From Roseateles toxinivorans (GTDB taxonomy: Bacteria > Pseudomonadota > Gammaproteobacteria > Burkholderiales > Burkholderiaceae_C), in NCBI GenBank assembly GCA_945898095.1, contig CAMDHE010000034.1:1-38747 (forward strand): a DNA stretch of 38,747 nucleotides, in the 5' to 3' direction. Shown piece after piece: positions 1 to 38,747 of this stretch. The stretch's first letter is position 1. Every line of letters starts with the position of its first letter. The notes beneath the pieces were generated by a model. That model saw only the letters and a program-made list of their open reading frames with translations, searched no databases and was not told the origin of the DNA. Position numbers and translations under genes: made by a program.

Positions 1-139
1 GCCCAAAAACGCGCGCTCGCGCTCATCGATAGCATCAGACCGTAGACAGAAACTCAACCTCAGAATTCAAGCTACCGCTTGATTTAAAAGGGAAATTCGT
101 CCATTGCCAGTTGGAACTTCAGGCTAAGCCATTAAATCC

Positions 140-150
140 ACTCTGACCCC
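140..150. repeat. Solo half-site of the 66-bp GGGGTCAGAGT element
   Basis: The 11-mer ACTCTGACCCC, followed by ATTT, is identical to the right terminus of the 66-bp elements at 2676, 5219, 13051 and 13129. No partner GGGGTCAG terminus is present in the preceding 140 bases, so this is a solo end. It lies just past the 3' end of the minus-strand EamA gene, the same position relative to a minus-strand stop codon as the other copies. Confidence 0.6.
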
Positions 151-161
151 ATTTCAAGAGA

Positions 162-1073
162 TCAAGCGCGACGCAGGCCCAGCCACATCACCATGCTGAC
201 CACCATCAGCCCGCCGACTACCTGCAGCGGTGCGATGGTCTGGCCCAGGATGGCCCAGGCAAGCAACAGGGCGAAGATCGGCTCGATGTTCATGATCGCC
301 GAGTTGGCCACCACGCCAAGCCGCGGCAGCACGGTGAACATCACCGTGAATGCGGTGCCGTAGAGTAAGGTCAGCGCCCCAAGCCCCCACCAACCCGCCG
401 CTGCATCGGGCAGTTGTGGGCCGCCCTGCCAGGCCATGCTGATCAAGGCGATGGTGCTCACGCCGACCATGGTGGTGAAGGTGCGCAGGCGGCCATCCAG
501 GTCGCCGGCCTCATGTTGGGTGAGCACCAGCACCATGCCAAAGGTGGCAGCTGCCGTCAGCGCAAAGCCCACGCCAGTGCCGATCTGTGCCCAATGTCCT
601 GCGGCGCCAAGGCCCGACGATGCCCCCAACACATCCAGCGCCAACGCCAAGCCCAGCAGCATCACAGGCATCGCGCGCAGCAAATGGGGTGCAGGCCTGT
701 GGCCATAGAACAAGCGGGCCCATAGTGCCGTCCACAGCGGGTAGGTGTTGAAGGCCAGCAGCGCCAGCGCTACCGGCAGCCTCGCCACCGCCGAATAAAG
801 ACACAAGCTCTGCACGCTCAGCAAGGCGGCAATCGCCAGCAGCCCGCGCCGGTGGCGGAGGGTCAGCTTCAGCGGTGTTGGCGGCTGCAACAGCAATAGC
901 AAGCCGACCACGAGGGCCGTGACGCTGCTGCGAAAGCTCACCGCCGTGGCCACGTCCACGCCATGGTTGAAGGCCAACCGCGCGGCCACATGGTTGGCCC
1001 CCATCATCAGGGCGACCAGCAGCAAGGTGGCAAAGGCGGCGGCTGATAGGGCGGTGGTGGAGCGTGGAGTCAT
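162..1073 (-). CDS. EamA/DMT-family transporter
   Basis: This 303-residue protein is almost entirely hydrophobic, with about ten predicted membrane segments in two similar halves, the usual length and shape of drug/metabolite transporters of the EamA family. The first half holds a typical family stretch (LAFNTYPLWTALWARLFYG) and the second ends with the usual NIEPIFALLLAWAILGQ segment. Such proteins sit in the inner membrane and usually export small metabolites or amino acids; the substrate cannot be read from sequence. It lies 77 bases downstream of the amidase on the same strand and is probably co-transcribed with it, so it might export an amidase-related product, but that is only inference. 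Confidence 0.85.
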   Translation of the reverse strand: MTPRSTTALSAAAFATLLLVALMMGANHVAARLAFNHGVDVATAVSFRSSVTALVVGLLLLLQPPTPLKLTLRHRRGLLAIAALLSVQSLCLYSAVARLPVALALLAFNTYPLWTALWARLFYGHRPAPHLLRAMPVMLLGLALALDVLGASSGLGAAGHWAQIGTGVGFALTAAATFGMVLVLTQHEAGDLDGRLRTFTTMVGVSTIALISMAWQGGPQLPDAAAGWWGLGALTLLYGTAFTVMFTVLPRLGVVANSAIMNIEPIFALLLAWAILGQTIAPLQVVGGLMVVSMVMWLGLRRA

Positions 1074-1150
1074 CCCTGATTGTCGTCGCTGGCCAAAGGC
1101 TCAGTGCCGACGCTGCAGTCAACGCCGTCCTGGTCTGCCCGATGCTGGCT

Positions 1151-2602
1151 TCAAACGGGTTCGGCCGGCCGGCGTGCCAGCAACTCGCCTGAGATCGCCT
1201 CGTAGGCCGCAGCCACACGCAGCAGCGCAGCATCGCCTTGCGGCGGGCCAATCAGTTGCAAGCCCGCAGGCCAGTAACCATTGGCGTGGAAGCCAGCCGG
1301 CAAGCTGATTGCCGGCAGACCGGCGAAGGTGGCGTAAAGCGTTGATTCCATCCAGCGGTGGTAGGTATCCATCTTGCGGCCGGCGATGGCCTGCGGCCAG
1401 CGCTGGTCCAGCGCAAAAGGCCAGACCTGCGTGACCGGCAGCGCCAGTACGTCGAATCGCTCGAACAGCCCCAGCAGATGGGTGTGGAAAGCGGTGCGCA
1501 ACTCGCTCGCCTGCATGAATTCGGTGAAGCCCAGATCCTGTGCGCTGTCGTATTCCCACAGCGCTTCCGGCTTGATCTGCGCCCGGGTGGCGCCGGGTCT
1601 TGCCAGCAGCGCGGCGACCTTGGGTGCCACCAGCGCACGGCGCCAGACCAGCCAGGCAGCCCATAACCGGTCGGCATCGAATCCCAATTGGGTCGGTTCG
1701 ACCTGAGCGCCCTCGGCGGTGCAGCGCCGCAGCGCGCTTTCCAGTACCGGTATCAAACCATCTTCCATGGCCAGATGGCCGCCGAGGTCGCCCAGCCAGC
1801 CGATGCGCAAGCCGCGCAAAGCTCCTTGCTCGCCTTCGGGCAGAAAGCTTTGCGGTCCCTGGGCAATCGACAAGGGCGCATGCGGGTCGCGGCCAGCTTG
1901 GGTGCCGAGCAGCAGCGCCAGATCGCGCACATTGCGCGCCAACGGCCCTTCGGTGGCGAGTTGGGCGACCCAGGCATCGGCGACCGGCCAGGCCGGTACC
2001 CGGCCCTGGCTGGGCCGCATTCCAAAGACATGGCCCCAGGCCGCAGGATTGCGCAGCGAGCCCATGAAGTCGGACCCATCCGCCACCGGCAGCAACCGGT
2101 GCGCCAGCGCCACCGCCGCGCCGCCGCTGCTGCCGCCGGCGCTGACCGATTGGTCCCAGGCATTGGCGGTGGCACCGAACAAGCGATTGAAGGTATGCGA
2201 GCCCAGTGCCAGTTCCGGCACATTGGTCTTGCCAATCACGATGCAGCCGGCCGCCTTCATGCGTGCGGCGCTCATGCTGTCCTGTGCGGGCATCACATCC
2301 TTGAGCAAGGGGCTGCCAATGGTGCTGGGGAAACCCAGGGCATGGCCAGTGTCCTTGATCGCCTGCGGCAGGCCATGCATCCAGCCGCGTGATCGGCCCT
2401 GCGCCAACTCGGCGTCACAAGCATCGGATTGGCGCAGCAATTGCTCGTCGGGGGCGAGGTTGACGATCGCGTTGAGCGTCGGATTCAGCCGGTGGATGCG
2501 CGCCAGATAGCCAAGCATCACCTCGCGGCAGGAAATGCGGCGGGCGTGGATTTCGGCCGAAAGCTGGTGGGCGTCGAGATCGGTCAAGTCTGAGGCATGC
2601 AT
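1151..2602 (-). CDS. Amidase (amidase signature family)
   Basis: This 483-residue protein is a typical amidase-signature hydrolase that converts an amide to a carboxylate and ammonia in the cytoplasm. From the chosen ATG the Ser-cisSer-Lys triad is visible: Lys83 in AIKDTG, Ser158 in the glycine/serine loop AGGSSGGAA, and nucleophile Ser182 in GSDFMGSLR. The last motif differs from the common GSDxGGSIR by having Met before the Gly. The reading frame stays open to 2764, but that extension runs into the 66-bp repeat and is not protein-like, so the ATG at 2602 (MHASDLTDLD) is preferred. EamA transporter lies downstream and the oxidase upstream. The substrate is unknown. Confidence 0.85.
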   Translation of the reverse strand: MHASDLTDLDAHQLSAEIHARRISCREVMLGYLARIHRLNPTLNAIVNLAPDEQLLRQSDACDAELAQGRSRGWMHGLPQAIKDTGHALGFPSTIGSPLLKDVMPAQDSMSAARMKAAGCIVIGKTNVPELALGSHTFNRLFGATANAWDQSVSAGGSSGGAAVALAHRLLPVADGSDFMGSLRNPAAWGHVFGMRPSQGRVPAWPVADAWVAQLATEGPLARNVRDLALLLGTQAGRDPHAPLSIAQGPQSFLPEGEQGALRGLRIGWLGDLGGHLAMEDGLIPVLESALRRCTAEGAQVEPTQLGFDADRLWAAWLVWRRALVAPKVAALLARPGATRAQIKPEALWEYDSAQDLGFTEFMQASELRTAFHTHLLGLFERFDVLALPVTQVWPFALDQRWPQAIAGRKMDTYHRWMESTLYATFAGLPAISLPAGFHANGYWPAGLQLIGPPQGDAALLRVAAAYEAISGELLARRPAEPV

Positions 2603-2675
2603 CTTTGCGTTCCGTAAGGCAATGGGTCGCCAGTTCTGGTATCTCCGGCGATTCGCGTGAGCTGAAGAACAGCCT

Positions 2676-2741
2676 GGGGTCAGACTCGATTTACTTCCAT
2701 GAATCGTCCAGCGGCTCCGCCAAATAATCCACTCTGACCCC
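2676..2741. repeat. 66-bp inverted-repeat element, copy D (diverged)
   Basis: The element begins GGGGTCAGACT and ends ACTCTGACCCC, which are reverse complements except for one base, and is exactly 66 bases long like copies A-C, although its centre has diverged (only an AGCGGCTCCGCC-type hairpin core remains). It lies between the amidase start and the oxidase stop. REP-like or MITE-like in form; no transposase gene is attached. Confidence 0.7.
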
Positions 2742-2785
2742 ATTTTCACTCCCAAATAATCCACTCTGACCCCATTTTCACTCAG
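2722..2785. repeat. Two tandem 32-nt iterations of the element's right end
   Basis: A 32-nt unit that begins AAATAATCC, contains ACTCTGACCCC and continues ATTTTCACTC occurs at 2722-2753 and again at 2754-2785, differing only in the last bases. It overlaps the right end of copy D. The TGA stop of the alpha-hydroxy-acid oxidase (2782-2784) lies inside the second iteration, so the last codons of that gene abut the repeat. Confidence 0.8.
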
Positions 2786-3876
2786 TAAAGCGCACCCTCG
2801 TCCAGCGACAGCAAGGGAAAAGCACTCAAAGCACCAACCGGCCCGGCGGGCTGGACGGCACGCAAGTGAGTTCCATTGAGCTCGTCCAAGCAGGTCACAC
2901 CGAGCAGACCCAGGCAGATCCTTACTTCGAGCTCAAGCAGTTCCAGCATGCGCAGGAGGCCATCGGCGCCATCGGCGGCCAAGCCCAGGCATTGCATGCG
3001 GCCCAGTCCGACGATGTCTGCGCCCAGGGCAATCGCCTTGACGATGTCACTGCCCCGATTGAATCCGCCGTCGACGATGATCTTGGCCCGGCCTGCAACC
3101 GCAGCAACGATTTCCGGCAGAACTTCCATCGAGCCCAGCCCATGGTCAAGTTGACGGCCACCATGATTCGAGACATAGACCATGTCGATGCCATGCTCAA
3201 CAGCCATCAGGGCATCTTCGGCGGTGGCAATGCCCTTCAGGATCAGTGGAATGCTGTGTTTTGCGCGGATCCGCTCGATGTCCTTCCAGCTGAACTGCGC
3301 CAGAAATTCGCGGCCAGGTACTACCGCGCGGCGGATGTTGCGTTTGGCAATATCGCGTTCGCGCCGGCTGTAAAGCGCCATGTCGACGGTAAAGCAAAAG
3401 GCTTGATTGCCGGTCTCGATCGCTTCGGCCATGATCTCGTCGATCCAGGCTGCATCGCCATAGACATAAAGTTGAAAAATCCGCAGCGCATCGGGCACGG
3501 CTTTGGCCAATGCCGTCATGCCTGGTTCGCACACCGAACTGAGCATATGGGCGATGCCAAACTGCTCACAGGCTTTGGCCGAACTGACCGCAGCATCGGG
3601 TGAGAACAGTTCCAGGCTGCCAACGGGTGCCATCAGAAGCGGCAGCCGCAGTTGCCGGCCCAGAAAACTCAGCGATGAATCAATCTGGCTGACATCGCGC
3701 AAGACCCTGGGGCGAAAGGCGAGCGAATCCAGCGCCAGGCGATTGCGCCTGAGGGTGGTTTCGGTTTCGGTGGCACCGACGATGTAGTCCCAGTCATCTT
3801 GATTGAGCTTTTGACGGGCCTTTTTAACCAGCTCATGCAGGGTCAGGAAAGGCGAGGCATTGGGCAAGGCGGTCAT
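2782..3876 (-). CDS. FMN-dependent alpha-hydroxy-acid oxidase/dehydrogenase
   Basis: This 364-residue protein belongs to the FMN-dependent family of L-lactate dehydrogenase, glycolate oxidase and mandelate dehydrogenase, which oxidise (S)-2-hydroxy acids to 2-oxo acids. Seen: an N-terminal segment (LTLHELVKKARQKL), a TIM-barrel body with PLLMAPVG, Lys214 in LILKGI, the catalytic-histidine signature VSNHGGRQLD (His238, Arg241), and the C-terminal phosphate-binding stretch IIVDGGFNRGSDIVKAIALGAD. The ATG at 3876 is preferred over the ORF's upstream extension because AGGA precedes it by about ten bases and the protein then starts like family members. It is probably the first gene of the minus-strand group. 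The exact hydroxy acid is unknown. Confidence 0.88.
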   Translation of the reverse strand: MTALPNASPFLTLHELVKKARQKLNQDDWDYIVGATETETTLRRNRLALDSLAFRPRVLRDVSQIDSSLSFLGRQLRLPLLMAPVGSLELFSPDAAVSSAKACEQFGIAHMLSSVCEPGMTALAKAVPDALRIFQLYVYGDAAWIDEIMAEAIETGNQAFCFTVDMALYSRRERDIAKRNIRRAVVPGREFLAQFSWKDIERIRAKHSIPLILKGIATAEDALMAVEHGIDMVYVSNHGGRQLDHGLGSMEVLPEIVAAVAGRAKIIVDGGFNRGSDIVKAIALGADIVGLGRMQCLGLAADGADGLLRMLELLELEVRICLGLLGVTCLDELNGTHLRAVQPAGPVGALSAFPLLSLDEGALY

Positions 3877-4033
3877 AGGCAGACAGTCCTGTGGGCAGGG
3901 AAGGTAGCGCACTCTAGGTCGGGCCGGGGTTATCGTCAATGCGGCAAGCAGTTTCAAGCTGATTGCCTAGAATGCGGCAGGCGCGACCGGATTGACCGAA
4001 TTTCGCGCGGCCAGGACAAGGAGATTTCCGACG

Positions 4034-4813
4034 ATGCGCGCCACCGACAAGGCTTATCCCAGTTTGCAAGTCAACCCGCAGATCATTCGCGAGTTGGCGC
4101 CGACGGGCGTTCTCAGGGCTGGCCTGAATCTGAGCAATTCCCTGCTCAACAATGGCAGAACGGCATCCGGTGAACCGACGGGTGTGGCACCGGACATGGC
4201 ACGCGCGATTGCTGATCACCTGGGGGTCGGCTTGGCCTTGGTCTCGTTTCCTTCGCCCGGCGTGTTGGCTGATGCTGCGGAGAGCAATGTCTGGGACATC
4301 GGCCTGATTGGTGCGGAACCGGCTCGCGCCGAAAAAATATCATTCAGCGCCGCCTATGTGGAAATCGAGGCCACCTACCTCGTCCCGGAAAATTCACCCC
4401 TCACCGATGTCAAGGACGTTGATCGGCCAGGCGTTCGAATTGCGGTGTCGCAGAGGACGGCTTATGACCTCTGGCTGGTCCGAAATATCCAGCATGCGAA
4501 GCTCGTCCATGCGCAGGGCTTTGATGCCACTTTCGAGATCTTTGTTCGCGATGGCCTGGATGCCTTGGCAAGCCTTCGTCCGCTCTTGCTGGCCGATGTG
4601 CAGAAGCTGCCGGGTTCGCGCATCCTGGCGGGGCAGTTCACCGCCATCCAGCAGTCGATCGGCACGCATAAATCACATTCAGCCGGTGCTGCGTTTCTGC
4701 GCGCCTTTGTGGAAGAAGCCAAAAGGTCGGGCCTGGTTGCGCAGTTGATTCAACGCCACCAAGTCGAAGGCCTGTCGGTCGCACCGCTTTACCCTGTCGA
4801 AGCCGAAAGCTGA
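4034..4813 (+). CDS. Substrate-binding-domain protein without a signal peptide
   Basis: This 259-residue protein resembles family 3 extracellular solute-binding proteins of amino-acid ABC transporters: VLRAGLNLSNSLL near the N-terminus, GVAPDMARAIADHLGVGL, the WDIGLIGAEPARAEKISFSAAYVEIEATYLV strand region, and the second-lobe RIAVSQRTAYDLWL. The ATG at 4034 follows CAAGGAG at good spacing; an upstream TTG at 3992 has no such site. Neither start gives a hydrophobic signal peptide, so the protein may stay in the cytoplasm and bind a ligand as a sensor or enzyme rather than feed a transporter. No permease or ATPase gene is adjacent. It is divergent from the oxidase and 43 bases upstream of the DUF1330 gene. 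Confidence 0.75.
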   Translation: MRATDKAYPSLQVNPQIIRELAPTGVLRAGLNLSNSLLNNGRTASGEPTGVAPDMARAIADHLGVGLALVSFPSPGVLADAAESNVWDIGLIGAEPARAEKISFSAAYVEIEATYLVPENSPLTDVKDVDRPGVRIAVSQRTAYDLWLVRNIQHAKLVHAQGFDATFEIFVRDGLDALASLRPLLLADVQKLPGSRILAGQFTAIQQSIGTHKSHSAGAAFLRAFVEEAKRSGLVAQLIQRHQVEGLSVAPLYPVEAES

Positions 4814-4856
4814 AACTTCGCCCATCTCGATTCGATCAACCTTTGAAGGAAATACC

Positions 4857-5150
4857 ATGCCCAAGGCTTACTGGATCAGCGCTTATCACTCCATCAGCGA
4901 TACCGATGCGCTGGCTGCCTACGCAAAACTGGCCGGCCCCTCGCTGTCCGCTGCCGGTGGCCGTTTTCTCGCTCGCGGTCTGCCCGCTGCGGTGAAGGAG
5001 GCTGGCATTCAGCAACGCACCGTGCTGATTGAATTTGACAGCGTCGAAGCCGCGCTTGCCGCCTATGACAGCCCGGGCTACAAACTGGCCCTGGTGGCAC
5101 TCGGGCCGAATTCGGTGGTACGCGATATGCGCATCATCGAAGGCATCTAA
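4857..5150 (+). CDS. DUF1330 domain protein
   Basis: This 97-residue protein is a compact ferredoxin-like (dimeric alpha/beta barrel) DUF1330 protein. The family pattern is clear: an N-terminal KAYWISAYHSISDTDALAAYAKLA, a central GGRFLARG, the RTVLIEFDSVEAALAAYDSPGYK stretch and a final RDMRIIEGI. DUF1330 has no firmly established biochemical role. The gene begins at an ATG preceded by GAAGGAA and lies 43 bases after the solute-binding-like gene, so the two are probably one transcript. The 66-bp repeat region starts about 25 bases after its stop. Confidence 0.88.
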   Translation: MPKAYWISAYHSISDTDALAAYAKLAGPSLSAAGGRFLARGLPAAVKEAGIQQRTVLIEFDSVEAALAAYDSPGYKLALVALGPNSVVRDMRIIEGI

Positions 5151-5174
5151 GCGGGTTGCTCTCGCTGGCGGCCT

Positions 5175-5226
5175 CCTCTGGGGTCCTCCTCTGGGGTCAT
5201 CCTCTGGGGTCATCCTCTGGGGTCAG
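5175..5226. repeat. Four 13-nt tandem iterations leading into copy A
   Basis: The unit CCTCTGGGGTCAT (first copy ending CCT) occurs at 5175, 5188, 5201 and 5214, the last merging into the GGGGTCAG terminus of copy A. A different 13-nt unit sharing TGGGGTCA is repeated in the same place before copy B, so left-end iteration is a recurring property of this element. Confidence 0.85.
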
Positions 5227-5284
5227 ACTCGATTTATTCCCGGGGATCAGCCTGCGGCGGCTCAGTTAAATACACTCTGACCCC
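5219..5284. repeat. 66-bp inverted-repeat element, copy A
   Basis: The element begins GGGGTCAGACT, ends ACTCTGACCCC, and has the central GCCTGCGGCGGC hairpin core. It differs from copy C (13129) at two positions and from copy B (13051) at three. It sits directly downstream of the truncated IS1595 transposase and marks the left border of the rhodopsin region. Confidence 0.88.
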
Positions 5285-5309
5285 ATTTTTTACCCCATTT
5301 TTTCCCATT

Positions 5310-5826
5310 CTTTTCGAACGGCACCTTGTTCTCCGATCCACGACCCGCCTTGCCGCCCGTGCGCTCGCCACCAAGGTGGGCGTCGTCGACTTGGACGGCG
5401 CCCTCGAGCCGATGGCCGGCGTCGCTCGCGGCCATGGCGCGGTTGATCTTGTGGTGCAGCAGCCAAGCGGTCGGGTAGCTCACACCGAGTTGGCGTTTGA
5501 GCGCCAGCGCAGACAAGCCAGTCTTCGCCTGGCTGATCAGATAAATGGCCAGGAACCAGGTGGTCAATGGCAACTTGGTGTGCTCCATCAAGCTGCCTGC
5601 GGTCAGCGATGTTTGATGCCTGCAGCCATTCGGCATTGCACGGGAACAGGCGCCGAGCGTCGTGTCCGACAACACAGTGCGCTTTGCTGTCGCAGCGCGG
5701 GCAACGAAAGCCGCCAGGCCAACGAGCACCCTTCAACACCGCAGCGCAATGCGCCTCGGTGCCAAAGTAGCGATGAAATTCAGGCACCGCCATTCCGGGT
5801 TGAAATTGGATTCGATTGAAGGACAT
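5310..5826 (-). pseudogene. IS1595-family transposase, frameshifted and truncated
   Basis: The minus strand encodes the N-terminal part of an IS1595-type transposase. In one frame are MSFNRIQFQPGMAVPEFHRYFG, the zinc-ribbon half GFRCPRCDSKAHCVVGHDARRLFPCNA; in the next frame are HQTSLTAGSLMEHTKLPL, the LKRQLGVSYPTAWLLHHKINRAM helices and VQVDDAHLGGERTGGK, which carries the first DDE-type acidic residues. The frames are separated by what looks like a 7-base insertion near 5625-5631. After SENKVPF the homology ends and the sequence passes into the GGGGTCAG repeat zone, so the C-terminal half is missing. About 170 of roughly 300 residues remain; the gene cannot be functional. Confidence 0.82.
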
Positions 5827-5869
5827 TGGGTGCGCCCCATGGTTGGATGCACCCAGATTACGAGGTAAG

Positions 5870-5888
5870 TAGCTCACAAAGTGAGCTA
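5870..5888. other. Perfect 8-bp hairpin upstream of rhodopsin gene
   Basis: TAGCTCAC-AAA-GTGAGCTA is a perfect inverted repeat with a three-base loop. It lies 44 bases outside the IS1595 remnant's start codon and so may belong to the old IS end. It could alternatively be an operator or an RNA hairpin. No T-run follows on the plus strand. Confidence 0.5.
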
Positions 5889-5952
5889 GGCTGAGGCAGA
5901 TTACTAATCAGGAAAAACGTTGTGACACTACTGGTACTTCTACGGATGTTGA

Positions 5953-5980
5953 TTGTTGGGTACTTACATAAACTTACAAT
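5953..5980 (+). promoter_or_regulatory. Possible sigma-70 promoter of the rhodopsin gene
   Basis: TTGTTG (5953-5958) and TACAAT (5975-5980) are separated by 16 bases, within an AT-rich 200-base stretch between the IS1595 remnant and the rhodopsin start. The -10 is good and the -35 is weak, so this is only a candidate. It would give a leader of about 100 bases. Confidence 0.3.
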
Positions 5981-6085
5981 TCATGATTAGACTGGACCCA
6001 TTACCGGGATCACTGAAATCATGATGAGTGAAACGCCGTAAGGCTTTCTATTTCCAACTGGTCATGCTTTTTCAGGGAGTTCCGC

Positions 6086-6889
6086 ATGATGTTGAATCGT
6101 TTATGGTCGAAAGCGACCGCAGTAGCTACGTCGAGTGTCGTCTTGGCACTTTCAAGTGGTGCCGCATCAGCGGCATCTTCAGCAGTGCTGAAACCCGATG
6201 ACTTTGTCGGTATCTCGTTTTGGTTGATTTCGATGGCTTTGATTGCGTCGACGGTCTTTTTCTTTCTTGAGCGAGACCGTGTCTCAGCCAAGTGGAAAAC
6301 ATCTCTCACAGTCTCCGGACTGGTCACCTTGGTGGCTGCTGTTCACTACTTCTACATGCGCGAAGTGTGGGTCACGACCGGCGCAACACCCACCGTGTTT
6401 CGTTACATCGACTGGCTGATCACGGTGCCGCTACTGATGATCGAGTTCTACCTGATCTTGTCGGCCATCGCCAAAGTGCCCGTGGGTGTCTTCTGGCGCC
6501 TCATGATCGGCACATTGGTCATGCTCGTCGGAGGCTACCTGGGTGAGGCGGGTTATCTGTTGGTGTGGCCAGCGTTCATCATCGGCATGCTTGGCTGGGC
6601 TTACATTTTGTATGAGGTTTTCATGGGTCAAGCCAGCAAAATCAATGCTGAAAGCTCCCCTCCCGCGGTTCAGTCGGCTTTCAACACCATGCGCTTGATC
6701 GTCACCATTGGCTGGGCGATTTATCCGCTGGGTTATTTCTTCGGCTACTTGACAGGTGCCAGTACAGCCGACAGCGCGAATGCACTCAACATCATTTACA
6801 ACTTGGCCGATGTGTTGAACAAGATTGCCTTCGGCCTGATTATCTGGACAGTTGCAGTCAGCGAATCTGAAAGTTCGGCGAAGCGATAA
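6086..6889 (+). CDS. Proteorhodopsin (green-tuned, light-driven proton pump)
   Basis: This 267-residue protein is a seven-helix microbial rhodopsin that binds retinal and should pump protons out of the cell in light. An N-terminal signal-like segment ends near ASA|AS (about residue 29). Compared with marine proteorhodopsin, the Schiff-base lysine is Lys246 (in NLADVLNKIAFGLIIW), the primary acceptor Asp109 and donor Glu120 lie in RYIDWLITVPLLMIEF with Thr113 (DTE motif), and the acceptor partner is His87. The spectral-tuning site is Leu117, which predicts green absorption. Position 164 is Phe, so no carotenoid-antenna fenestration is expected. AGGGAG precedes the ATG by six bases. It is the first gene of the retinal cassette and is followed by a hairpin. 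Confidence 0.97.
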   Translation: MMLNRLWSKATAVATSSVVLALSSGAASAASSAVLKPDDFVGISFWLISMALIASTVFFFLERDRVSAKWKTSLTVSGLVTLVAAVHYFYMREVWVTTGATPTVFRYIDWLITVPLLMIEFYLILSAIAKVPVGVFWRLMIGTLVMLVGGYLGEAGYLLVWPAFIIGMLGWAYILYEVFMGQASKINAESSPPAVQSAFNTMRLIVTIGWAIYPLGYFFGYLTGASTADSANALNIIYNLADVLNKIAFGLIIWTVAVSESESSAKR

Positions 6890-6907
6890 AGTCTCAGGCC
6901 GAAACAG

Positions 6908-6936
6908 TTTTCCCCGGCTGTGATGGCTGGGGAAAA
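6908..6936 (+). terminator. Hairpin between rhodopsin and crtE
   Basis: TTTTCCCC (6908-6915) pairs with GGGGAAAA (6929-6936), with a 13-base loop and a short TTTAT tail. This fits a weak rho-independent terminator or attenuator, which would let the abundant opsin be made in excess over the carotenoid enzymes. Placement supports the call; readthrough is not known. Confidence 0.6.
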
Positions 6937-6982
6937 TTTATAGTGAATCGAAGCAACAGTTCGACAGTGACGGAGACTTTCG

Positions 6983-7942
6983 ATGGCTGAAATCTTTTGC
7001 AGGTCAGCCGCAGGCTTGAACGACGTCGAGACCTCATTGTCAGCAGTTGAAATTTGCATGTACGAGGCTCTGCGCCCTCACGCACGTTCGTTGGCGCAGG
7101 GGCAAATGACTGCTCGCAGTGCTGCGTTTTACCACCTGAGTGCGGGTGGCAGACGAGTCCGGGCTCGTTTGGCCTTGGCCGCTGGCTTGGCTCTGGGGCT
7201 GTCCAAAGTTGATGCAGTGTGCATCGCCAGTTGTGTCGAGTTGCTGCACAACGCTTCCTTGGTTCATGACGATATTCAAGACCGTGATGTTGTCCGCCGC
7301 GGTCAAGCCGCTGTGTGGTCTAAATACGGCAGTAATTTAGCCATCTGCACGGGCGACTTGTTGCTCTCTGCCGCTTATGGCGTGCTGTGTCGCATCAGCC
7401 AGCCTCTTTTATTGCCGGCCATGCTGACTTTGCTCCACCAGCGCACGGCGGTTGCTATTGATGGTCAATGTGCCGACCTGGCCATCTTGGGCGGCCAATC
7501 AAAAGATCTTCCTGCTTATCTCCGGATTGCAACTGCCAAATCAGGTGCTTTGCTAAGCTTGCCGCTAGAACTGGCCTTGCTGGCGGCTGGCCACGCAGAC
7601 GCAGCGAGCGTGGCACGGCAAGCCTGTGAAAACTTGGCCGTCAGCTATCAAATAGTGGACGACTTGCAAGACCTCCACGCTGACATTGCGTCGGTCGACG
7701 GCTGCGTTGATCAAACGCACTGCTTAAACATTGTTTCCGTGCTGCTCAATCCGAATGATCGATGCTCGTTGGTGTCACAGGCGCAAGCCATCGCTGCAGC
7801 CAAAATGCTGGCGCATGAACACTTGGCGCTGTGCGAAGGTCAGGCTGTACAGCTACCCAGCGGCTCAGGCGAGCAATTGCTCACGTTGTCGGCTGATTTA
7901 CGCGGCCTGCTGAACACCCAGATGGTGCAGGCGGCCGACTAA
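6983..7942 (+). CDS. crtE: Geranylgeranyl diphosphate synthase
   Basis: This 319-residue polyprenyl synthase condenses isopentenyl diphosphate with allylic diphosphates to give C20 geranylgeranyl diphosphate, the precursor of carotenoids. Both aspartate-rich Mg-binding motifs are seen: DDIQD at residues 96-100 (in LVHDDIQDRDVVRRG) and DDLQD at 226-230 (in YQIVDDLQD). The GGRRVRARLALAAG region that binds diphosphate is at about 55-69. GGAG stands about ten bases before the ATG. Its TAA stop overlaps the ATG of crtI by one base (TAATG), which suggests translational coupling. Product length (GGPP rather than FPP) is inferred from the gene neighbourhood. Confidence 0.92.
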   Translation: MAEIFCRSAAGLNDVETSLSAVEICMYEALRPHARSLAQGQMTARSAAFYHLSAGGRRVRARLALAAGLALGLSKVDAVCIASCVELLHNASLVHDDIQDRDVVRRGQAAVWSKYGSNLAICTGDLLLSAAYGVLCRISQPLLLPAMLTLLHQRTAVAIDGQCADLAILGGQSKDLPAYLRIATAKSGALLSLPLELALLAAGHADAASVARQACENLAVSYQIVDDLQDLHADIASVDGCVDQTHCLNIVSVLLNPNDRCSLVSQAQAIAAAKMLAHEHLALCEGQAVQLPSGSGEQLLTLSADLRGLLNTQMVQAAD

Positions 7943-9417
7943 TGCATGCTTTGGTGATGGGGGCTGGGTTTGGCGGTATCGCTGCTGCACTGCGTTTGCG
8001 GGCCAAAGGCTACCGCGTGACTGTGCTGGACCGCTGCAGCCAGATAGGTGGCAGGGCTCAAGTTTTTGAGCGCGGTGGTTTTCGTCACGACGCAGGCCCG
8101 ACGGTCATCACGGCGCCGTTTTTGTTTGAAGAACTGTTTGACTTGTTTGGAGAGAAATTTTCAGAGCATGTGACTTTGGTGCCACTCAAGCCTTGGTACC
8201 GTTTTCACTTCGCCGATGGCGAGACCTTCGACTACGGCGGCAGCTTGGAGGAAACATTGGCTGAAATTGTGCGGATTGAGCCGAAAGATGCTGACGGTTA
8301 CCTGCGCTTGCTGCGCCAATCCAAGCGCATTTTCGACGTCGGCTTCACCGAACTCTCGGCCATGCCGTTTCATCGTTTCAAATCCATGCTGCGGCAAATT
8401 CCCAGGTTGCTGGGCTTGCGCAGTTATGAGACCGTTTGGCAGTTGGTGTCGCGTCATCTGGTCAACCCGAAGCTGCGGCAAGCGTTTTCAATTCAACCGC
8501 TGTTGGTGGGCGGCAACCCGTTTGACACGACCAGCATTTATGGCTTGATTCATTATCTGGAACGCGCGCATGGCGTGCATTTCGCCATGGGCGGAACAGC
8601 CGCAATCACGCAGGCTTTGGGCGACTTGATGGTGCGTCAAGGAATTGATGTGCAGCTCGGTCAAACCGTCAAGCGCTTGAGCGTTGAGCAAGGCGTGGTC
8701 AAAGGCGTTGTCATGGACGATGGCCGCGTTTTAACGGCTGACTTGGTGGTTTCCAACGCCGACCCAGCACATCTTTACAGCCACATGGTCAAGCCCAAAG
8801 ATCAGCCCGTGGCGACCCGCTTGAAGTTGGCGGCGGCTGCCTATTCCATGGGACTTTTTGTCTTGTATTTTGGCACCACTCGAACCTACCCAGAGGTTGC
8901 TCACCACACCATCTGGATGGGTGAGCGTTACCGCGAGCTGTTGGCCGATATTTTTGATCACAAGAATTTGTCAGACGATTTTTCGCTGTATTTGCACCGG
9001 CCCACCGCAACCGACCCGAGCTTCGCGCCGGCCGGTTGTGACAGTTTTTATGTGCTGTGCCCGGTCCCGAATTTACTCGGTCAACAAGATTGGGATAAAG
9101 AAAGCCCAGCCTTGCGCGACCGAATTGTTGCAGCGTTGGGCAAAACCTTGTTGCCCGATTTGGCCAGCACCATCACCGAAGAATTTTTCATGACGCCCAA
9201 GGACTTTGCGCACGATTATTTGAGTCAGCACGGCGCTGGTTTTTCAGTCTCGCCGCTGTTTCGGCAGTCGGCTTGGTTTCGCTTTCACAACCGAGCAGAA
9301 GGGTTGAAAAATCTTTATTTGGTCGGTGCTGGTACGCATCCTGGCGCGGGTCTGCCGGGCGTATTGTGCTCAGCCAAGGTCTTGGATGCGTTGATTCCAA
9401 ACGCTGTGCCGGTATGA
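7942..9417 (+). CDS. crtI: Phytoene desaturase
   Basis: This 491-residue flavoprotein converts phytoene to lycopene by four desaturations. The FAD-binding Rossmann motif is at the very N-terminus (MGAGFGGIAAALRLRAKGY, GxGxxG at residues 8-13), followed by GGRAQVFERGGFRHDAGPT, typical of bacterial CrtI. The C-terminal family signature NLYLVGAGTHPGAGLPGVL is also present. Length is the normal one for the family. It overlaps crtE by one base at the start and crtB by four bases at the end (ATGA), so translation of the three is probably coupled. Confidence 0.95.
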   Translation: MHALVMGAGFGGIAAALRLRAKGYRVTVLDRCSQIGGRAQVFERGGFRHDAGPTVITAPFLFEELFDLFGEKFSEHVTLVPLKPWYRFHFADGETFDYGGSLEETLAEIVRIEPKDADGYLRLLRQSKRIFDVGFTELSAMPFHRFKSMLRQIPRLLGLRSYETVWQLVSRHLVNPKLRQAFSIQPLLVGGNPFDTTSIYGLIHYLERAHGVHFAMGGTAAITQALGDLMVRQGIDVQLGQTVKRLSVEQGVVKGVVMDDGRVLTADLVVSNADPAHLYSHMVKPKDQPVATRLKLAAAAYSMGLFVLYFGTTRTYPEVAHHTIWMGERYRELLADIFDHKNLSDDFSLYLHRPTATDPSFAPAGCDSFYVLCPVPNLLGQQDWDKESPALRDRIVAALGKTLLPDLASTITEEFFMTPKDFAHDYLSQHGAGFSVSPLFRQSAWFRFHNRAEGLKNLYLVGAGTHPGAGLPGVLCSAKVLDALIPNAVPV

Positions 9418-10373
9418 GCAGCACGCTGCAGACCGCCTTGGTGGGCCCTGCCAGTGCCGACAGCGTACTGGCCAGCAAAGGTCGGAGTTTTCATTGGGCG
9501 CGGCATTTGCTTGGAGCGGTCCACGCGACACGTGCCACCCGGTTGTACCGATTCTGTCGCTACATCGACGACTTGGCTGACGAGGCGGAATCGGTGCCAC
9601 TGGCCCAGCGCGCACTTGCTGAGCTGGCCAGCTCAGTCCGCTCTGGCCAGGCCAGCGATCCCATCATTCAAGATGGGCTGGCGTTGATGCAGGAATGCGA
9701 TATAGACGCCGATATCGTGCTGGACTTGATCAGTGGCGTGCAGTCTGATTTGCAACCGGTTTGCATGCCGAACTTAGATGCGCTGCTTCGTTACTGTTAC
9801 CAAGTGGCCGGCACTGTGGGCTTGATGATGTGCAAGGTGTTGGACACCCACGCAAGCGCCGCATTTCCGCATGCGGTGGACTTGGGTATGGCCATGCAGT
9901 TGACGAATATTTGCCGCGACATCAGCGCTGATGCTGCCGCGGGAAGGCGTTATTTGCCAGCGACTATGGTCGGTGATCTGACCTGCGAGCAGTTGCTTCA
10001 GGCCGATGACGCGCTGCGTGAGAACTTGCAAGCTTGCGTCCTGGCTTTGCTCGATTGCGCTGACACGTATTACGCCAGCGGCGAGTTGGGTCTGTCTTAT
10101 TTGCCGCTGCGCGCTCGCACCAGTATGCTGGTGGCGGCGCGGGTTTACCACGGCATCGGTTCCGAGCTCAGGGCTCGCAGGCAGTTTTGTGGCACCGATC
10201 GTGCTGTGGTGCCGCCGTGGCGAAAATTCGTCATCACTTCGCAGGTACTGTTGACCCGTCCGTGGACGCCGTCTTTTTGGCGGCAACCCCGTCGGCATGA
10301 TGCCGACTTGCATCAAGCATTGACTAATTTCCCGACCTCTCGCACGGCGGTTTGCTGGCGTGATGCCGACTGA
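9414..10373 (+). CDS. crtB: Phytoene synthase
   Basis: This 319-residue trans-isoprenyl synthase joins two geranylgeranyl diphosphates head to head to form phytoene. The two aspartate-rich motifs are seen: DDLAD at 52-56 (RYIDDLADE) and NICRDISAD at 165-173, followed by GRRYLP. The open frame extends upstream to 9273, but that part lies inside crtI; the ATG at 9414 gives the usual ATGA overlap and a proper N-terminus. The C-terminal 30 residues are poorly conserved and the end overlaps crtY by eleven bases. Confidence 0.94.
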   Translation: MSSTLQTALVGPASADSVLASKGRSFHWARHLLGAVHATRATRLYRFCRYIDDLADEAESVPLAQRALAELASSVRSGQASDPIIQDGLALMQECDIDADIVLDLISGVQSDLQPVCMPNLDALLRYCYQVAGTVGLMMCKVLDTHASAAFPHAVDLGMAMQLTNICRDISADAAAGRRYLPATMVGDLTCEQLLQADDALRENLQACVLALLDCADTYYASGELGLSYLPLRARTSMLVAARVYHGIGSELRARRQFCGTDRAVVPPWRKFVITSQVLLTRPWTPSFWRQPRRHDADLHQALTNFPTSRTAVCWRDAD

Positions 10374-11526
10374 AGTCGACCTGCTGATTGTGGGGGGCGG
10401 TTGCGCGGGCTTGAGTCTGGCCATGCACTTGGCCGATTTCAAGCAGCGTGCACCGACGACGCTGATTTTAGAGCAGCGGTCACGCTATGAAAACGATCGA
10501 ACCTGGTGTTTTTGGGGCGATGACAAGACCCCCTTCGCCGCACTTGCTGCGCATCAGTGGCGCATCGTGAGTGTTGCCAAAGCAGATCAAGTCGTGCGCG
10601 TCGAATGCGCTGATGCCGTCTACCAAATGCTGTCTTCCGAGCAGTTCTACAGCGCTGCTGCAAGGGCTTTGTCAAATGCCCCTAGGATTCAACTTCAAAT
10701 GGATTCGCCGTTGCTGTCGGAGCCTCAATCCAAGGGTGGCCGTTGGCATTTTCAGACATCGAAGGGCAAGTTCTCTGCGGCGATGGTCGTAGACACCCGT
10801 CCTGCAGCGCCAGTCGCCAACGACGCGGCATTGATGTGGCAATCCTTTTATGGTCAAGAGATCGATTGTTCGCAGCCGATTTTTGAACCAGACTGTGCTG
10901 AGTTGATGAGTTTTTCGAGCGCCAGCCCAGGCCGTGTTGCCTTCACATATGTGCTGCCAATTTCAAGTACTCGTGCGCTGGTTGAGTTCACTGTCTTTGC
11001 GGTGAAGCCACAGTCAGCGAAGGCCCTGTCTGCAGATCTGGCAGCAGCGATTGAGCAGCGCGTCAAAGGCGCTGTTTTTGCGGTGTTGCGCTCTGAGCAG
11101 GGTGTTCTTCCCATGGGTTTGACCCCTGCGCTGAAGGATTCTGGTGCGCATGACAAGGGCTCGACTTATGTGCGTGTGGGTTTGTTTGCCGGTGCGGCCC
11201 GACCGGCAACCGGTTATGCTTTCCAGCGCATTCAGCGCTGGGCTGGCGATTGCGCCGCACGAATTGCAGGCGGTGGATCCCCGCTCGCGCACACTAAAGA
11301 CCCTTGGTTGTTGGCGCGCATGGACACGCTATTTTTGCAGGTCATTCAGCGCCAGCCGCAATTGGCGCCAGACATGTTCATGGACATTTTTTCTCGTGTT
11401 GAGAGTCAACGCGTCATCCGATTTTTGAGTGACCAAGGGCGTCTTTCTGACTATGCAGCCATCGTATGGGCTTTGCCCGTTAGGCCGTTTTTGCGGCAGC
11501 TCTTTCGCTTGCCATCATGGCTATGA
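10363..11526 (+). CDS. crtY: Lycopene beta-cyclase
   Basis: This 387-residue flavoprotein of the CrtY type cyclises both ends of lycopene to beta-carotene. The N-terminal dinucleotide-binding motif (DLLIVGGGCAGLSLAMHL, residues 6-23) and the NDRTWCFW segment with its downstream FYSAAARAL are characteristic, as are FTYVLPISSTRALVEFTVF and the ARPATGYAFQRIQRW signature near residue 280. A GTG lies one codon upstream; ATG at 10363 is chosen. The gene overlaps crtB by eleven bases and ends within the start region of blh. Confidence 0.93.
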   Translation: MPTEVDLLIVGGGCAGLSLAMHLADFKQRAPTTLILEQRSRYENDRTWCFWGDDKTPFAALAAHQWRIVSVAKADQVVRVECADAVYQMLSSEQFYSAAARALSNAPRIQLQMDSPLLSEPQSKGGRWHFQTSKGKFSAAMVVDTRPAAPVANDAALMWQSFYGQEIDCSQPIFEPDCAELMSFSSASPGRVAFTYVLPISSTRALVEFTVFAVKPQSAKALSADLAAAIEQRVKGAVFAVLRSEQGVLPMGLTPALKDSGAHDKGSTYVRVGLFAGAARPATGYAFQRIQRWAGDCAARIAGGGSPLAHTKDPWLLARMDTLFLQVIQRQPQLAPDMFMDIFSRVESQRVIRFLSDQGRLSDYAAIVWALPVRPFLRQLFRLPSWL

Positions 11527-12419
11527 GTCCGCTGCGCTTGCAGGGTTTTATTTTCATTGCATTGGCGCTGACAGCGACCGTTTTTTCTTTGCTGCTGGCG
11601 CCGATGGCGGCGCCGTATGAATGGCTGTTGGCTTTTGGGCTGATTGTCTTGCTGGGCGTTCCGCACGGCGCACTGGATCCGCTGTTTGCGCAAGCGCTGT
11701 TGAAGCTCAATTCCCGGACAGCTTGGCTCGGTTTCGTCGCTCTCTATCTGTTGTTGGCTGCTTGGGTGGTGGTCCTGTGGTGGTACTTGCCTTTGGTGTT
11801 TTTGATTGTATTTTTAGCGGTGTCGATCCTGCATTTTTCGGGTGACCTGGCGGCAGGAGCGACGTTTTCAGAGCGACTTGTGTATGGCGGGGCGGTGGTT
11901 GTGCTGCCGGCTTTGTGGCATGCCGCAGAATTGACGCGACTTTTTTCGCAGCTCGTCGGCCTGAGCGCTGCGGTCCCGGTGGTGGCGGCACTGCAGTTCG
12001 TCGCTTTGCCGTGGTTGCTGGCCCTGTTGCTATTGGTGCTGCGCAGTTGCCGGCGTGACGGCCTGCTGGCAATGGAAATCATGGCGGTCGGCTCGTTGAC
12101 ATTGACCGCAACGCCATTGCTCTGTTTTGCGATTTATTTCTGCACTATGCACAGTCCTCGGCACATCTTGCGAACCCAGCTATACGCTGGTGTGGCGCCA
12201 AGGCGGATGGCACTGGTGGCCGTTTTGCCGTTGTTGGCTGTTCTTGTTTTGAGCGTACTGGGTTGGTATTTGTTACCTCCTTCGTCAACGGACGAACGCA
12301 TGCTCAAACTGCTCTTTGTGACGCTGGCGGCCCTGACGCTGCCGCACATGGTGTTGGTCGAGCGTGTGCGCTTTTCAGGATGGCAGAGGCCTGCGGTGGC
12401 CAGTTCTATGCCGCCATGA
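11523..12419 (+). CDS. blh: Beta-carotene 15,15'-dioxygenase (Brp/Blh family)
   Basis: This 298-residue integral membrane enzyme cleaves beta-carotene into two retinal molecules, the rhodopsin chromophore. About eight hydrophobic segments are seen, and the iron-binding histidines lie in the family motifs: His48 in GVPHGALD, His104 in SILHFSGD, His210 and His214 in FCTMHSPRH, and His275 in LTLPHMVLVE. ATG at 11523 gives an ATGA overlap with crtY; an in-frame ATG at 11517 would add two residues and cannot be excluded. It closes the cassette; the next 150 bases hold no gene. Confidence 0.95.
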   Translation: MSPLRLQGFIFIALALTATVFSLLLAPMAAPYEWLLAFGLIVLLGVPHGALDPLFAQALLKLNSRTAWLGFVALYLLLAAWVVVLWWYLPLVFLIVFLAVSILHFSGDLAAGATFSERLVYGGAVVVLPALWHAAELTRLFSQLVGLSAAVPVVAALQFVALPWLLALLLLVLRSCRRDGLLAMEIMAVGSLTLTATPLLCFAIYFCTMHSPRHILRTQLYAGVAPRRMALVAVLPLLAVLVLSVLGWYLLPPSSTDERMLKLLFVTLAALTLPHMVLVERVRFSGWQRPAVASSMPP

Positions 12420-12572
12420 GACGATACTCAGGTGCTGTCCAGCGCGAGTTGGTGAACGCCCTAGGTTTGCTTGAGGCACATTTTTTCGCTGGTATTTTCT
12501 ATTCAAGCTGGTGAGACACGGACACGCTCATTTTTTTGAGGCAGGGCCCAACATCTTTGGAAGGGCTCGGCC

Positions 12573-12820
12573 TCAGCGGTTTGCGGCGGCAGCGCGTAGC
12601 TGGCTGATCTCCATCTGCTCCACACTCACCGGATTGATGTCCGGCCCCATGAGCTTGCCGTCGTGGCTCGCTTTGACCCAATAGAACAAGGTCTGACCGA
12701 CCGCGCCCAAGGTCCTGGCTGCTGCTGCAATGGTTTGTCCGCCTTCAACCAACTGCACCGCCTCTTTCTTGAATTCCAGTGAGTAGCGAGATCTCGTCGC
12801 GCTGGTTTTTTCTGCGTCAT
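12573..12820 (-). pseudogene. IS3-family OrfA transposase remnant
   Basis: The minus strand encodes an IS3-type OrfA helix-turn-helix: RYSLEFKKEAVQLVEGGQTIAAAARTLGAVGQTLFYWVKAS, then VEQMEISQLRAAAANR and a stop. The likely start (MTQKKPAR, ATG at 12820) is in another frame, so there is a frameshift near codon 9. The leucine-zipper part and the OrfB integrase that normally follow are absent, so this is a remnant. It lies 150 bases downstream of blh on the opposite strand. Confidence 0.72.
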
Positions 12821-12880
12821 TTCCGTTCTCATTGTCTGGATTGAACCACTTAGCAAGGGATACGTTTCTCAGGGACAGGG

Positions 12881-13018
12881 TCACTTGCTCGAAGCTTCGA
12901 TGTGCCGGATCTTGTCAAGCTCCGGTTGGCTATAGACCGGCTGGACTCAAATTTAAGCTTTTCAGCCTGCCATTTCTTAAGCGCCTGAACGGGTGAAAGG
13001 CGGTTGAGTACACGCTGC
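12881..13018 (-). pseudogene. Fragment of an IS481-like transposase C-terminus
   Basis: Reading the minus strand from 13018 gives TQRVLNRLSPVQALKKWQAEKLKF, which resembles the C-terminus of IS481-type integrases (RALNRLTPIQALKxW). After a change of frame comes a possible PVYSQPELDKIRHIEASSK ending at TGA (12881-12883). The fragment is cut off at 13018, exactly where the 13-nt iterations of the next repeat begin. The identification rests on a short match and is tentative. Confidence 0.42.
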
Positions 13019-13057
13019 GTGACTGGGGTCAGTGACTGGGGTCAGTGACTGGGGTCA
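13019..13057. repeat. Three 13-nt tandem iterations leading into copy B
   Basis: GTGACTGGGGTCA occurs three times without gaps at 13019, 13032 and 13045, the last overlapping the GGGGTCAG terminus of copy B. The unit length equals that of the iterations before copy A, though the flanking bases differ. Confidence 0.88.
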
Positions 13058-13116
13058 GAGTCGATTTATTCCCGGGGATCAGCCTGCGGCGGCTCAGTTA
13101 AATGCACTCTGCCCCC
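13051..13116. repeat. 66-bp inverted-repeat element, copy B
   Basis: The element begins GGGGTCAGAGT and ends ACTCTGCCCCC (one base off the perfect inverted repeat). The interior matches copies A and C apart from single-base changes. It is followed after 12 bases by copy C in the same orientation. Confidence 0.88.
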
Positions 13117-13128
13117 ATTTTCCCAACT

Positions 13129-13194
13129 GGGGTCAGAGTCGATTTATTCGCGGGGATCAGCCTGCGGCGGCTCAGTTAAATACACTCTGACCCC
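13129..13194. repeat. 66-bp inverted-repeat element, copy C
   Basis: The element begins GGGGTCAGAGT and ends ACTCTGACCCC, a perfect 11-bp inverted repeat. It differs from copy A at two positions and lies 7,910 bases from it in the same orientation. It ends 19 bases from the stop of the minus-strand response regulator. Confidence 0.9.
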
Positions 13195-13212
13195 ATTTTC
13201 CCCTCGGGCGAG

Positions 13213-13926
13213 TCAGGACCAGGTGACGGCGGCCGAGAACATATAGCCGGCGCCGTAAACGGTCTTGATGATTTTTGGGTTCTGGGGGTCTTCCTCGAGC
13301 CGGCGGCGCAGGCGAGAGATGCGTACATCGATGCTGCGGTCCAGCGGCGAGAGGTCGCGTTGGCCGACCAGTTGTTCGCGGGTGAGGATCTGGTGCGGGC
13401 GTTCGAGGAAGTTGCGCAGCACCTGGGTTTCGGCGGTTCCGAGCAGGTGATCGCTGCCATCGGCGGCGCGCAGGATATTGGCGGCGCAGTCTAGGCTCCA
13501 GCCCTGAAAGCTCGCATGGCGACGCTGTTTGCCTGGCACGGCAGTGGTCGAGCGGCGGCGCAGGATGCTGCGCACGCGGGCCACCAATTCGCGCGGCTCG
13601 AAGGGCTTGACCATATAGTCATCGGCGCCAAGCTCGAGCCCCATCACGCGGTCGACCATATGGCCGCGCCCGGTGAGGATCAGCACCCCGCATCCCGACA
13701 GCGCGGCAATCTGGCTGACCAGTTCGATACCGTCGATGTCGGGCAGGCCGAGGTCGACAACGCAGAGGTCAGGGCGCGCCTGCTGCAGGCGCCGCAGCAA
13801 GCTGCCGCCGCTGCGGAAGGCTTCAGTGGCAAAGCCGAATTCCTGCAGCGCGCCGACCACCAGCTTGGCGACTTCGGTGTCATCTTCGACGACAAAGATC
13901 ATTGCGGCGGGCAAGGGCTTGTTCAT
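13213..13926 (-). CDS. OmpR-family response regulator
   Basis: This 237-residue two-component regulator has an N-terminal receiver (residues about 8-122) with the acidic pair in VVEDDTE, the phospho-acceptor aspartate in CVVDLGLPD, Thr in LILTGR and Lys in MVKPFEP. A C-terminal winged helix (about 140-232) follows, with LTREQLVG, the recognition-helix stretch DRSIDVRISRLRRRLEEDP and the wing IKTVYGAGYMF. It is therefore a DNA-binding regulator. It overlaps the upstream hybrid kinase by four bases (ATGA), which makes the two partners. Its target is not stated by the sequence, but the liv operon is transcribed divergently from the kinase. Confidence 0.93.
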   Translation of the reverse strand: MNKPLPAAMIFVVEDDTEVAKLVVGALQEFGFATEAFRSGGSLLRRLQQARPDLCVVDLGLPDIDGIELVSQIAALSGCGVLILTGRGHMVDRVMGLELGADDYMVKPFEPRELVARVRSILRRRSTTAVPGKQRRHASFQGWSLDCAANILRAADGSDHLLGTAETQVLRNFLERPHQILTREQLVGQRDLSPLDRSIDVRISRLRRRLEEDPQNPKIIKTVYGAGYMFSAAVTWS

Positions 13927-15935
13927 GAGCTGATCTCCTCGAGCATGGCGGCGAGCTGGGCTCGAGTGAAGGGTTTGCTCAGGATCGGCACCAAGCTGCC
14001 TTGCCCCTGCTGCTCCGGCTGTTCCGGCGCATAGCCGCTCATCAGCAGGATCTGTTGCAGTCCGATCTGGTCGCGCGCATAGGCAGCCAGCGCCCGCCCG
14101 TCGACCTCGCCGGGCATCACCATGTCCGACAGCAGTAGCTCGATACCCGGGGTCTGTTCAAGGATCTGCATCGCTTCGCTGCCGCTGCCGGCTTCGATCA
14201 CCGCAAAGCCGAGCTCGCGCAACATGCGCCGCACCACCTTGCGGACTTCGGCCTCGTCCTCGACCAGCAAGGCCAGTCCGCGGCTGGCGCTGCTGGTTCC
14301 CGCAGCGGCGGCCAGCAGCGGCTGCTCGGCCTCGGCCGCACAAGCCGGCAGCCATAACGCAACCTCGGTGCCCTGGCCTTGCCGGCTCTTGATGGCGATC
14401 GCGCCACCCGACTGCTGGATGAAGTCATGCACCATCGCCAGACCCAGGCCGGTGCCCAAACCCGGCCGCTTGGTGGTGAAAAAGGGCTCGAACACTCGGG
14501 CCAAGGTCTGCGCGTCCATGCCACTGCCCTGGTCGCTGACTTCGATGCAGATATAGGGCCCGGGCGCGAGTTGCCGGTCTGCAGCCTGTGCGCCGTCGAG
14601 CAAAGCTGCTGACGCGCACAAGCTGATCCGGCCGGCTGCGGGCGAGGCATCGCGGGCATTGAAAATCAGGTTCAGCAGCGCCTGCTGCAACTGATCCGCA
14701 TCGACCCAGGCCCAGAGCGGCGTGGCCGCAGCGGTCAACTCGATCTGCAGATTTTCGGGCAGGCTGCTGCGCAACAAACCGATGTCAGCTTCGAGCAGCG
14801 GCACGATGTCGACGGCCCGGGCCTGCAGCGGCTGCCGGCGCGAAAACGACTGCAAGGCCTTGATCAGACCGGCACCGCGCCTTGCCGCATCAAGCGCTGG
14901 TTTGACGAAATCCGCCACCGCCTGCTTGCCACCGCTGGCATCGTCCAGCACGCTGAGGTTGCCGATGATGACGGTCAGGATATTGTTGAAGTCATGCGCC
15001 AGGCCACCCGTCAGCTGGCCCAGCGCTTCCATCTTGCGCGCCTGTATCAGCAGATCCTGGGCACGCTTTTCGGCACTGATGTCAAAAGTCAGCTCGAAAC
15101 ATCCGGCCACCGAGCCGTTGGCCGAAATCTCCGGAATCAGCGTGGTGCGGGCCGTCACCCGGCTGCCGTCGATACGCTGGATTTCATATTCGAAAGTGGA
15201 TGCCGCGCCGGCGAAGGCACGCGTTACATGGGGCCTGATGCCGGCAAAGGTGTCGGCGCCGAGGAACTCCTTGGCGCTGACTTTGCCGGGCGCGGCCGGG
15301 TCGAGTCCGAACCAATCCTGGTAACCGCGGTTGATATAGCGGTAGACCCGGTCGCGGTCGGAATAGGCAATCAGCGCAGGGATCGAGTCGGTGATCAAGC
15401 GCATCTGCGCCTCGCTGCGACGCAACTCCGCAGTGCGCTCGGCCACATGGGTTTCGAGCGTCTGGTTCTGCTTGAGGATCTGCGCCTGGGCTTGCCGCTG
15501 GTCGCTGATGTCCGAATACAGGGTCACAAAGCCATGCTCGGGCACCGGCAGGCCGCGCACCAGCAAGACGGTCCCGTCAGGCCTTGTGCGCTCGATCTGG
15601 TGCTCTGTGAAGGCCCGCGCGGCTGCCATGCGGGTGTCGATATAGGCCTGCGGATCGCCGCTGCCGTAATCGCCGCGCAAGGCATTGAAACGGATGAAGC
15701 TTTCGAATGGCGCTCCGACATAGGCCATCTCTGCCGGGAAGTCGAGCAGGCGCAGAAAAGTCGAATTCCAGGCCACCAGGCCGAGATTGCTGTCGATCAG
15801 GGTGAAGCCCTGGTCGATCAGATTCAGCGCCGCTTGCAGCGATTCATAACGCTTGAAGCGTGAATCGGGAAGATTGGCGATGGAATCGGTCAAGGCGGGC
15901 CCGTGGCTGAGAAATGCTGGATGCCTGCCCATCAT
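13923..15935 (-). CDS. Hybrid sensor histidine kinase (PAS-PAS-HisKA-HATPase-REC)
   Basis: This protein of about 670 residues has no membrane segment and should sense a cytoplasmic signal. Order from the N-terminus: a PAS-like domain (LNLIDQGFTLIDSNLGLVAWN), a coiled coil (QAQILKQNQTLETHVAERTAELRR), a second PAS domain (PALIAYSDRDRVYRYINRGYQDW), the phospho-acceptor His in LTGGLAHDFNNILTVIIGN, an ATPase with NLIFNARDAS, DQGSGMD and GTGLGLAMVHDF boxes, and a C-terminal receiver with Asp in LLLSDMVMPG and Lys in ILSKPF. The frame opens at a TTG at 15962; the adjacent ATGs at 15935/15932 are preferred, although no strong ribosome site is seen. The internal receiver suggests a phosphorelay or feedback on the neighbouring regulator. 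Confidence 0.9.
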   Translation of the reverse strand: MMGRHPAFLSHGPALTDSIANLPDSRFKRYESLQAALNLIDQGFTLIDSNLGLVAWNSTFLRLLDFPAEMAYVGAPFESFIRFNALRGDYGSGDPQAYIDTRMAAARAFTEHQIERTRPDGTVLLVRGLPVPEHGFVTLYSDISDQRQAQAQILKQNQTLETHVAERTAELRRSEAQMRLITDSIPALIAYSDRDRVYRYINRGYQDWFGLDPAAPGKVSAKEFLGADTFAGIRPHVTRAFAGAASTFEYEIQRIDGSRVTARTTLIPEISANGSVAGCFELTFDISAEKRAQDLLIQARKMEALGQLTGGLAHDFNNILTVIIGNLSVLDDASGGKQAVADFVKPALDAARRGAGLIKALQSFSRRQPLQARAVDIVPLLEADIGLLRSSLPENLQIELTAAATPLWAWVDADQLQQALLNLIFNARDASPAAGRISLCASAALLDGAQAADRQLAPGPYICIEVSDQGSGMDAQTLARVFEPFFTTKRPGLGTGLGLAMVHDFIQQSGGAIAIKSRQGQGTEVALWLPACAAEAEQPLLAAAAGTSSASRGLALLVEDEAEVRKVVRRMLRELGFAVIEAGSGSEAMQILEQTPGIELLLSDMVMPGEVDGRALAAYARDQIGLQQILLMSGYAPEQPEQQGQGSLVPILSKPFTRAQLAAMLEEISS

Positions 15936-16237
15936 AGGAGCCCCGCAGCGGCGCCCTTGCAATCATTCGTTACATTCTCGCGCGGCTGTTGAAACAGTCC
16001 CTCGTCATCATTCACGCATCGGCAGCAGACCCATCCGGCAAGAGGTGGGCTGCAAGCGAATTCTTGATGCGGAGACAAGATGACGAGTTCGAATCCCTAC
16101 CCAATCGGCCTGGACAGTCGCGAGGCAAATCGCGCCTGCTGCGCTCGCCCTGGTGCTGTGGGAACGGGCGGACCCTGTCGACTGCGCCCCGCGCAAGCCA
16201 GGCAATCGGCTCCGGCCATCGCATGAGGACCCACCAC

Positions 16238-16990
16238 ATGTCTGACGACATCATTTTGCAGACCCGCGGCCTGACCAAGGAATTCAAGGGTTTCAGCGCA
16301 GTTCAAGACGTCAACCTGAGCGTCAAGCGCGGCACCATCCATGCGCTGATCGGCCCCAATGGCGCTGGCAAGACCACTGTCTTCAACCTGCTGACCAAGT
16401 TCTTGCAGCCGACCAAGGGCAGCATCCATTTCAACGGCGTCGACATTTCAGCCGAAGAGCCGGCGCAGATCGCCAGGCGCGGCGTGATCCGCTCGTTCCA
16501 GATCTCGGCCACCTTCGGCCATATGACCGCGCTTGAAAACGTTCGCGTCGCGTTGCAGCAAAAGCTTGGCACTTCATTCCATTTCTGGCGCTCCGGCGCC
16601 AGCCTGAACCAGTTGAACGGCCAGGCGATGGCCTTGCTTGAGCAAGTCGACCTCGGCCAATATGCCAGCACCTTGGCGGTCGAGATGCCTTACGGCCGCA
16701 AACGCGCGCTCGAGATCGCCACCACGCTGGCACTCGATCCCGAACTGATGTTGCTCGACGAGCCGACCCAGGGCATGGGCCATGAAGATGTCGACCGCGT
16801 CGCCGATCTGATCCGCAAGGTGGCTGCCCAGCGCACCGTGCTGATGGTCGAGCACAACCTCTCGGTGGTTGAAAAGCTCAGCGATGTGATCACCGTGCTG
16901 CAGCGCGGCCAGATCCTGGCCGAAGGGCCTTATTCGGTGGTGTCGCAAGACCCGCGTGTTCTTGAAGCTTATGTCGGAGTGGAAGCATGA
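16238..16990 (+). CDS. livG: Branched-chain amino-acid-type ABC transporter, ATPase 1
   Basis: This 250-residue protein is the LivG-type ATPase of a hydrophobic amino-acid/amide ABC importer. Seen: Walker A GPNGAGKTT (Lys45), the Q-loop/PTKGSIHFNGVDIS region, a degenerate signature YGRKRALEIATTL typical of LivG, Walker B LMLLDEPTQGM and the H-loop LMVEHNLSVV. The frame extends upstream to 15989, but the extension lacks family similarity; ATG at 16238 after GAGGACCC gives the normal N-terminus. It starts the operon and overlaps livF by four bases. Confidence 0.93.
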   Translation: MSDDIILQTRGLTKEFKGFSAVQDVNLSVKRGTIHALIGPNGAGKTTVFNLLTKFLQPTKGSIHFNGVDISAEEPAQIARRGVIRSFQISATFGHMTALENVRVALQQKLGTSFHFWRSGASLNQLNGQAMALLEQVDLGQYASTLAVEMPYGRKRALEIATTLALDPELMLLDEPTQGMGHEDVDRVADLIRKVAAQRTVLMVEHNLSVVEKLSDVITVLQRGQILAEGPYSVVSQDPRVLEAYVGVEA

Positions 16991-17709
16991 AATCCGCATA
17001 TTCCAGGGGCAATGAAATCCTGCGCATCAACGACCTGCATGCCTTCTACGGCGAGTCGCATATCCTGCACGGCATCGACCTGACGGTCCACGAAGGTGAG
17101 TTGGTCACGCTGCTGGGCCGCAATGGCTCGGGGCGTTCGACCACGCTGAAAGCCATCATGGGTCTGGTCGACCGGCGCACCGGTTCGGTGATGCTCAACG
17201 GCACCGAGATCACTGCCCTGGCGCCGCACCATATCGTGCGGCTGGGCATCGGTTACTGCCCCGAAGAGCGCGGTATTTTCTCGGGCCTGAGCACTGAAGA
17301 AAATCTGCTGCTGCCACCGATCGTTCGCTCGGGCGGCATGACGCTGGACGAGATTTACACCTTGTTCCCCAACCTCTACGAGCGCCGCGACAGCCCTGGC
17401 ATGCGTTTGTCGGGTGGCGAACAGCAGATGCTGGCGATGGCGCGCATCCTGCGCACCGGCGCACGCCTGCTGCTGCTCGACGAGATCACCGAAGGCCTGG
17501 CCCCGGTGATCGTCAAGAAGCTCGGCGAGGTGATCCGCCTGCTCAAGTCCCGCGGCCACACGATCGTGCTGGTCGAGCAGAACTTCCGCTTTGCCGCGCC
17601 CTTGGCCGACCGCCACTATGTTCTCGAACATGGCCGCATCGTCGCCACCGTGACCCAGGACGAACTCGAATCCAAGACCGAGATGCTGCACCAACTCCTC
17701 GGGGTTTAA
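16987..17709 (+). CDS. livF: Branched-chain amino-acid-type ABC transporter, ATPase 2 (Arg in Walker A)
   Basis: This 240-residue LivF-type ATPase has a signature MRLSGGEQQMLAMARIL, Walker B LLLLDEITEGLAP and H-loop IVLVEQNF. The Walker A reads GRNGSGRSTT, with Arg50 (codon CGT) where nearly all P-loops have Lys. Such GRNGxGR variants occur, as far as I recall, in betaproteobacterial LivF paralogues, so this is probably not a lesion, and with LivG intact the heterodimer could still hydrolyse ATP at one site. It overlaps livG by four bases and lies 48 bases before the substrate-binding gene. Confidence 0.92.
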   Translation: MKSAYSRGNEILRINDLHAFYGESHILHGIDLTVHEGELVTLLGRNGSGRSTTLKAIMGLVDRRTGSVMLNGTEITALAPHHIVRLGIGYCPEERGIFSGLSTEENLLLPPIVRSGGMTLDEIYTLFPNLYERRDSPGMRLSGGEQQMLAMARILRTGARLLLLDEITEGLAPVIVKKLGEVIRLLKSRGHTIVLVEQNFRFAAPLADRHYVLEHGRIVATVTQDELESKTEMLHQLLGV

Positions 17710-17757
17710 GCAGCGCAACACCCACCATCCACTTTTCAAAAGCACCGGAGACTTTCC

Positions 17758-18966
17758 ATGAAGTTCAAGACCCTCACCCTCGTTGCCGCGCTCAGCGCAG
17801 CCATCGCCCCTGCCGCCTTGGCGCAGGTCTCGGACGGCGTCGTGCGCATCGGCGTGCTGACCGACTTGTCGGGCGTCTATTCGGACGTGGCTGGCAAGGG
17901 CACCGTGGTCGCCACGCAAATGGCGATTGACGATTTCCTGGCCAAGGAAAAGCCGGCCTTCAAGATTGAAATGGTCTCGGCCGACCACCAGAACAAGGGC
18001 GACATCGCTGCCAACAAGGCGCGCGAATGGTTCGAGCGCGGCGGTGTTGACGTGGTGTCGGAACTGGTCACGACCTCGGTGGCCCTGGCAGTGCAGAAAA
18101 TCGCCAAGGAAAAGAACCGCGTCGCCTTGATTTCCGGCGCGGCTTCGACGCGCGTCACCAATGAAGACTGCAACGACGTCACTGTCCATTGGACCTACGA
18201 CACCTATGCGGTGGCCAATGGCACGGCCAAGGCCGTGACCCAGTCAGGCGGCAAGAAATGGTTCTTCCTGACGGCTGACTATGCTTTCGGTCATTCGCTC
18301 GAAAAAGATGCCGCTGCGGTCGTCAAGGCCAATGGCGGTGAAGTGCTGGGCGCGGTTCGGCATCCATTTCCGGGTGCTGATTTCTCGTCCTTCTTGCTCA
18401 AGGCCCAGGCTTCCGGCGCGCAGATCATCGGCCTGGCCAATGCCGGCGGCGACACCATCAATTCGATCAAGCAGGCAGCTGAATTCGGCATCACGCCCAA
18501 GCAGCAATTGGCTGGCTTGCTGATGTTCATCTCCGATGTGCATTCGCTCGGCCTCAAGACCACCCAGTCGATGTACCTGACCGAAGGTTTCTACTGGAAC
18601 CTGAACGATGACACGCGCGCCTGGTCGAAGCGTTTCTTCGACCTCCAAAAACGCATGCCGACGATGATCCAGGCCGGCCAATATTCCTCGGTGATGCATT
18701 ACCTGAAGGCGGTCAAGGCCATCGGCAGCGACGACACCGCCCGCGTGATGACGCAGATGAAGAAGACGCCGATCAACGACTTCTTTGCCAAGAACGGCGT
18801 GATCCGTGCCGATGGCCGCATGGTGCATGACATGTACCTGCTGCAGGTGAAGAAGCCGTCCGAGTCGACCACGCCTTGGGACTATTACAACGTGCGCGCC
18901 ACGATCCCGGCGGCCGAGGCCTTCCAGCCGCTGTCGGCATCGACCTGTCCCTTGATCAAGAAATAA
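17758..18966 (+). CDS. livK: ABC transporter substrate-binding protein, LivK type
   Basis: This 402-residue periplasmic protein begins with a clear signal peptide (MKFKTLTLVAALSAAIAPAALA, cleavage before Q23) and continues with the type I periplasmic-binding fold of the branched-chain amino-acid family: VVRIGVLTDLSGVYSDVAGKGTV, SADHQNKGDIAANKAREWFERGGVDVV, and the second-lobe FFLTADYAFGHSLEKDA. GGAGACTTTCC stands before the ATG. Family members with this sequence style often bind aromatic acids, amides or other non-amino-acid ligands; the downstream beta-oxidation-type enzymes fit an organic acid, but the ligand is not known. Confidence 0.92.
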   Translation: MKFKTLTLVAALSAAIAPAALAQVSDGVVRIGVLTDLSGVYSDVAGKGTVVATQMAIDDFLAKEKPAFKIEMVSADHQNKGDIAANKAREWFERGGVDVVSELVTTSVALAVQKIAKEKNRVALISGAASTRVTNEDCNDVTVHWTYDTYAVANGTAKAVTQSGGKKWFFLTADYAFGHSLEKDAAAVVKANGGEVLGAVRHPFPGADFSSFLLKAQASGAQIIGLANAGGDTINSIKQAAEFGITPKQQLAGLLMFISDVHSLGLKTTQSMYLTEGFYWNLNDDTRAWSKRFFDLQKRMPTMIQAGQYSSVMHYLKAVKAIGSDDTARVMTQMKKTPINDFFAKNGVIRADGRMVHDMYLLQVKKPSESTTPWDYYNVRATIPAAEAFQPLSASTCPLIKK

Positions 18967-18978
18967 GCCGGACCGGCC

Positions 18979-19012
18979 CTGCGGCACAACCCCGACGCGG
19001 GGATTGCCGCAG
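18979..19012 (+). terminator. Nested hairpin between livK and livH
   Basis: CTGCGGCA (18979-18986) pairs with TGCCGCAG (19005-19012), and an inner CCCCG/CGGGG stem extends it, followed by only three T. This strong stem after the binding-protein gene fits a partial terminator or an RNA-stability element that keeps the binding protein in excess of the permeases. Confidence 0.6.
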
Positions 19013-19048
19013 TTTCACGCAAGCGGTTTCAAGCAATCGGTATCAGGC

Positions 19049-19933
19049 ATGCAAATTTTCGGCATCACCTCTCAGGAACTGTTCGGGCAACTGCTGCTCG
19101 GGCTCATCAACGGCTCGTTCTACGCCGTGCTGAGCCTGGGGCTGGCGGTCATCTTCGGGCTGCTCAACGTCATCAACTTTGCGCATGGCGCGCTGTACAT
19201 GCTGGGCGCTTTTCTGGCCTTGATCGGGCTGACCCAATTCGGCGTCAGCTACTGGGTAGCGCTGCTGGCGGTGCCGGCCTTGCTGGCCCTGCTGGGTGTG
19301 CTGATCGAGCGGCTGATGTTGCGCCACCTGTACAAGCTCGACCATCTCTACGGCCTGCTGCTGACCTTCGGGCTGGCGCTGATCGCCGAAGGGACGATGC
19401 GCTATTTCTTCGGCATTTCGGGCGAAAGCTACTCGGTGCCTGAAGAGTTGGCCGGCGGCATCAACCTTGGCTTCATGTTCATGCCGCTGTATCGCGGCTG
19501 GGTCGTGGTGGCGGCGCTGACGGTTTGTTTCGGTACCTGGTACGTGATCGAACGCACCTCGCTCGGCGCCACGCTGCGCGCCGCAACCGAGCGGCCGCAA
19601 CTGGTGCAGGCGCTGGGCATCAATGTGCCGGTGCTGGTCACCGCCACCTATGCCGGCGGCGTCGCCTTGGCCGGTTTTGCCGGCGTGCTGGCCGCACCGG
19701 TGGTGCAGGTCAACCCCTTGATGGGCTCGAACCTGATCATCGTCGTCTTCGCCGTCGTCGTCATCGGTGGCATGGGCTCGATCCTCGGCGCCATCGTCAC
19801 CGGCCTCGGCCTGGGTTTGATCGAAGGTCTGACCAAGGTCGTTTATCCGGAAGCTTCGGGCGTGGTGATCTTCATCGTGATGATCGCCGTGCTGCTGGTG
19901 CGTCCTGCCGGCTTGTTCGGCAAACAGGCTTGA
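19049..19933 (+). CDS. livH: Branched-chain amino-acid-type ABC permease, LivH type
   Basis: This 294-residue inner-membrane permease has the LivH N-terminal hallmark LLLGLINGSFYAVLSLGLAVIFGLLNVINFAHGALYMLGA and the conserved RAATERPQLVQALGINV cytoplasmic loop, with about eight membrane segments. The frame is open from a TTG at 19004, within the preceding hairpin; the ATG at 19049 (MQIFGITSQE) is preferred although its ribosome site is weak. It lies ten bases before livM. Confidence 0.92.
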   Translation: MQIFGITSQELFGQLLLGLINGSFYAVLSLGLAVIFGLLNVINFAHGALYMLGAFLALIGLTQFGVSYWVALLAVPALLALLGVLIERLMLRHLYKLDHLYGLLLTFGLALIAEGTMRYFFGISGESYSVPEELAGGINLGFMFMPLYRGWVVVAALTVCFGTWYVIERTSLGATLRAATERPQLVQALGINVPVLVTATYAGGVALAGFAGVLAAPVVQVNPLMGSNLIIVVFAVVVIGGMGSILGAIVTGLGLGLIEGLTKVVYPEASGVVIFIVMIAVLLVRPAGLFGKQA

Positions 19934-19943
19934 AGGAATCCCC

Positions 19944-20912
19944 ATGAGCAACAACATTTCTCGCACCCAGCAAGCCTCGAGCCAGATCTGGGGCTATGGG
20001 CTGCTGATCGCCATCGGCCTGATCGCGCCCTTCGTCGTCTACCCGACCTTTTTGATGAAGGTGCTGTGTTTCGCACTGTTCGCCTGCGCTTTCAACCTGC
20101 TGCTCGGCTTTGCCGGCCTGCTGTCCTTTGGGCATGCGGCGTTTTTCGGCGCGGCGGCCTATGTCTGCGCCTGGCTCAGCAAGGCGCTCGGCCAGTCGCC
20201 CGAACTGTCGATCCTGGCGGGTGGTTTGGTGGCCGCCGCCTTGGGGCTGCTGTTCGGCGCGCTATCGATCCGCCGCACCGGCATCTACCTGACGATGATC
20301 ACGCTGGCGCTGGCACAACTGGTGTTTTTCTTCGCTGTGCAATTGCCTTTCACCGGCGGTGAGGACGGCCTGCAGGGCGTGCCGCGTGGCAAGCTGTTCG
20401 GCCTGATCGACCTCACCGACAACCTGGCGATGTACTTCTTCGTCTTCGCGGTCTTCCTGGCCGGTTTCTGGCTGATCCAGCGCACCGTCAGTTCGCCCTT
20501 CGGCCAGGTACTCAAGGCGATTCGTGAAAACGAGCCGCGCGCGATCTCGCTCGGCTATGACGTGGCACGTTACAAGCTGCTGGCCTTCGTGCTGTCGGCC
20601 TTTCTTGCCGGTGTGGCGGGCGGCATGAAGTCTTTGGTGTTCCAGCTGGCCTCGCTGACCGATGCGCATTGGCATATGTCGGGTGAAGTCGTGCTGATGA
20701 CGCTGCTCGGCGGCCTGGGCACCCTGTTCGGCCCGGCGGTCGGCGCCTTCACCATCGTCGTGCTCGAGAACGAATTGGCCGACAAGGTCGGCCCCTGGGT
20801 CACCGTGATCATGGGCGCGATCTTTGTTGTCTGCGTGCTGGCTTTCAGGCGCGGCCTGGTCGGCGAGTTGCTGGCCTTGCGCGGCCACAAGGCGCCGCAG
20901 CAAGGTCATTAA
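19944..20912 (+). CDS. livM: Branched-chain amino-acid-type ABC permease, LivM type
   Basis: This 322-residue permease pairs with LivH. Typical LivM stretches are seen: FNLLLGFAGLLSFGHAAFFGAAAYV, the GLLFGALSIRRTGIYLTMITLALAQLVFF membrane region, the cytoplasmic loop SPFGQVLKAIRENEPRAISLGYDVARYK, and GGLGTLFGPAVGAF. AAGGAA precedes the ATG. The acyl-CoA dehydrogenase follows after 21 bases, so transport and catabolism are probably one transcript. Confidence 0.93.
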   Translation: MSNNISRTQQASSQIWGYGLLIAIGLIAPFVVYPTFLMKVLCFALFACAFNLLLGFAGLLSFGHAAFFGAAAYVCAWLSKALGQSPELSILAGGLVAAALGLLFGALSIRRTGIYLTMITLALAQLVFFFAVQLPFTGGEDGLQGVPRGKLFGLIDLTDNLAMYFFVFAVFLAGFWLIQRTVSSPFGQVLKAIRENEPRAISLGYDVARYKLLAFVLSAFLAGVAGGMKSLVFQLASLTDAHWHMSGEVVLMTLLGGLGTLFGPAVGAFTIVVLENELADKVGPWVTVIMGAIFVVCVLAFRRGLVGELLALRGHKAPQQGH

Positions 20913-20933
20913 AAAATTTACCGGAGAATCCCC

Positions 20934-22730
20934 ATGAGCCCATATGCCGCCCCTTTGCGCGACATGCTGTTCACGATGCAGGAAATCGGCGGGCTTGATG
21001 CCGTGCTGGCCCAGCAAGCCAATCAGGAACTCAGCGCCGACCTGGTCGAAGCGATCCTGGATGAAGCATCGAAATTTGCCGCCAATGTGCTGGCGCCGAT
21101 CAATCAGCAAGGCGACCAGCAGGGTTGCAGTTGGAACGACGGCGTCGTGACCACGGCCGAAGGCTTCAAGCAAGCCTATAGCGGCTTTTGCGAGACCGGC
21201 TGGAACGGCATGCCCGCGCGTGCCGAGTTCGGCGGCCAGGGCCTGCCGACGCTGCTGTCGACCGCCGTGCTGGAAATGTGGAAGTCATCGAACATGGCTT
21301 TTTCGCTCTGCCAGATGCTGACGCTCGGCGCAGTCGAGGCGATTGCCCACCATGGCAGTGCTGAGCTCCAGCAAATCTATCTGCCGGCGATGGTTGAAGG
21401 CCGCTGGACCGGCACCATGAACATCACCGAGCCGCAGGCCGGCTCCGATCTGGCCGCCATCGCCAGCAAAGCCAGCCCCGAGGGGGATCACTACCGCGTC
21501 AGCGGCAGCAAGATCTTCATCACCTGGGGTGAGCATGACATGGCCGAAAACATCATTCACCTGGTGCTGGCGCGCTTGCCCGATGCGCCTGCCGGGGTCA
21601 AAGGTATCTCGCTGTTCCTGTGCCCGAAGTTCCTCGTCAACGCCGATGGTTCGCTGGGCGAGCGCAACGACCTGCTGTGCACCTCGATTGAACACAAGCT
21701 GGGCATCCACGGCAGCGCCACCGCATCGATGAGCTTTGGTGAAGGGCAGGGCGCCATCGGCTGGATGGTCGGCGAGCCGCATCAGGGTCTGGCTTGCATG
21801 TTCACGATGATGAACCATGCACGGCTGAACGTCGGCCTCGAAGGCGTGGCCATCTCCGAGCGCGCCTACCAGCAGGCCCGCAGCTTCGCGCTCGACCGGG
21901 TGCAGGGTCGGACGATGGGCCGCAGCGCCGAGCCAGGCGCTGCACCGAGCAAGACCATCATCGGCCACCCCGATGTGCGGCGCATGTTGATGGGCATGAA
22001 GACCCGCATCGAAGCGATGCGCGCGCTGGCCTATTACACCGCCGGCCAGATGGATCGCGCGCAGGGGCATGAAGATCCGCTGCTGCGCAGCAGCGCCCAA
22101 ACGCGGGTTGACCTGCTGATCCCGATCGTCAAAGGCTGGTGCACCGAAAACGCGCTGGACATCACCTCGAACGGCGTGCAGATCCATGGCGGCATGGGCT
22201 TCATCGAAGAAACCGGCGCCTCGCAGCATCTGCGCGATGCGCGCATCACCACCATCTACGAAGGCACGACGGCGATCCAGGCGAACGACCTGATCGGCCG
22301 CAAACTGGCCCGCGACGGCGCCGCAGCGATGCAGCAATTGATCGACACGATGAATGCCGACGCGGCCCTGATCGCCGGGCAGGGCGATGGCCTGCTGAGC
22401 GAAGTTGCCGCCGCGCTGGACCGTGGCTTGCGGGCCTTGGGCCAAGCCACCGAGGGCCTGCTGGGCGCCACGCCGCATGCGGCCGCAGCCAGCGCCGTTC
22501 CCTATCTGAAACTCTGCGGCACCGTGATCGGCGGCTGGCTGATGGCTCGCGCAGCCGATGCCGCCAGCGCGCAATTGGCAAGCTCAGGCACCGATGCCGA
22601 GTTCCTGTCCGCCAAGCGCATCACCGCCCATCATTACGCCCTGCATGTGTTGCCCGAAGCCGGTGCGCTGCGCGACGCCATCCTGCACGGCGCCGCCACC
22701 ACCCTGGCCCTCACCGACGCACAGTTCTGA
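20934..22730 (+). CDS. Acyl-CoA dehydrogenase (DmdC-like, 600-residue class)
   Basis: This 598-residue flavoenzyme oxidises an acyl-CoA at the alpha-beta bond. It has the long form of the family: the N-terminal helical domain, WTGTMNITEPQAGSDLAAI (FAD/substrate motif, residues 158-176), the middle beta domain, VQIHGGMGFIEE, the catalytic glutamate in TTIYEGTTAIQAND (about Glu443), and an extra C-terminal domain. This architecture is shared with 3-methylmercaptopropionyl-CoA dehydrogenase (DmdC) and many uncharacterised relatives, so DMSP metabolism is possible but not shown; other dmd genes are absent here. GGAG lies seven bases before the ATG. It probably acts on the CoA ester of whatever the Liv-type transporter imports, with the MaoC hydratase next. 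Confidence 0.9.
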   Translation: MSPYAAPLRDMLFTMQEIGGLDAVLAQQANQELSADLVEAILDEASKFAANVLAPINQQGDQQGCSWNDGVVTTAEGFKQAYSGFCETGWNGMPARAEFGGQGLPTLLSTAVLEMWKSSNMAFSLCQMLTLGAVEAIAHHGSAELQQIYLPAMVEGRWTGTMNITEPQAGSDLAAIASKASPEGDHYRVSGSKIFITWGEHDMAENIIHLVLARLPDAPAGVKGISLFLCPKFLVNADGSLGERNDLLCTSIEHKLGIHGSATASMSFGEGQGAIGWMVGEPHQGLACMFTMMNHARLNVGLEGVAISERAYQQARSFALDRVQGRTMGRSAEPGAAPSKTIIGHPDVRRMLMGMKTRIEAMRALAYYTAGQMDRAQGHEDPLLRSSAQTRVDLLIPIVKGWCTENALDITSNGVQIHGGMGFIEETGASQHLRDARITTIYEGTTAIQANDLIGRKLARDGAAAMQQLIDTMNADAALIAGQGDGLLSEVAAALDRGLRALGQATEGLLGATPHAAAASAVPYLKLCGTVIGGWLMARAADAASAQLASSGTDAEFLSAKRITAHHYALHVLPEAGALRDAILHGAATTLALTDAQF

Positions 22731-22737
22731 GACCGCG

Positions 22738-22761
22738 CATAAGGTCCGGAAGGACCTTATG
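22738..22761 (+). promoter_or_regulatory. Perfect 10-bp hairpin with GGAA loop over a ribosome site
   Basis: CATAAGGTCC-GGAA-GGACCTTATG is a perfect inverted repeat. It starts eight bases after the acyl-CoA dehydrogenase stop and contains both GGAAGGA and the ATG of a 44-codon frame (22759). It may be a weak terminator, an mRNA-stability hairpin, or a device hiding the ribosome site of that small frame. Confidence 0.5.
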
Positions 22762-22893
22762 GCTGACGAAGGACTGGCGGCGATACAAGCCGACTGGCTA
22801 AGCGGGACCAAGGGCCAGCGAGGGCCGTCACGCTCTGGGTGCTGGCTGATGAAGACAAACGGACGGTCGAGCCGTACAAGGATGCAGCAATGA
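22759..22893 (+). CDS. Possible 44-residue small ORF before maoC
   Basis: An ATG inside the hairpin opens a 44-codon frame (MADEGLAAIQADWLSGTKGQ...) that stops with TGA overlapping the maoC ATG in the ATGA style (22890-22893). The arrangement is that of a coupled leader peptide: ribosome site GGAAGGA, start, stop on top of the next start. The second half is arginine- and serine-rich and looks unlike a folded protein, and no homologue is recognised. It may be chance; confidence is low. Confidence 0.28.
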   Translation: MADEGLAAIQADWLSGTKGQRGPSRSGCWLMKTNGRSSRTRMQQ

Positions 22894-23351
22894 ACGACAT
22901 GAACGGCTATGACATCGAAGACCTGCATCTGGGCATGCGGGCCACCTTCTCCAAAACCATCACCGAGGCTGACATCGTGCTGTTTGCCGGTGTCTCGGGT
23001 GACAACAACGCCTTGCACATCAACGAAGAGTTTGCTGCCACGACCCGCTTTGGCGGGCGCATCGCCCATGGCTTCCTGACCGCCAGCGTCATCTCCGCGG
23101 CTGTGGCCAACCGATTGCCCGGGCCCGGCACGATTTATCTCAGCCAGCAACTCAACTTCCTGGCCCCAGTGCGTCCGGGTCAAACCGTCCACGCCAGCGT
23201 CATCGTCCACTCGATCGATCTGGCAAGACGCCGCGTCACGCTCGACACCACCTGCCGCGTCGGCGACCTGGTGGTCATCGAAGGTCAGGCCGTGGTCATG
23301 ACGACCTCATCGGCCAAGCGGCGACCCGCAGCAGCAGAACTGTGCTCGTAG
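22890..23351 (+). CDS. MaoC-family (R)-specific enoyl-CoA hydratase
   Basis: This 153-residue hot-dog protein hydrates 2-enoyl-CoA, the step after the acyl-CoA dehydrogenase. The hydratase-2 motif is complete: ADIVLFAGVSGDNNALHINEEFA, with the catalytic Asp38 and His43, then RIAHGFLTASVISA. The frame opens upstream at a GTG (22839), but ATG at 22890 after AAGGA gives the normal N-terminus. The stop codon TAG (23349-23351) is supplied by the GTAGCCCGC terminus of a REP-like repeat, so the last residues may have been altered by its insertion. Confidence 0.9.
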   Translation: MNDMNGYDIEDLHLGMRATFSKTITEADIVLFAGVSGDNNALHINEEFAATTRFGGRIAHGFLTASVISAAVANRLPGPGTIYLSQQLNFLAPVRPGQTVHASVIVHSIDLARRRVTLDTTCRVGDLVVIEGQAVVMTTSSAKRRPAAAELCS

Positions 23352-23437
23352 CCCGCCAAGCAGCGCAGCGGATTGCGGGGTTTTGCAAGTGCGAAAAATC
23401 CCCGCATTCGGCCCTTTGGGCCAACCATGCGGGCTAC
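23348..23437. repeat. REP-like element with GTAGCCCGC/GCGGGCTAC ends
   Basis: The 90-bp element begins GTAGCCCGC and ends GCGGGCTAC, a perfect 9-bp inverted repeat. It contains AGCGCAGCGGATTGCGGGG and an inner GGCCC-TTT-GGGCC hairpin. It resembles the widespread proteobacterial GTAGCCCGG...AGCGCAGCGGAATCCGGG repeats. It begins inside the maoC stop codon. Confidence 0.75.
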
Positions 23438-23448
23438 CCACCGATCCC

Positions 23449-23481
23449 GTAGCCCGCCAAGCAGCGCAGCGGATTGCGGGG
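23449..23481. repeat. Second, partial copy of the REP-like element
   Basis: The first 33 bases of the element (GTAGCCCGCC through GATTGCGGGG) are repeated exactly in the same orientation twelve bases after the full copy; the right half is absent. It forms the left edge of the toxin-antitoxin patch. Confidence 0.78.
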
Positions 23482-23536
23482 AAGTTGCCTCCGCCTGAGA
23501 GTTGACATTCAGTATCACTATTGATGTCTTCGAGTC

Positions 23537-23785
23537 ATGACGGGCGTTGACAAAGTTCTTGAGCAAATGAGGACTGAGCCTGCCAATGTGCGCTTTGCTG
23601 ATTTGCAGCGCGTGTGCGATTCCTTTTTTGGAAAACCCAGGCAGGGCGGCAGTAGTCACGCGATTTACAAGACGCCATGGCCAGGAAATCCAAGAGTGAA
23701 TATTCAGAACGACAAAGGCAAAGCGAAAGCCTATCAAGTCCGGCAAGTTTTGACCGCAATTGAACGGCTAGGTACGAGACCATGA
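23537..23785 (+). CDS. hicA: HicA-like mRNA interferase toxin
   Basis: This 82-residue protein looks like a HicA toxin, a small dsRNA-binding-fold RNase that cleaves mRNA. The catalytic histidine lies in the family motif GGSSHAIYKTP, and KAKAYQVRQVLTAIERLG forms the last helix. It is longer than the common 60-residue form because of an N-terminal helix ahead of VRFADLQRVCDSFFG. A consensus TTGACA at 23502 may be the -35 of its promoter. It overlaps the hicB gene by four bases (ATGA), the usual toxin-first HicAB order. Confidence 0.85.
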   Translation: MTGVDKVLEQMRTEPANVRFADLQRVCDSFFGKPRQGGSSHAIYKTPWPGNPRVNIQNDKGKAKAYQVRQVLTAIERLGTRP

Positions 23786-24105
23786 ACGTCAATCACTACA
23801 CCTATCGGGTCACCTGGTCGGCCGAAGACAAGGAGCATGTCGGTCTTTGCACAGAATTCCCTTCGCTCTCGTGGCTGGCCCCTTCACCTGAAAAAGCCCT
23901 CTCCGGCATCCGGCAGGTGGTTGCGGATGTGGTTGACGAGTTGACAGCCTCCGGTGAACCAGTCCCTGAAGCGCTTGCGGAAAAGAAATACAGCGGCCGG
24001 TTCATGGTTCGAATTCCCTCTTCGGTGCACCGCAGTCTTGCCACCGAGGCGGCCGAACAAGGTGTGAGCATCAACCGACTGGTATCAGCCAAGCTGGCCG
24101 TGTAA
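23782..24105 (+). CDS. hicB: HicB-like antitoxin
   Basis: This 107-residue protein is the partner antitoxin: an N-terminal degenerate RNase-H-like HicB domain (YTYRVTWSAEDKEHVGLCTEFPSLSWLAPSPEKALSGI) and a C-terminal ribbon-helix-helix segment (GRFMVRIPSSVHRSLATEAAEQGVSINRLVSAKLA) that should bind the hicAB promoter. The GLC(T)EFP-S stretch is the family signature. Translation is coupled to hicA. The pair appears intact. Confidence 0.87.
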   Translation: MNVNHYTYRVTWSAEDKEHVGLCTEFPSLSWLAPSPEKALSGIRQVVADVVDELTASGEPVPEALAEKKYSGRFMVRIPSSVHRSLATEAAEQGVSINRLVSAKLAV

Positions 24106-24130
24106 TCGCGGGGCCTGGTTCCCGAACGCA

Positions 24131-24149
24131 AGGGTGAATCGCTCACCCT
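24131..24149. terminator. Hairpin between the convergent hicB and GNAT genes
   Basis: AGGGTGA-ATCGC-TCACCCT is a 7-bp perfect stem between two converging genes and includes the stop codon of the acetyltransferase. No T-run follows on either strand, so terminator function is only probable. Confidence 0.4.
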
Positions 24150-24661
24150 GATGCGCTGCCCACCAAAGCCTTGATGTCCTTCATCAAAAGGAACAGATGA
24201 AGCGGGTCAGATGGGCTGGGTTCAAACTCCCAATTCAGGTACCACTGCCTGGCCGGCTCATCCTTGGCATGCACCAGCAGCGCGCGAATGCCGGCAATGT
24301 CTGCAGCCTGTGCGGTGCGCAGCAGCGCGTCCTTGAGCAGCGCCTTGCCAAGCCCTGCGCCTTGGTGCTGAAGATCCACCGCAAGCCTGGCCAGAATCAT
24401 CACCGGAACCGGGTGTTGTGGAATGCCTTTGGTTATACGCGGCGCCGCCTTTGATGGCTCAAGGCTGCCAACGGCCAAGTTGTAGAAGCCAACAACCGAA
24501 CCGGTATGGCAGCTCACGTAAGTCTGCGCGCGGTTGGATTTTTGGTTGACCAGCGCGAAGCGCTGCAAGAACTGGTTCAGTGCGCTCTCGCCACAATCAA
24601 AGGACTCGACGGCGTCCGAACCGGTCAGTTTGCGAACTGGCTCGTAAGTCTGCGCACTCAT
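24143..24661 (-). CDS. TacT-like GNAT acetyltransferase toxin without antitoxin
   Basis: This 172-residue GNAT protein resembles the TacT/AtaT group of toxins, which acetylate the amino group of aminoacyl-tRNA and stop translation. Seen: VESFDCGESALNQFLQRFAL near the N-terminus, VMILARLAVDLQHQGAGLGKALLKDAL with the acetyl-CoA loop, and the C-terminal ARQWYLNWEFEPSPSDPLHLFLLMKDI with the catalytic Tyr. The start at 24661 is chosen because the open frame above it is not conserved. Members are normally preceded by a DUF1778 ribbon-helix-helix antitoxin; none is present. Instead the gene begins where a parE remnant breaks off, within a 16-bp perfect palindrome (24657-24672). Confidence 0.82.
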   Translation of the reverse strand: MSAQTYEPVRKLTGSDAVESFDCGESALNQFLQRFALVNQKSNRAQTYVSCHTGSVVGFYNLAVGSLEPSKAAPRITKGIPQHPVPVMILARLAVDLQHQGAGLGKALLKDALLRTAQAADIAGIRALLVHAKDEPARQWYLNWEFEPSPSDPLHLFLLMKDIKALVGSASG

Positions 24662-24851
24662 GCGCGCATGAGCGCAAGTCTTCAGACAGTTCGGGCCGCC
24701 GCCGATAGCCCGCAGGGTTAAGACAAATCCTTTCGCAATGCACACGCAACTCAGCCACGAAAGTTCCGGCGCGAACCGGATTGTCTTGTGCAATGTAGTG
24801 GCCGATCTACTCAAGATCGAACGCTGCCAAAGGCGTGATCAGCAACTGCAT
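24662..24851 (-). pseudogene. parE: parE toxin remnant, nonsense mutation and truncation
   Basis: Directly after parD (stop and start share one base, TAATG) the minus strand reads MQLLITPLAAFDLE, then an in-frame TAG (24807-24809), then IGHYIAQDNPVRAGTFVAEL and PAGYRRRPELSEDLRSCAH. This is the ordered ParE fold, with Glu15 (LEEI in relatives) changed to a stop. The family-typical ending (GRYVIFY and beyond) is missing because the sequence switches into the acetyltransferase gene. The toxin should be inactive. It is too short and interrupted to appear as a normal gene; it was found by translating the gap. Confidence 0.78.
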
Positions 24852-25117
24852 TAGCGAGTTTGGCGAGTTGCCTGCTGGGCGTATTTGGCTTGTAGTCGAT
24901 CAAACACGGGTTCCGCTGCAAGTGCTGCGCCGCTGGCCTTGCCTGCGGCGATATCATTTCTCAGCGCTTGGAGTTGGATGGCTTGCTGGCGCTCGGTGTC
25001 CTCGAGCAAGCGCAGTCCAGCACGGACGACTTCACTGACGTTGTTGTAGCGACCGCTTAGTATTTGATCGCGGATGAAGGTCTCAAAATGGGGGCTCAGG
25101 GCAACGCTGGTGGGCAT
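24851..25117 (-). CDS. parD: ParD-like type II antitoxin
   Basis: This 88-residue protein has the N-terminal ribbon-helix-helix of ParD antitoxins (MPTSVALSPHFETFIRDQILSGRYNNVSEVVRAGLRLLEDTE) and a disordered, alanine-rich toxin-binding tail. AGGAG stands six bases before its ATG. Its own toxin gene, parE, is broken immediately downstream, so ParD may persist as a regulator, an immunity factor against another ParE, or a decaying gene. A palindrome directly upstream is the likely autoregulatory operator. Confidence 0.9.
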   Translation of the reverse strand: MPTSVALSPHFETFIRDQILSGRYNNVSEVVRAGLRLLEDTERQQAIQLQALRNDIAAGKASGAALAAEPVFDRLQAKYAQQATRQTR

Positions 25118-25128
25118 GATGCTCTCCT

Positions 25129-25145
25129 AATAGTTAATAACTATT
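25129..25145. promoter_or_regulatory. Probable ParD operator palindrome
   Basis: AATAGTTAATAACTATT is an 8-bp perfect inverted repeat around one base, immediately upstream of the parD ribosome site in an AT-rich stretch. Ribbon-helix-helix antitoxins usually bind such repeats to repress their own operon. Confidence 0.55.
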
Positions 25146-25222
25146 ATTATTTGCTAGCCAACAAGGCTTGTCAAGATTGACCCATCGCCATCCCAAAATC
25201 CGCCTGAGCCCGCGCAAGTCCA

Positions 25223-26224
25223 TCACCGTGGCGGTGAAGAGACCCTGATCTCGTCGCGCCCCACGCGGATGTCCAACCCGAAGCCGGCGTGCAGAAGGCG
25301 CGCGAAGCCCTCGACGTTCGTGGCGTCGAAGGCCCCGCCGACCTGGATACGGGCGGCCGTCTCGTCGACGAGGAGTTGCCGGGTGCTGTAGCGGTTGAAC
25401 TCGAGGGCGACGTCGGCCAGGCTCGCCTGGTCGAAAATCAATTTGCCTTCAAGCCAACCCAACTCGTCGAGCAGTTGGCGGGCCGACCTTTTGCCAATGA
25501 CCACATGCTGGTCATTGGCCAGGGCGACATCGCCACGGGTCAGCAGGATGCGGCGGTTGCCGCGGTCTCTGTCCAGTTGCACCCGACCCTCCAGGACTGA
25601 CACCCGCAGGCCGTTCGGCTCGCGCCGGACGGAGAAGGTCGTCCCCAGCACCCTGACCCTCTGCGCGCCGACGATTACCTCGAACGGCCGCTTCGGGTCA
25701 TGGGTGATCTCGAAGTGGGCTTCGCCTTCGTCCAGCCAGACCGAGCGTAGCGTGGGCGTGATGGCGGTGCGCAGGCGCGTGGCAGTGTTCAGCGTGACCC
25801 TGGAGCCGTCGGCCAGGGCCAGCGGCGTCCGGCCGCCACGCTCCGTGACGAAGACCTCTTCGGTGAGTCCGGAATTCGCAGGCATGGCCGTTTCCCTCAC
25901 CCACAGGCCCGCACCGACGAACAGTATCAGCAGCATGGGAACGGCGGCGAGACCGCGCCAGGAAGGCCGGATCTGCGACACCCAGTTGCGCAGCCGGGCG
26001 AACTGCACGGGCGGTCTGGCCAAGGGGCGCAGGGCCTGCATCCGATCGGCGCGCCGCCATACGGCATCGAGGCGCAGATAGGCGACCCGGTGCGCCGTTG
26101 CGGCATCGAGCCAAGCCCCGAGCGCCGCCTCGCGCTGCGCGGTCCATGATCCGTCCTGCAGGCGACGGTCACGCTCGGCGATCCAGTCGGCGGCCCGGAT
26201 CTCGATGACCTGCCAGTCGCTCAC
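25223..26224 (-). CDS. fecR: FecR-type anti-sigma factor/signal transducer
   Basis: This 333-residue protein is a cell-surface-signalling anti-sigma factor. It has a cytoplasmic N-terminal domain (AADWIAERDRRLQDGSWTAQREAALGAWL) that binds the sigma factor, one membrane segment (WRGLAAVPMLLILFVGAGLWV, about residues 88-108), the periplasmic FecR domain (LADGSRVTLNTATRLR to VSVLEGRVQL) and a C-terminal domain expected to contact the TonB receptor's signalling domain. The start is a GTG that overlaps the sigma factor's TGA (GTGA). It forms a two-gene operon with the sigma factor. Confidence 0.93.
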   Translation of the reverse strand: MSDWQVIEIRAADWIAERDRRLQDGSWTAQREAALGAWLDAATAHRVAYLRLDAVWRRADRMQALRPLARPPVQFARLRNWVSQIRPSWRGLAAVPMLLILFVGAGLWVRETAMPANSGLTEEVFVTERGGRTPLALADGSRVTLNTATRLRTAITPTLRSVWLDEGEAHFEITHDPKRPFEVIVGAQRVRVLGTTFSVRREPNGLRVSVLEGRVQLDRDRGNRRILLTRGDVALANDQHVVIGKRSARQLLDELGWLEGKLIFDQASLADVALEFNRYSTRQLLVDETAARIQVGGAFDATNVEGFARLLHAGFGLDIRVGRDEIRVSSPPR

Positions 26225-26808
26225 GTGCCCCCCTTTCCGTTTTGCTGTGTCGATGATCGACCCTGCCGCGCCGCATCGCCCTCGGCCATCGGGCTACCAC
26301 CTTTCAGCAGCGCCTGAGCCAGCGACCGGATGCCCTTGGCTACCTGTTTCTGCACCGTGTCCTCGGCGATCCCCAGCCGCGAGGCCACCTCGCGCTGCGA
26401 CAGCCCCTCGATTTTTCGGAGTTCCACGACCTCGCGGCAGCGGTGGGGCAGCAGGTCCAGCGCCACTTGCAGCAGCCGCAGTTCGCTACGACCGCTGAGA
26501 TGCCGCTCGGGGCTCAGTTCGTCTACCGTGAAACTCATGGTCTCGATGTCAGCAAAGGTCTCGATGGCGACGACCTGGGCGCGCCGGACACGATCGATCA
26601 GCAGGTTGCGCGCCGTGGACAGGACAAAGGCCTGGGCTGAATTGGGCCGGCAGACGGCGCAGCTCTCGTACACGCGAGCGTAGACCTCCTGCCGCAGGTC
26701 CGGGATTTCGTCGGCGTCCCGCCAGTTGCGTCGCAGGTAGCGCTCCAGCATGCCTTCCAGCGGCAGCACCTCATCGAGGAACCACGCGTTCAGCTCATCT
26801 AGGATCAA
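26221..26808 (-). CDS. fecI: FecI-type ECF sigma factor
   Basis: This 195-residue sigma factor has region 2 (MLERYLRRNWRDADEIPDLRQEVYARVYE, with FVLSTARNLLIDRVRR for -10 melting) and region 4 (LPHRCREVVELRKIEGLSQREVASRLGIAEDTVQKQVAKGI). The start is TTG at 26808, supported by AGGAGG four bases upstream. Together with FecR and the divergent TonB-dependent transducer it makes a complete surface-signalling circuit. The same TACCG-N17-CGTCTAAA motif stands before its own gene and before the receptor, so it probably activates itself as well as the uptake operon, unlike the classical Fur-controlled fecIR. Confidence 0.93.
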   Translation of the reverse strand: MILDELNAWFLDEVLPLEGMLERYLRRNWRDADEIPDLRQEVYARVYESCAVCRPNSAQAFVLSTARNLLIDRVRRAQVVAIETFADIETMSFTVDELSPERHLSGRSELRLLQVALDLLPHRCREVVELRKIEGLSQREVASRLGIAEDTVQKQVAKGIRSLAQALLKGGSPMAEGDAARQGRSSTQQNGKGGT

Positions 26809-26831
26809 TCTGCCTCCTGTGTCCTTTTCAG

Positions 26832-26861
26832 TTTAGACGAACGAGCCGCGCGGATACGGTA
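26832..26861 (-). promoter_or_regulatory. Putative ECF promoter of fecI
   Basis: On the minus strand TACCG (26861-26857) and CGTCTAAA (26839-26832) are separated by 17 bases, ending 23 bases upstream of the fecI TTG. The same words at the same spacing precede the divergent receptor gene. Confidence 0.6.
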
Positions 26862-26909
26862 CGCGAGCGACAAACCGCCGGTGGTTGATCAGCACAAACC
26901 CTGAGCCAT

Positions 26910-26939
26910 ACCGGAAACCCGTTCGGCCTTCGTCTAAAT
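26910..26939 (+). promoter_or_regulatory. Putative ECF promoter of the TonB-receptor operon
   Basis: TACCG (26910-26914) and CGTCTAAA (26932-26939) are separated by exactly 17 bases, 38 bases before the receptor ATG. It matches the fecI-side motif in both boxes and in spacing, and the CGT-type -10 is normal for ECF sigma factors. No Fur-box-like palindrome was noticed. Confidence 0.6.
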
Positions 26940-26977
26940 GAATTGAGAAACGTCAACACATCCGGAGGTCATCGACC

Positions 26978-29428
26978 ATGAATGCAAAGAATCTCATCAA
27001 GCGCATGCTCCGCCAGGGCACTTACGGCTTGTGCGCCTTCGTGCTCTGCGCGGGCGCCTGGGCGCAATCCCGCAATTTCGACATTCCAGCCGGGGAGATG
27101 AAGGCCGCACTGGACGCTTATGCGGCCCAGTCGGGGGTCCAGATCGTCTACAGGATCGAGGATCTCCGCGGGCTCGTCACGCCCGGCCTGAAGCGCGCCA
27201 TGGCCCCCGAGGAAGCGCTGCAGGCGCTGCTCCTGGGCAGTTCGCTGTCGGTGCAGCGCGACAGTTCCGGCGCTGTGGTGATCTTCAGTCCTTCCGGGCG
27301 GCCGCGCAGCGAGGAGGGGACGAACCAGTTGAAGGCCGTCGTGGTGACGGCCAACCGCAGGCGCGAGCCGGCCCAGGAGGTGCCGATGCAGGTCGGGGTG
27401 CTGTCGCCCGAGAGCCTCAGCCGCTCCGGCGCCAGGTCACTGAAGGACTACATCTCGCGTGAGCCGGGCGTCGACCTCAACAGTTGGGGCGGTGCCGGCA
27501 TCGGGTCCATTTCGATCCGCGGCATCACGACCGGCAACGACACCTCGGCCACGGTCGGGGTGTACGTGGATGACATGGCCATGGGTTCGAGCGTCCCCTT
27601 TCTGAACGGGGCAATCCGTGCGCTGGACCTTGGTCTGCTCGACCTGCGCCAGATCGAACTGCTGCGGGGGCCGCAGGGCACCTTGTACGGCGCGAGCGCG
27701 ATGGGTGGCGTACTCAAGTACGTCACCAACGATCCCGACACCTACGAGCTCTCTGGCAAGGTCCAGGTGGGCGCCTCGGCGACGCGCCATGGCGGCCCCG
27801 GCTCGACGATGGCCGGTGTCATCAACGTGCCACTCAGCAAGGACGTAGCCGGCCTGCGCGTCTCGGTGTTCAAGGATCGGACCGGCGGGTTGATCGACAC
27901 GGTGGGCGGCGTCCAGGCGCGCGATATCGATTCCGGGCACACCAGCGGCCAGCGGGCCTCGTTGCTGCTGACCCCGAACAACAAGCTGCGTGTGCGGCTG
28001 ACCGCCACCGCGCAGGACATCCAGCGCGATGGCGTCGACTATGTCGACCATGTCGCCGGGACAGGCCAGCTCAAGGAGGGCGACCTGCAGCGCCGACTGC
28101 AGGTCCGCGAGCCCTACGAATCCAAGGTTGGGATCCTCTCTGCCGAGATCGAGGCCGATCTCGGCTGGGCCCGGCTGAACTCGGTCACGTCCAGCCAGCA
28201 GGTGCGCTCCAGCGTCAAGAGCGACTTCAGCTCGGCCTACGTCCCCTTGCTGGCGATGTTCGGCATCAACGTTCAGAGCGCGGCGGCGGATGTCCGCGTC
28301 GACGGCCGCAAGAAGACCCAGGAACTGCGGCTGACCTCGCCTGGCGGAAAGCAGTTCGACTGGCTGTTGGGCTATTACTACAACGACGAGCAGGGTACCA
28401 ACCTGCAGGGCGTGCCTACGACGGTGGCGGGCGGCGCGTCCGGCCCGAACCTGGCGACGGTGAGCCTGGCCAGCCATTACCTCGAACAAGCGGTCTTTGG
28501 CAACGCAACCTGGAAATTCTCCGAGCGACTCTCGGTGACCGGTGGTCTGCGCGTGGCGGCCAACCGTCAGCGCACCAGCGTGGACACCGATGGTCCGCTC
28601 GTGGGCGGCAAACAGGCCCTGGCCGACGATTCCAAGGACACCACCACCACCTACCTGCTGACGGGTCGCTATGTCCTGGCCCCGGGCCAGAGCGTCTATC
28701 TGCGCTCGGCTTCGGCCTACCGCCCGGGCGGCCCGAACCCGGTGCTGCGGGACCCGACGACGGGGCTGCCCGTTGCCCCCAACACCTATGCACCTGACAC
28801 CTTGGTGAGCAACGAGGCAGGCTACCGGGCCGACCTGCTTGACAAGACCCTGTCGGTCTCGGCGGCCTTGTTCGATATTCGGTGGAAGAACATCCAGCAG
28901 TACACGCCGGTCAACGGGGTCAACGTGATCGTCAGCGCGGGCCGCGCCCACCTTCAGGGCCTGGAGCTTTCGTCGGTCTGGCGCCCGGCGCGCGACTGGA
29001 CCTGGACCCTCGGCGGTGCGCTGACCGATGCGCGCCTGAGCGCCGATGCTGTTGGCCTGGATGCGTTATCCGGCTCCCGCCTGCCCAACAGCGCGCGGTT
29101 CTCCGCCTCGCTAGACATCCAGCATGACCTCAGCCTCTGGGGGCAAACGGCTTACCTCGGCTCGACGCTGCGCCATGTGGGCGAGCGAAATTCGGGCTTC
29201 ATCGCGAGTTCCAAGGTGCCGAGTCATCTGCTGCCCGCATATTCATTGATTGACCTGCGTGCAGGCCTCAGCCTGGCCAAGGTGAGCCTGGAGCTGTACC
29301 TGCGCAACCTGCTGGACGAGCGCGCCCAGCTTTCAGCCAGCACTTCCGTCAGCGCATTGGGGGGCCCGGTGTGGGTTTCGAATGCGCAACCGCGCACCTT
29401 CGGCGCCACGCTGACCGTTCCGTTCTGA
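26978..29428 (+). CDS. TonB-dependent transducer receptor with signalling domain
   Basis: This 816-residue outer-membrane receptor has a signal peptide (cleavage near AWA|QS), then an STN signalling domain (residues about 32-100: FDIPAGEMKAALDAYAAQSGVQIVYR) that should contact FecR, a TonB-box-like LKAVVVTANRRRE, a plug domain (VPMQVGVLSPESLSRSGARSLKDYISREPGVDL, then the SIRGI and LRGPQGTLYGASAMGGVLKYVT motifs) and a beta-barrel ending in a terminal Phe (ATLTVPF). It imports a large or scarce ligand through the outer membrane using TonB energy and signals its presence. The downstream peptidase genes point to a peptide or peptide-bearing ligand. GGAGG precedes the ATG. Confidence 0.95.
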   Translation: MNAKNLIKRMLRQGTYGLCAFVLCAGAWAQSRNFDIPAGEMKAALDAYAAQSGVQIVYRIEDLRGLVTPGLKRAMAPEEALQALLLGSSLSVQRDSSGAVVIFSPSGRPRSEEGTNQLKAVVVTANRRREPAQEVPMQVGVLSPESLSRSGARSLKDYISREPGVDLNSWGGAGIGSISIRGITTGNDTSATVGVYVDDMAMGSSVPFLNGAIRALDLGLLDLRQIELLRGPQGTLYGASAMGGVLKYVTNDPDTYELSGKVQVGASATRHGGPGSTMAGVINVPLSKDVAGLRVSVFKDRTGGLIDTVGGVQARDIDSGHTSGQRASLLLTPNNKLRVRLTATAQDIQRDGVDYVDHVAGTGQLKEGDLQRRLQVREPYESKVGILSAEIEADLGWARLNSVTSSQQVRSSVKSDFSSAYVPLLAMFGINVQSAAADVRVDGRKKTQELRLTSPGGKQFDWLLGYYYNDEQGTNLQGVPTTVAGGASGPNLATVSLASHYLEQAVFGNATWKFSERLSVTGGLRVAANRQRTSVDTDGPLVGGKQALADDSKDTTTTYLLTGRYVLAPGQSVYLRSASAYRPGGPNPVLRDPTTGLPVAPNTYAPDTLVSNEAGYRADLLDKTLSVSAALFDIRWKNIQQYTPVNGVNVIVSAGRAHLQGLELSSVWRPARDWTWTLGGALTDARLSADAVGLDALSGSRLPNSARFSASLDIQHDLSLWGQTAYLGSTLRHVGERNSGFIASSKVPSHLLPAYSLIDLRAGLSLAKVSLELYLRNLLDERAQLSASTSVSALGGPVWVSNAQPRTFGATLTVPF

Positions 29429-29443
29429 TCCGTCTGACCCCGC

Positions 29444-30847
29444 ATGACGATGCCCCAACACGAGCCGCTGGGGGAGCCTGGGAGGCACCGCCCCCGGGCG
29501 GCCTTGGCGGCCGCCTATGGACTTGGCGTCCTGGTCACTGCAGCTGTCTTTGCGGCGATGGATCGGCAGATTCTTGTGCTGCTGGCCGAACCAATGCGGC
29601 AGTCGCTCGGCCTCAGCGATACGCAGGTGGGGCTGCTGCAAGGACTGGGCGTCACCTTGTTTTCCGGCCTCGCGGCGGTTCCCGTCGGCTGGCTCGCCGA
29701 CCGGTACGGCCGCCGCCGGGTGCTGGCGCTTTGTGTTCTGGTCTGGACGGCAGCCACCGCGGCCTGCGGCCTGGCCCAGGACTTCGGCTCGCTCTTCCTG
29801 GCTGCGGTCGCGCTGGGCATCGGTGAAGCCGGCCTGACGCCCATCGTCTACGGGCTGATTCCGGACATCGTTTCCGACCGTCGCCGCGCCCTCGCCAACG
29901 GCATCTACACGCTGGCCGCGATCCTGGGTGCCGGGCTGGGCATCGCGCTCAGCGGCGCGCTGGTGGAGGGGCTTGGAACCCTGCGTGCGCTGATGCCGCC
30001 GGCCGCCAGTCAGCTGGAGTCCTGGCGCCTGGCCTTTCTCTGCGTCGCCGTGCCCGGGCCGGTGGTGGCCTTGATGATTCTCATGATCCGCGTGCGTCCG
30101 GCGCGCTCCGCCTCTTCGACCGTTGTCGCGTCGGGGCCCGAGCCGCGCGCCTGGCCCTACCTGAGCCAACATCGTCGTACCGTCGCGGGCATTTTCGGCG
30201 GTACCGGCTTGGCGGGCCTGGGGCTGGCGGCGGTGTCCAACTGGCTGCCGGTAGTCGCCTCTCGCAGTTACGGCGCCACCCCGGCAGAAGTCGGGCAGGG
30301 CATCGGGCTGGCCTACCTGGCAGGCACGGCGGTCGGCGCCGGTGGAGCGTTCTGGGCCGTCCGGCGTCTGGCGGTGCGCCATGGCCCGGCTACGCCGGTG
30401 CGCATCACGAGTTGGGGGCTGGTCATCGCGGCGGGCGTCTCCCTGTGCATGCCGGCCGCGTCGCAGCCGACACACCTGTACGCCCTTTTCGCCCTGCAGG
30501 TGGCCTCGCTCATCGCCGCCAGCGTGCTCGCGCCCACGATGCTTCAGGACATGACGCCGTCCGTGATCCGCTCCCGCCTCATCGCCGTCGGCGGCCTGGT
30601 GTCGGTTTCGATGGCGTCGATCAGCCCGCCCCTCGTCGGTCTGATGTCCGATTTCTGGGCCTCGACGCCGGCCAGCCTGCTCTGGTCGGTGTCCCTGGTC
30701 AGCGCGTTCGCGATGGCCGCCGGTGCCGCCCTGATGCGCACGGCCGAGGCGCCGTTCGTGCGCACGGTCGATGCCGTCCGCCTTGAAAACACCACCGCCG
30801 ATGTGGGCCCGTCCGGCGCCCCGGGCATGGCCAGGAGTGTCCCCTGA
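29444..30847 (+). CDS. MFS transporter
   Basis: This 467-residue inner-membrane protein has about twelve hydrophobic segments and the MFS signature GWLADRYGRRRVLALCVLVWT between segments 2 and 3. The beginning (AMDRQILVLLAEPMRQSLGLSDTQVGLLQG) is that of the spinster-like MFS branch. It starts 15 bases after the receptor and its stop overlaps the next gene by one base. In this context it probably carries the receptor's ligand, or a fragment of it, from periplasm to cytoplasm, the role MlrD is thought to play in microcystin degradation; export cannot be excluded. Confidence 0.92.
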   Translation: MTMPQHEPLGEPGRHRPRAALAAAYGLGVLVTAAVFAAMDRQILVLLAEPMRQSLGLSDTQVGLLQGLGVTLFSGLAAVPVGWLADRYGRRRVLALCVLVWTAATAACGLAQDFGSLFLAAVALGIGEAGLTPIVYGLIPDIVSDRRRALANGIYTLAAILGAGLGIALSGALVEGLGTLRALMPPAASQLESWRLAFLCVAVPGPVVALMILMIRVRPARSASSTVVASGPEPRAWPYLSQHRRTVAGIFGGTGLAGLGLAAVSNWLPVVASRSYGATPAEVGQGIGLAYLAGTAVGAGGAFWAVRRLAVRHGPATPVRITSWGLVIAAGVSLCMPAASQPTHLYALFALQVASLIAASVLAPTMLQDMTPSVIRSRLIAVGGLVSVSMASISPPLVGLMSDFWASTPASLLWSVSLVSAFAMAAGAALMRTAEAPFVRTVDAVRLENTTADVGPSGAPGMARSVP

Positions 30848-32550
30848 TGCGCCAGTCTGCTGCCCCGCCGTCCCTCGCCGTGCCGCCTGCCGAGGAATCG
30901 CTGGCTTACGTCTTGCGGGCCCTGTTCGAACCCGTCGACCGCCACGACGCCCCGGGCCTGATCGTCGGCGTGGCGCAGCGCGGCCGCATCCTGATGCGCC
31001 AGGGCTATGGTCTGGCCAGCGTCGCGCTCGGGGTGCCCAACACTTGCGCCACGCGCATGCATATCGGTTCGACCAGCAAGCACTTCACCTGCCTGGCGGC
31101 GCTGCTGCTGGCCGAGGAAGGCCGGCTGGAGATCGATGCGCCCGTCGGGCGCTACCTGCCCGAATGGCCGCAGGCTGTGACGCAGCCCACGCTGCGCCAG
31201 TTGATGACACACACCGCCGGGGTGCGCTGCCATATTGACCTGTTCCCGCTGGCCAGCGGCACTGCCATGCGCCCCGCGGGCGCCGTCATGCAAGCGCTGC
31301 TGCGCCAGTCGGCGCTGAACTTCGCCCCGGGCAGCGACTTTCTCTACAGCAACGGCGGCTACCAGCTGCTGTCGGAGGTGATCGCACGGGCCGCCGGAAT
31401 GCCCTTCGAGCAGGTGTTGCAGACCCGTATCTTTGCACCCATGGGCATGGACGAGACTGCGTCGATCCCCGACGACAACGTCTTGGTGCCCGGCCTCGCG
31501 GATCTGCATGTCCCCCAGCCGGACGGCGCTTACCGGCGGGGCTTCTTCCCCATCCCGGACTGCCGCGGCGAAGGCGCGATGGTGTCGACGGTGGACGACA
31601 TGCTGAAGTGGCTGGCCCACCTGCGGTCCCCTTCTCTCATTGGCAGCGCGCAGACCTGGCATCAGATGCTGCAGACGGCCTGCCTGGACAACGGCGAGAC
31701 GCTGCCCTACGCACTGGGCCTGATGCGCCACAGCTACCGCGGCGTCGAGGTCATCCACCACGCGGGCGGCGTCGTGGGCGGGACCTGCCAGATGCTGACC
31801 CTGCCCGCGCACGAACTGGACATCATCATGATCCTGAACGGGGCGCCGCTGAACCCGATGGAACTGGCCTGGCGCATCGTGGATCACCTGCTGGGCCCGC
31901 AGCACCTGCGCCCGGTGGTGCCGCGGCCCGACATGGCGCGTTTTCGGCCGCTGGCGGGCATGCGCTACCGGGACCCTGCCAGTGGTTTGGTGATCGAGTT
32001 CGCAGACCTGGATGGCCGGCTGGCGCTGAAGTCCTGGAACCTGATGCCGGTAGCCATGCATGACGACGGCGCCTTGCTGCGCGTGGGTGTGGAGGACATG
32101 CCCGAGAGCGGCATCGAGATCGCACTGGCCGACCTGCTGGCCGGGCAGGGAGCGCCGCTGGTGCTGCCCGTGGTACGGGGCGGCCGGCCGCTGCAGCTGC
32201 AACGTCTGCCCATCGAGCCGCCCGCCAACGCGAGCGCCGGGGCGGCGCTGGTGGGACGCTACCGCGCCAACGATCTGGCGGCCGATGTCCGCATCACGCT
32301 GCAGGGGCAGTCGCTGCAGATGACGCTCCAGGCCGACGCACCCGCCGTGCACTGCGTCCTCCAGGCCTGGGCGCCGGAGGTCTTCGGCCTGAGCGTGCCG
32401 GGCGTGCCCGAGGTGCCTCTGGGCGGTGTGCTCAGCGTGCAGCGCGAGGCGGGCGAGGTGGCGGGCCTGTACCTGGACACCTTCCGCAGCCGACGGCTGT
32501 GGCTCGAGCGGCTGCCGCCTGACGGCGGCGTGACGCGCATCGCGCCATGA
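30847..32550 (+). CDS. Serine hydrolase of the beta-lactamase/D-aminopeptidase class (S12)
   Basis: This 567-residue protein is a penicillin-binding-protein-fold serine hydrolase. Active-site motifs are seen: Ser75-T-S-Lys78 (SxxK), Tyr167-S-N (YxN) and His305-A-G in place of KTG. It has no signal peptide, so it acts in the cytoplasm, which argues against a true beta-lactamase. The catalytic domain (about 1-360) is followed by about 200 residues of beta-rich sequence, with GRYRANDLAADV and a final AGLYLDTFRSRRLWLERL. This three-part layout and the HxG triad resemble D-aminopeptidase DAP of family S12, which removes N-terminal D-residues; MlrB is a shorter relative in the same superfamily. It overlaps its neighbours at both ends. 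Confidence 0.9.
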   Translation: MRQSAAPPSLAVPPAEESLAYVLRALFEPVDRHDAPGLIVGVAQRGRILMRQGYGLASVALGVPNTCATRMHIGSTSKHFTCLAALLLAEEGRLEIDAPVGRYLPEWPQAVTQPTLRQLMTHTAGVRCHIDLFPLASGTAMRPAGAVMQALLRQSALNFAPGSDFLYSNGGYQLLSEVIARAAGMPFEQVLQTRIFAPMGMDETASIPDDNVLVPGLADLHVPQPDGAYRRGFFPIPDCRGEGAMVSTVDDMLKWLAHLRSPSLIGSAQTWHQMLQTACLDNGETLPYALGLMRHSYRGVEVIHHAGGVVGGTCQMLTLPAHELDIIMILNGAPLNPMELAWRIVDHLLGPQHLRPVVPRPDMARFRPLAGMRYRDPASGLVIEFADLDGRLALKSWNLMPVAMHDDGALLRVGVEDMPESGIEIALADLLAGQGAPLVLPVVRGGRPLQLQRLPIEPPANASAGAALVGRYRANDLAADVRITLQGQSLQMTLQADAPAVHCVLQAWAPEVFGLSVPGVPEVPLGGVLSVQREAGEVAGLYLDTFRSRRLWLERLPPDGGVTRIAP

Positions 32551-34043
32551 AGTTCTTCATCGCCGAGCTCGCCTGCGAGACCAACACCTTCTCGGCCTTG
32601 CCCACGGGCATGTCGAGCTTCGAGCAGCAGGGTCTGTACCGGGGCGACGGCAGCCGCCGCGCGCCGGACGGCGTCGGGGCCTACCTGCACTGCATGCGCG
32701 GCCTGATGGAGGCCGACGGGCACGACGTGGTGGAGAGCCTGTGCGCCTTTGCCGAGCCCGGGGGGCGCGTCGCCGGGGCCGTCTACGAGACGCTGCGCGA
32801 CCGCATCCTGGAAGACCTGCGCGCGGCGATGCCGGTGGACGCGGTGCAGCTCCTGCTGCACGGCGCCATGGTGGCCGAGGGGCACGACGACTGCGAGGGC
32901 GAACTGCTCACCGCCGCCCGGGCCCTCGTCGGCCCCGGGGTCGCGGTCGGCGTGGTGCTGGACCTGCACTGCCACTTCACGCCCGCGATGCAGGCCGGCG
33001 CCGATGTGTGCATCGCCTTCAAGGAATATCCGCACACCGACATCGACGACTGCTCGCGCGAGCTCTACCGCCTGCTGCTGGACACCGCCGCCGGCCGCGT
33101 GCGCCCCACCACCGCCGTCCGCGACTGCGCCATGGTGGGCCTGTGGCACACCACGCGCGAGCCGATGCGCGGCTTCGTGCAGCGCATGAAGGCGCTGGAG
33201 GGTCGCGACGGCGTGCTGTCGGTGTCGCTGGGCCACGGCTTCCCCTGGGGCGACGTGGCCGGGGCTGGGGCGAAGGTCTGGGTGGTGACCGACGGCGACC
33301 TCGGCCGCGCCCAGGTGCTGGCCGACCGCCTGGCGGCCGAGTTCTGGGGGCTGCGCGAGCAGACCCGGGCGCCGGTGGTGGGCATCGACGAGGCGCTCGA
33401 GCAGGCCGCCCGCTGCGCTGGCGGGCCGGTCGTGCTCGCCGACGTGGCCGACAACCCCGGGGCGGGCGCCTCGGGGGACAGCACCTTCATTTTGCGCCGC
33501 CTCGTTGACCGGCCCGTGGGCCCTACGATCGTCGGCGCCTTCTGGGACCTGGGCGCGGTGCGCATCTGCGCCGACGCCGGAGTGGGCAGCGTGATCGACC
33601 TGCGCGTCGGGGGCAAGTGCGGGCCCCACTCGGGCGACCCGGTCGACCTGCGGGTGACCGTGCGCGCCGTTGTCGACGACCACTCGCAGGTCATGCTCGG
33701 CGCGCGTTGCAGCCTGGGCCGCAGCGTCTGGGTGGAGGCCGCCCACGGGCTGCATCTCGTCTTGGTCTCCGTACGCAGCCAGGTCTGCGGCACGGATGCG
33801 TTCACCGGGCTGGGCATGACCCTGCACGACAAGCGGCTGCTGGTCGTGAAGTCGATGCAACACTTCCACACCGCCTTCGCGCCGATCGCGACGGCGGTCC
33901 TGTACGTCTCCACGCCCGGCGCCGTCACGCCGGACTTCGCCGCCATCGACTACCGCGTCCGCTCGCTCGACTACTGGCCCCGCGTCGAGCGTCCCTGCGC
34001 CGCGCCGGCCGAGCCCGACCCCGCCGTCGAGGCGGCGCCATGA
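32547..34043 (+). CDS. M81-family metallopeptidase (MlrC-like)
   Basis: This 498-residue enzyme belongs to peptidase family M81, whose founding member MlrC (microcystinase C) cleaves linear microcystin products in the cytoplasm. Family marks are AELACETNTFS at the N-terminus, VQLLLHGAMVAEG, the metal-binding VVLDLHCHFTP (Asp139, His141) followed by EYPHTD (His163), GHGFPWGDV, and ADVADNPGAGASGDSTFILR. There is no signal peptide. Most M81 proteins are uncharacterised, so the actual substrate may be another peptide or amide. It is translationally coupled to the serine hydrolase and the epimerase (ATGA overlaps). Confidence 0.92.
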   Translation: MKFFIAELACETNTFSALPTGMSSFEQQGLYRGDGSRRAPDGVGAYLHCMRGLMEADGHDVVESLCAFAEPGGRVAGAVYETLRDRILEDLRAAMPVDAVQLLLHGAMVAEGHDDCEGELLTAARALVGPGVAVGVVLDLHCHFTPAMQAGADVCIAFKEYPHTDIDDCSRELYRLLLDTAAGRVRPTTAVRDCAMVGLWHTTREPMRGFVQRMKALEGRDGVLSVSLGHGFPWGDVAGAGAKVWVVTDGDLGRAQVLADRLAAEFWGLREQTRAPVVGIDEALEQAARCAGGPVVLADVADNPGAGASGDSTFILRRLVDRPVGPTIVGAFWDLGAVRICADAGVGSVIDLRVGGKCGPHSGDPVDLRVTVRAVVDDHSQVMLGARCSLGRSVWVEAAHGLHLVLVSVRSQVCGTDAFTGLGMTLHDKRLLVVKSMQHFHTAFAPIATAVLYVSTPGAVTPDFAAIDYRVRSLDYWPRVERPCAAPAEPDPAVEAAP

Positions 34044-35026
34044 GCCTGAGCTGCCAGGTGAGCACCGAGCGCTGGCCGCTGATCGAGCCGCTGGAGATCT
34101 CGCGGGGCGTACTCACGCATCTCGACACAATGCTGGTGGAACTCTCCGACGGCGCGGCATGCGTCGGGCGCGGCGAAGCAGCCGGCGTGTCCTACGACGG
34201 CGAGACGACGGCCTCGATGGGGGCTCAGATCGACGCCATCCGGCCCCTGCTGCACCCGGACCTTGCCTTCGCCGACTTGGCGCGATGGCTGCCCCCGGGC
34301 GGGGCGCGCAACGCGCTGGACTGTGCGCTGTGGGATCTGCGCTCCCGGCAGGCGGGGCTTCGCGCCTGGCAATGGGCCGGATTGGGCGGGGTGGAGCCGG
34401 TCACCACCGCCTACACCATAGGCCTCGGGTCCGAAGCCGATGTGCGGCGCTGGATCCGGGCAGCTCGCCACCTGCCGGTGTTGAAACTCAAGGCCGATGC
34501 ACATCGTCACCTGGATACGGTGAGGATGGCGCGCGAGGAACACCCGACTGCTCGGCTGGTGATCGACGCCAACCAGGCCTGGACCCGGGGCCTGCTGGAA
34601 CGTCTGATCCCTCCGCTACATGCCGCGGGGGTCGAATTGATCGAGCAGCCACTGCCTCGCGGCGACGATGCGCAACTCGACGGCCTGCGCTCGCCGATCC
34701 CGCTGGCCGCCGACGAGTCTTGCACCGACGCCGCCTCGCTGCCTGCGCTGGTGGGCCGCTACCAGGTCGTCAACATCAAGCTCGACAAGTGCGGCGGCCT
34801 CACCGAGGCCCTGGCGATGGCCGGGCGCGCGCAGGCGCTGGGGCTGGACCTCATGGTCGGCAGCATGGGCGGCACCTCGCTGGCCATGGCGCCCGCCTTT
34901 CTGCTGGCGCAGCGCTGCCGGTTCGTAGACCTTGACTCGCCGCTGCTGCTGGCGAGCGACCGCCCGCATGCCATGGTGTACGACGGCGCGCAGGTGCCGC
35001 TGCCGCCGGCCGGCCTTTGGGGTTGA
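34040..35026 (+). CDS. Dipeptide epimerase (enolase superfamily)
   Basis: This 328-residue enzyme is of the muconate-lactonising subgroup of the enolase superfamily and most resembles L-Ala-D/L-Glu-type dipeptide epimerases, which invert the C-terminal residue of a dipeptide. Seen: capping-domain start, the catalytic KxK (LKLKAD, Lys149 and Lys151), metal ligands Asp176 (VIDANQAW), Glu202 (LIEQPLP) and Asp225 (LAADES), and the second base lysine in NIKLDKCGGLTEAL. The C-terminal MVGSMGGTSLAMAPAF substitutes for the specificity loop. The ATG at 34040 overlaps the M81 stop; the open frame above it is a shadow. As last gene of the operon it would let D-residues released by the peptidases enter ordinary L-amino-acid metabolism. 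Confidence 0.92.
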   Translation: MSLSCQVSTERWPLIEPLEISRGVLTHLDTMLVELSDGAACVGRGEAAGVSYDGETTASMGAQIDAIRPLLHPDLAFADLARWLPPGGARNALDCALWDLRSRQAGLRAWQWAGLGGVEPVTTAYTIGLGSEADVRRWIRAARHLPVLKLKADAHRHLDTVRMAREEHPTARLVIDANQAWTRGLLERLIPPLHAAGVELIEQPLPRGDDAQLDGLRSPIPLAADESCTDAASLPALVGRYQVVNIKLDKCGGLTEALAMAGRAQALGLDLMVGSMGGTSLAMAPAFLLAQRCRFVDLDSPLLLASDRPHAMVYDGAQVPLPPAGLWG

Positions 35027-35293
35027 GGGTCGGTCGCGGCGCGATCGACCGGTCGGGCGCCGCCTGCGGACGCGTCGCGCAGCCACCGCCCATTGGCTCA
35101 TGCGGGTCCTCGCTCAGTTCATCCTTGGCCCTTTGAGCTTGGCCGGCCGATTGGCTGAAGCACCAAATCAGCAAACTTTTCGCCAACGCTTCGCAGGTAG
35201 GGCGCCTTTCCCAGGCCCCTGCCGCAGATCGCAGTCAGGAGCCCAAAGCAAAAAGCCCCGCGTGGTGCGGGTAGGGTGAGACAAAATATCGTT
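35027..35293. other. Intergenic region between convergent genes
   Basis: No gene is supported. A short CGGTCG...CGACCG stem lies just after the epimerase stop (35031-35051) without a T-run, and the terminator of the HTH gene lies at the far end. Composition changes from GC-rich to more balanced around 35160. Confidence 0.5.
35249..35272 (-). terminator. Rho-independent terminator of the HTH gene
   Basis: On the minus strand ACCCGCACCACGCGGGGC folds with a CCCGC/GCGGG stem and is followed by TTTTT. It lies 20 bases after the HTH stop codon, which shows that gene is a single transcription unit. Confidence 0.75.
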
Positions 35294-35557
35294 TCACTTA
35301 CGGGTGCGTTTGTAAGCGCGCAGGTCACTTGCCGAAAACATTTGGTTGCGGCCGACGGTGTGGCTGGGTTGCAGTTTTCCCGCTTGGACATGGCGACGCA
35401 AAGTTGGCAGCGATACCTCCAAATACTCAGCGGCCTCCCAAGCCGACAGAGGCTCCCGCGCCAAATGTCCAAATACCTGCTCGTGGCTGAAATCATCGTC
35501 ACGAAATGCGTTGAGGCTCAGCAGTGAGAAAAATTTAACACGCTCAGTCGCAGGCAT
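35294..35557 (-). CDS. Small excisionase/MerR-type helix-turn-helix protein
   Basis: This 87-residue protein has an N-terminal segment (MPATERVKFFSLLSLNAFRDDDFSHEQVFGHL) and a C-terminal winged helix-turn-helix of the excisionase/MerR kind (PLSAWEAAEYLEVSLPTLRRHVQAGKLQPSHTVGRNQMFSASDLRAYKR). It should bind DNA. Such proteins are used as phage or island excision factors and as antitoxin-like regulators; no integrase or toxin is adjacent. The frame is open a little further upstream without an ATG, so the start is fairly sure. It stands alone with its own terminator. Confidence 0.8.
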   Translation of the reverse strand: MPATERVKFFSLLSLNAFRDDDFSHEQVFGHLAREPLSAWEAAEYLEVSLPTLRRHVQAGKLQPSHTVGRNQMFSASDLRAYKRTRK

Positions 35558-35880
35558 GCGCCCTTTCGACCCAAAGCGAACGGTCGCGACGCTGCCTTGG
35601 GCGGCGGTGATGCAGCGATAGCCGCCAGCTGCGAGCGCACTGTGAACTCACGCTTTGCGCCTGGAAGCAGTCATCCAAAATATGAGAGATCTCGCGGACC
35701 CGTTGACTGACTGGAGGGGTACAGCGGGCATTGGGGGCTGCCGCTGCTGTGCAGCGCGTCCACTGCCCCGACTTCGGAAAGATGCTATCTACACGAGAGT
35801 GCCGACAGAAATCGAGAAACGTCGAACCGGGAGCTAAAAACTGCCAAGAGACGCGAGTGAAGCCAAAAAACCAAATCAAA
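35558..35880. other. 323-base gap with no supported gene
   Basis: The stretch between the HTH gene and the LuxR gene (both on the minus strand) holds only short frames without recognisable motifs. It must contain the promoter of the HTH gene; no clear promoter, hairpin terminator or RNA gene was recognised. Confidence 0.4.
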
Positions 35881-38691
35881 TCAAAGTAAGGCCAGTTTCC
35901 GGGCACGCGCTACTGCAGCAGTTCGGCTCTTTACATCCAGCTTTCCGTAGATATTGTGCAGATGCCACTTCACAGTCGCTTCACTCAAAAAAAGTTCCTT
36001 GGCGATTTGTTCGTTGGACATCCCAAGTTCAATCAGTGCTACCACGCGTCGCTCCTTTTTCGTAAAAACCTTTTTCTCAGTCTTGGTATCAGAGGCATCG
36101 ACTTGAACCTCGTTGCGACCAGATCTATTTCGTGCGACCAGATCAAGTAGAGCCGTCTCAATATGACCGCCTGCTTCCGCATGCTCCTTTTGAAGACTCT
36201 GGCTCCGGTGATCTCGCACGAACATCAACAAGGGCAGCAAATCCGGACACATTTGATACAGATAGTAGAGGCTACCGCCTTCTTTGATGAAGTCGAAGGA
36301 TCGGTCCAACTCCCTTGCCGCCTCCATGTGCTTTCCATCCTTCCACAAAGCGAGCGCCTTGAGGGCATGCATACCTATCAAGTCGCGGAGCCAGGGTGAC
36401 GCGGAACCAGAACCTCTTTGCAGATTGCGCAAACCGTTGTGAGACTCTTTTGTTCGATTCTCAGCCAGTAACATGCGGATTTCCAGCAACTTGACCAATT
36501 GATCCGAGTCGCGATCTGCCGTACCTGGCCTGCCCGTTAGCCCGTGCCTTCCAATCGCGATCGAAGCGCCCTTCGGGTCACCGTTGTTCAGACGCAAGGC
36601 TATCTCTTCCAGAGCCAACTTGTTGTGCAACCTAGGCTTTTGCACCTTCAATGCGAGATCTTGCCCCTGTAGGATGGTTCGCATCGCGCCCTCTGCATCG
36701 CCAGCCCACTCCAGAGCTCTGGCCTGCCCTCGAATGGCCAGGAACATAGGTTCTACTGCCCCAAAGGAGTCGGGGAAAGACTTGCCCCTTTCAGCCAAAC
36801 GCGCAGCGCGATCGAAGTCCCCAATGTGTGAGGCAATCTCAGCTTCGAGCAAGTTGGAGAGATCGTTGAGATACTGCACAGGTGCGCCTTTTGCACACTT
36901 TTCAAGCCGCTCACTTTGCTCCTTGGCCGATGCAAACCTTCCAAGTTCAAGTTCCGCCAGCCCAAGAAGAAAACATGCCCAACCGGTGGCGTACTCCGAT
37001 TCGGCACGTTGCCCTTGCAGTTGGGCGTTCGAGGCTGAGGTGGCACAGGCTGCGAACTCGCGTCTTGCGAAATAGCAGTAAGCCATGCAGTTTCCAATTG
37101 AAGCGTGCAGGAACGCATCGTCTTCCGGTATCTCAGGCATCAGTGCCAAGCTGTTCTTCAAACTTTCTTCAAGCTGATCCGACGCCGCATCGACAACCGC
37201 CAACGTTACCCGCGCGACTTGGTTCCAACGCATGCGTTCTACGGCGTTCAGTTGCAATGGGTTGACACTTTGGTCGGCAATCAGGGCTATAGCCTGGCGC
37301 GCCAGCGTTCGTGCTTCCAAATCGCGTCGGGAAAATGCCAGAGACCATGCATGACTCAACAAAATCTCTGGACGACTATTCTGATGCTGCGCAGGCAGGC
37401 GTCTCATCCACTCAAGGATGGTGAAATGGTCGCCCTTCTTTTGAGAGAGTTCTAGCGCATGCGTGGCGATCAGTCCAGTGGCTCGCGAGTAGTCTCCACC
37501 GTCGAGTGCGTACTGAATGGCCTCGGTGGTTTTGCCATTTTTCTCACACCATTGGGCGGCAAGTTCACAGGTCCTGTTATAGCGATCTCGATCGATTCTT
37601 TGGAGTTCTGACTGAAGAAATTCACCGAACAAGTGGTGATATCGGTACCAGATGCCGTTTCTGTCCAATGGAACGAGGAACAGTTTGCTTCGATCGATGT
37701 TCTCCAAAGTAATCTGGCTGTCGAAGCCCTCGATCACCACATGGCACAGATCAGCGCACATCCTCCGCAATGGAGACGTAAACAGAAGAAAGGTTTTAAT
37801 TTCCGGGGGCAAATGTCTGAACACGCAATCCAATAGGTAGCGCGCCAGATCTTTGTCTCGCCCTGAAAAGCTGTCGATGAGTTCGCGCGCTGGACCCCTG
37901 TGGTTTTGCAAGGCAAGTGCGGCGAGCTGCAAACCAGCCATCCAACCTTCTGTGGTTGAGCCCAGTGCTGCCAGGTCGCTGACGTTCAAATCAAGTCGGT
38001 GAACTTGCTTCATGAGTGCCGCGACGCTAGTAGGGTCTAGGTTGAGGGCCTCTTGTTCAATCTCTTCCAGCAATCCAGAGACCTTGAGCCGGGAGAACTC
38101 CAGGGGTGGCGATGTCCTGCTGGCGATCACCAGCCTGAAGGTGGCAGGGATGTGTGCGATGAAGCGGTCGATGAACGTCAGCAGATCCGGATGAGTAATG
38201 TGCTGAAAATCATCGAAAAATAGGGTGCAAGAATGGGGCAGCGCCGATATTTTCCCCATCAATCGATCGAACAATGACCCCATGTCAAGATTGGGATTTC
38301 CACGCAACTGAGCCAGTTCGCTTTCCGCCAACTCTGGGTCAAACGACTGGAGCGCATAGATAAAGTAGGCGGCAAACAGGGAGGGATTGTTGTCTTCTGC
38401 GTCCAGGCTCAACCAACACGCATGATCCTCTTGACGCACTACAGCGTCACATAGCTCAGCCAAAAGCGTCGACTTTCCAGAACCTACAGCGGCAACCACG
38501 GACAGCAATTTTTTGGGTCTGCCGTCAGCAAGAAAGTTCTTGACCAAGGGCAGGCGCGAAATATTCTTGGTCGTATCAAAACCGGGCGGAAGAACCTTCG
38601 TCGCGATCAGGCTTTCAGGAACAGCAAGGGTGGCAAAGTTTTGCAAGCTCAATTCCATGTGATGTGTAAGATGTGGCGCTGCGCTGGCCAT
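35881..38691 (-). CDS. MalT-like LuxR-family ATP-dependent regulator
   Basis: This 936-residue protein is a large STAND-class regulator of the MalT/AcoK/LAL type. An N-terminal NTPase holds Walker A (VVAAVGSGKSTLLAEL, Lys73) and Walker B (CTLFFDDFQHI), followed by ITLENIDRSKLFLVPLDRNGIWYRYHHLFGEFL, typical of this family, about 450 residues of helical TPR-like repeats for inducer binding, and a C-terminal LuxR helix-turn-helix (FTKKERRVVALIELGMSNEQIAKELFLSEATVKWHLHNIYGKLDVKSRTAAVARA). It should activate transcription after binding an inducer and ATP. The start is uncertain between ATG 38691 and ATG 38658. AT-richer than its left neighbours; targets are unknown and may lie beyond the window's right end. 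Confidence 0.9.
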   Translation of the reverse strand: MASAAPHLTHHMELSLQNFATLAVPESLIATKVLPPGFDTTKNISRLPLVKNFLADGRPKKLLSVVAAVGSGKSTLLAELCDAVVRQEDHACWLSLDAEDNNPSLFAAYFIYALQSFDPELAESELAQLRGNPNLDMGSLFDRLMGKISALPHSCTLFFDDFQHITHPDLLTFIDRFIAHIPATFRLVIASRTSPPLEFSRLKVSGLLEEIEQEALNLDPTSVAALMKQVHRLDLNVSDLAALGSTTEGWMAGLQLAALALQNHRGPARELIDSFSGRDKDLARYLLDCVFRHLPPEIKTFLLFTSPLRRMCADLCHVVIEGFDSQITLENIDRSKLFLVPLDRNGIWYRYHHLFGEFLQSELQRIDRDRYNRTCELAAQWCEKNGKTTEAIQYALDGGDYSRATGLIATHALELSQKKGDHFTILEWMRRLPAQHQNSRPEILLSHAWSLAFSRRDLEARTLARQAIALIADQSVNPLQLNAVERMRWNQVARVTLAVVDAASDQLEESLKNSLALMPEIPEDDAFLHASIGNCMAYCYFARREFAACATSASNAQLQGQRAESEYATGWACFLLGLAELELGRFASAKEQSERLEKCAKGAPVQYLNDLSNLLEAEIASHIGDFDRAARLAERGKSFPDSFGAVEPMFLAIRGQARALEWAGDAEGAMRTILQGQDLALKVQKPRLHNKLALEEIALRLNNGDPKGASIAIGRHGLTGRPGTADRDSDQLVKLLEIRMLLAENRTKESHNGLRNLQRGSGSASPWLRDLIGMHALKALALWKDGKHMEAARELDRSFDFIKEGGSLYYLYQMCPDLLPLLMFVRDHRSQSLQKEHAEAGGHIETALLDLVARNRSGRNEVQVDASDTKTEKKVFTKKERRVVALIELGMSNEQIAKELFLSEATVKWHLHNIYGKLDVKSRTAAVARARKLALL

Positions 38692-38747
38692 CCATCAACC
38701 AAGCCCAAAGGCGCACCGTCTAGGATGCCAAGTATCACGGCCAAACG

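Follow-up and report, generated by a model that had tools for sequence, protein, structure and literature searches.

A recurring bacterial locus with a TonB-dependent receptor, a candidate system for the use of D-residue peptides

Described systems closest to the locus

Peptides with D-residues, which include non-ribosomal antibiotics, cyanobacterial toxins and other cyanobacterial peptides, and cell-wall fragments, resist ordinary proteases. To our knowledge, their import and use by Gram-negative bacteria are poorly known. Polysaccharide utilisation loci (of the SusC type, or the CUT loci of Xanthomonas) bring together a TonB receptor, an inner-membrane carrier, hydrolases and local sensing, and occur in several copies per genome. 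The locus analysed here shares these features, but its enzymes belong to peptidase families and racemases are added. FecI-FecR-FecA is a known system of surface signalling. Here, too, an ECF sigma factor and FecR adjoin the receptor gene, whose product has an STN-like extension, and an ECF-type motif is common to both predicted promoters; however, the receptor operon encodes catabolic enzymes, whereas Fec has an iron ABC carrier.

The mlr cluster (MlrA-MlrD) of microcystin-degrading sphingomonads resembles the locus in its MlrB-like S12 hydrolase, MlrC-like M81 peptidase and inner-membrane carrier. The locus differs in lacking an MlrA-like protease and in adding a TonB receptor, FecIR and a racemase. 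MlrB is described as a protein of 541 aa with residues S77, K80, Y171, N173 and H307 and a predicted signal peptide (PMC11070527). In the DgcN-DgcA pathway D-Glu, a residue of the cell wall, is converted to L-Glu (PMC10845958). According to the accounts drawn on, Roseateles (Paucibacter) toxinivorans breaks down microcystins, anabaenopeptins, aerucyclamides and other cyanopeptides and peptides without mlr genes. Since leucine-enkephalin and oxytocin are also degraded, the breadth of this degradation need not rest on D-residue enzymes. The literature drawn on throughout comprises PMC8068134, PMC4810221, PMC9982164, PMC11070527, PMC6914704, PMC10845958 and PMC10772561. An overview-level literature search found no pathway with the exact gene set described below, in line with the original prediction that none was known.

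Gene set, coupling and recurrence

The window is the whole stretch of DNA analysed, 38,747 nucleotides in length. All seven genes that had been predicted between 25223 and 35026 are present, and their families were matched by Pfam. They are listed here with two promoter motifs found by pattern matching:

25223-26224, minus strand: FecR-type anti-sigma/sensor protein (Pfam FecR, 74.8 bits, cut-off 24)
26221-26808, minus strand: FecI-type ECF sigma factor with a putative TTG start (Sigma70_r2 and r4_2 above the Pfam cut-off)
26834-26859, minus strand: predicted ECF-type promoter motif CCGTAT-N14-CGTCTA, upstream of fecI
26911-26936, plus strand: predicted ECF-type promoter motif CCGGAA-N14-CGTCTA, upstream of the receptor gene
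26978-29428, plus strand: TonB-dependent receptor with an N-terminal STN-like signalling extension (Plug and TonB barrel above cut-off)
29444-30847, plus strand: MFS inner-membrane carrier (MFS_1, 130.7 bits, above the Pfam cut-off)
30847-32550, plus strand: S12 (penicillin-recognising fold) hydrolase, D-aminopeptidase/MlrB-like (Pfam Beta-lactamase, 205.6 bits, above cut-off)
32547-34043, plus strand: M81 metallopeptidase (PF07364, DUF1485, 291.2 bits; PF07171, MlrC_C, 171.7 bits; both above cut-off)
34040-35026, plus strand: DgcA-like N-acyl-amino-acid racemase/dipeptide epimerase of the enolase superfamily (MR_MLE_N and MR_MLE_C above the Pfam cut-off)

The gene set, order and coupling are established in silico, as are the motif pair, the active-site residues and the co-occurrence described below. 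The tight coupling that had been noted was confirmed, with 15 bases between the receptor and MFS genes and overlaps of 1, 4 and 4 bases downstream. The fecR-fecI pair, itself overlapping by 4 bases, is divergent from the receptor-MFS-S12-M81-racemase genes. FecI passed TIGR02937 (77.9 bits, cut-off 42.9) and missed the FecI model PRK09651 (44.9, cut-off 185), while the best NCBIfam model for the MFS protein, 2A0114, scored 66.1 bits and missed its cut-off of 395. The three enzymes had been described as lacking signal peptides, and plain hydropathy (the highest 12-residue mean, which is not a signal-peptide predictor) agreed, with N-terminal values of 1.27, 0.86 and 1.16 for the S12, M81 and racemase proteins versus 2.12 for the receptor, whose N-terminus is export-signal-like.

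Further genomic analysis revealed that the gene set recurs. At a self-chosen threshold of 380 bits, and with M81 places entered solely from genomes also having S12, strong S12 relatives had M81 close by in 26 of the 27 places, a receptor in 24 and a racemase in 13, where 0.52, 0.33 and 0.21 were expected; ten weak S12 controls gave 0, 0 and 1, respectively. A chance neighbourhood was rejected on these counts. Rare co-occurrence of receptor and enzymes in a neighbourhood comparison had been named as a refuting outcome; strong co-occurrence was found instead. At most 9 S12, 10 M81, 14 racemase and 6 receptor candidates were scored per genome, so the counts may omit some copies.

Among 72 named loci, taken from the best 80 of 99 stretches kept, 69 have a receptor or M81. 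These loci are not independent of one another or of the 27 S12 places, as several come from one genome and some genomes contribute to both sets; L094 and L118 share part of one contig, and 24 loci are shorter than 21 kb (the shortest 3818 bases). Genes were labelled from ORFs called by our own program and compared with reference proteins by BLASTP, with Pfam/NCBIfam checks on selected proteins. By these labels a receptor is present in 61 loci, M81 in 62, an MFS carrier in 58, a racemase in 37, an FAD oxidoreductase in 34, and BhcC-like, DgcN-like and M55 proteins in 10, 8 and 4. A racemase, DgcN or other gene linked to D-residues or epimers occurs in 48/72 loci, or 63/72 if FAD oxidoreductases, which need not act on D-amino acids, are counted. 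These partners missed their equivalog cut-offs: DgcN (448-456 against 480), BhcC-like (132 against 690), M55 as DppA (127 against 430) and FAD oxidoreductase as D-amino acid dehydrogenase (141 against 383).

The seven-gene order is conserved in L073 and L074, and Pandoraea, Burkholderia and Variovorax are among the genera that also have the module. In public annotation, a Variovorax paradoxus cluster contains a receptor, a dipeptide epimerase, a beta-lactamase family protein, MFS, M81, an aminotransferase, RidA, an FAD oxidoreductase, TonB, ExbB and two ExbD genes, with a TetR gene on the opposite strand. POT-like carriers, picked by eye in L046 and L065, match PTR2, and the scan of 102 neighbours gave two further proteins that match it. 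These 102 were drawn from the 140 nearest of 212 unlabelled genes near S12, after 14 (mostly repeats of a group present) and the 24 furthest were left out; 25 of the 142 families matched were examined.

Hydrolases and racemase

The S12 hydrolase (567 aa) has the motif residues S75-x-x-K78, Y167-x-N169 and H305-x-G307, invariant in 17 aligned sequences. Its best solved chain is 1EI5, the D-aminopeptidase DAP of Ochrobactrum, with which it shares the fold, the motif and a near full-length match (model NF009622, residues 31-555), but it scores 143.7 bits against an equivalog cut-off of 443. The SxxK, YxN and HxG motifs and the DAP-like length also agree with the published description of MlrB-type linear microcystinases; this likeness is by description, and no MlrB chain was among the 60 examined of 141 solved structures matched. 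A signal peptide of the MlrB type was not found, the N-terminus being not hydrophobic. Membership of the beta-lactamase fold family could also suggest defence, in which the enzymes would inactivate peptide antibiotics without using them as food. However, the enzymes look cytoplasmic and stand behind an uptake receptor, and their partners elsewhere look catabolic, so that defence is hardly credible.

The M81 metallopeptidase aligns with MlrC in its zinc ligands (E11, D139, H141 and H163 for MlrC E39, D167, H169 and H191) and scored 323.7 bits with the solved chain 7YLQ. MlrC residues N41, F96, D341 and S392 are kept as N13, F68, D311 and S362, and H133 and D332 are also common to both proteins. 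On the other hand, six substrate or catalytic residues of MlrC reported for linear microcystin, E70, W59, F67, Q468, S485 and R492, are replaced by G42, Y31, A39, H439, T456 and D463, and the protein fails the MlrC cut-off (NF041767) with 341 bits against 999. From this, and from the tree, identity with MlrC was rejected. The analogy to MlrB and MlrC drawn in the original prediction therefore holds at the family level, in the length and motif spacing of S12 and the zinc ligands of M81, but does not extend to MlrC itself. M81 alone says little because it is found in 411 plasmid records, and in 3 of the 40 listed it overlaps a TRAP carrier gene.

A second receptor-M81 locus is common to the window genome (contigs 64 and 206) and R. 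toxinivorans (contig 16). Its M81 is sister to MlrC in the tree, keeps E70, W59 and Q468, and is closer to MlrC than the window M81; in R. toxinivorans the locus also contains an Rce1-like protease and CoA-dependent side-chain genes. These data bear on a reading of the window as an mlr-type microcystin operon, with S12 as MlrB, M81 as MlrC and the MFS protein as MlrD. The resemblances to MlrB and MlrC would fit, as would the three copies of the module in R. toxinivorans, in one of which two stops interrupt the racemase. However, in addition to the replaced residues, the absent export signal and the sister locus, no MlrA-type CPBP protease was found (PF02517 was matched by none of the seven genes), and the module extends to Pandoraea, Burkholderia and Variovorax. 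An mlr-type operon is therefore very improbable.

The racemase scored 395 bits with DgcA (NF042940), just below the cut-off of 400, and 225.5 bits with L-Ala-D/L-Glu epimerase (PRK15129, cut-off 343), which corrects its earlier label of dipeptide epimerase to a nearest family of DgcA. Relatives from like loci, L042 and L040, reached 422 and 406 bits with the DgcA model. Its best solved chains are 4GFI and the E. coli epimerase 1JPD. K149, K151, D176, E202, D225 and K247 are invariant in 14 aligned sequences, and this K-x-K, D, E, D, K set, which we take to be catalytic, is not DgcA-specific because it is common to the E. coli epimerase. Several module loci have a DgcN-like gene beside the racemase, as in the DgcN-DgcA pathway, but the window gene sits in a peptide-hydrolase operon with no DgcN gene adjoining it. 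The one DgcN match in the window genome is on contig 45, where it adjoins a racemase relative with 62.5% identity, and no match among 10 genomes passed the DgcN cut-off.

Such a racemase might also serve to scavenge L-Ala-D-Glu-type muropeptides, either those of neighbours or the cell's own. For muropeptides this small, a TonB receptor should be unnecessary. Moreover, none of the 20 families that the MFS protein matched was an AmpG model, and no peptidoglycan-recycling family was seen among the 25 of 142 families examined (102 of 212 neighbours). Thus cell-wall scavenging is unlikely, even though 1JPD is an L-Ala-D/L-Glu epimerase and the DgcN-DgcA route leads from the wall residue D-Glu to L-Glu (PMC10845958).

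Sensing and a proposed route for D-residue peptides

The receptor matched STN with an E-value of 2.4e-6 and 27.7 bits, against a Pfam cut-off of 28.4; a relative in L038, a locus with FecIR, reached 32.1 bits. At a self-chosen threshold of 95 residues, an N-terminal extension was found on 17/17 receptors encoded no more than 6 kb from fecI or fecR, compared with 20/39 others. The ECF-type pattern has just two matches in the whole window on both strands, and these point in opposite directions within the fecI/receptor gap. TTCGTCTAAA is present at 26832-26841 and 26929-26938, where shuffling expects 0.00. CCGKAW-N14-CGTCWW was found upstream of 10/29 fecI genes examined (the window counted; L076 and L091 are second records) and of 6/30 receptor genes or fragments near fecI, and the spacing was always 14 bases although 13-18 had been permitted. 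The motif was absent at the other 19 fecI genes, including that of L073. The paired motif and the extension on receptors near fecI or fecR argue for the surface sensing that had been predicted. FecIR sensing is not general, since FecI or FecR is found in only 21/72 named loci (both in 19/72); in other loci, genes for histidine kinases or XRE-cupin proteins were found.

FecIR and STN receptors commonly belong to iron uptake systems, and among NCBIfam models the receptor matches the TonB-siderophore subfamily best (below its cut-off), with FyuA (4EPA) as the nearest solved chain. It could be proposed that a ferric lipopeptide or peptide siderophore enters through the receptor and is broken down by the enzymes to free iron. 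Against this, no Fur box was seen in the fecI/receptor gap (best 10/19, equalled by 641/1000 shuffles) and no iron-uptake family was among the 25 of 142 families examined (102 of 212 neighbours). Several hydrolases, racemases and oxidoreductases would also be more than iron release needs. A peptidic-siderophore system is therefore quite unlikely, and these results make control of such a system by Fur less probable.

The window is likely to represent one copy, here FecIR-controlled, of a recurring TonB-fed locus for the use of D-residue peptides, which are probably non-ribosomal peptides or their fragments. For this locus we infer a ligand, a direction of transport and a set of reactions. The TonB receptor would bind the peptide at the cell surface, and its STN-like N-terminus, by analogy with the Fec system, would signal through FecR to FecI. 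FecI would fire the two facing ECF promoters, and receptor, carrier and enzymes would therefore rise together. Once TonB had driven the peptide into the periplasm, the MFS carrier, or in some variants a POT peptide carrier, would move it into the cytoplasm. There S12 may cleave adjacent to D-amino acids and M81 may cleave other or isopeptide bonds, while the DgcA-like enzyme may racemise D-Glu-type products (N-acyl-D-Glu or X-D-Glu) to the L form. Elsewhere DgcN-like proteins, FAD oxidoreductases (in one annotated case with RidA) and M55 may complete the breakdown.

More tentatively, Burkholderiales may possess a family of D-peptide utilisation loci, TonB-fed and with local sensing, that corresponds for peptides to the polysaccharide utilisation loci and whose paralogues are tuned to different non-ribosomal peptides. 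Under this possible extension, the copies would account, in R. toxinivorans and the window organism, for a broad degradation of cyanobacterial peptides, and the sister locus would be the mlr-independent pathway for microcystin and nodularin. Being conserved and having a sensor of its own, such a locus would offer a testable answer to how D-peptides are used, a genome marker for this use, and concrete candidate genes.

Operon anatomy and active sites

The seven-gene locus of the original prediction was found at 25223-35026, with the gene order and coupling it had described. fecR and fecI lie on the minus strand, divergent from plus-strand genes for a TonB receptor, an MFS carrier, an S12 hydrolase, an M81 metallopeptidase and an enolase-superfamily racemase/epimerase, which are spaced by a 15-base gap and then by overlaps of 1, 4 and 4 bases. 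The contig (contig 34, 38747 bases) makes up the entire window and belongs to a genome of 4.7 Mb in 209 contigs. The S12 motif (S75/K78, Y167/N169, H305/G307) showed no variation among 17 aligned sequences, the M81 zinc ligands align with those of the microcystin-degradation protein MlrC, and the K-x-K, D, E, D, K set of the racemase, presumably catalytic, is kept in 14 sequences. By hydropathy, the receptor N-terminus is export-signal-like and those of the S12, M81 and racemase proteins are not. Adjoining fecR, HicB-like, GNAT and ParD-like genes (23782-25117) are perhaps toxin-antitoxin remnants or pair members. Two minus-strand genes follow directly downstream (35294-38691), a small one with HTH_17 and one for a MalT-like LuxR regulator (278 bits, below the cut-off of 537).

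Recurrence and regulation of the gene set

In a survey of 150 family genomes, including the window's own, relatives of S12, M81 and the racemase (E <= 1e-40) were found in 16, 41 and 9 genomes, respectively, and of the receptor (E <= 1e-90) in 11. None of the four was matched in two further genomes of the set that belong to the window's genus. Within 12 kb of the 27 strong S12 places (at least 380 bits; 19 clusters, 10 genomes), M81 was found at 26, the receptor at 24 and the racemase at 13 (random expectation 0.52, 0.33 and 0.21). The conserved co-occurrence proposed as a check is seen for receptor and M81, far above random. The ten weaker S12 places had no M81, no receptor and one racemase.

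An S12 alignment was also run against 84,980 species, one genome each, and the best 80 of 99 stretches yielded 72 S12-containing loci. These are mainly from Burkholderiales; exceptions, with one locus apiece, include Pseudomonas guariconensis, Rudaea, Stenotrophobium, Stagnimonas and a Caulobacteraceae genome. Among the 72, the receptor was found in 61, M81 in 62, the MFS carrier in 58 and the racemase in 37; receptor and M81 occur together in 54, and either or both in 69. More than one S12 is present in 34 loci, and L038, L042 and L047 carry two or three full-length module paralogues each. In other variants (L046, L048, L064, L065, L066) an S12b has an export-signal-like N-terminus by hydropathy. 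L073 (S12 80% identical) and L074 (62%) top the list with all seven genes in the same order; both are metagenome-assembled genomes whose isolate names start with Loclat or Loc, which we take to denote a lake. The L074 receptor and MFS carrier are 91% and 89% identical to those of the window and its S12 just 62%; the L073 receptor is 72% identical. Such mosaic relatedness would fit an exchange of the S12 gene. The window genome has nine M81 matches in total (E <= 1e-40). Its contigs 6, 22 and 45 carry, by BLASTP labels, a receptor-MFS-S12-S12-S12-like-M81 copy, another reading M81-racemase-S12b-MFS-MFS-S12-S15-S15, and a DgcN-racemase pair.

The window has exactly two copies of TTCGTCTAAA (0.00 expected from shuffling), both inside the 169-base fecI/receptor gap, one per direction. 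The longer pattern CCGKAW-N14-CGTCWW matches these two sites and nowhere else in the window. Upstream matches were found for 10 of the 29 fecI genes examined, counting the window, and for 6 of 30 receptor genes or receptor fragments with a fecI nearby. The fecI genes include second records of L038 and L042 (L076 and L091), and in both records of another locus (L053, with L111 as the second) a receptor fragment follows the match. The spacer was 14 bases in every match, 13 to 18 being permitted. No match was found at 19 of the 29 fecI genes, L073 included, and no Fur box was found in the fecI/receptor gap. Across the 72 loci, all 17 receptors encoded no more than 6 kb from fecI or fecR have at least 95 residues ahead of the plug, compared with 20 of 39 others (Fisher 1.8e-4, which is not a clean probability as the sequences are related). 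STN scored above the Pfam cut-off in the receptor of L038, which carries fecIR, and not in those of L044 and L066, where no fecIR is labelled. The regulator is swapped among the loci, with FecI or FecR in 21 and XRE-cupin in 13. An unlabelled gene group, represented in the scan by a histidine kinase, is found in 19, and second-ExbD-like genes in 29.

Comparison with microcystin degradation

MlrB is an S12 enzyme and MlrC an M81 enzyme reported to cleave Adda-Glu (PMC4810221). The analogy drawn with these proteins stands at the level of the two families. The window M81 (38.5% identical to MlrC) retains N41, F96, D341 and S392 but was not filed as MlrC, because it falls in a different clade and lacks E70, W59, F67, Q468, S485 and R492.

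Roseateles toxinivorans (G062), of the same family as the window organism in the taxonomy listing, has three module copies (L038, L039, L040), one with its racemase broken by two stops. G062 is identical across 19104 bases to the type-strain DSM 16998 genome (record SNXS), which we take to be strain 2C20. Strain 2C20, obtained from DSMZ and described as Paucibacter toxinivorans, a species that the taxonomy now calls Roseateles toxinivorans, is reported to lack mlr genes and to break down microcystins, anabaenopeptins and aerucyclamides as well as linear and other peptides (PMC8068134).

A second receptor-M81 locus was found on contigs 64 (6327 to end) and 206 of the window genome. It encodes a receptor, an ECF sigma factor, M81, a C26 amidase, a solute-binding protein, two ABC ATPases, a thiolase, a CoA transferase and a second M81. 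Contig 206 follows on from contig 64 through an interrupted ATPase gene, with no exact end overlap; the order is that of R. toxinivorans contig 16 (proteins 70-95% identical). Against MlrC, the first M81 reaches 522 and 526 bits, far below the cut-off of 999, and it groups with MlrC (FastTree support 0.999; 48-50% identity). It keeps W59, E70 and Q468 and differs at N41, F67, F96, S485 and R492. At about 80% identity, this MlrC sister was found only in the window genome and R. toxinivorans among 399 family genomes (next best 48-49%), and none of the other five members of the window's genus among them had a match (E <= 1e-120). The R. toxinivorans block continues with an enoyl-CoA hydratase, MaoC, an acyl-CoA ligase, a class-III aminotransferase, an S58 peptidase, M55, an acyl-CoA dehydrogenase and an Rce1-like protease:

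L146 (R. toxinivorans contig 16), 12072-13034: CPBP-type membrane protease (Rce1-like, PF02517), close to the MlrC-sister M81

The CPBP kind is described as the family of MlrA (PMC6914704). The window genome had no match to the Rce1-like gene, and its best match to the aminotransferase is 35% identical. As a lead, the contig 64/206 locus is a candidate for mlr-independent microcystin breakdown.

D-residue peptides as candidate substrates

The window enzyme put forward as a dipeptide epimerase is renamed here as a racemase nearest to DgcA (395 bits, cut-off 400). Its relatives in the similar loci L042 and L040 exceed this cut-off (422 and 406 bits) and adjoin DgcN-like proteins scoring 448 and 456 (cut-off 480). 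The DgcN-DgcA route is reported to convert D-Glu to L-Glu (PMC10845958). Other partners are FAD oxidoreductases, M55, D-serine-dehydratase/BhcC-like proteins, M19, S9, S15, M32, DUF885, a 4-hydroxyproline epimerase (447 bits, above the cut-off of 442) and, at L046 and L065, POT peptide carriers. Of the 72 loci, 63 carry one or more genes for a racemase, DgcN, FAD oxidoreductase, BhcC-like protein, M55 or proline racemase; 48 do so when FAD oxidoreductases are left out. In the public annotation of Variovorax paradoxus, a receptor, dipeptide epimerase, beta-lactamase family protein, MFS, M81, aminotransferase, RidA, FAD oxidoreductase, TonB, ExbB and two ExbD are listed. On a second plasmid of that strain, S12 is accompanied by S9, FAD oxidoreductase, membrane dipeptidase, RidA and a porin, with neither a TonB receptor nor M81 in the stretch examined.

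No published description of this gene set was found among the mainly open-access papers searched. The partner genes suggest, indirectly, that the module acts on D-residue peptides. As far as sequence goes, scavenging of such peptides is supported; the racemase carries a new name and the microcystin analogy is narrower. TonB-fed utilisation loci with FecIR sensing are a known kind, of which the window locus is a variant.
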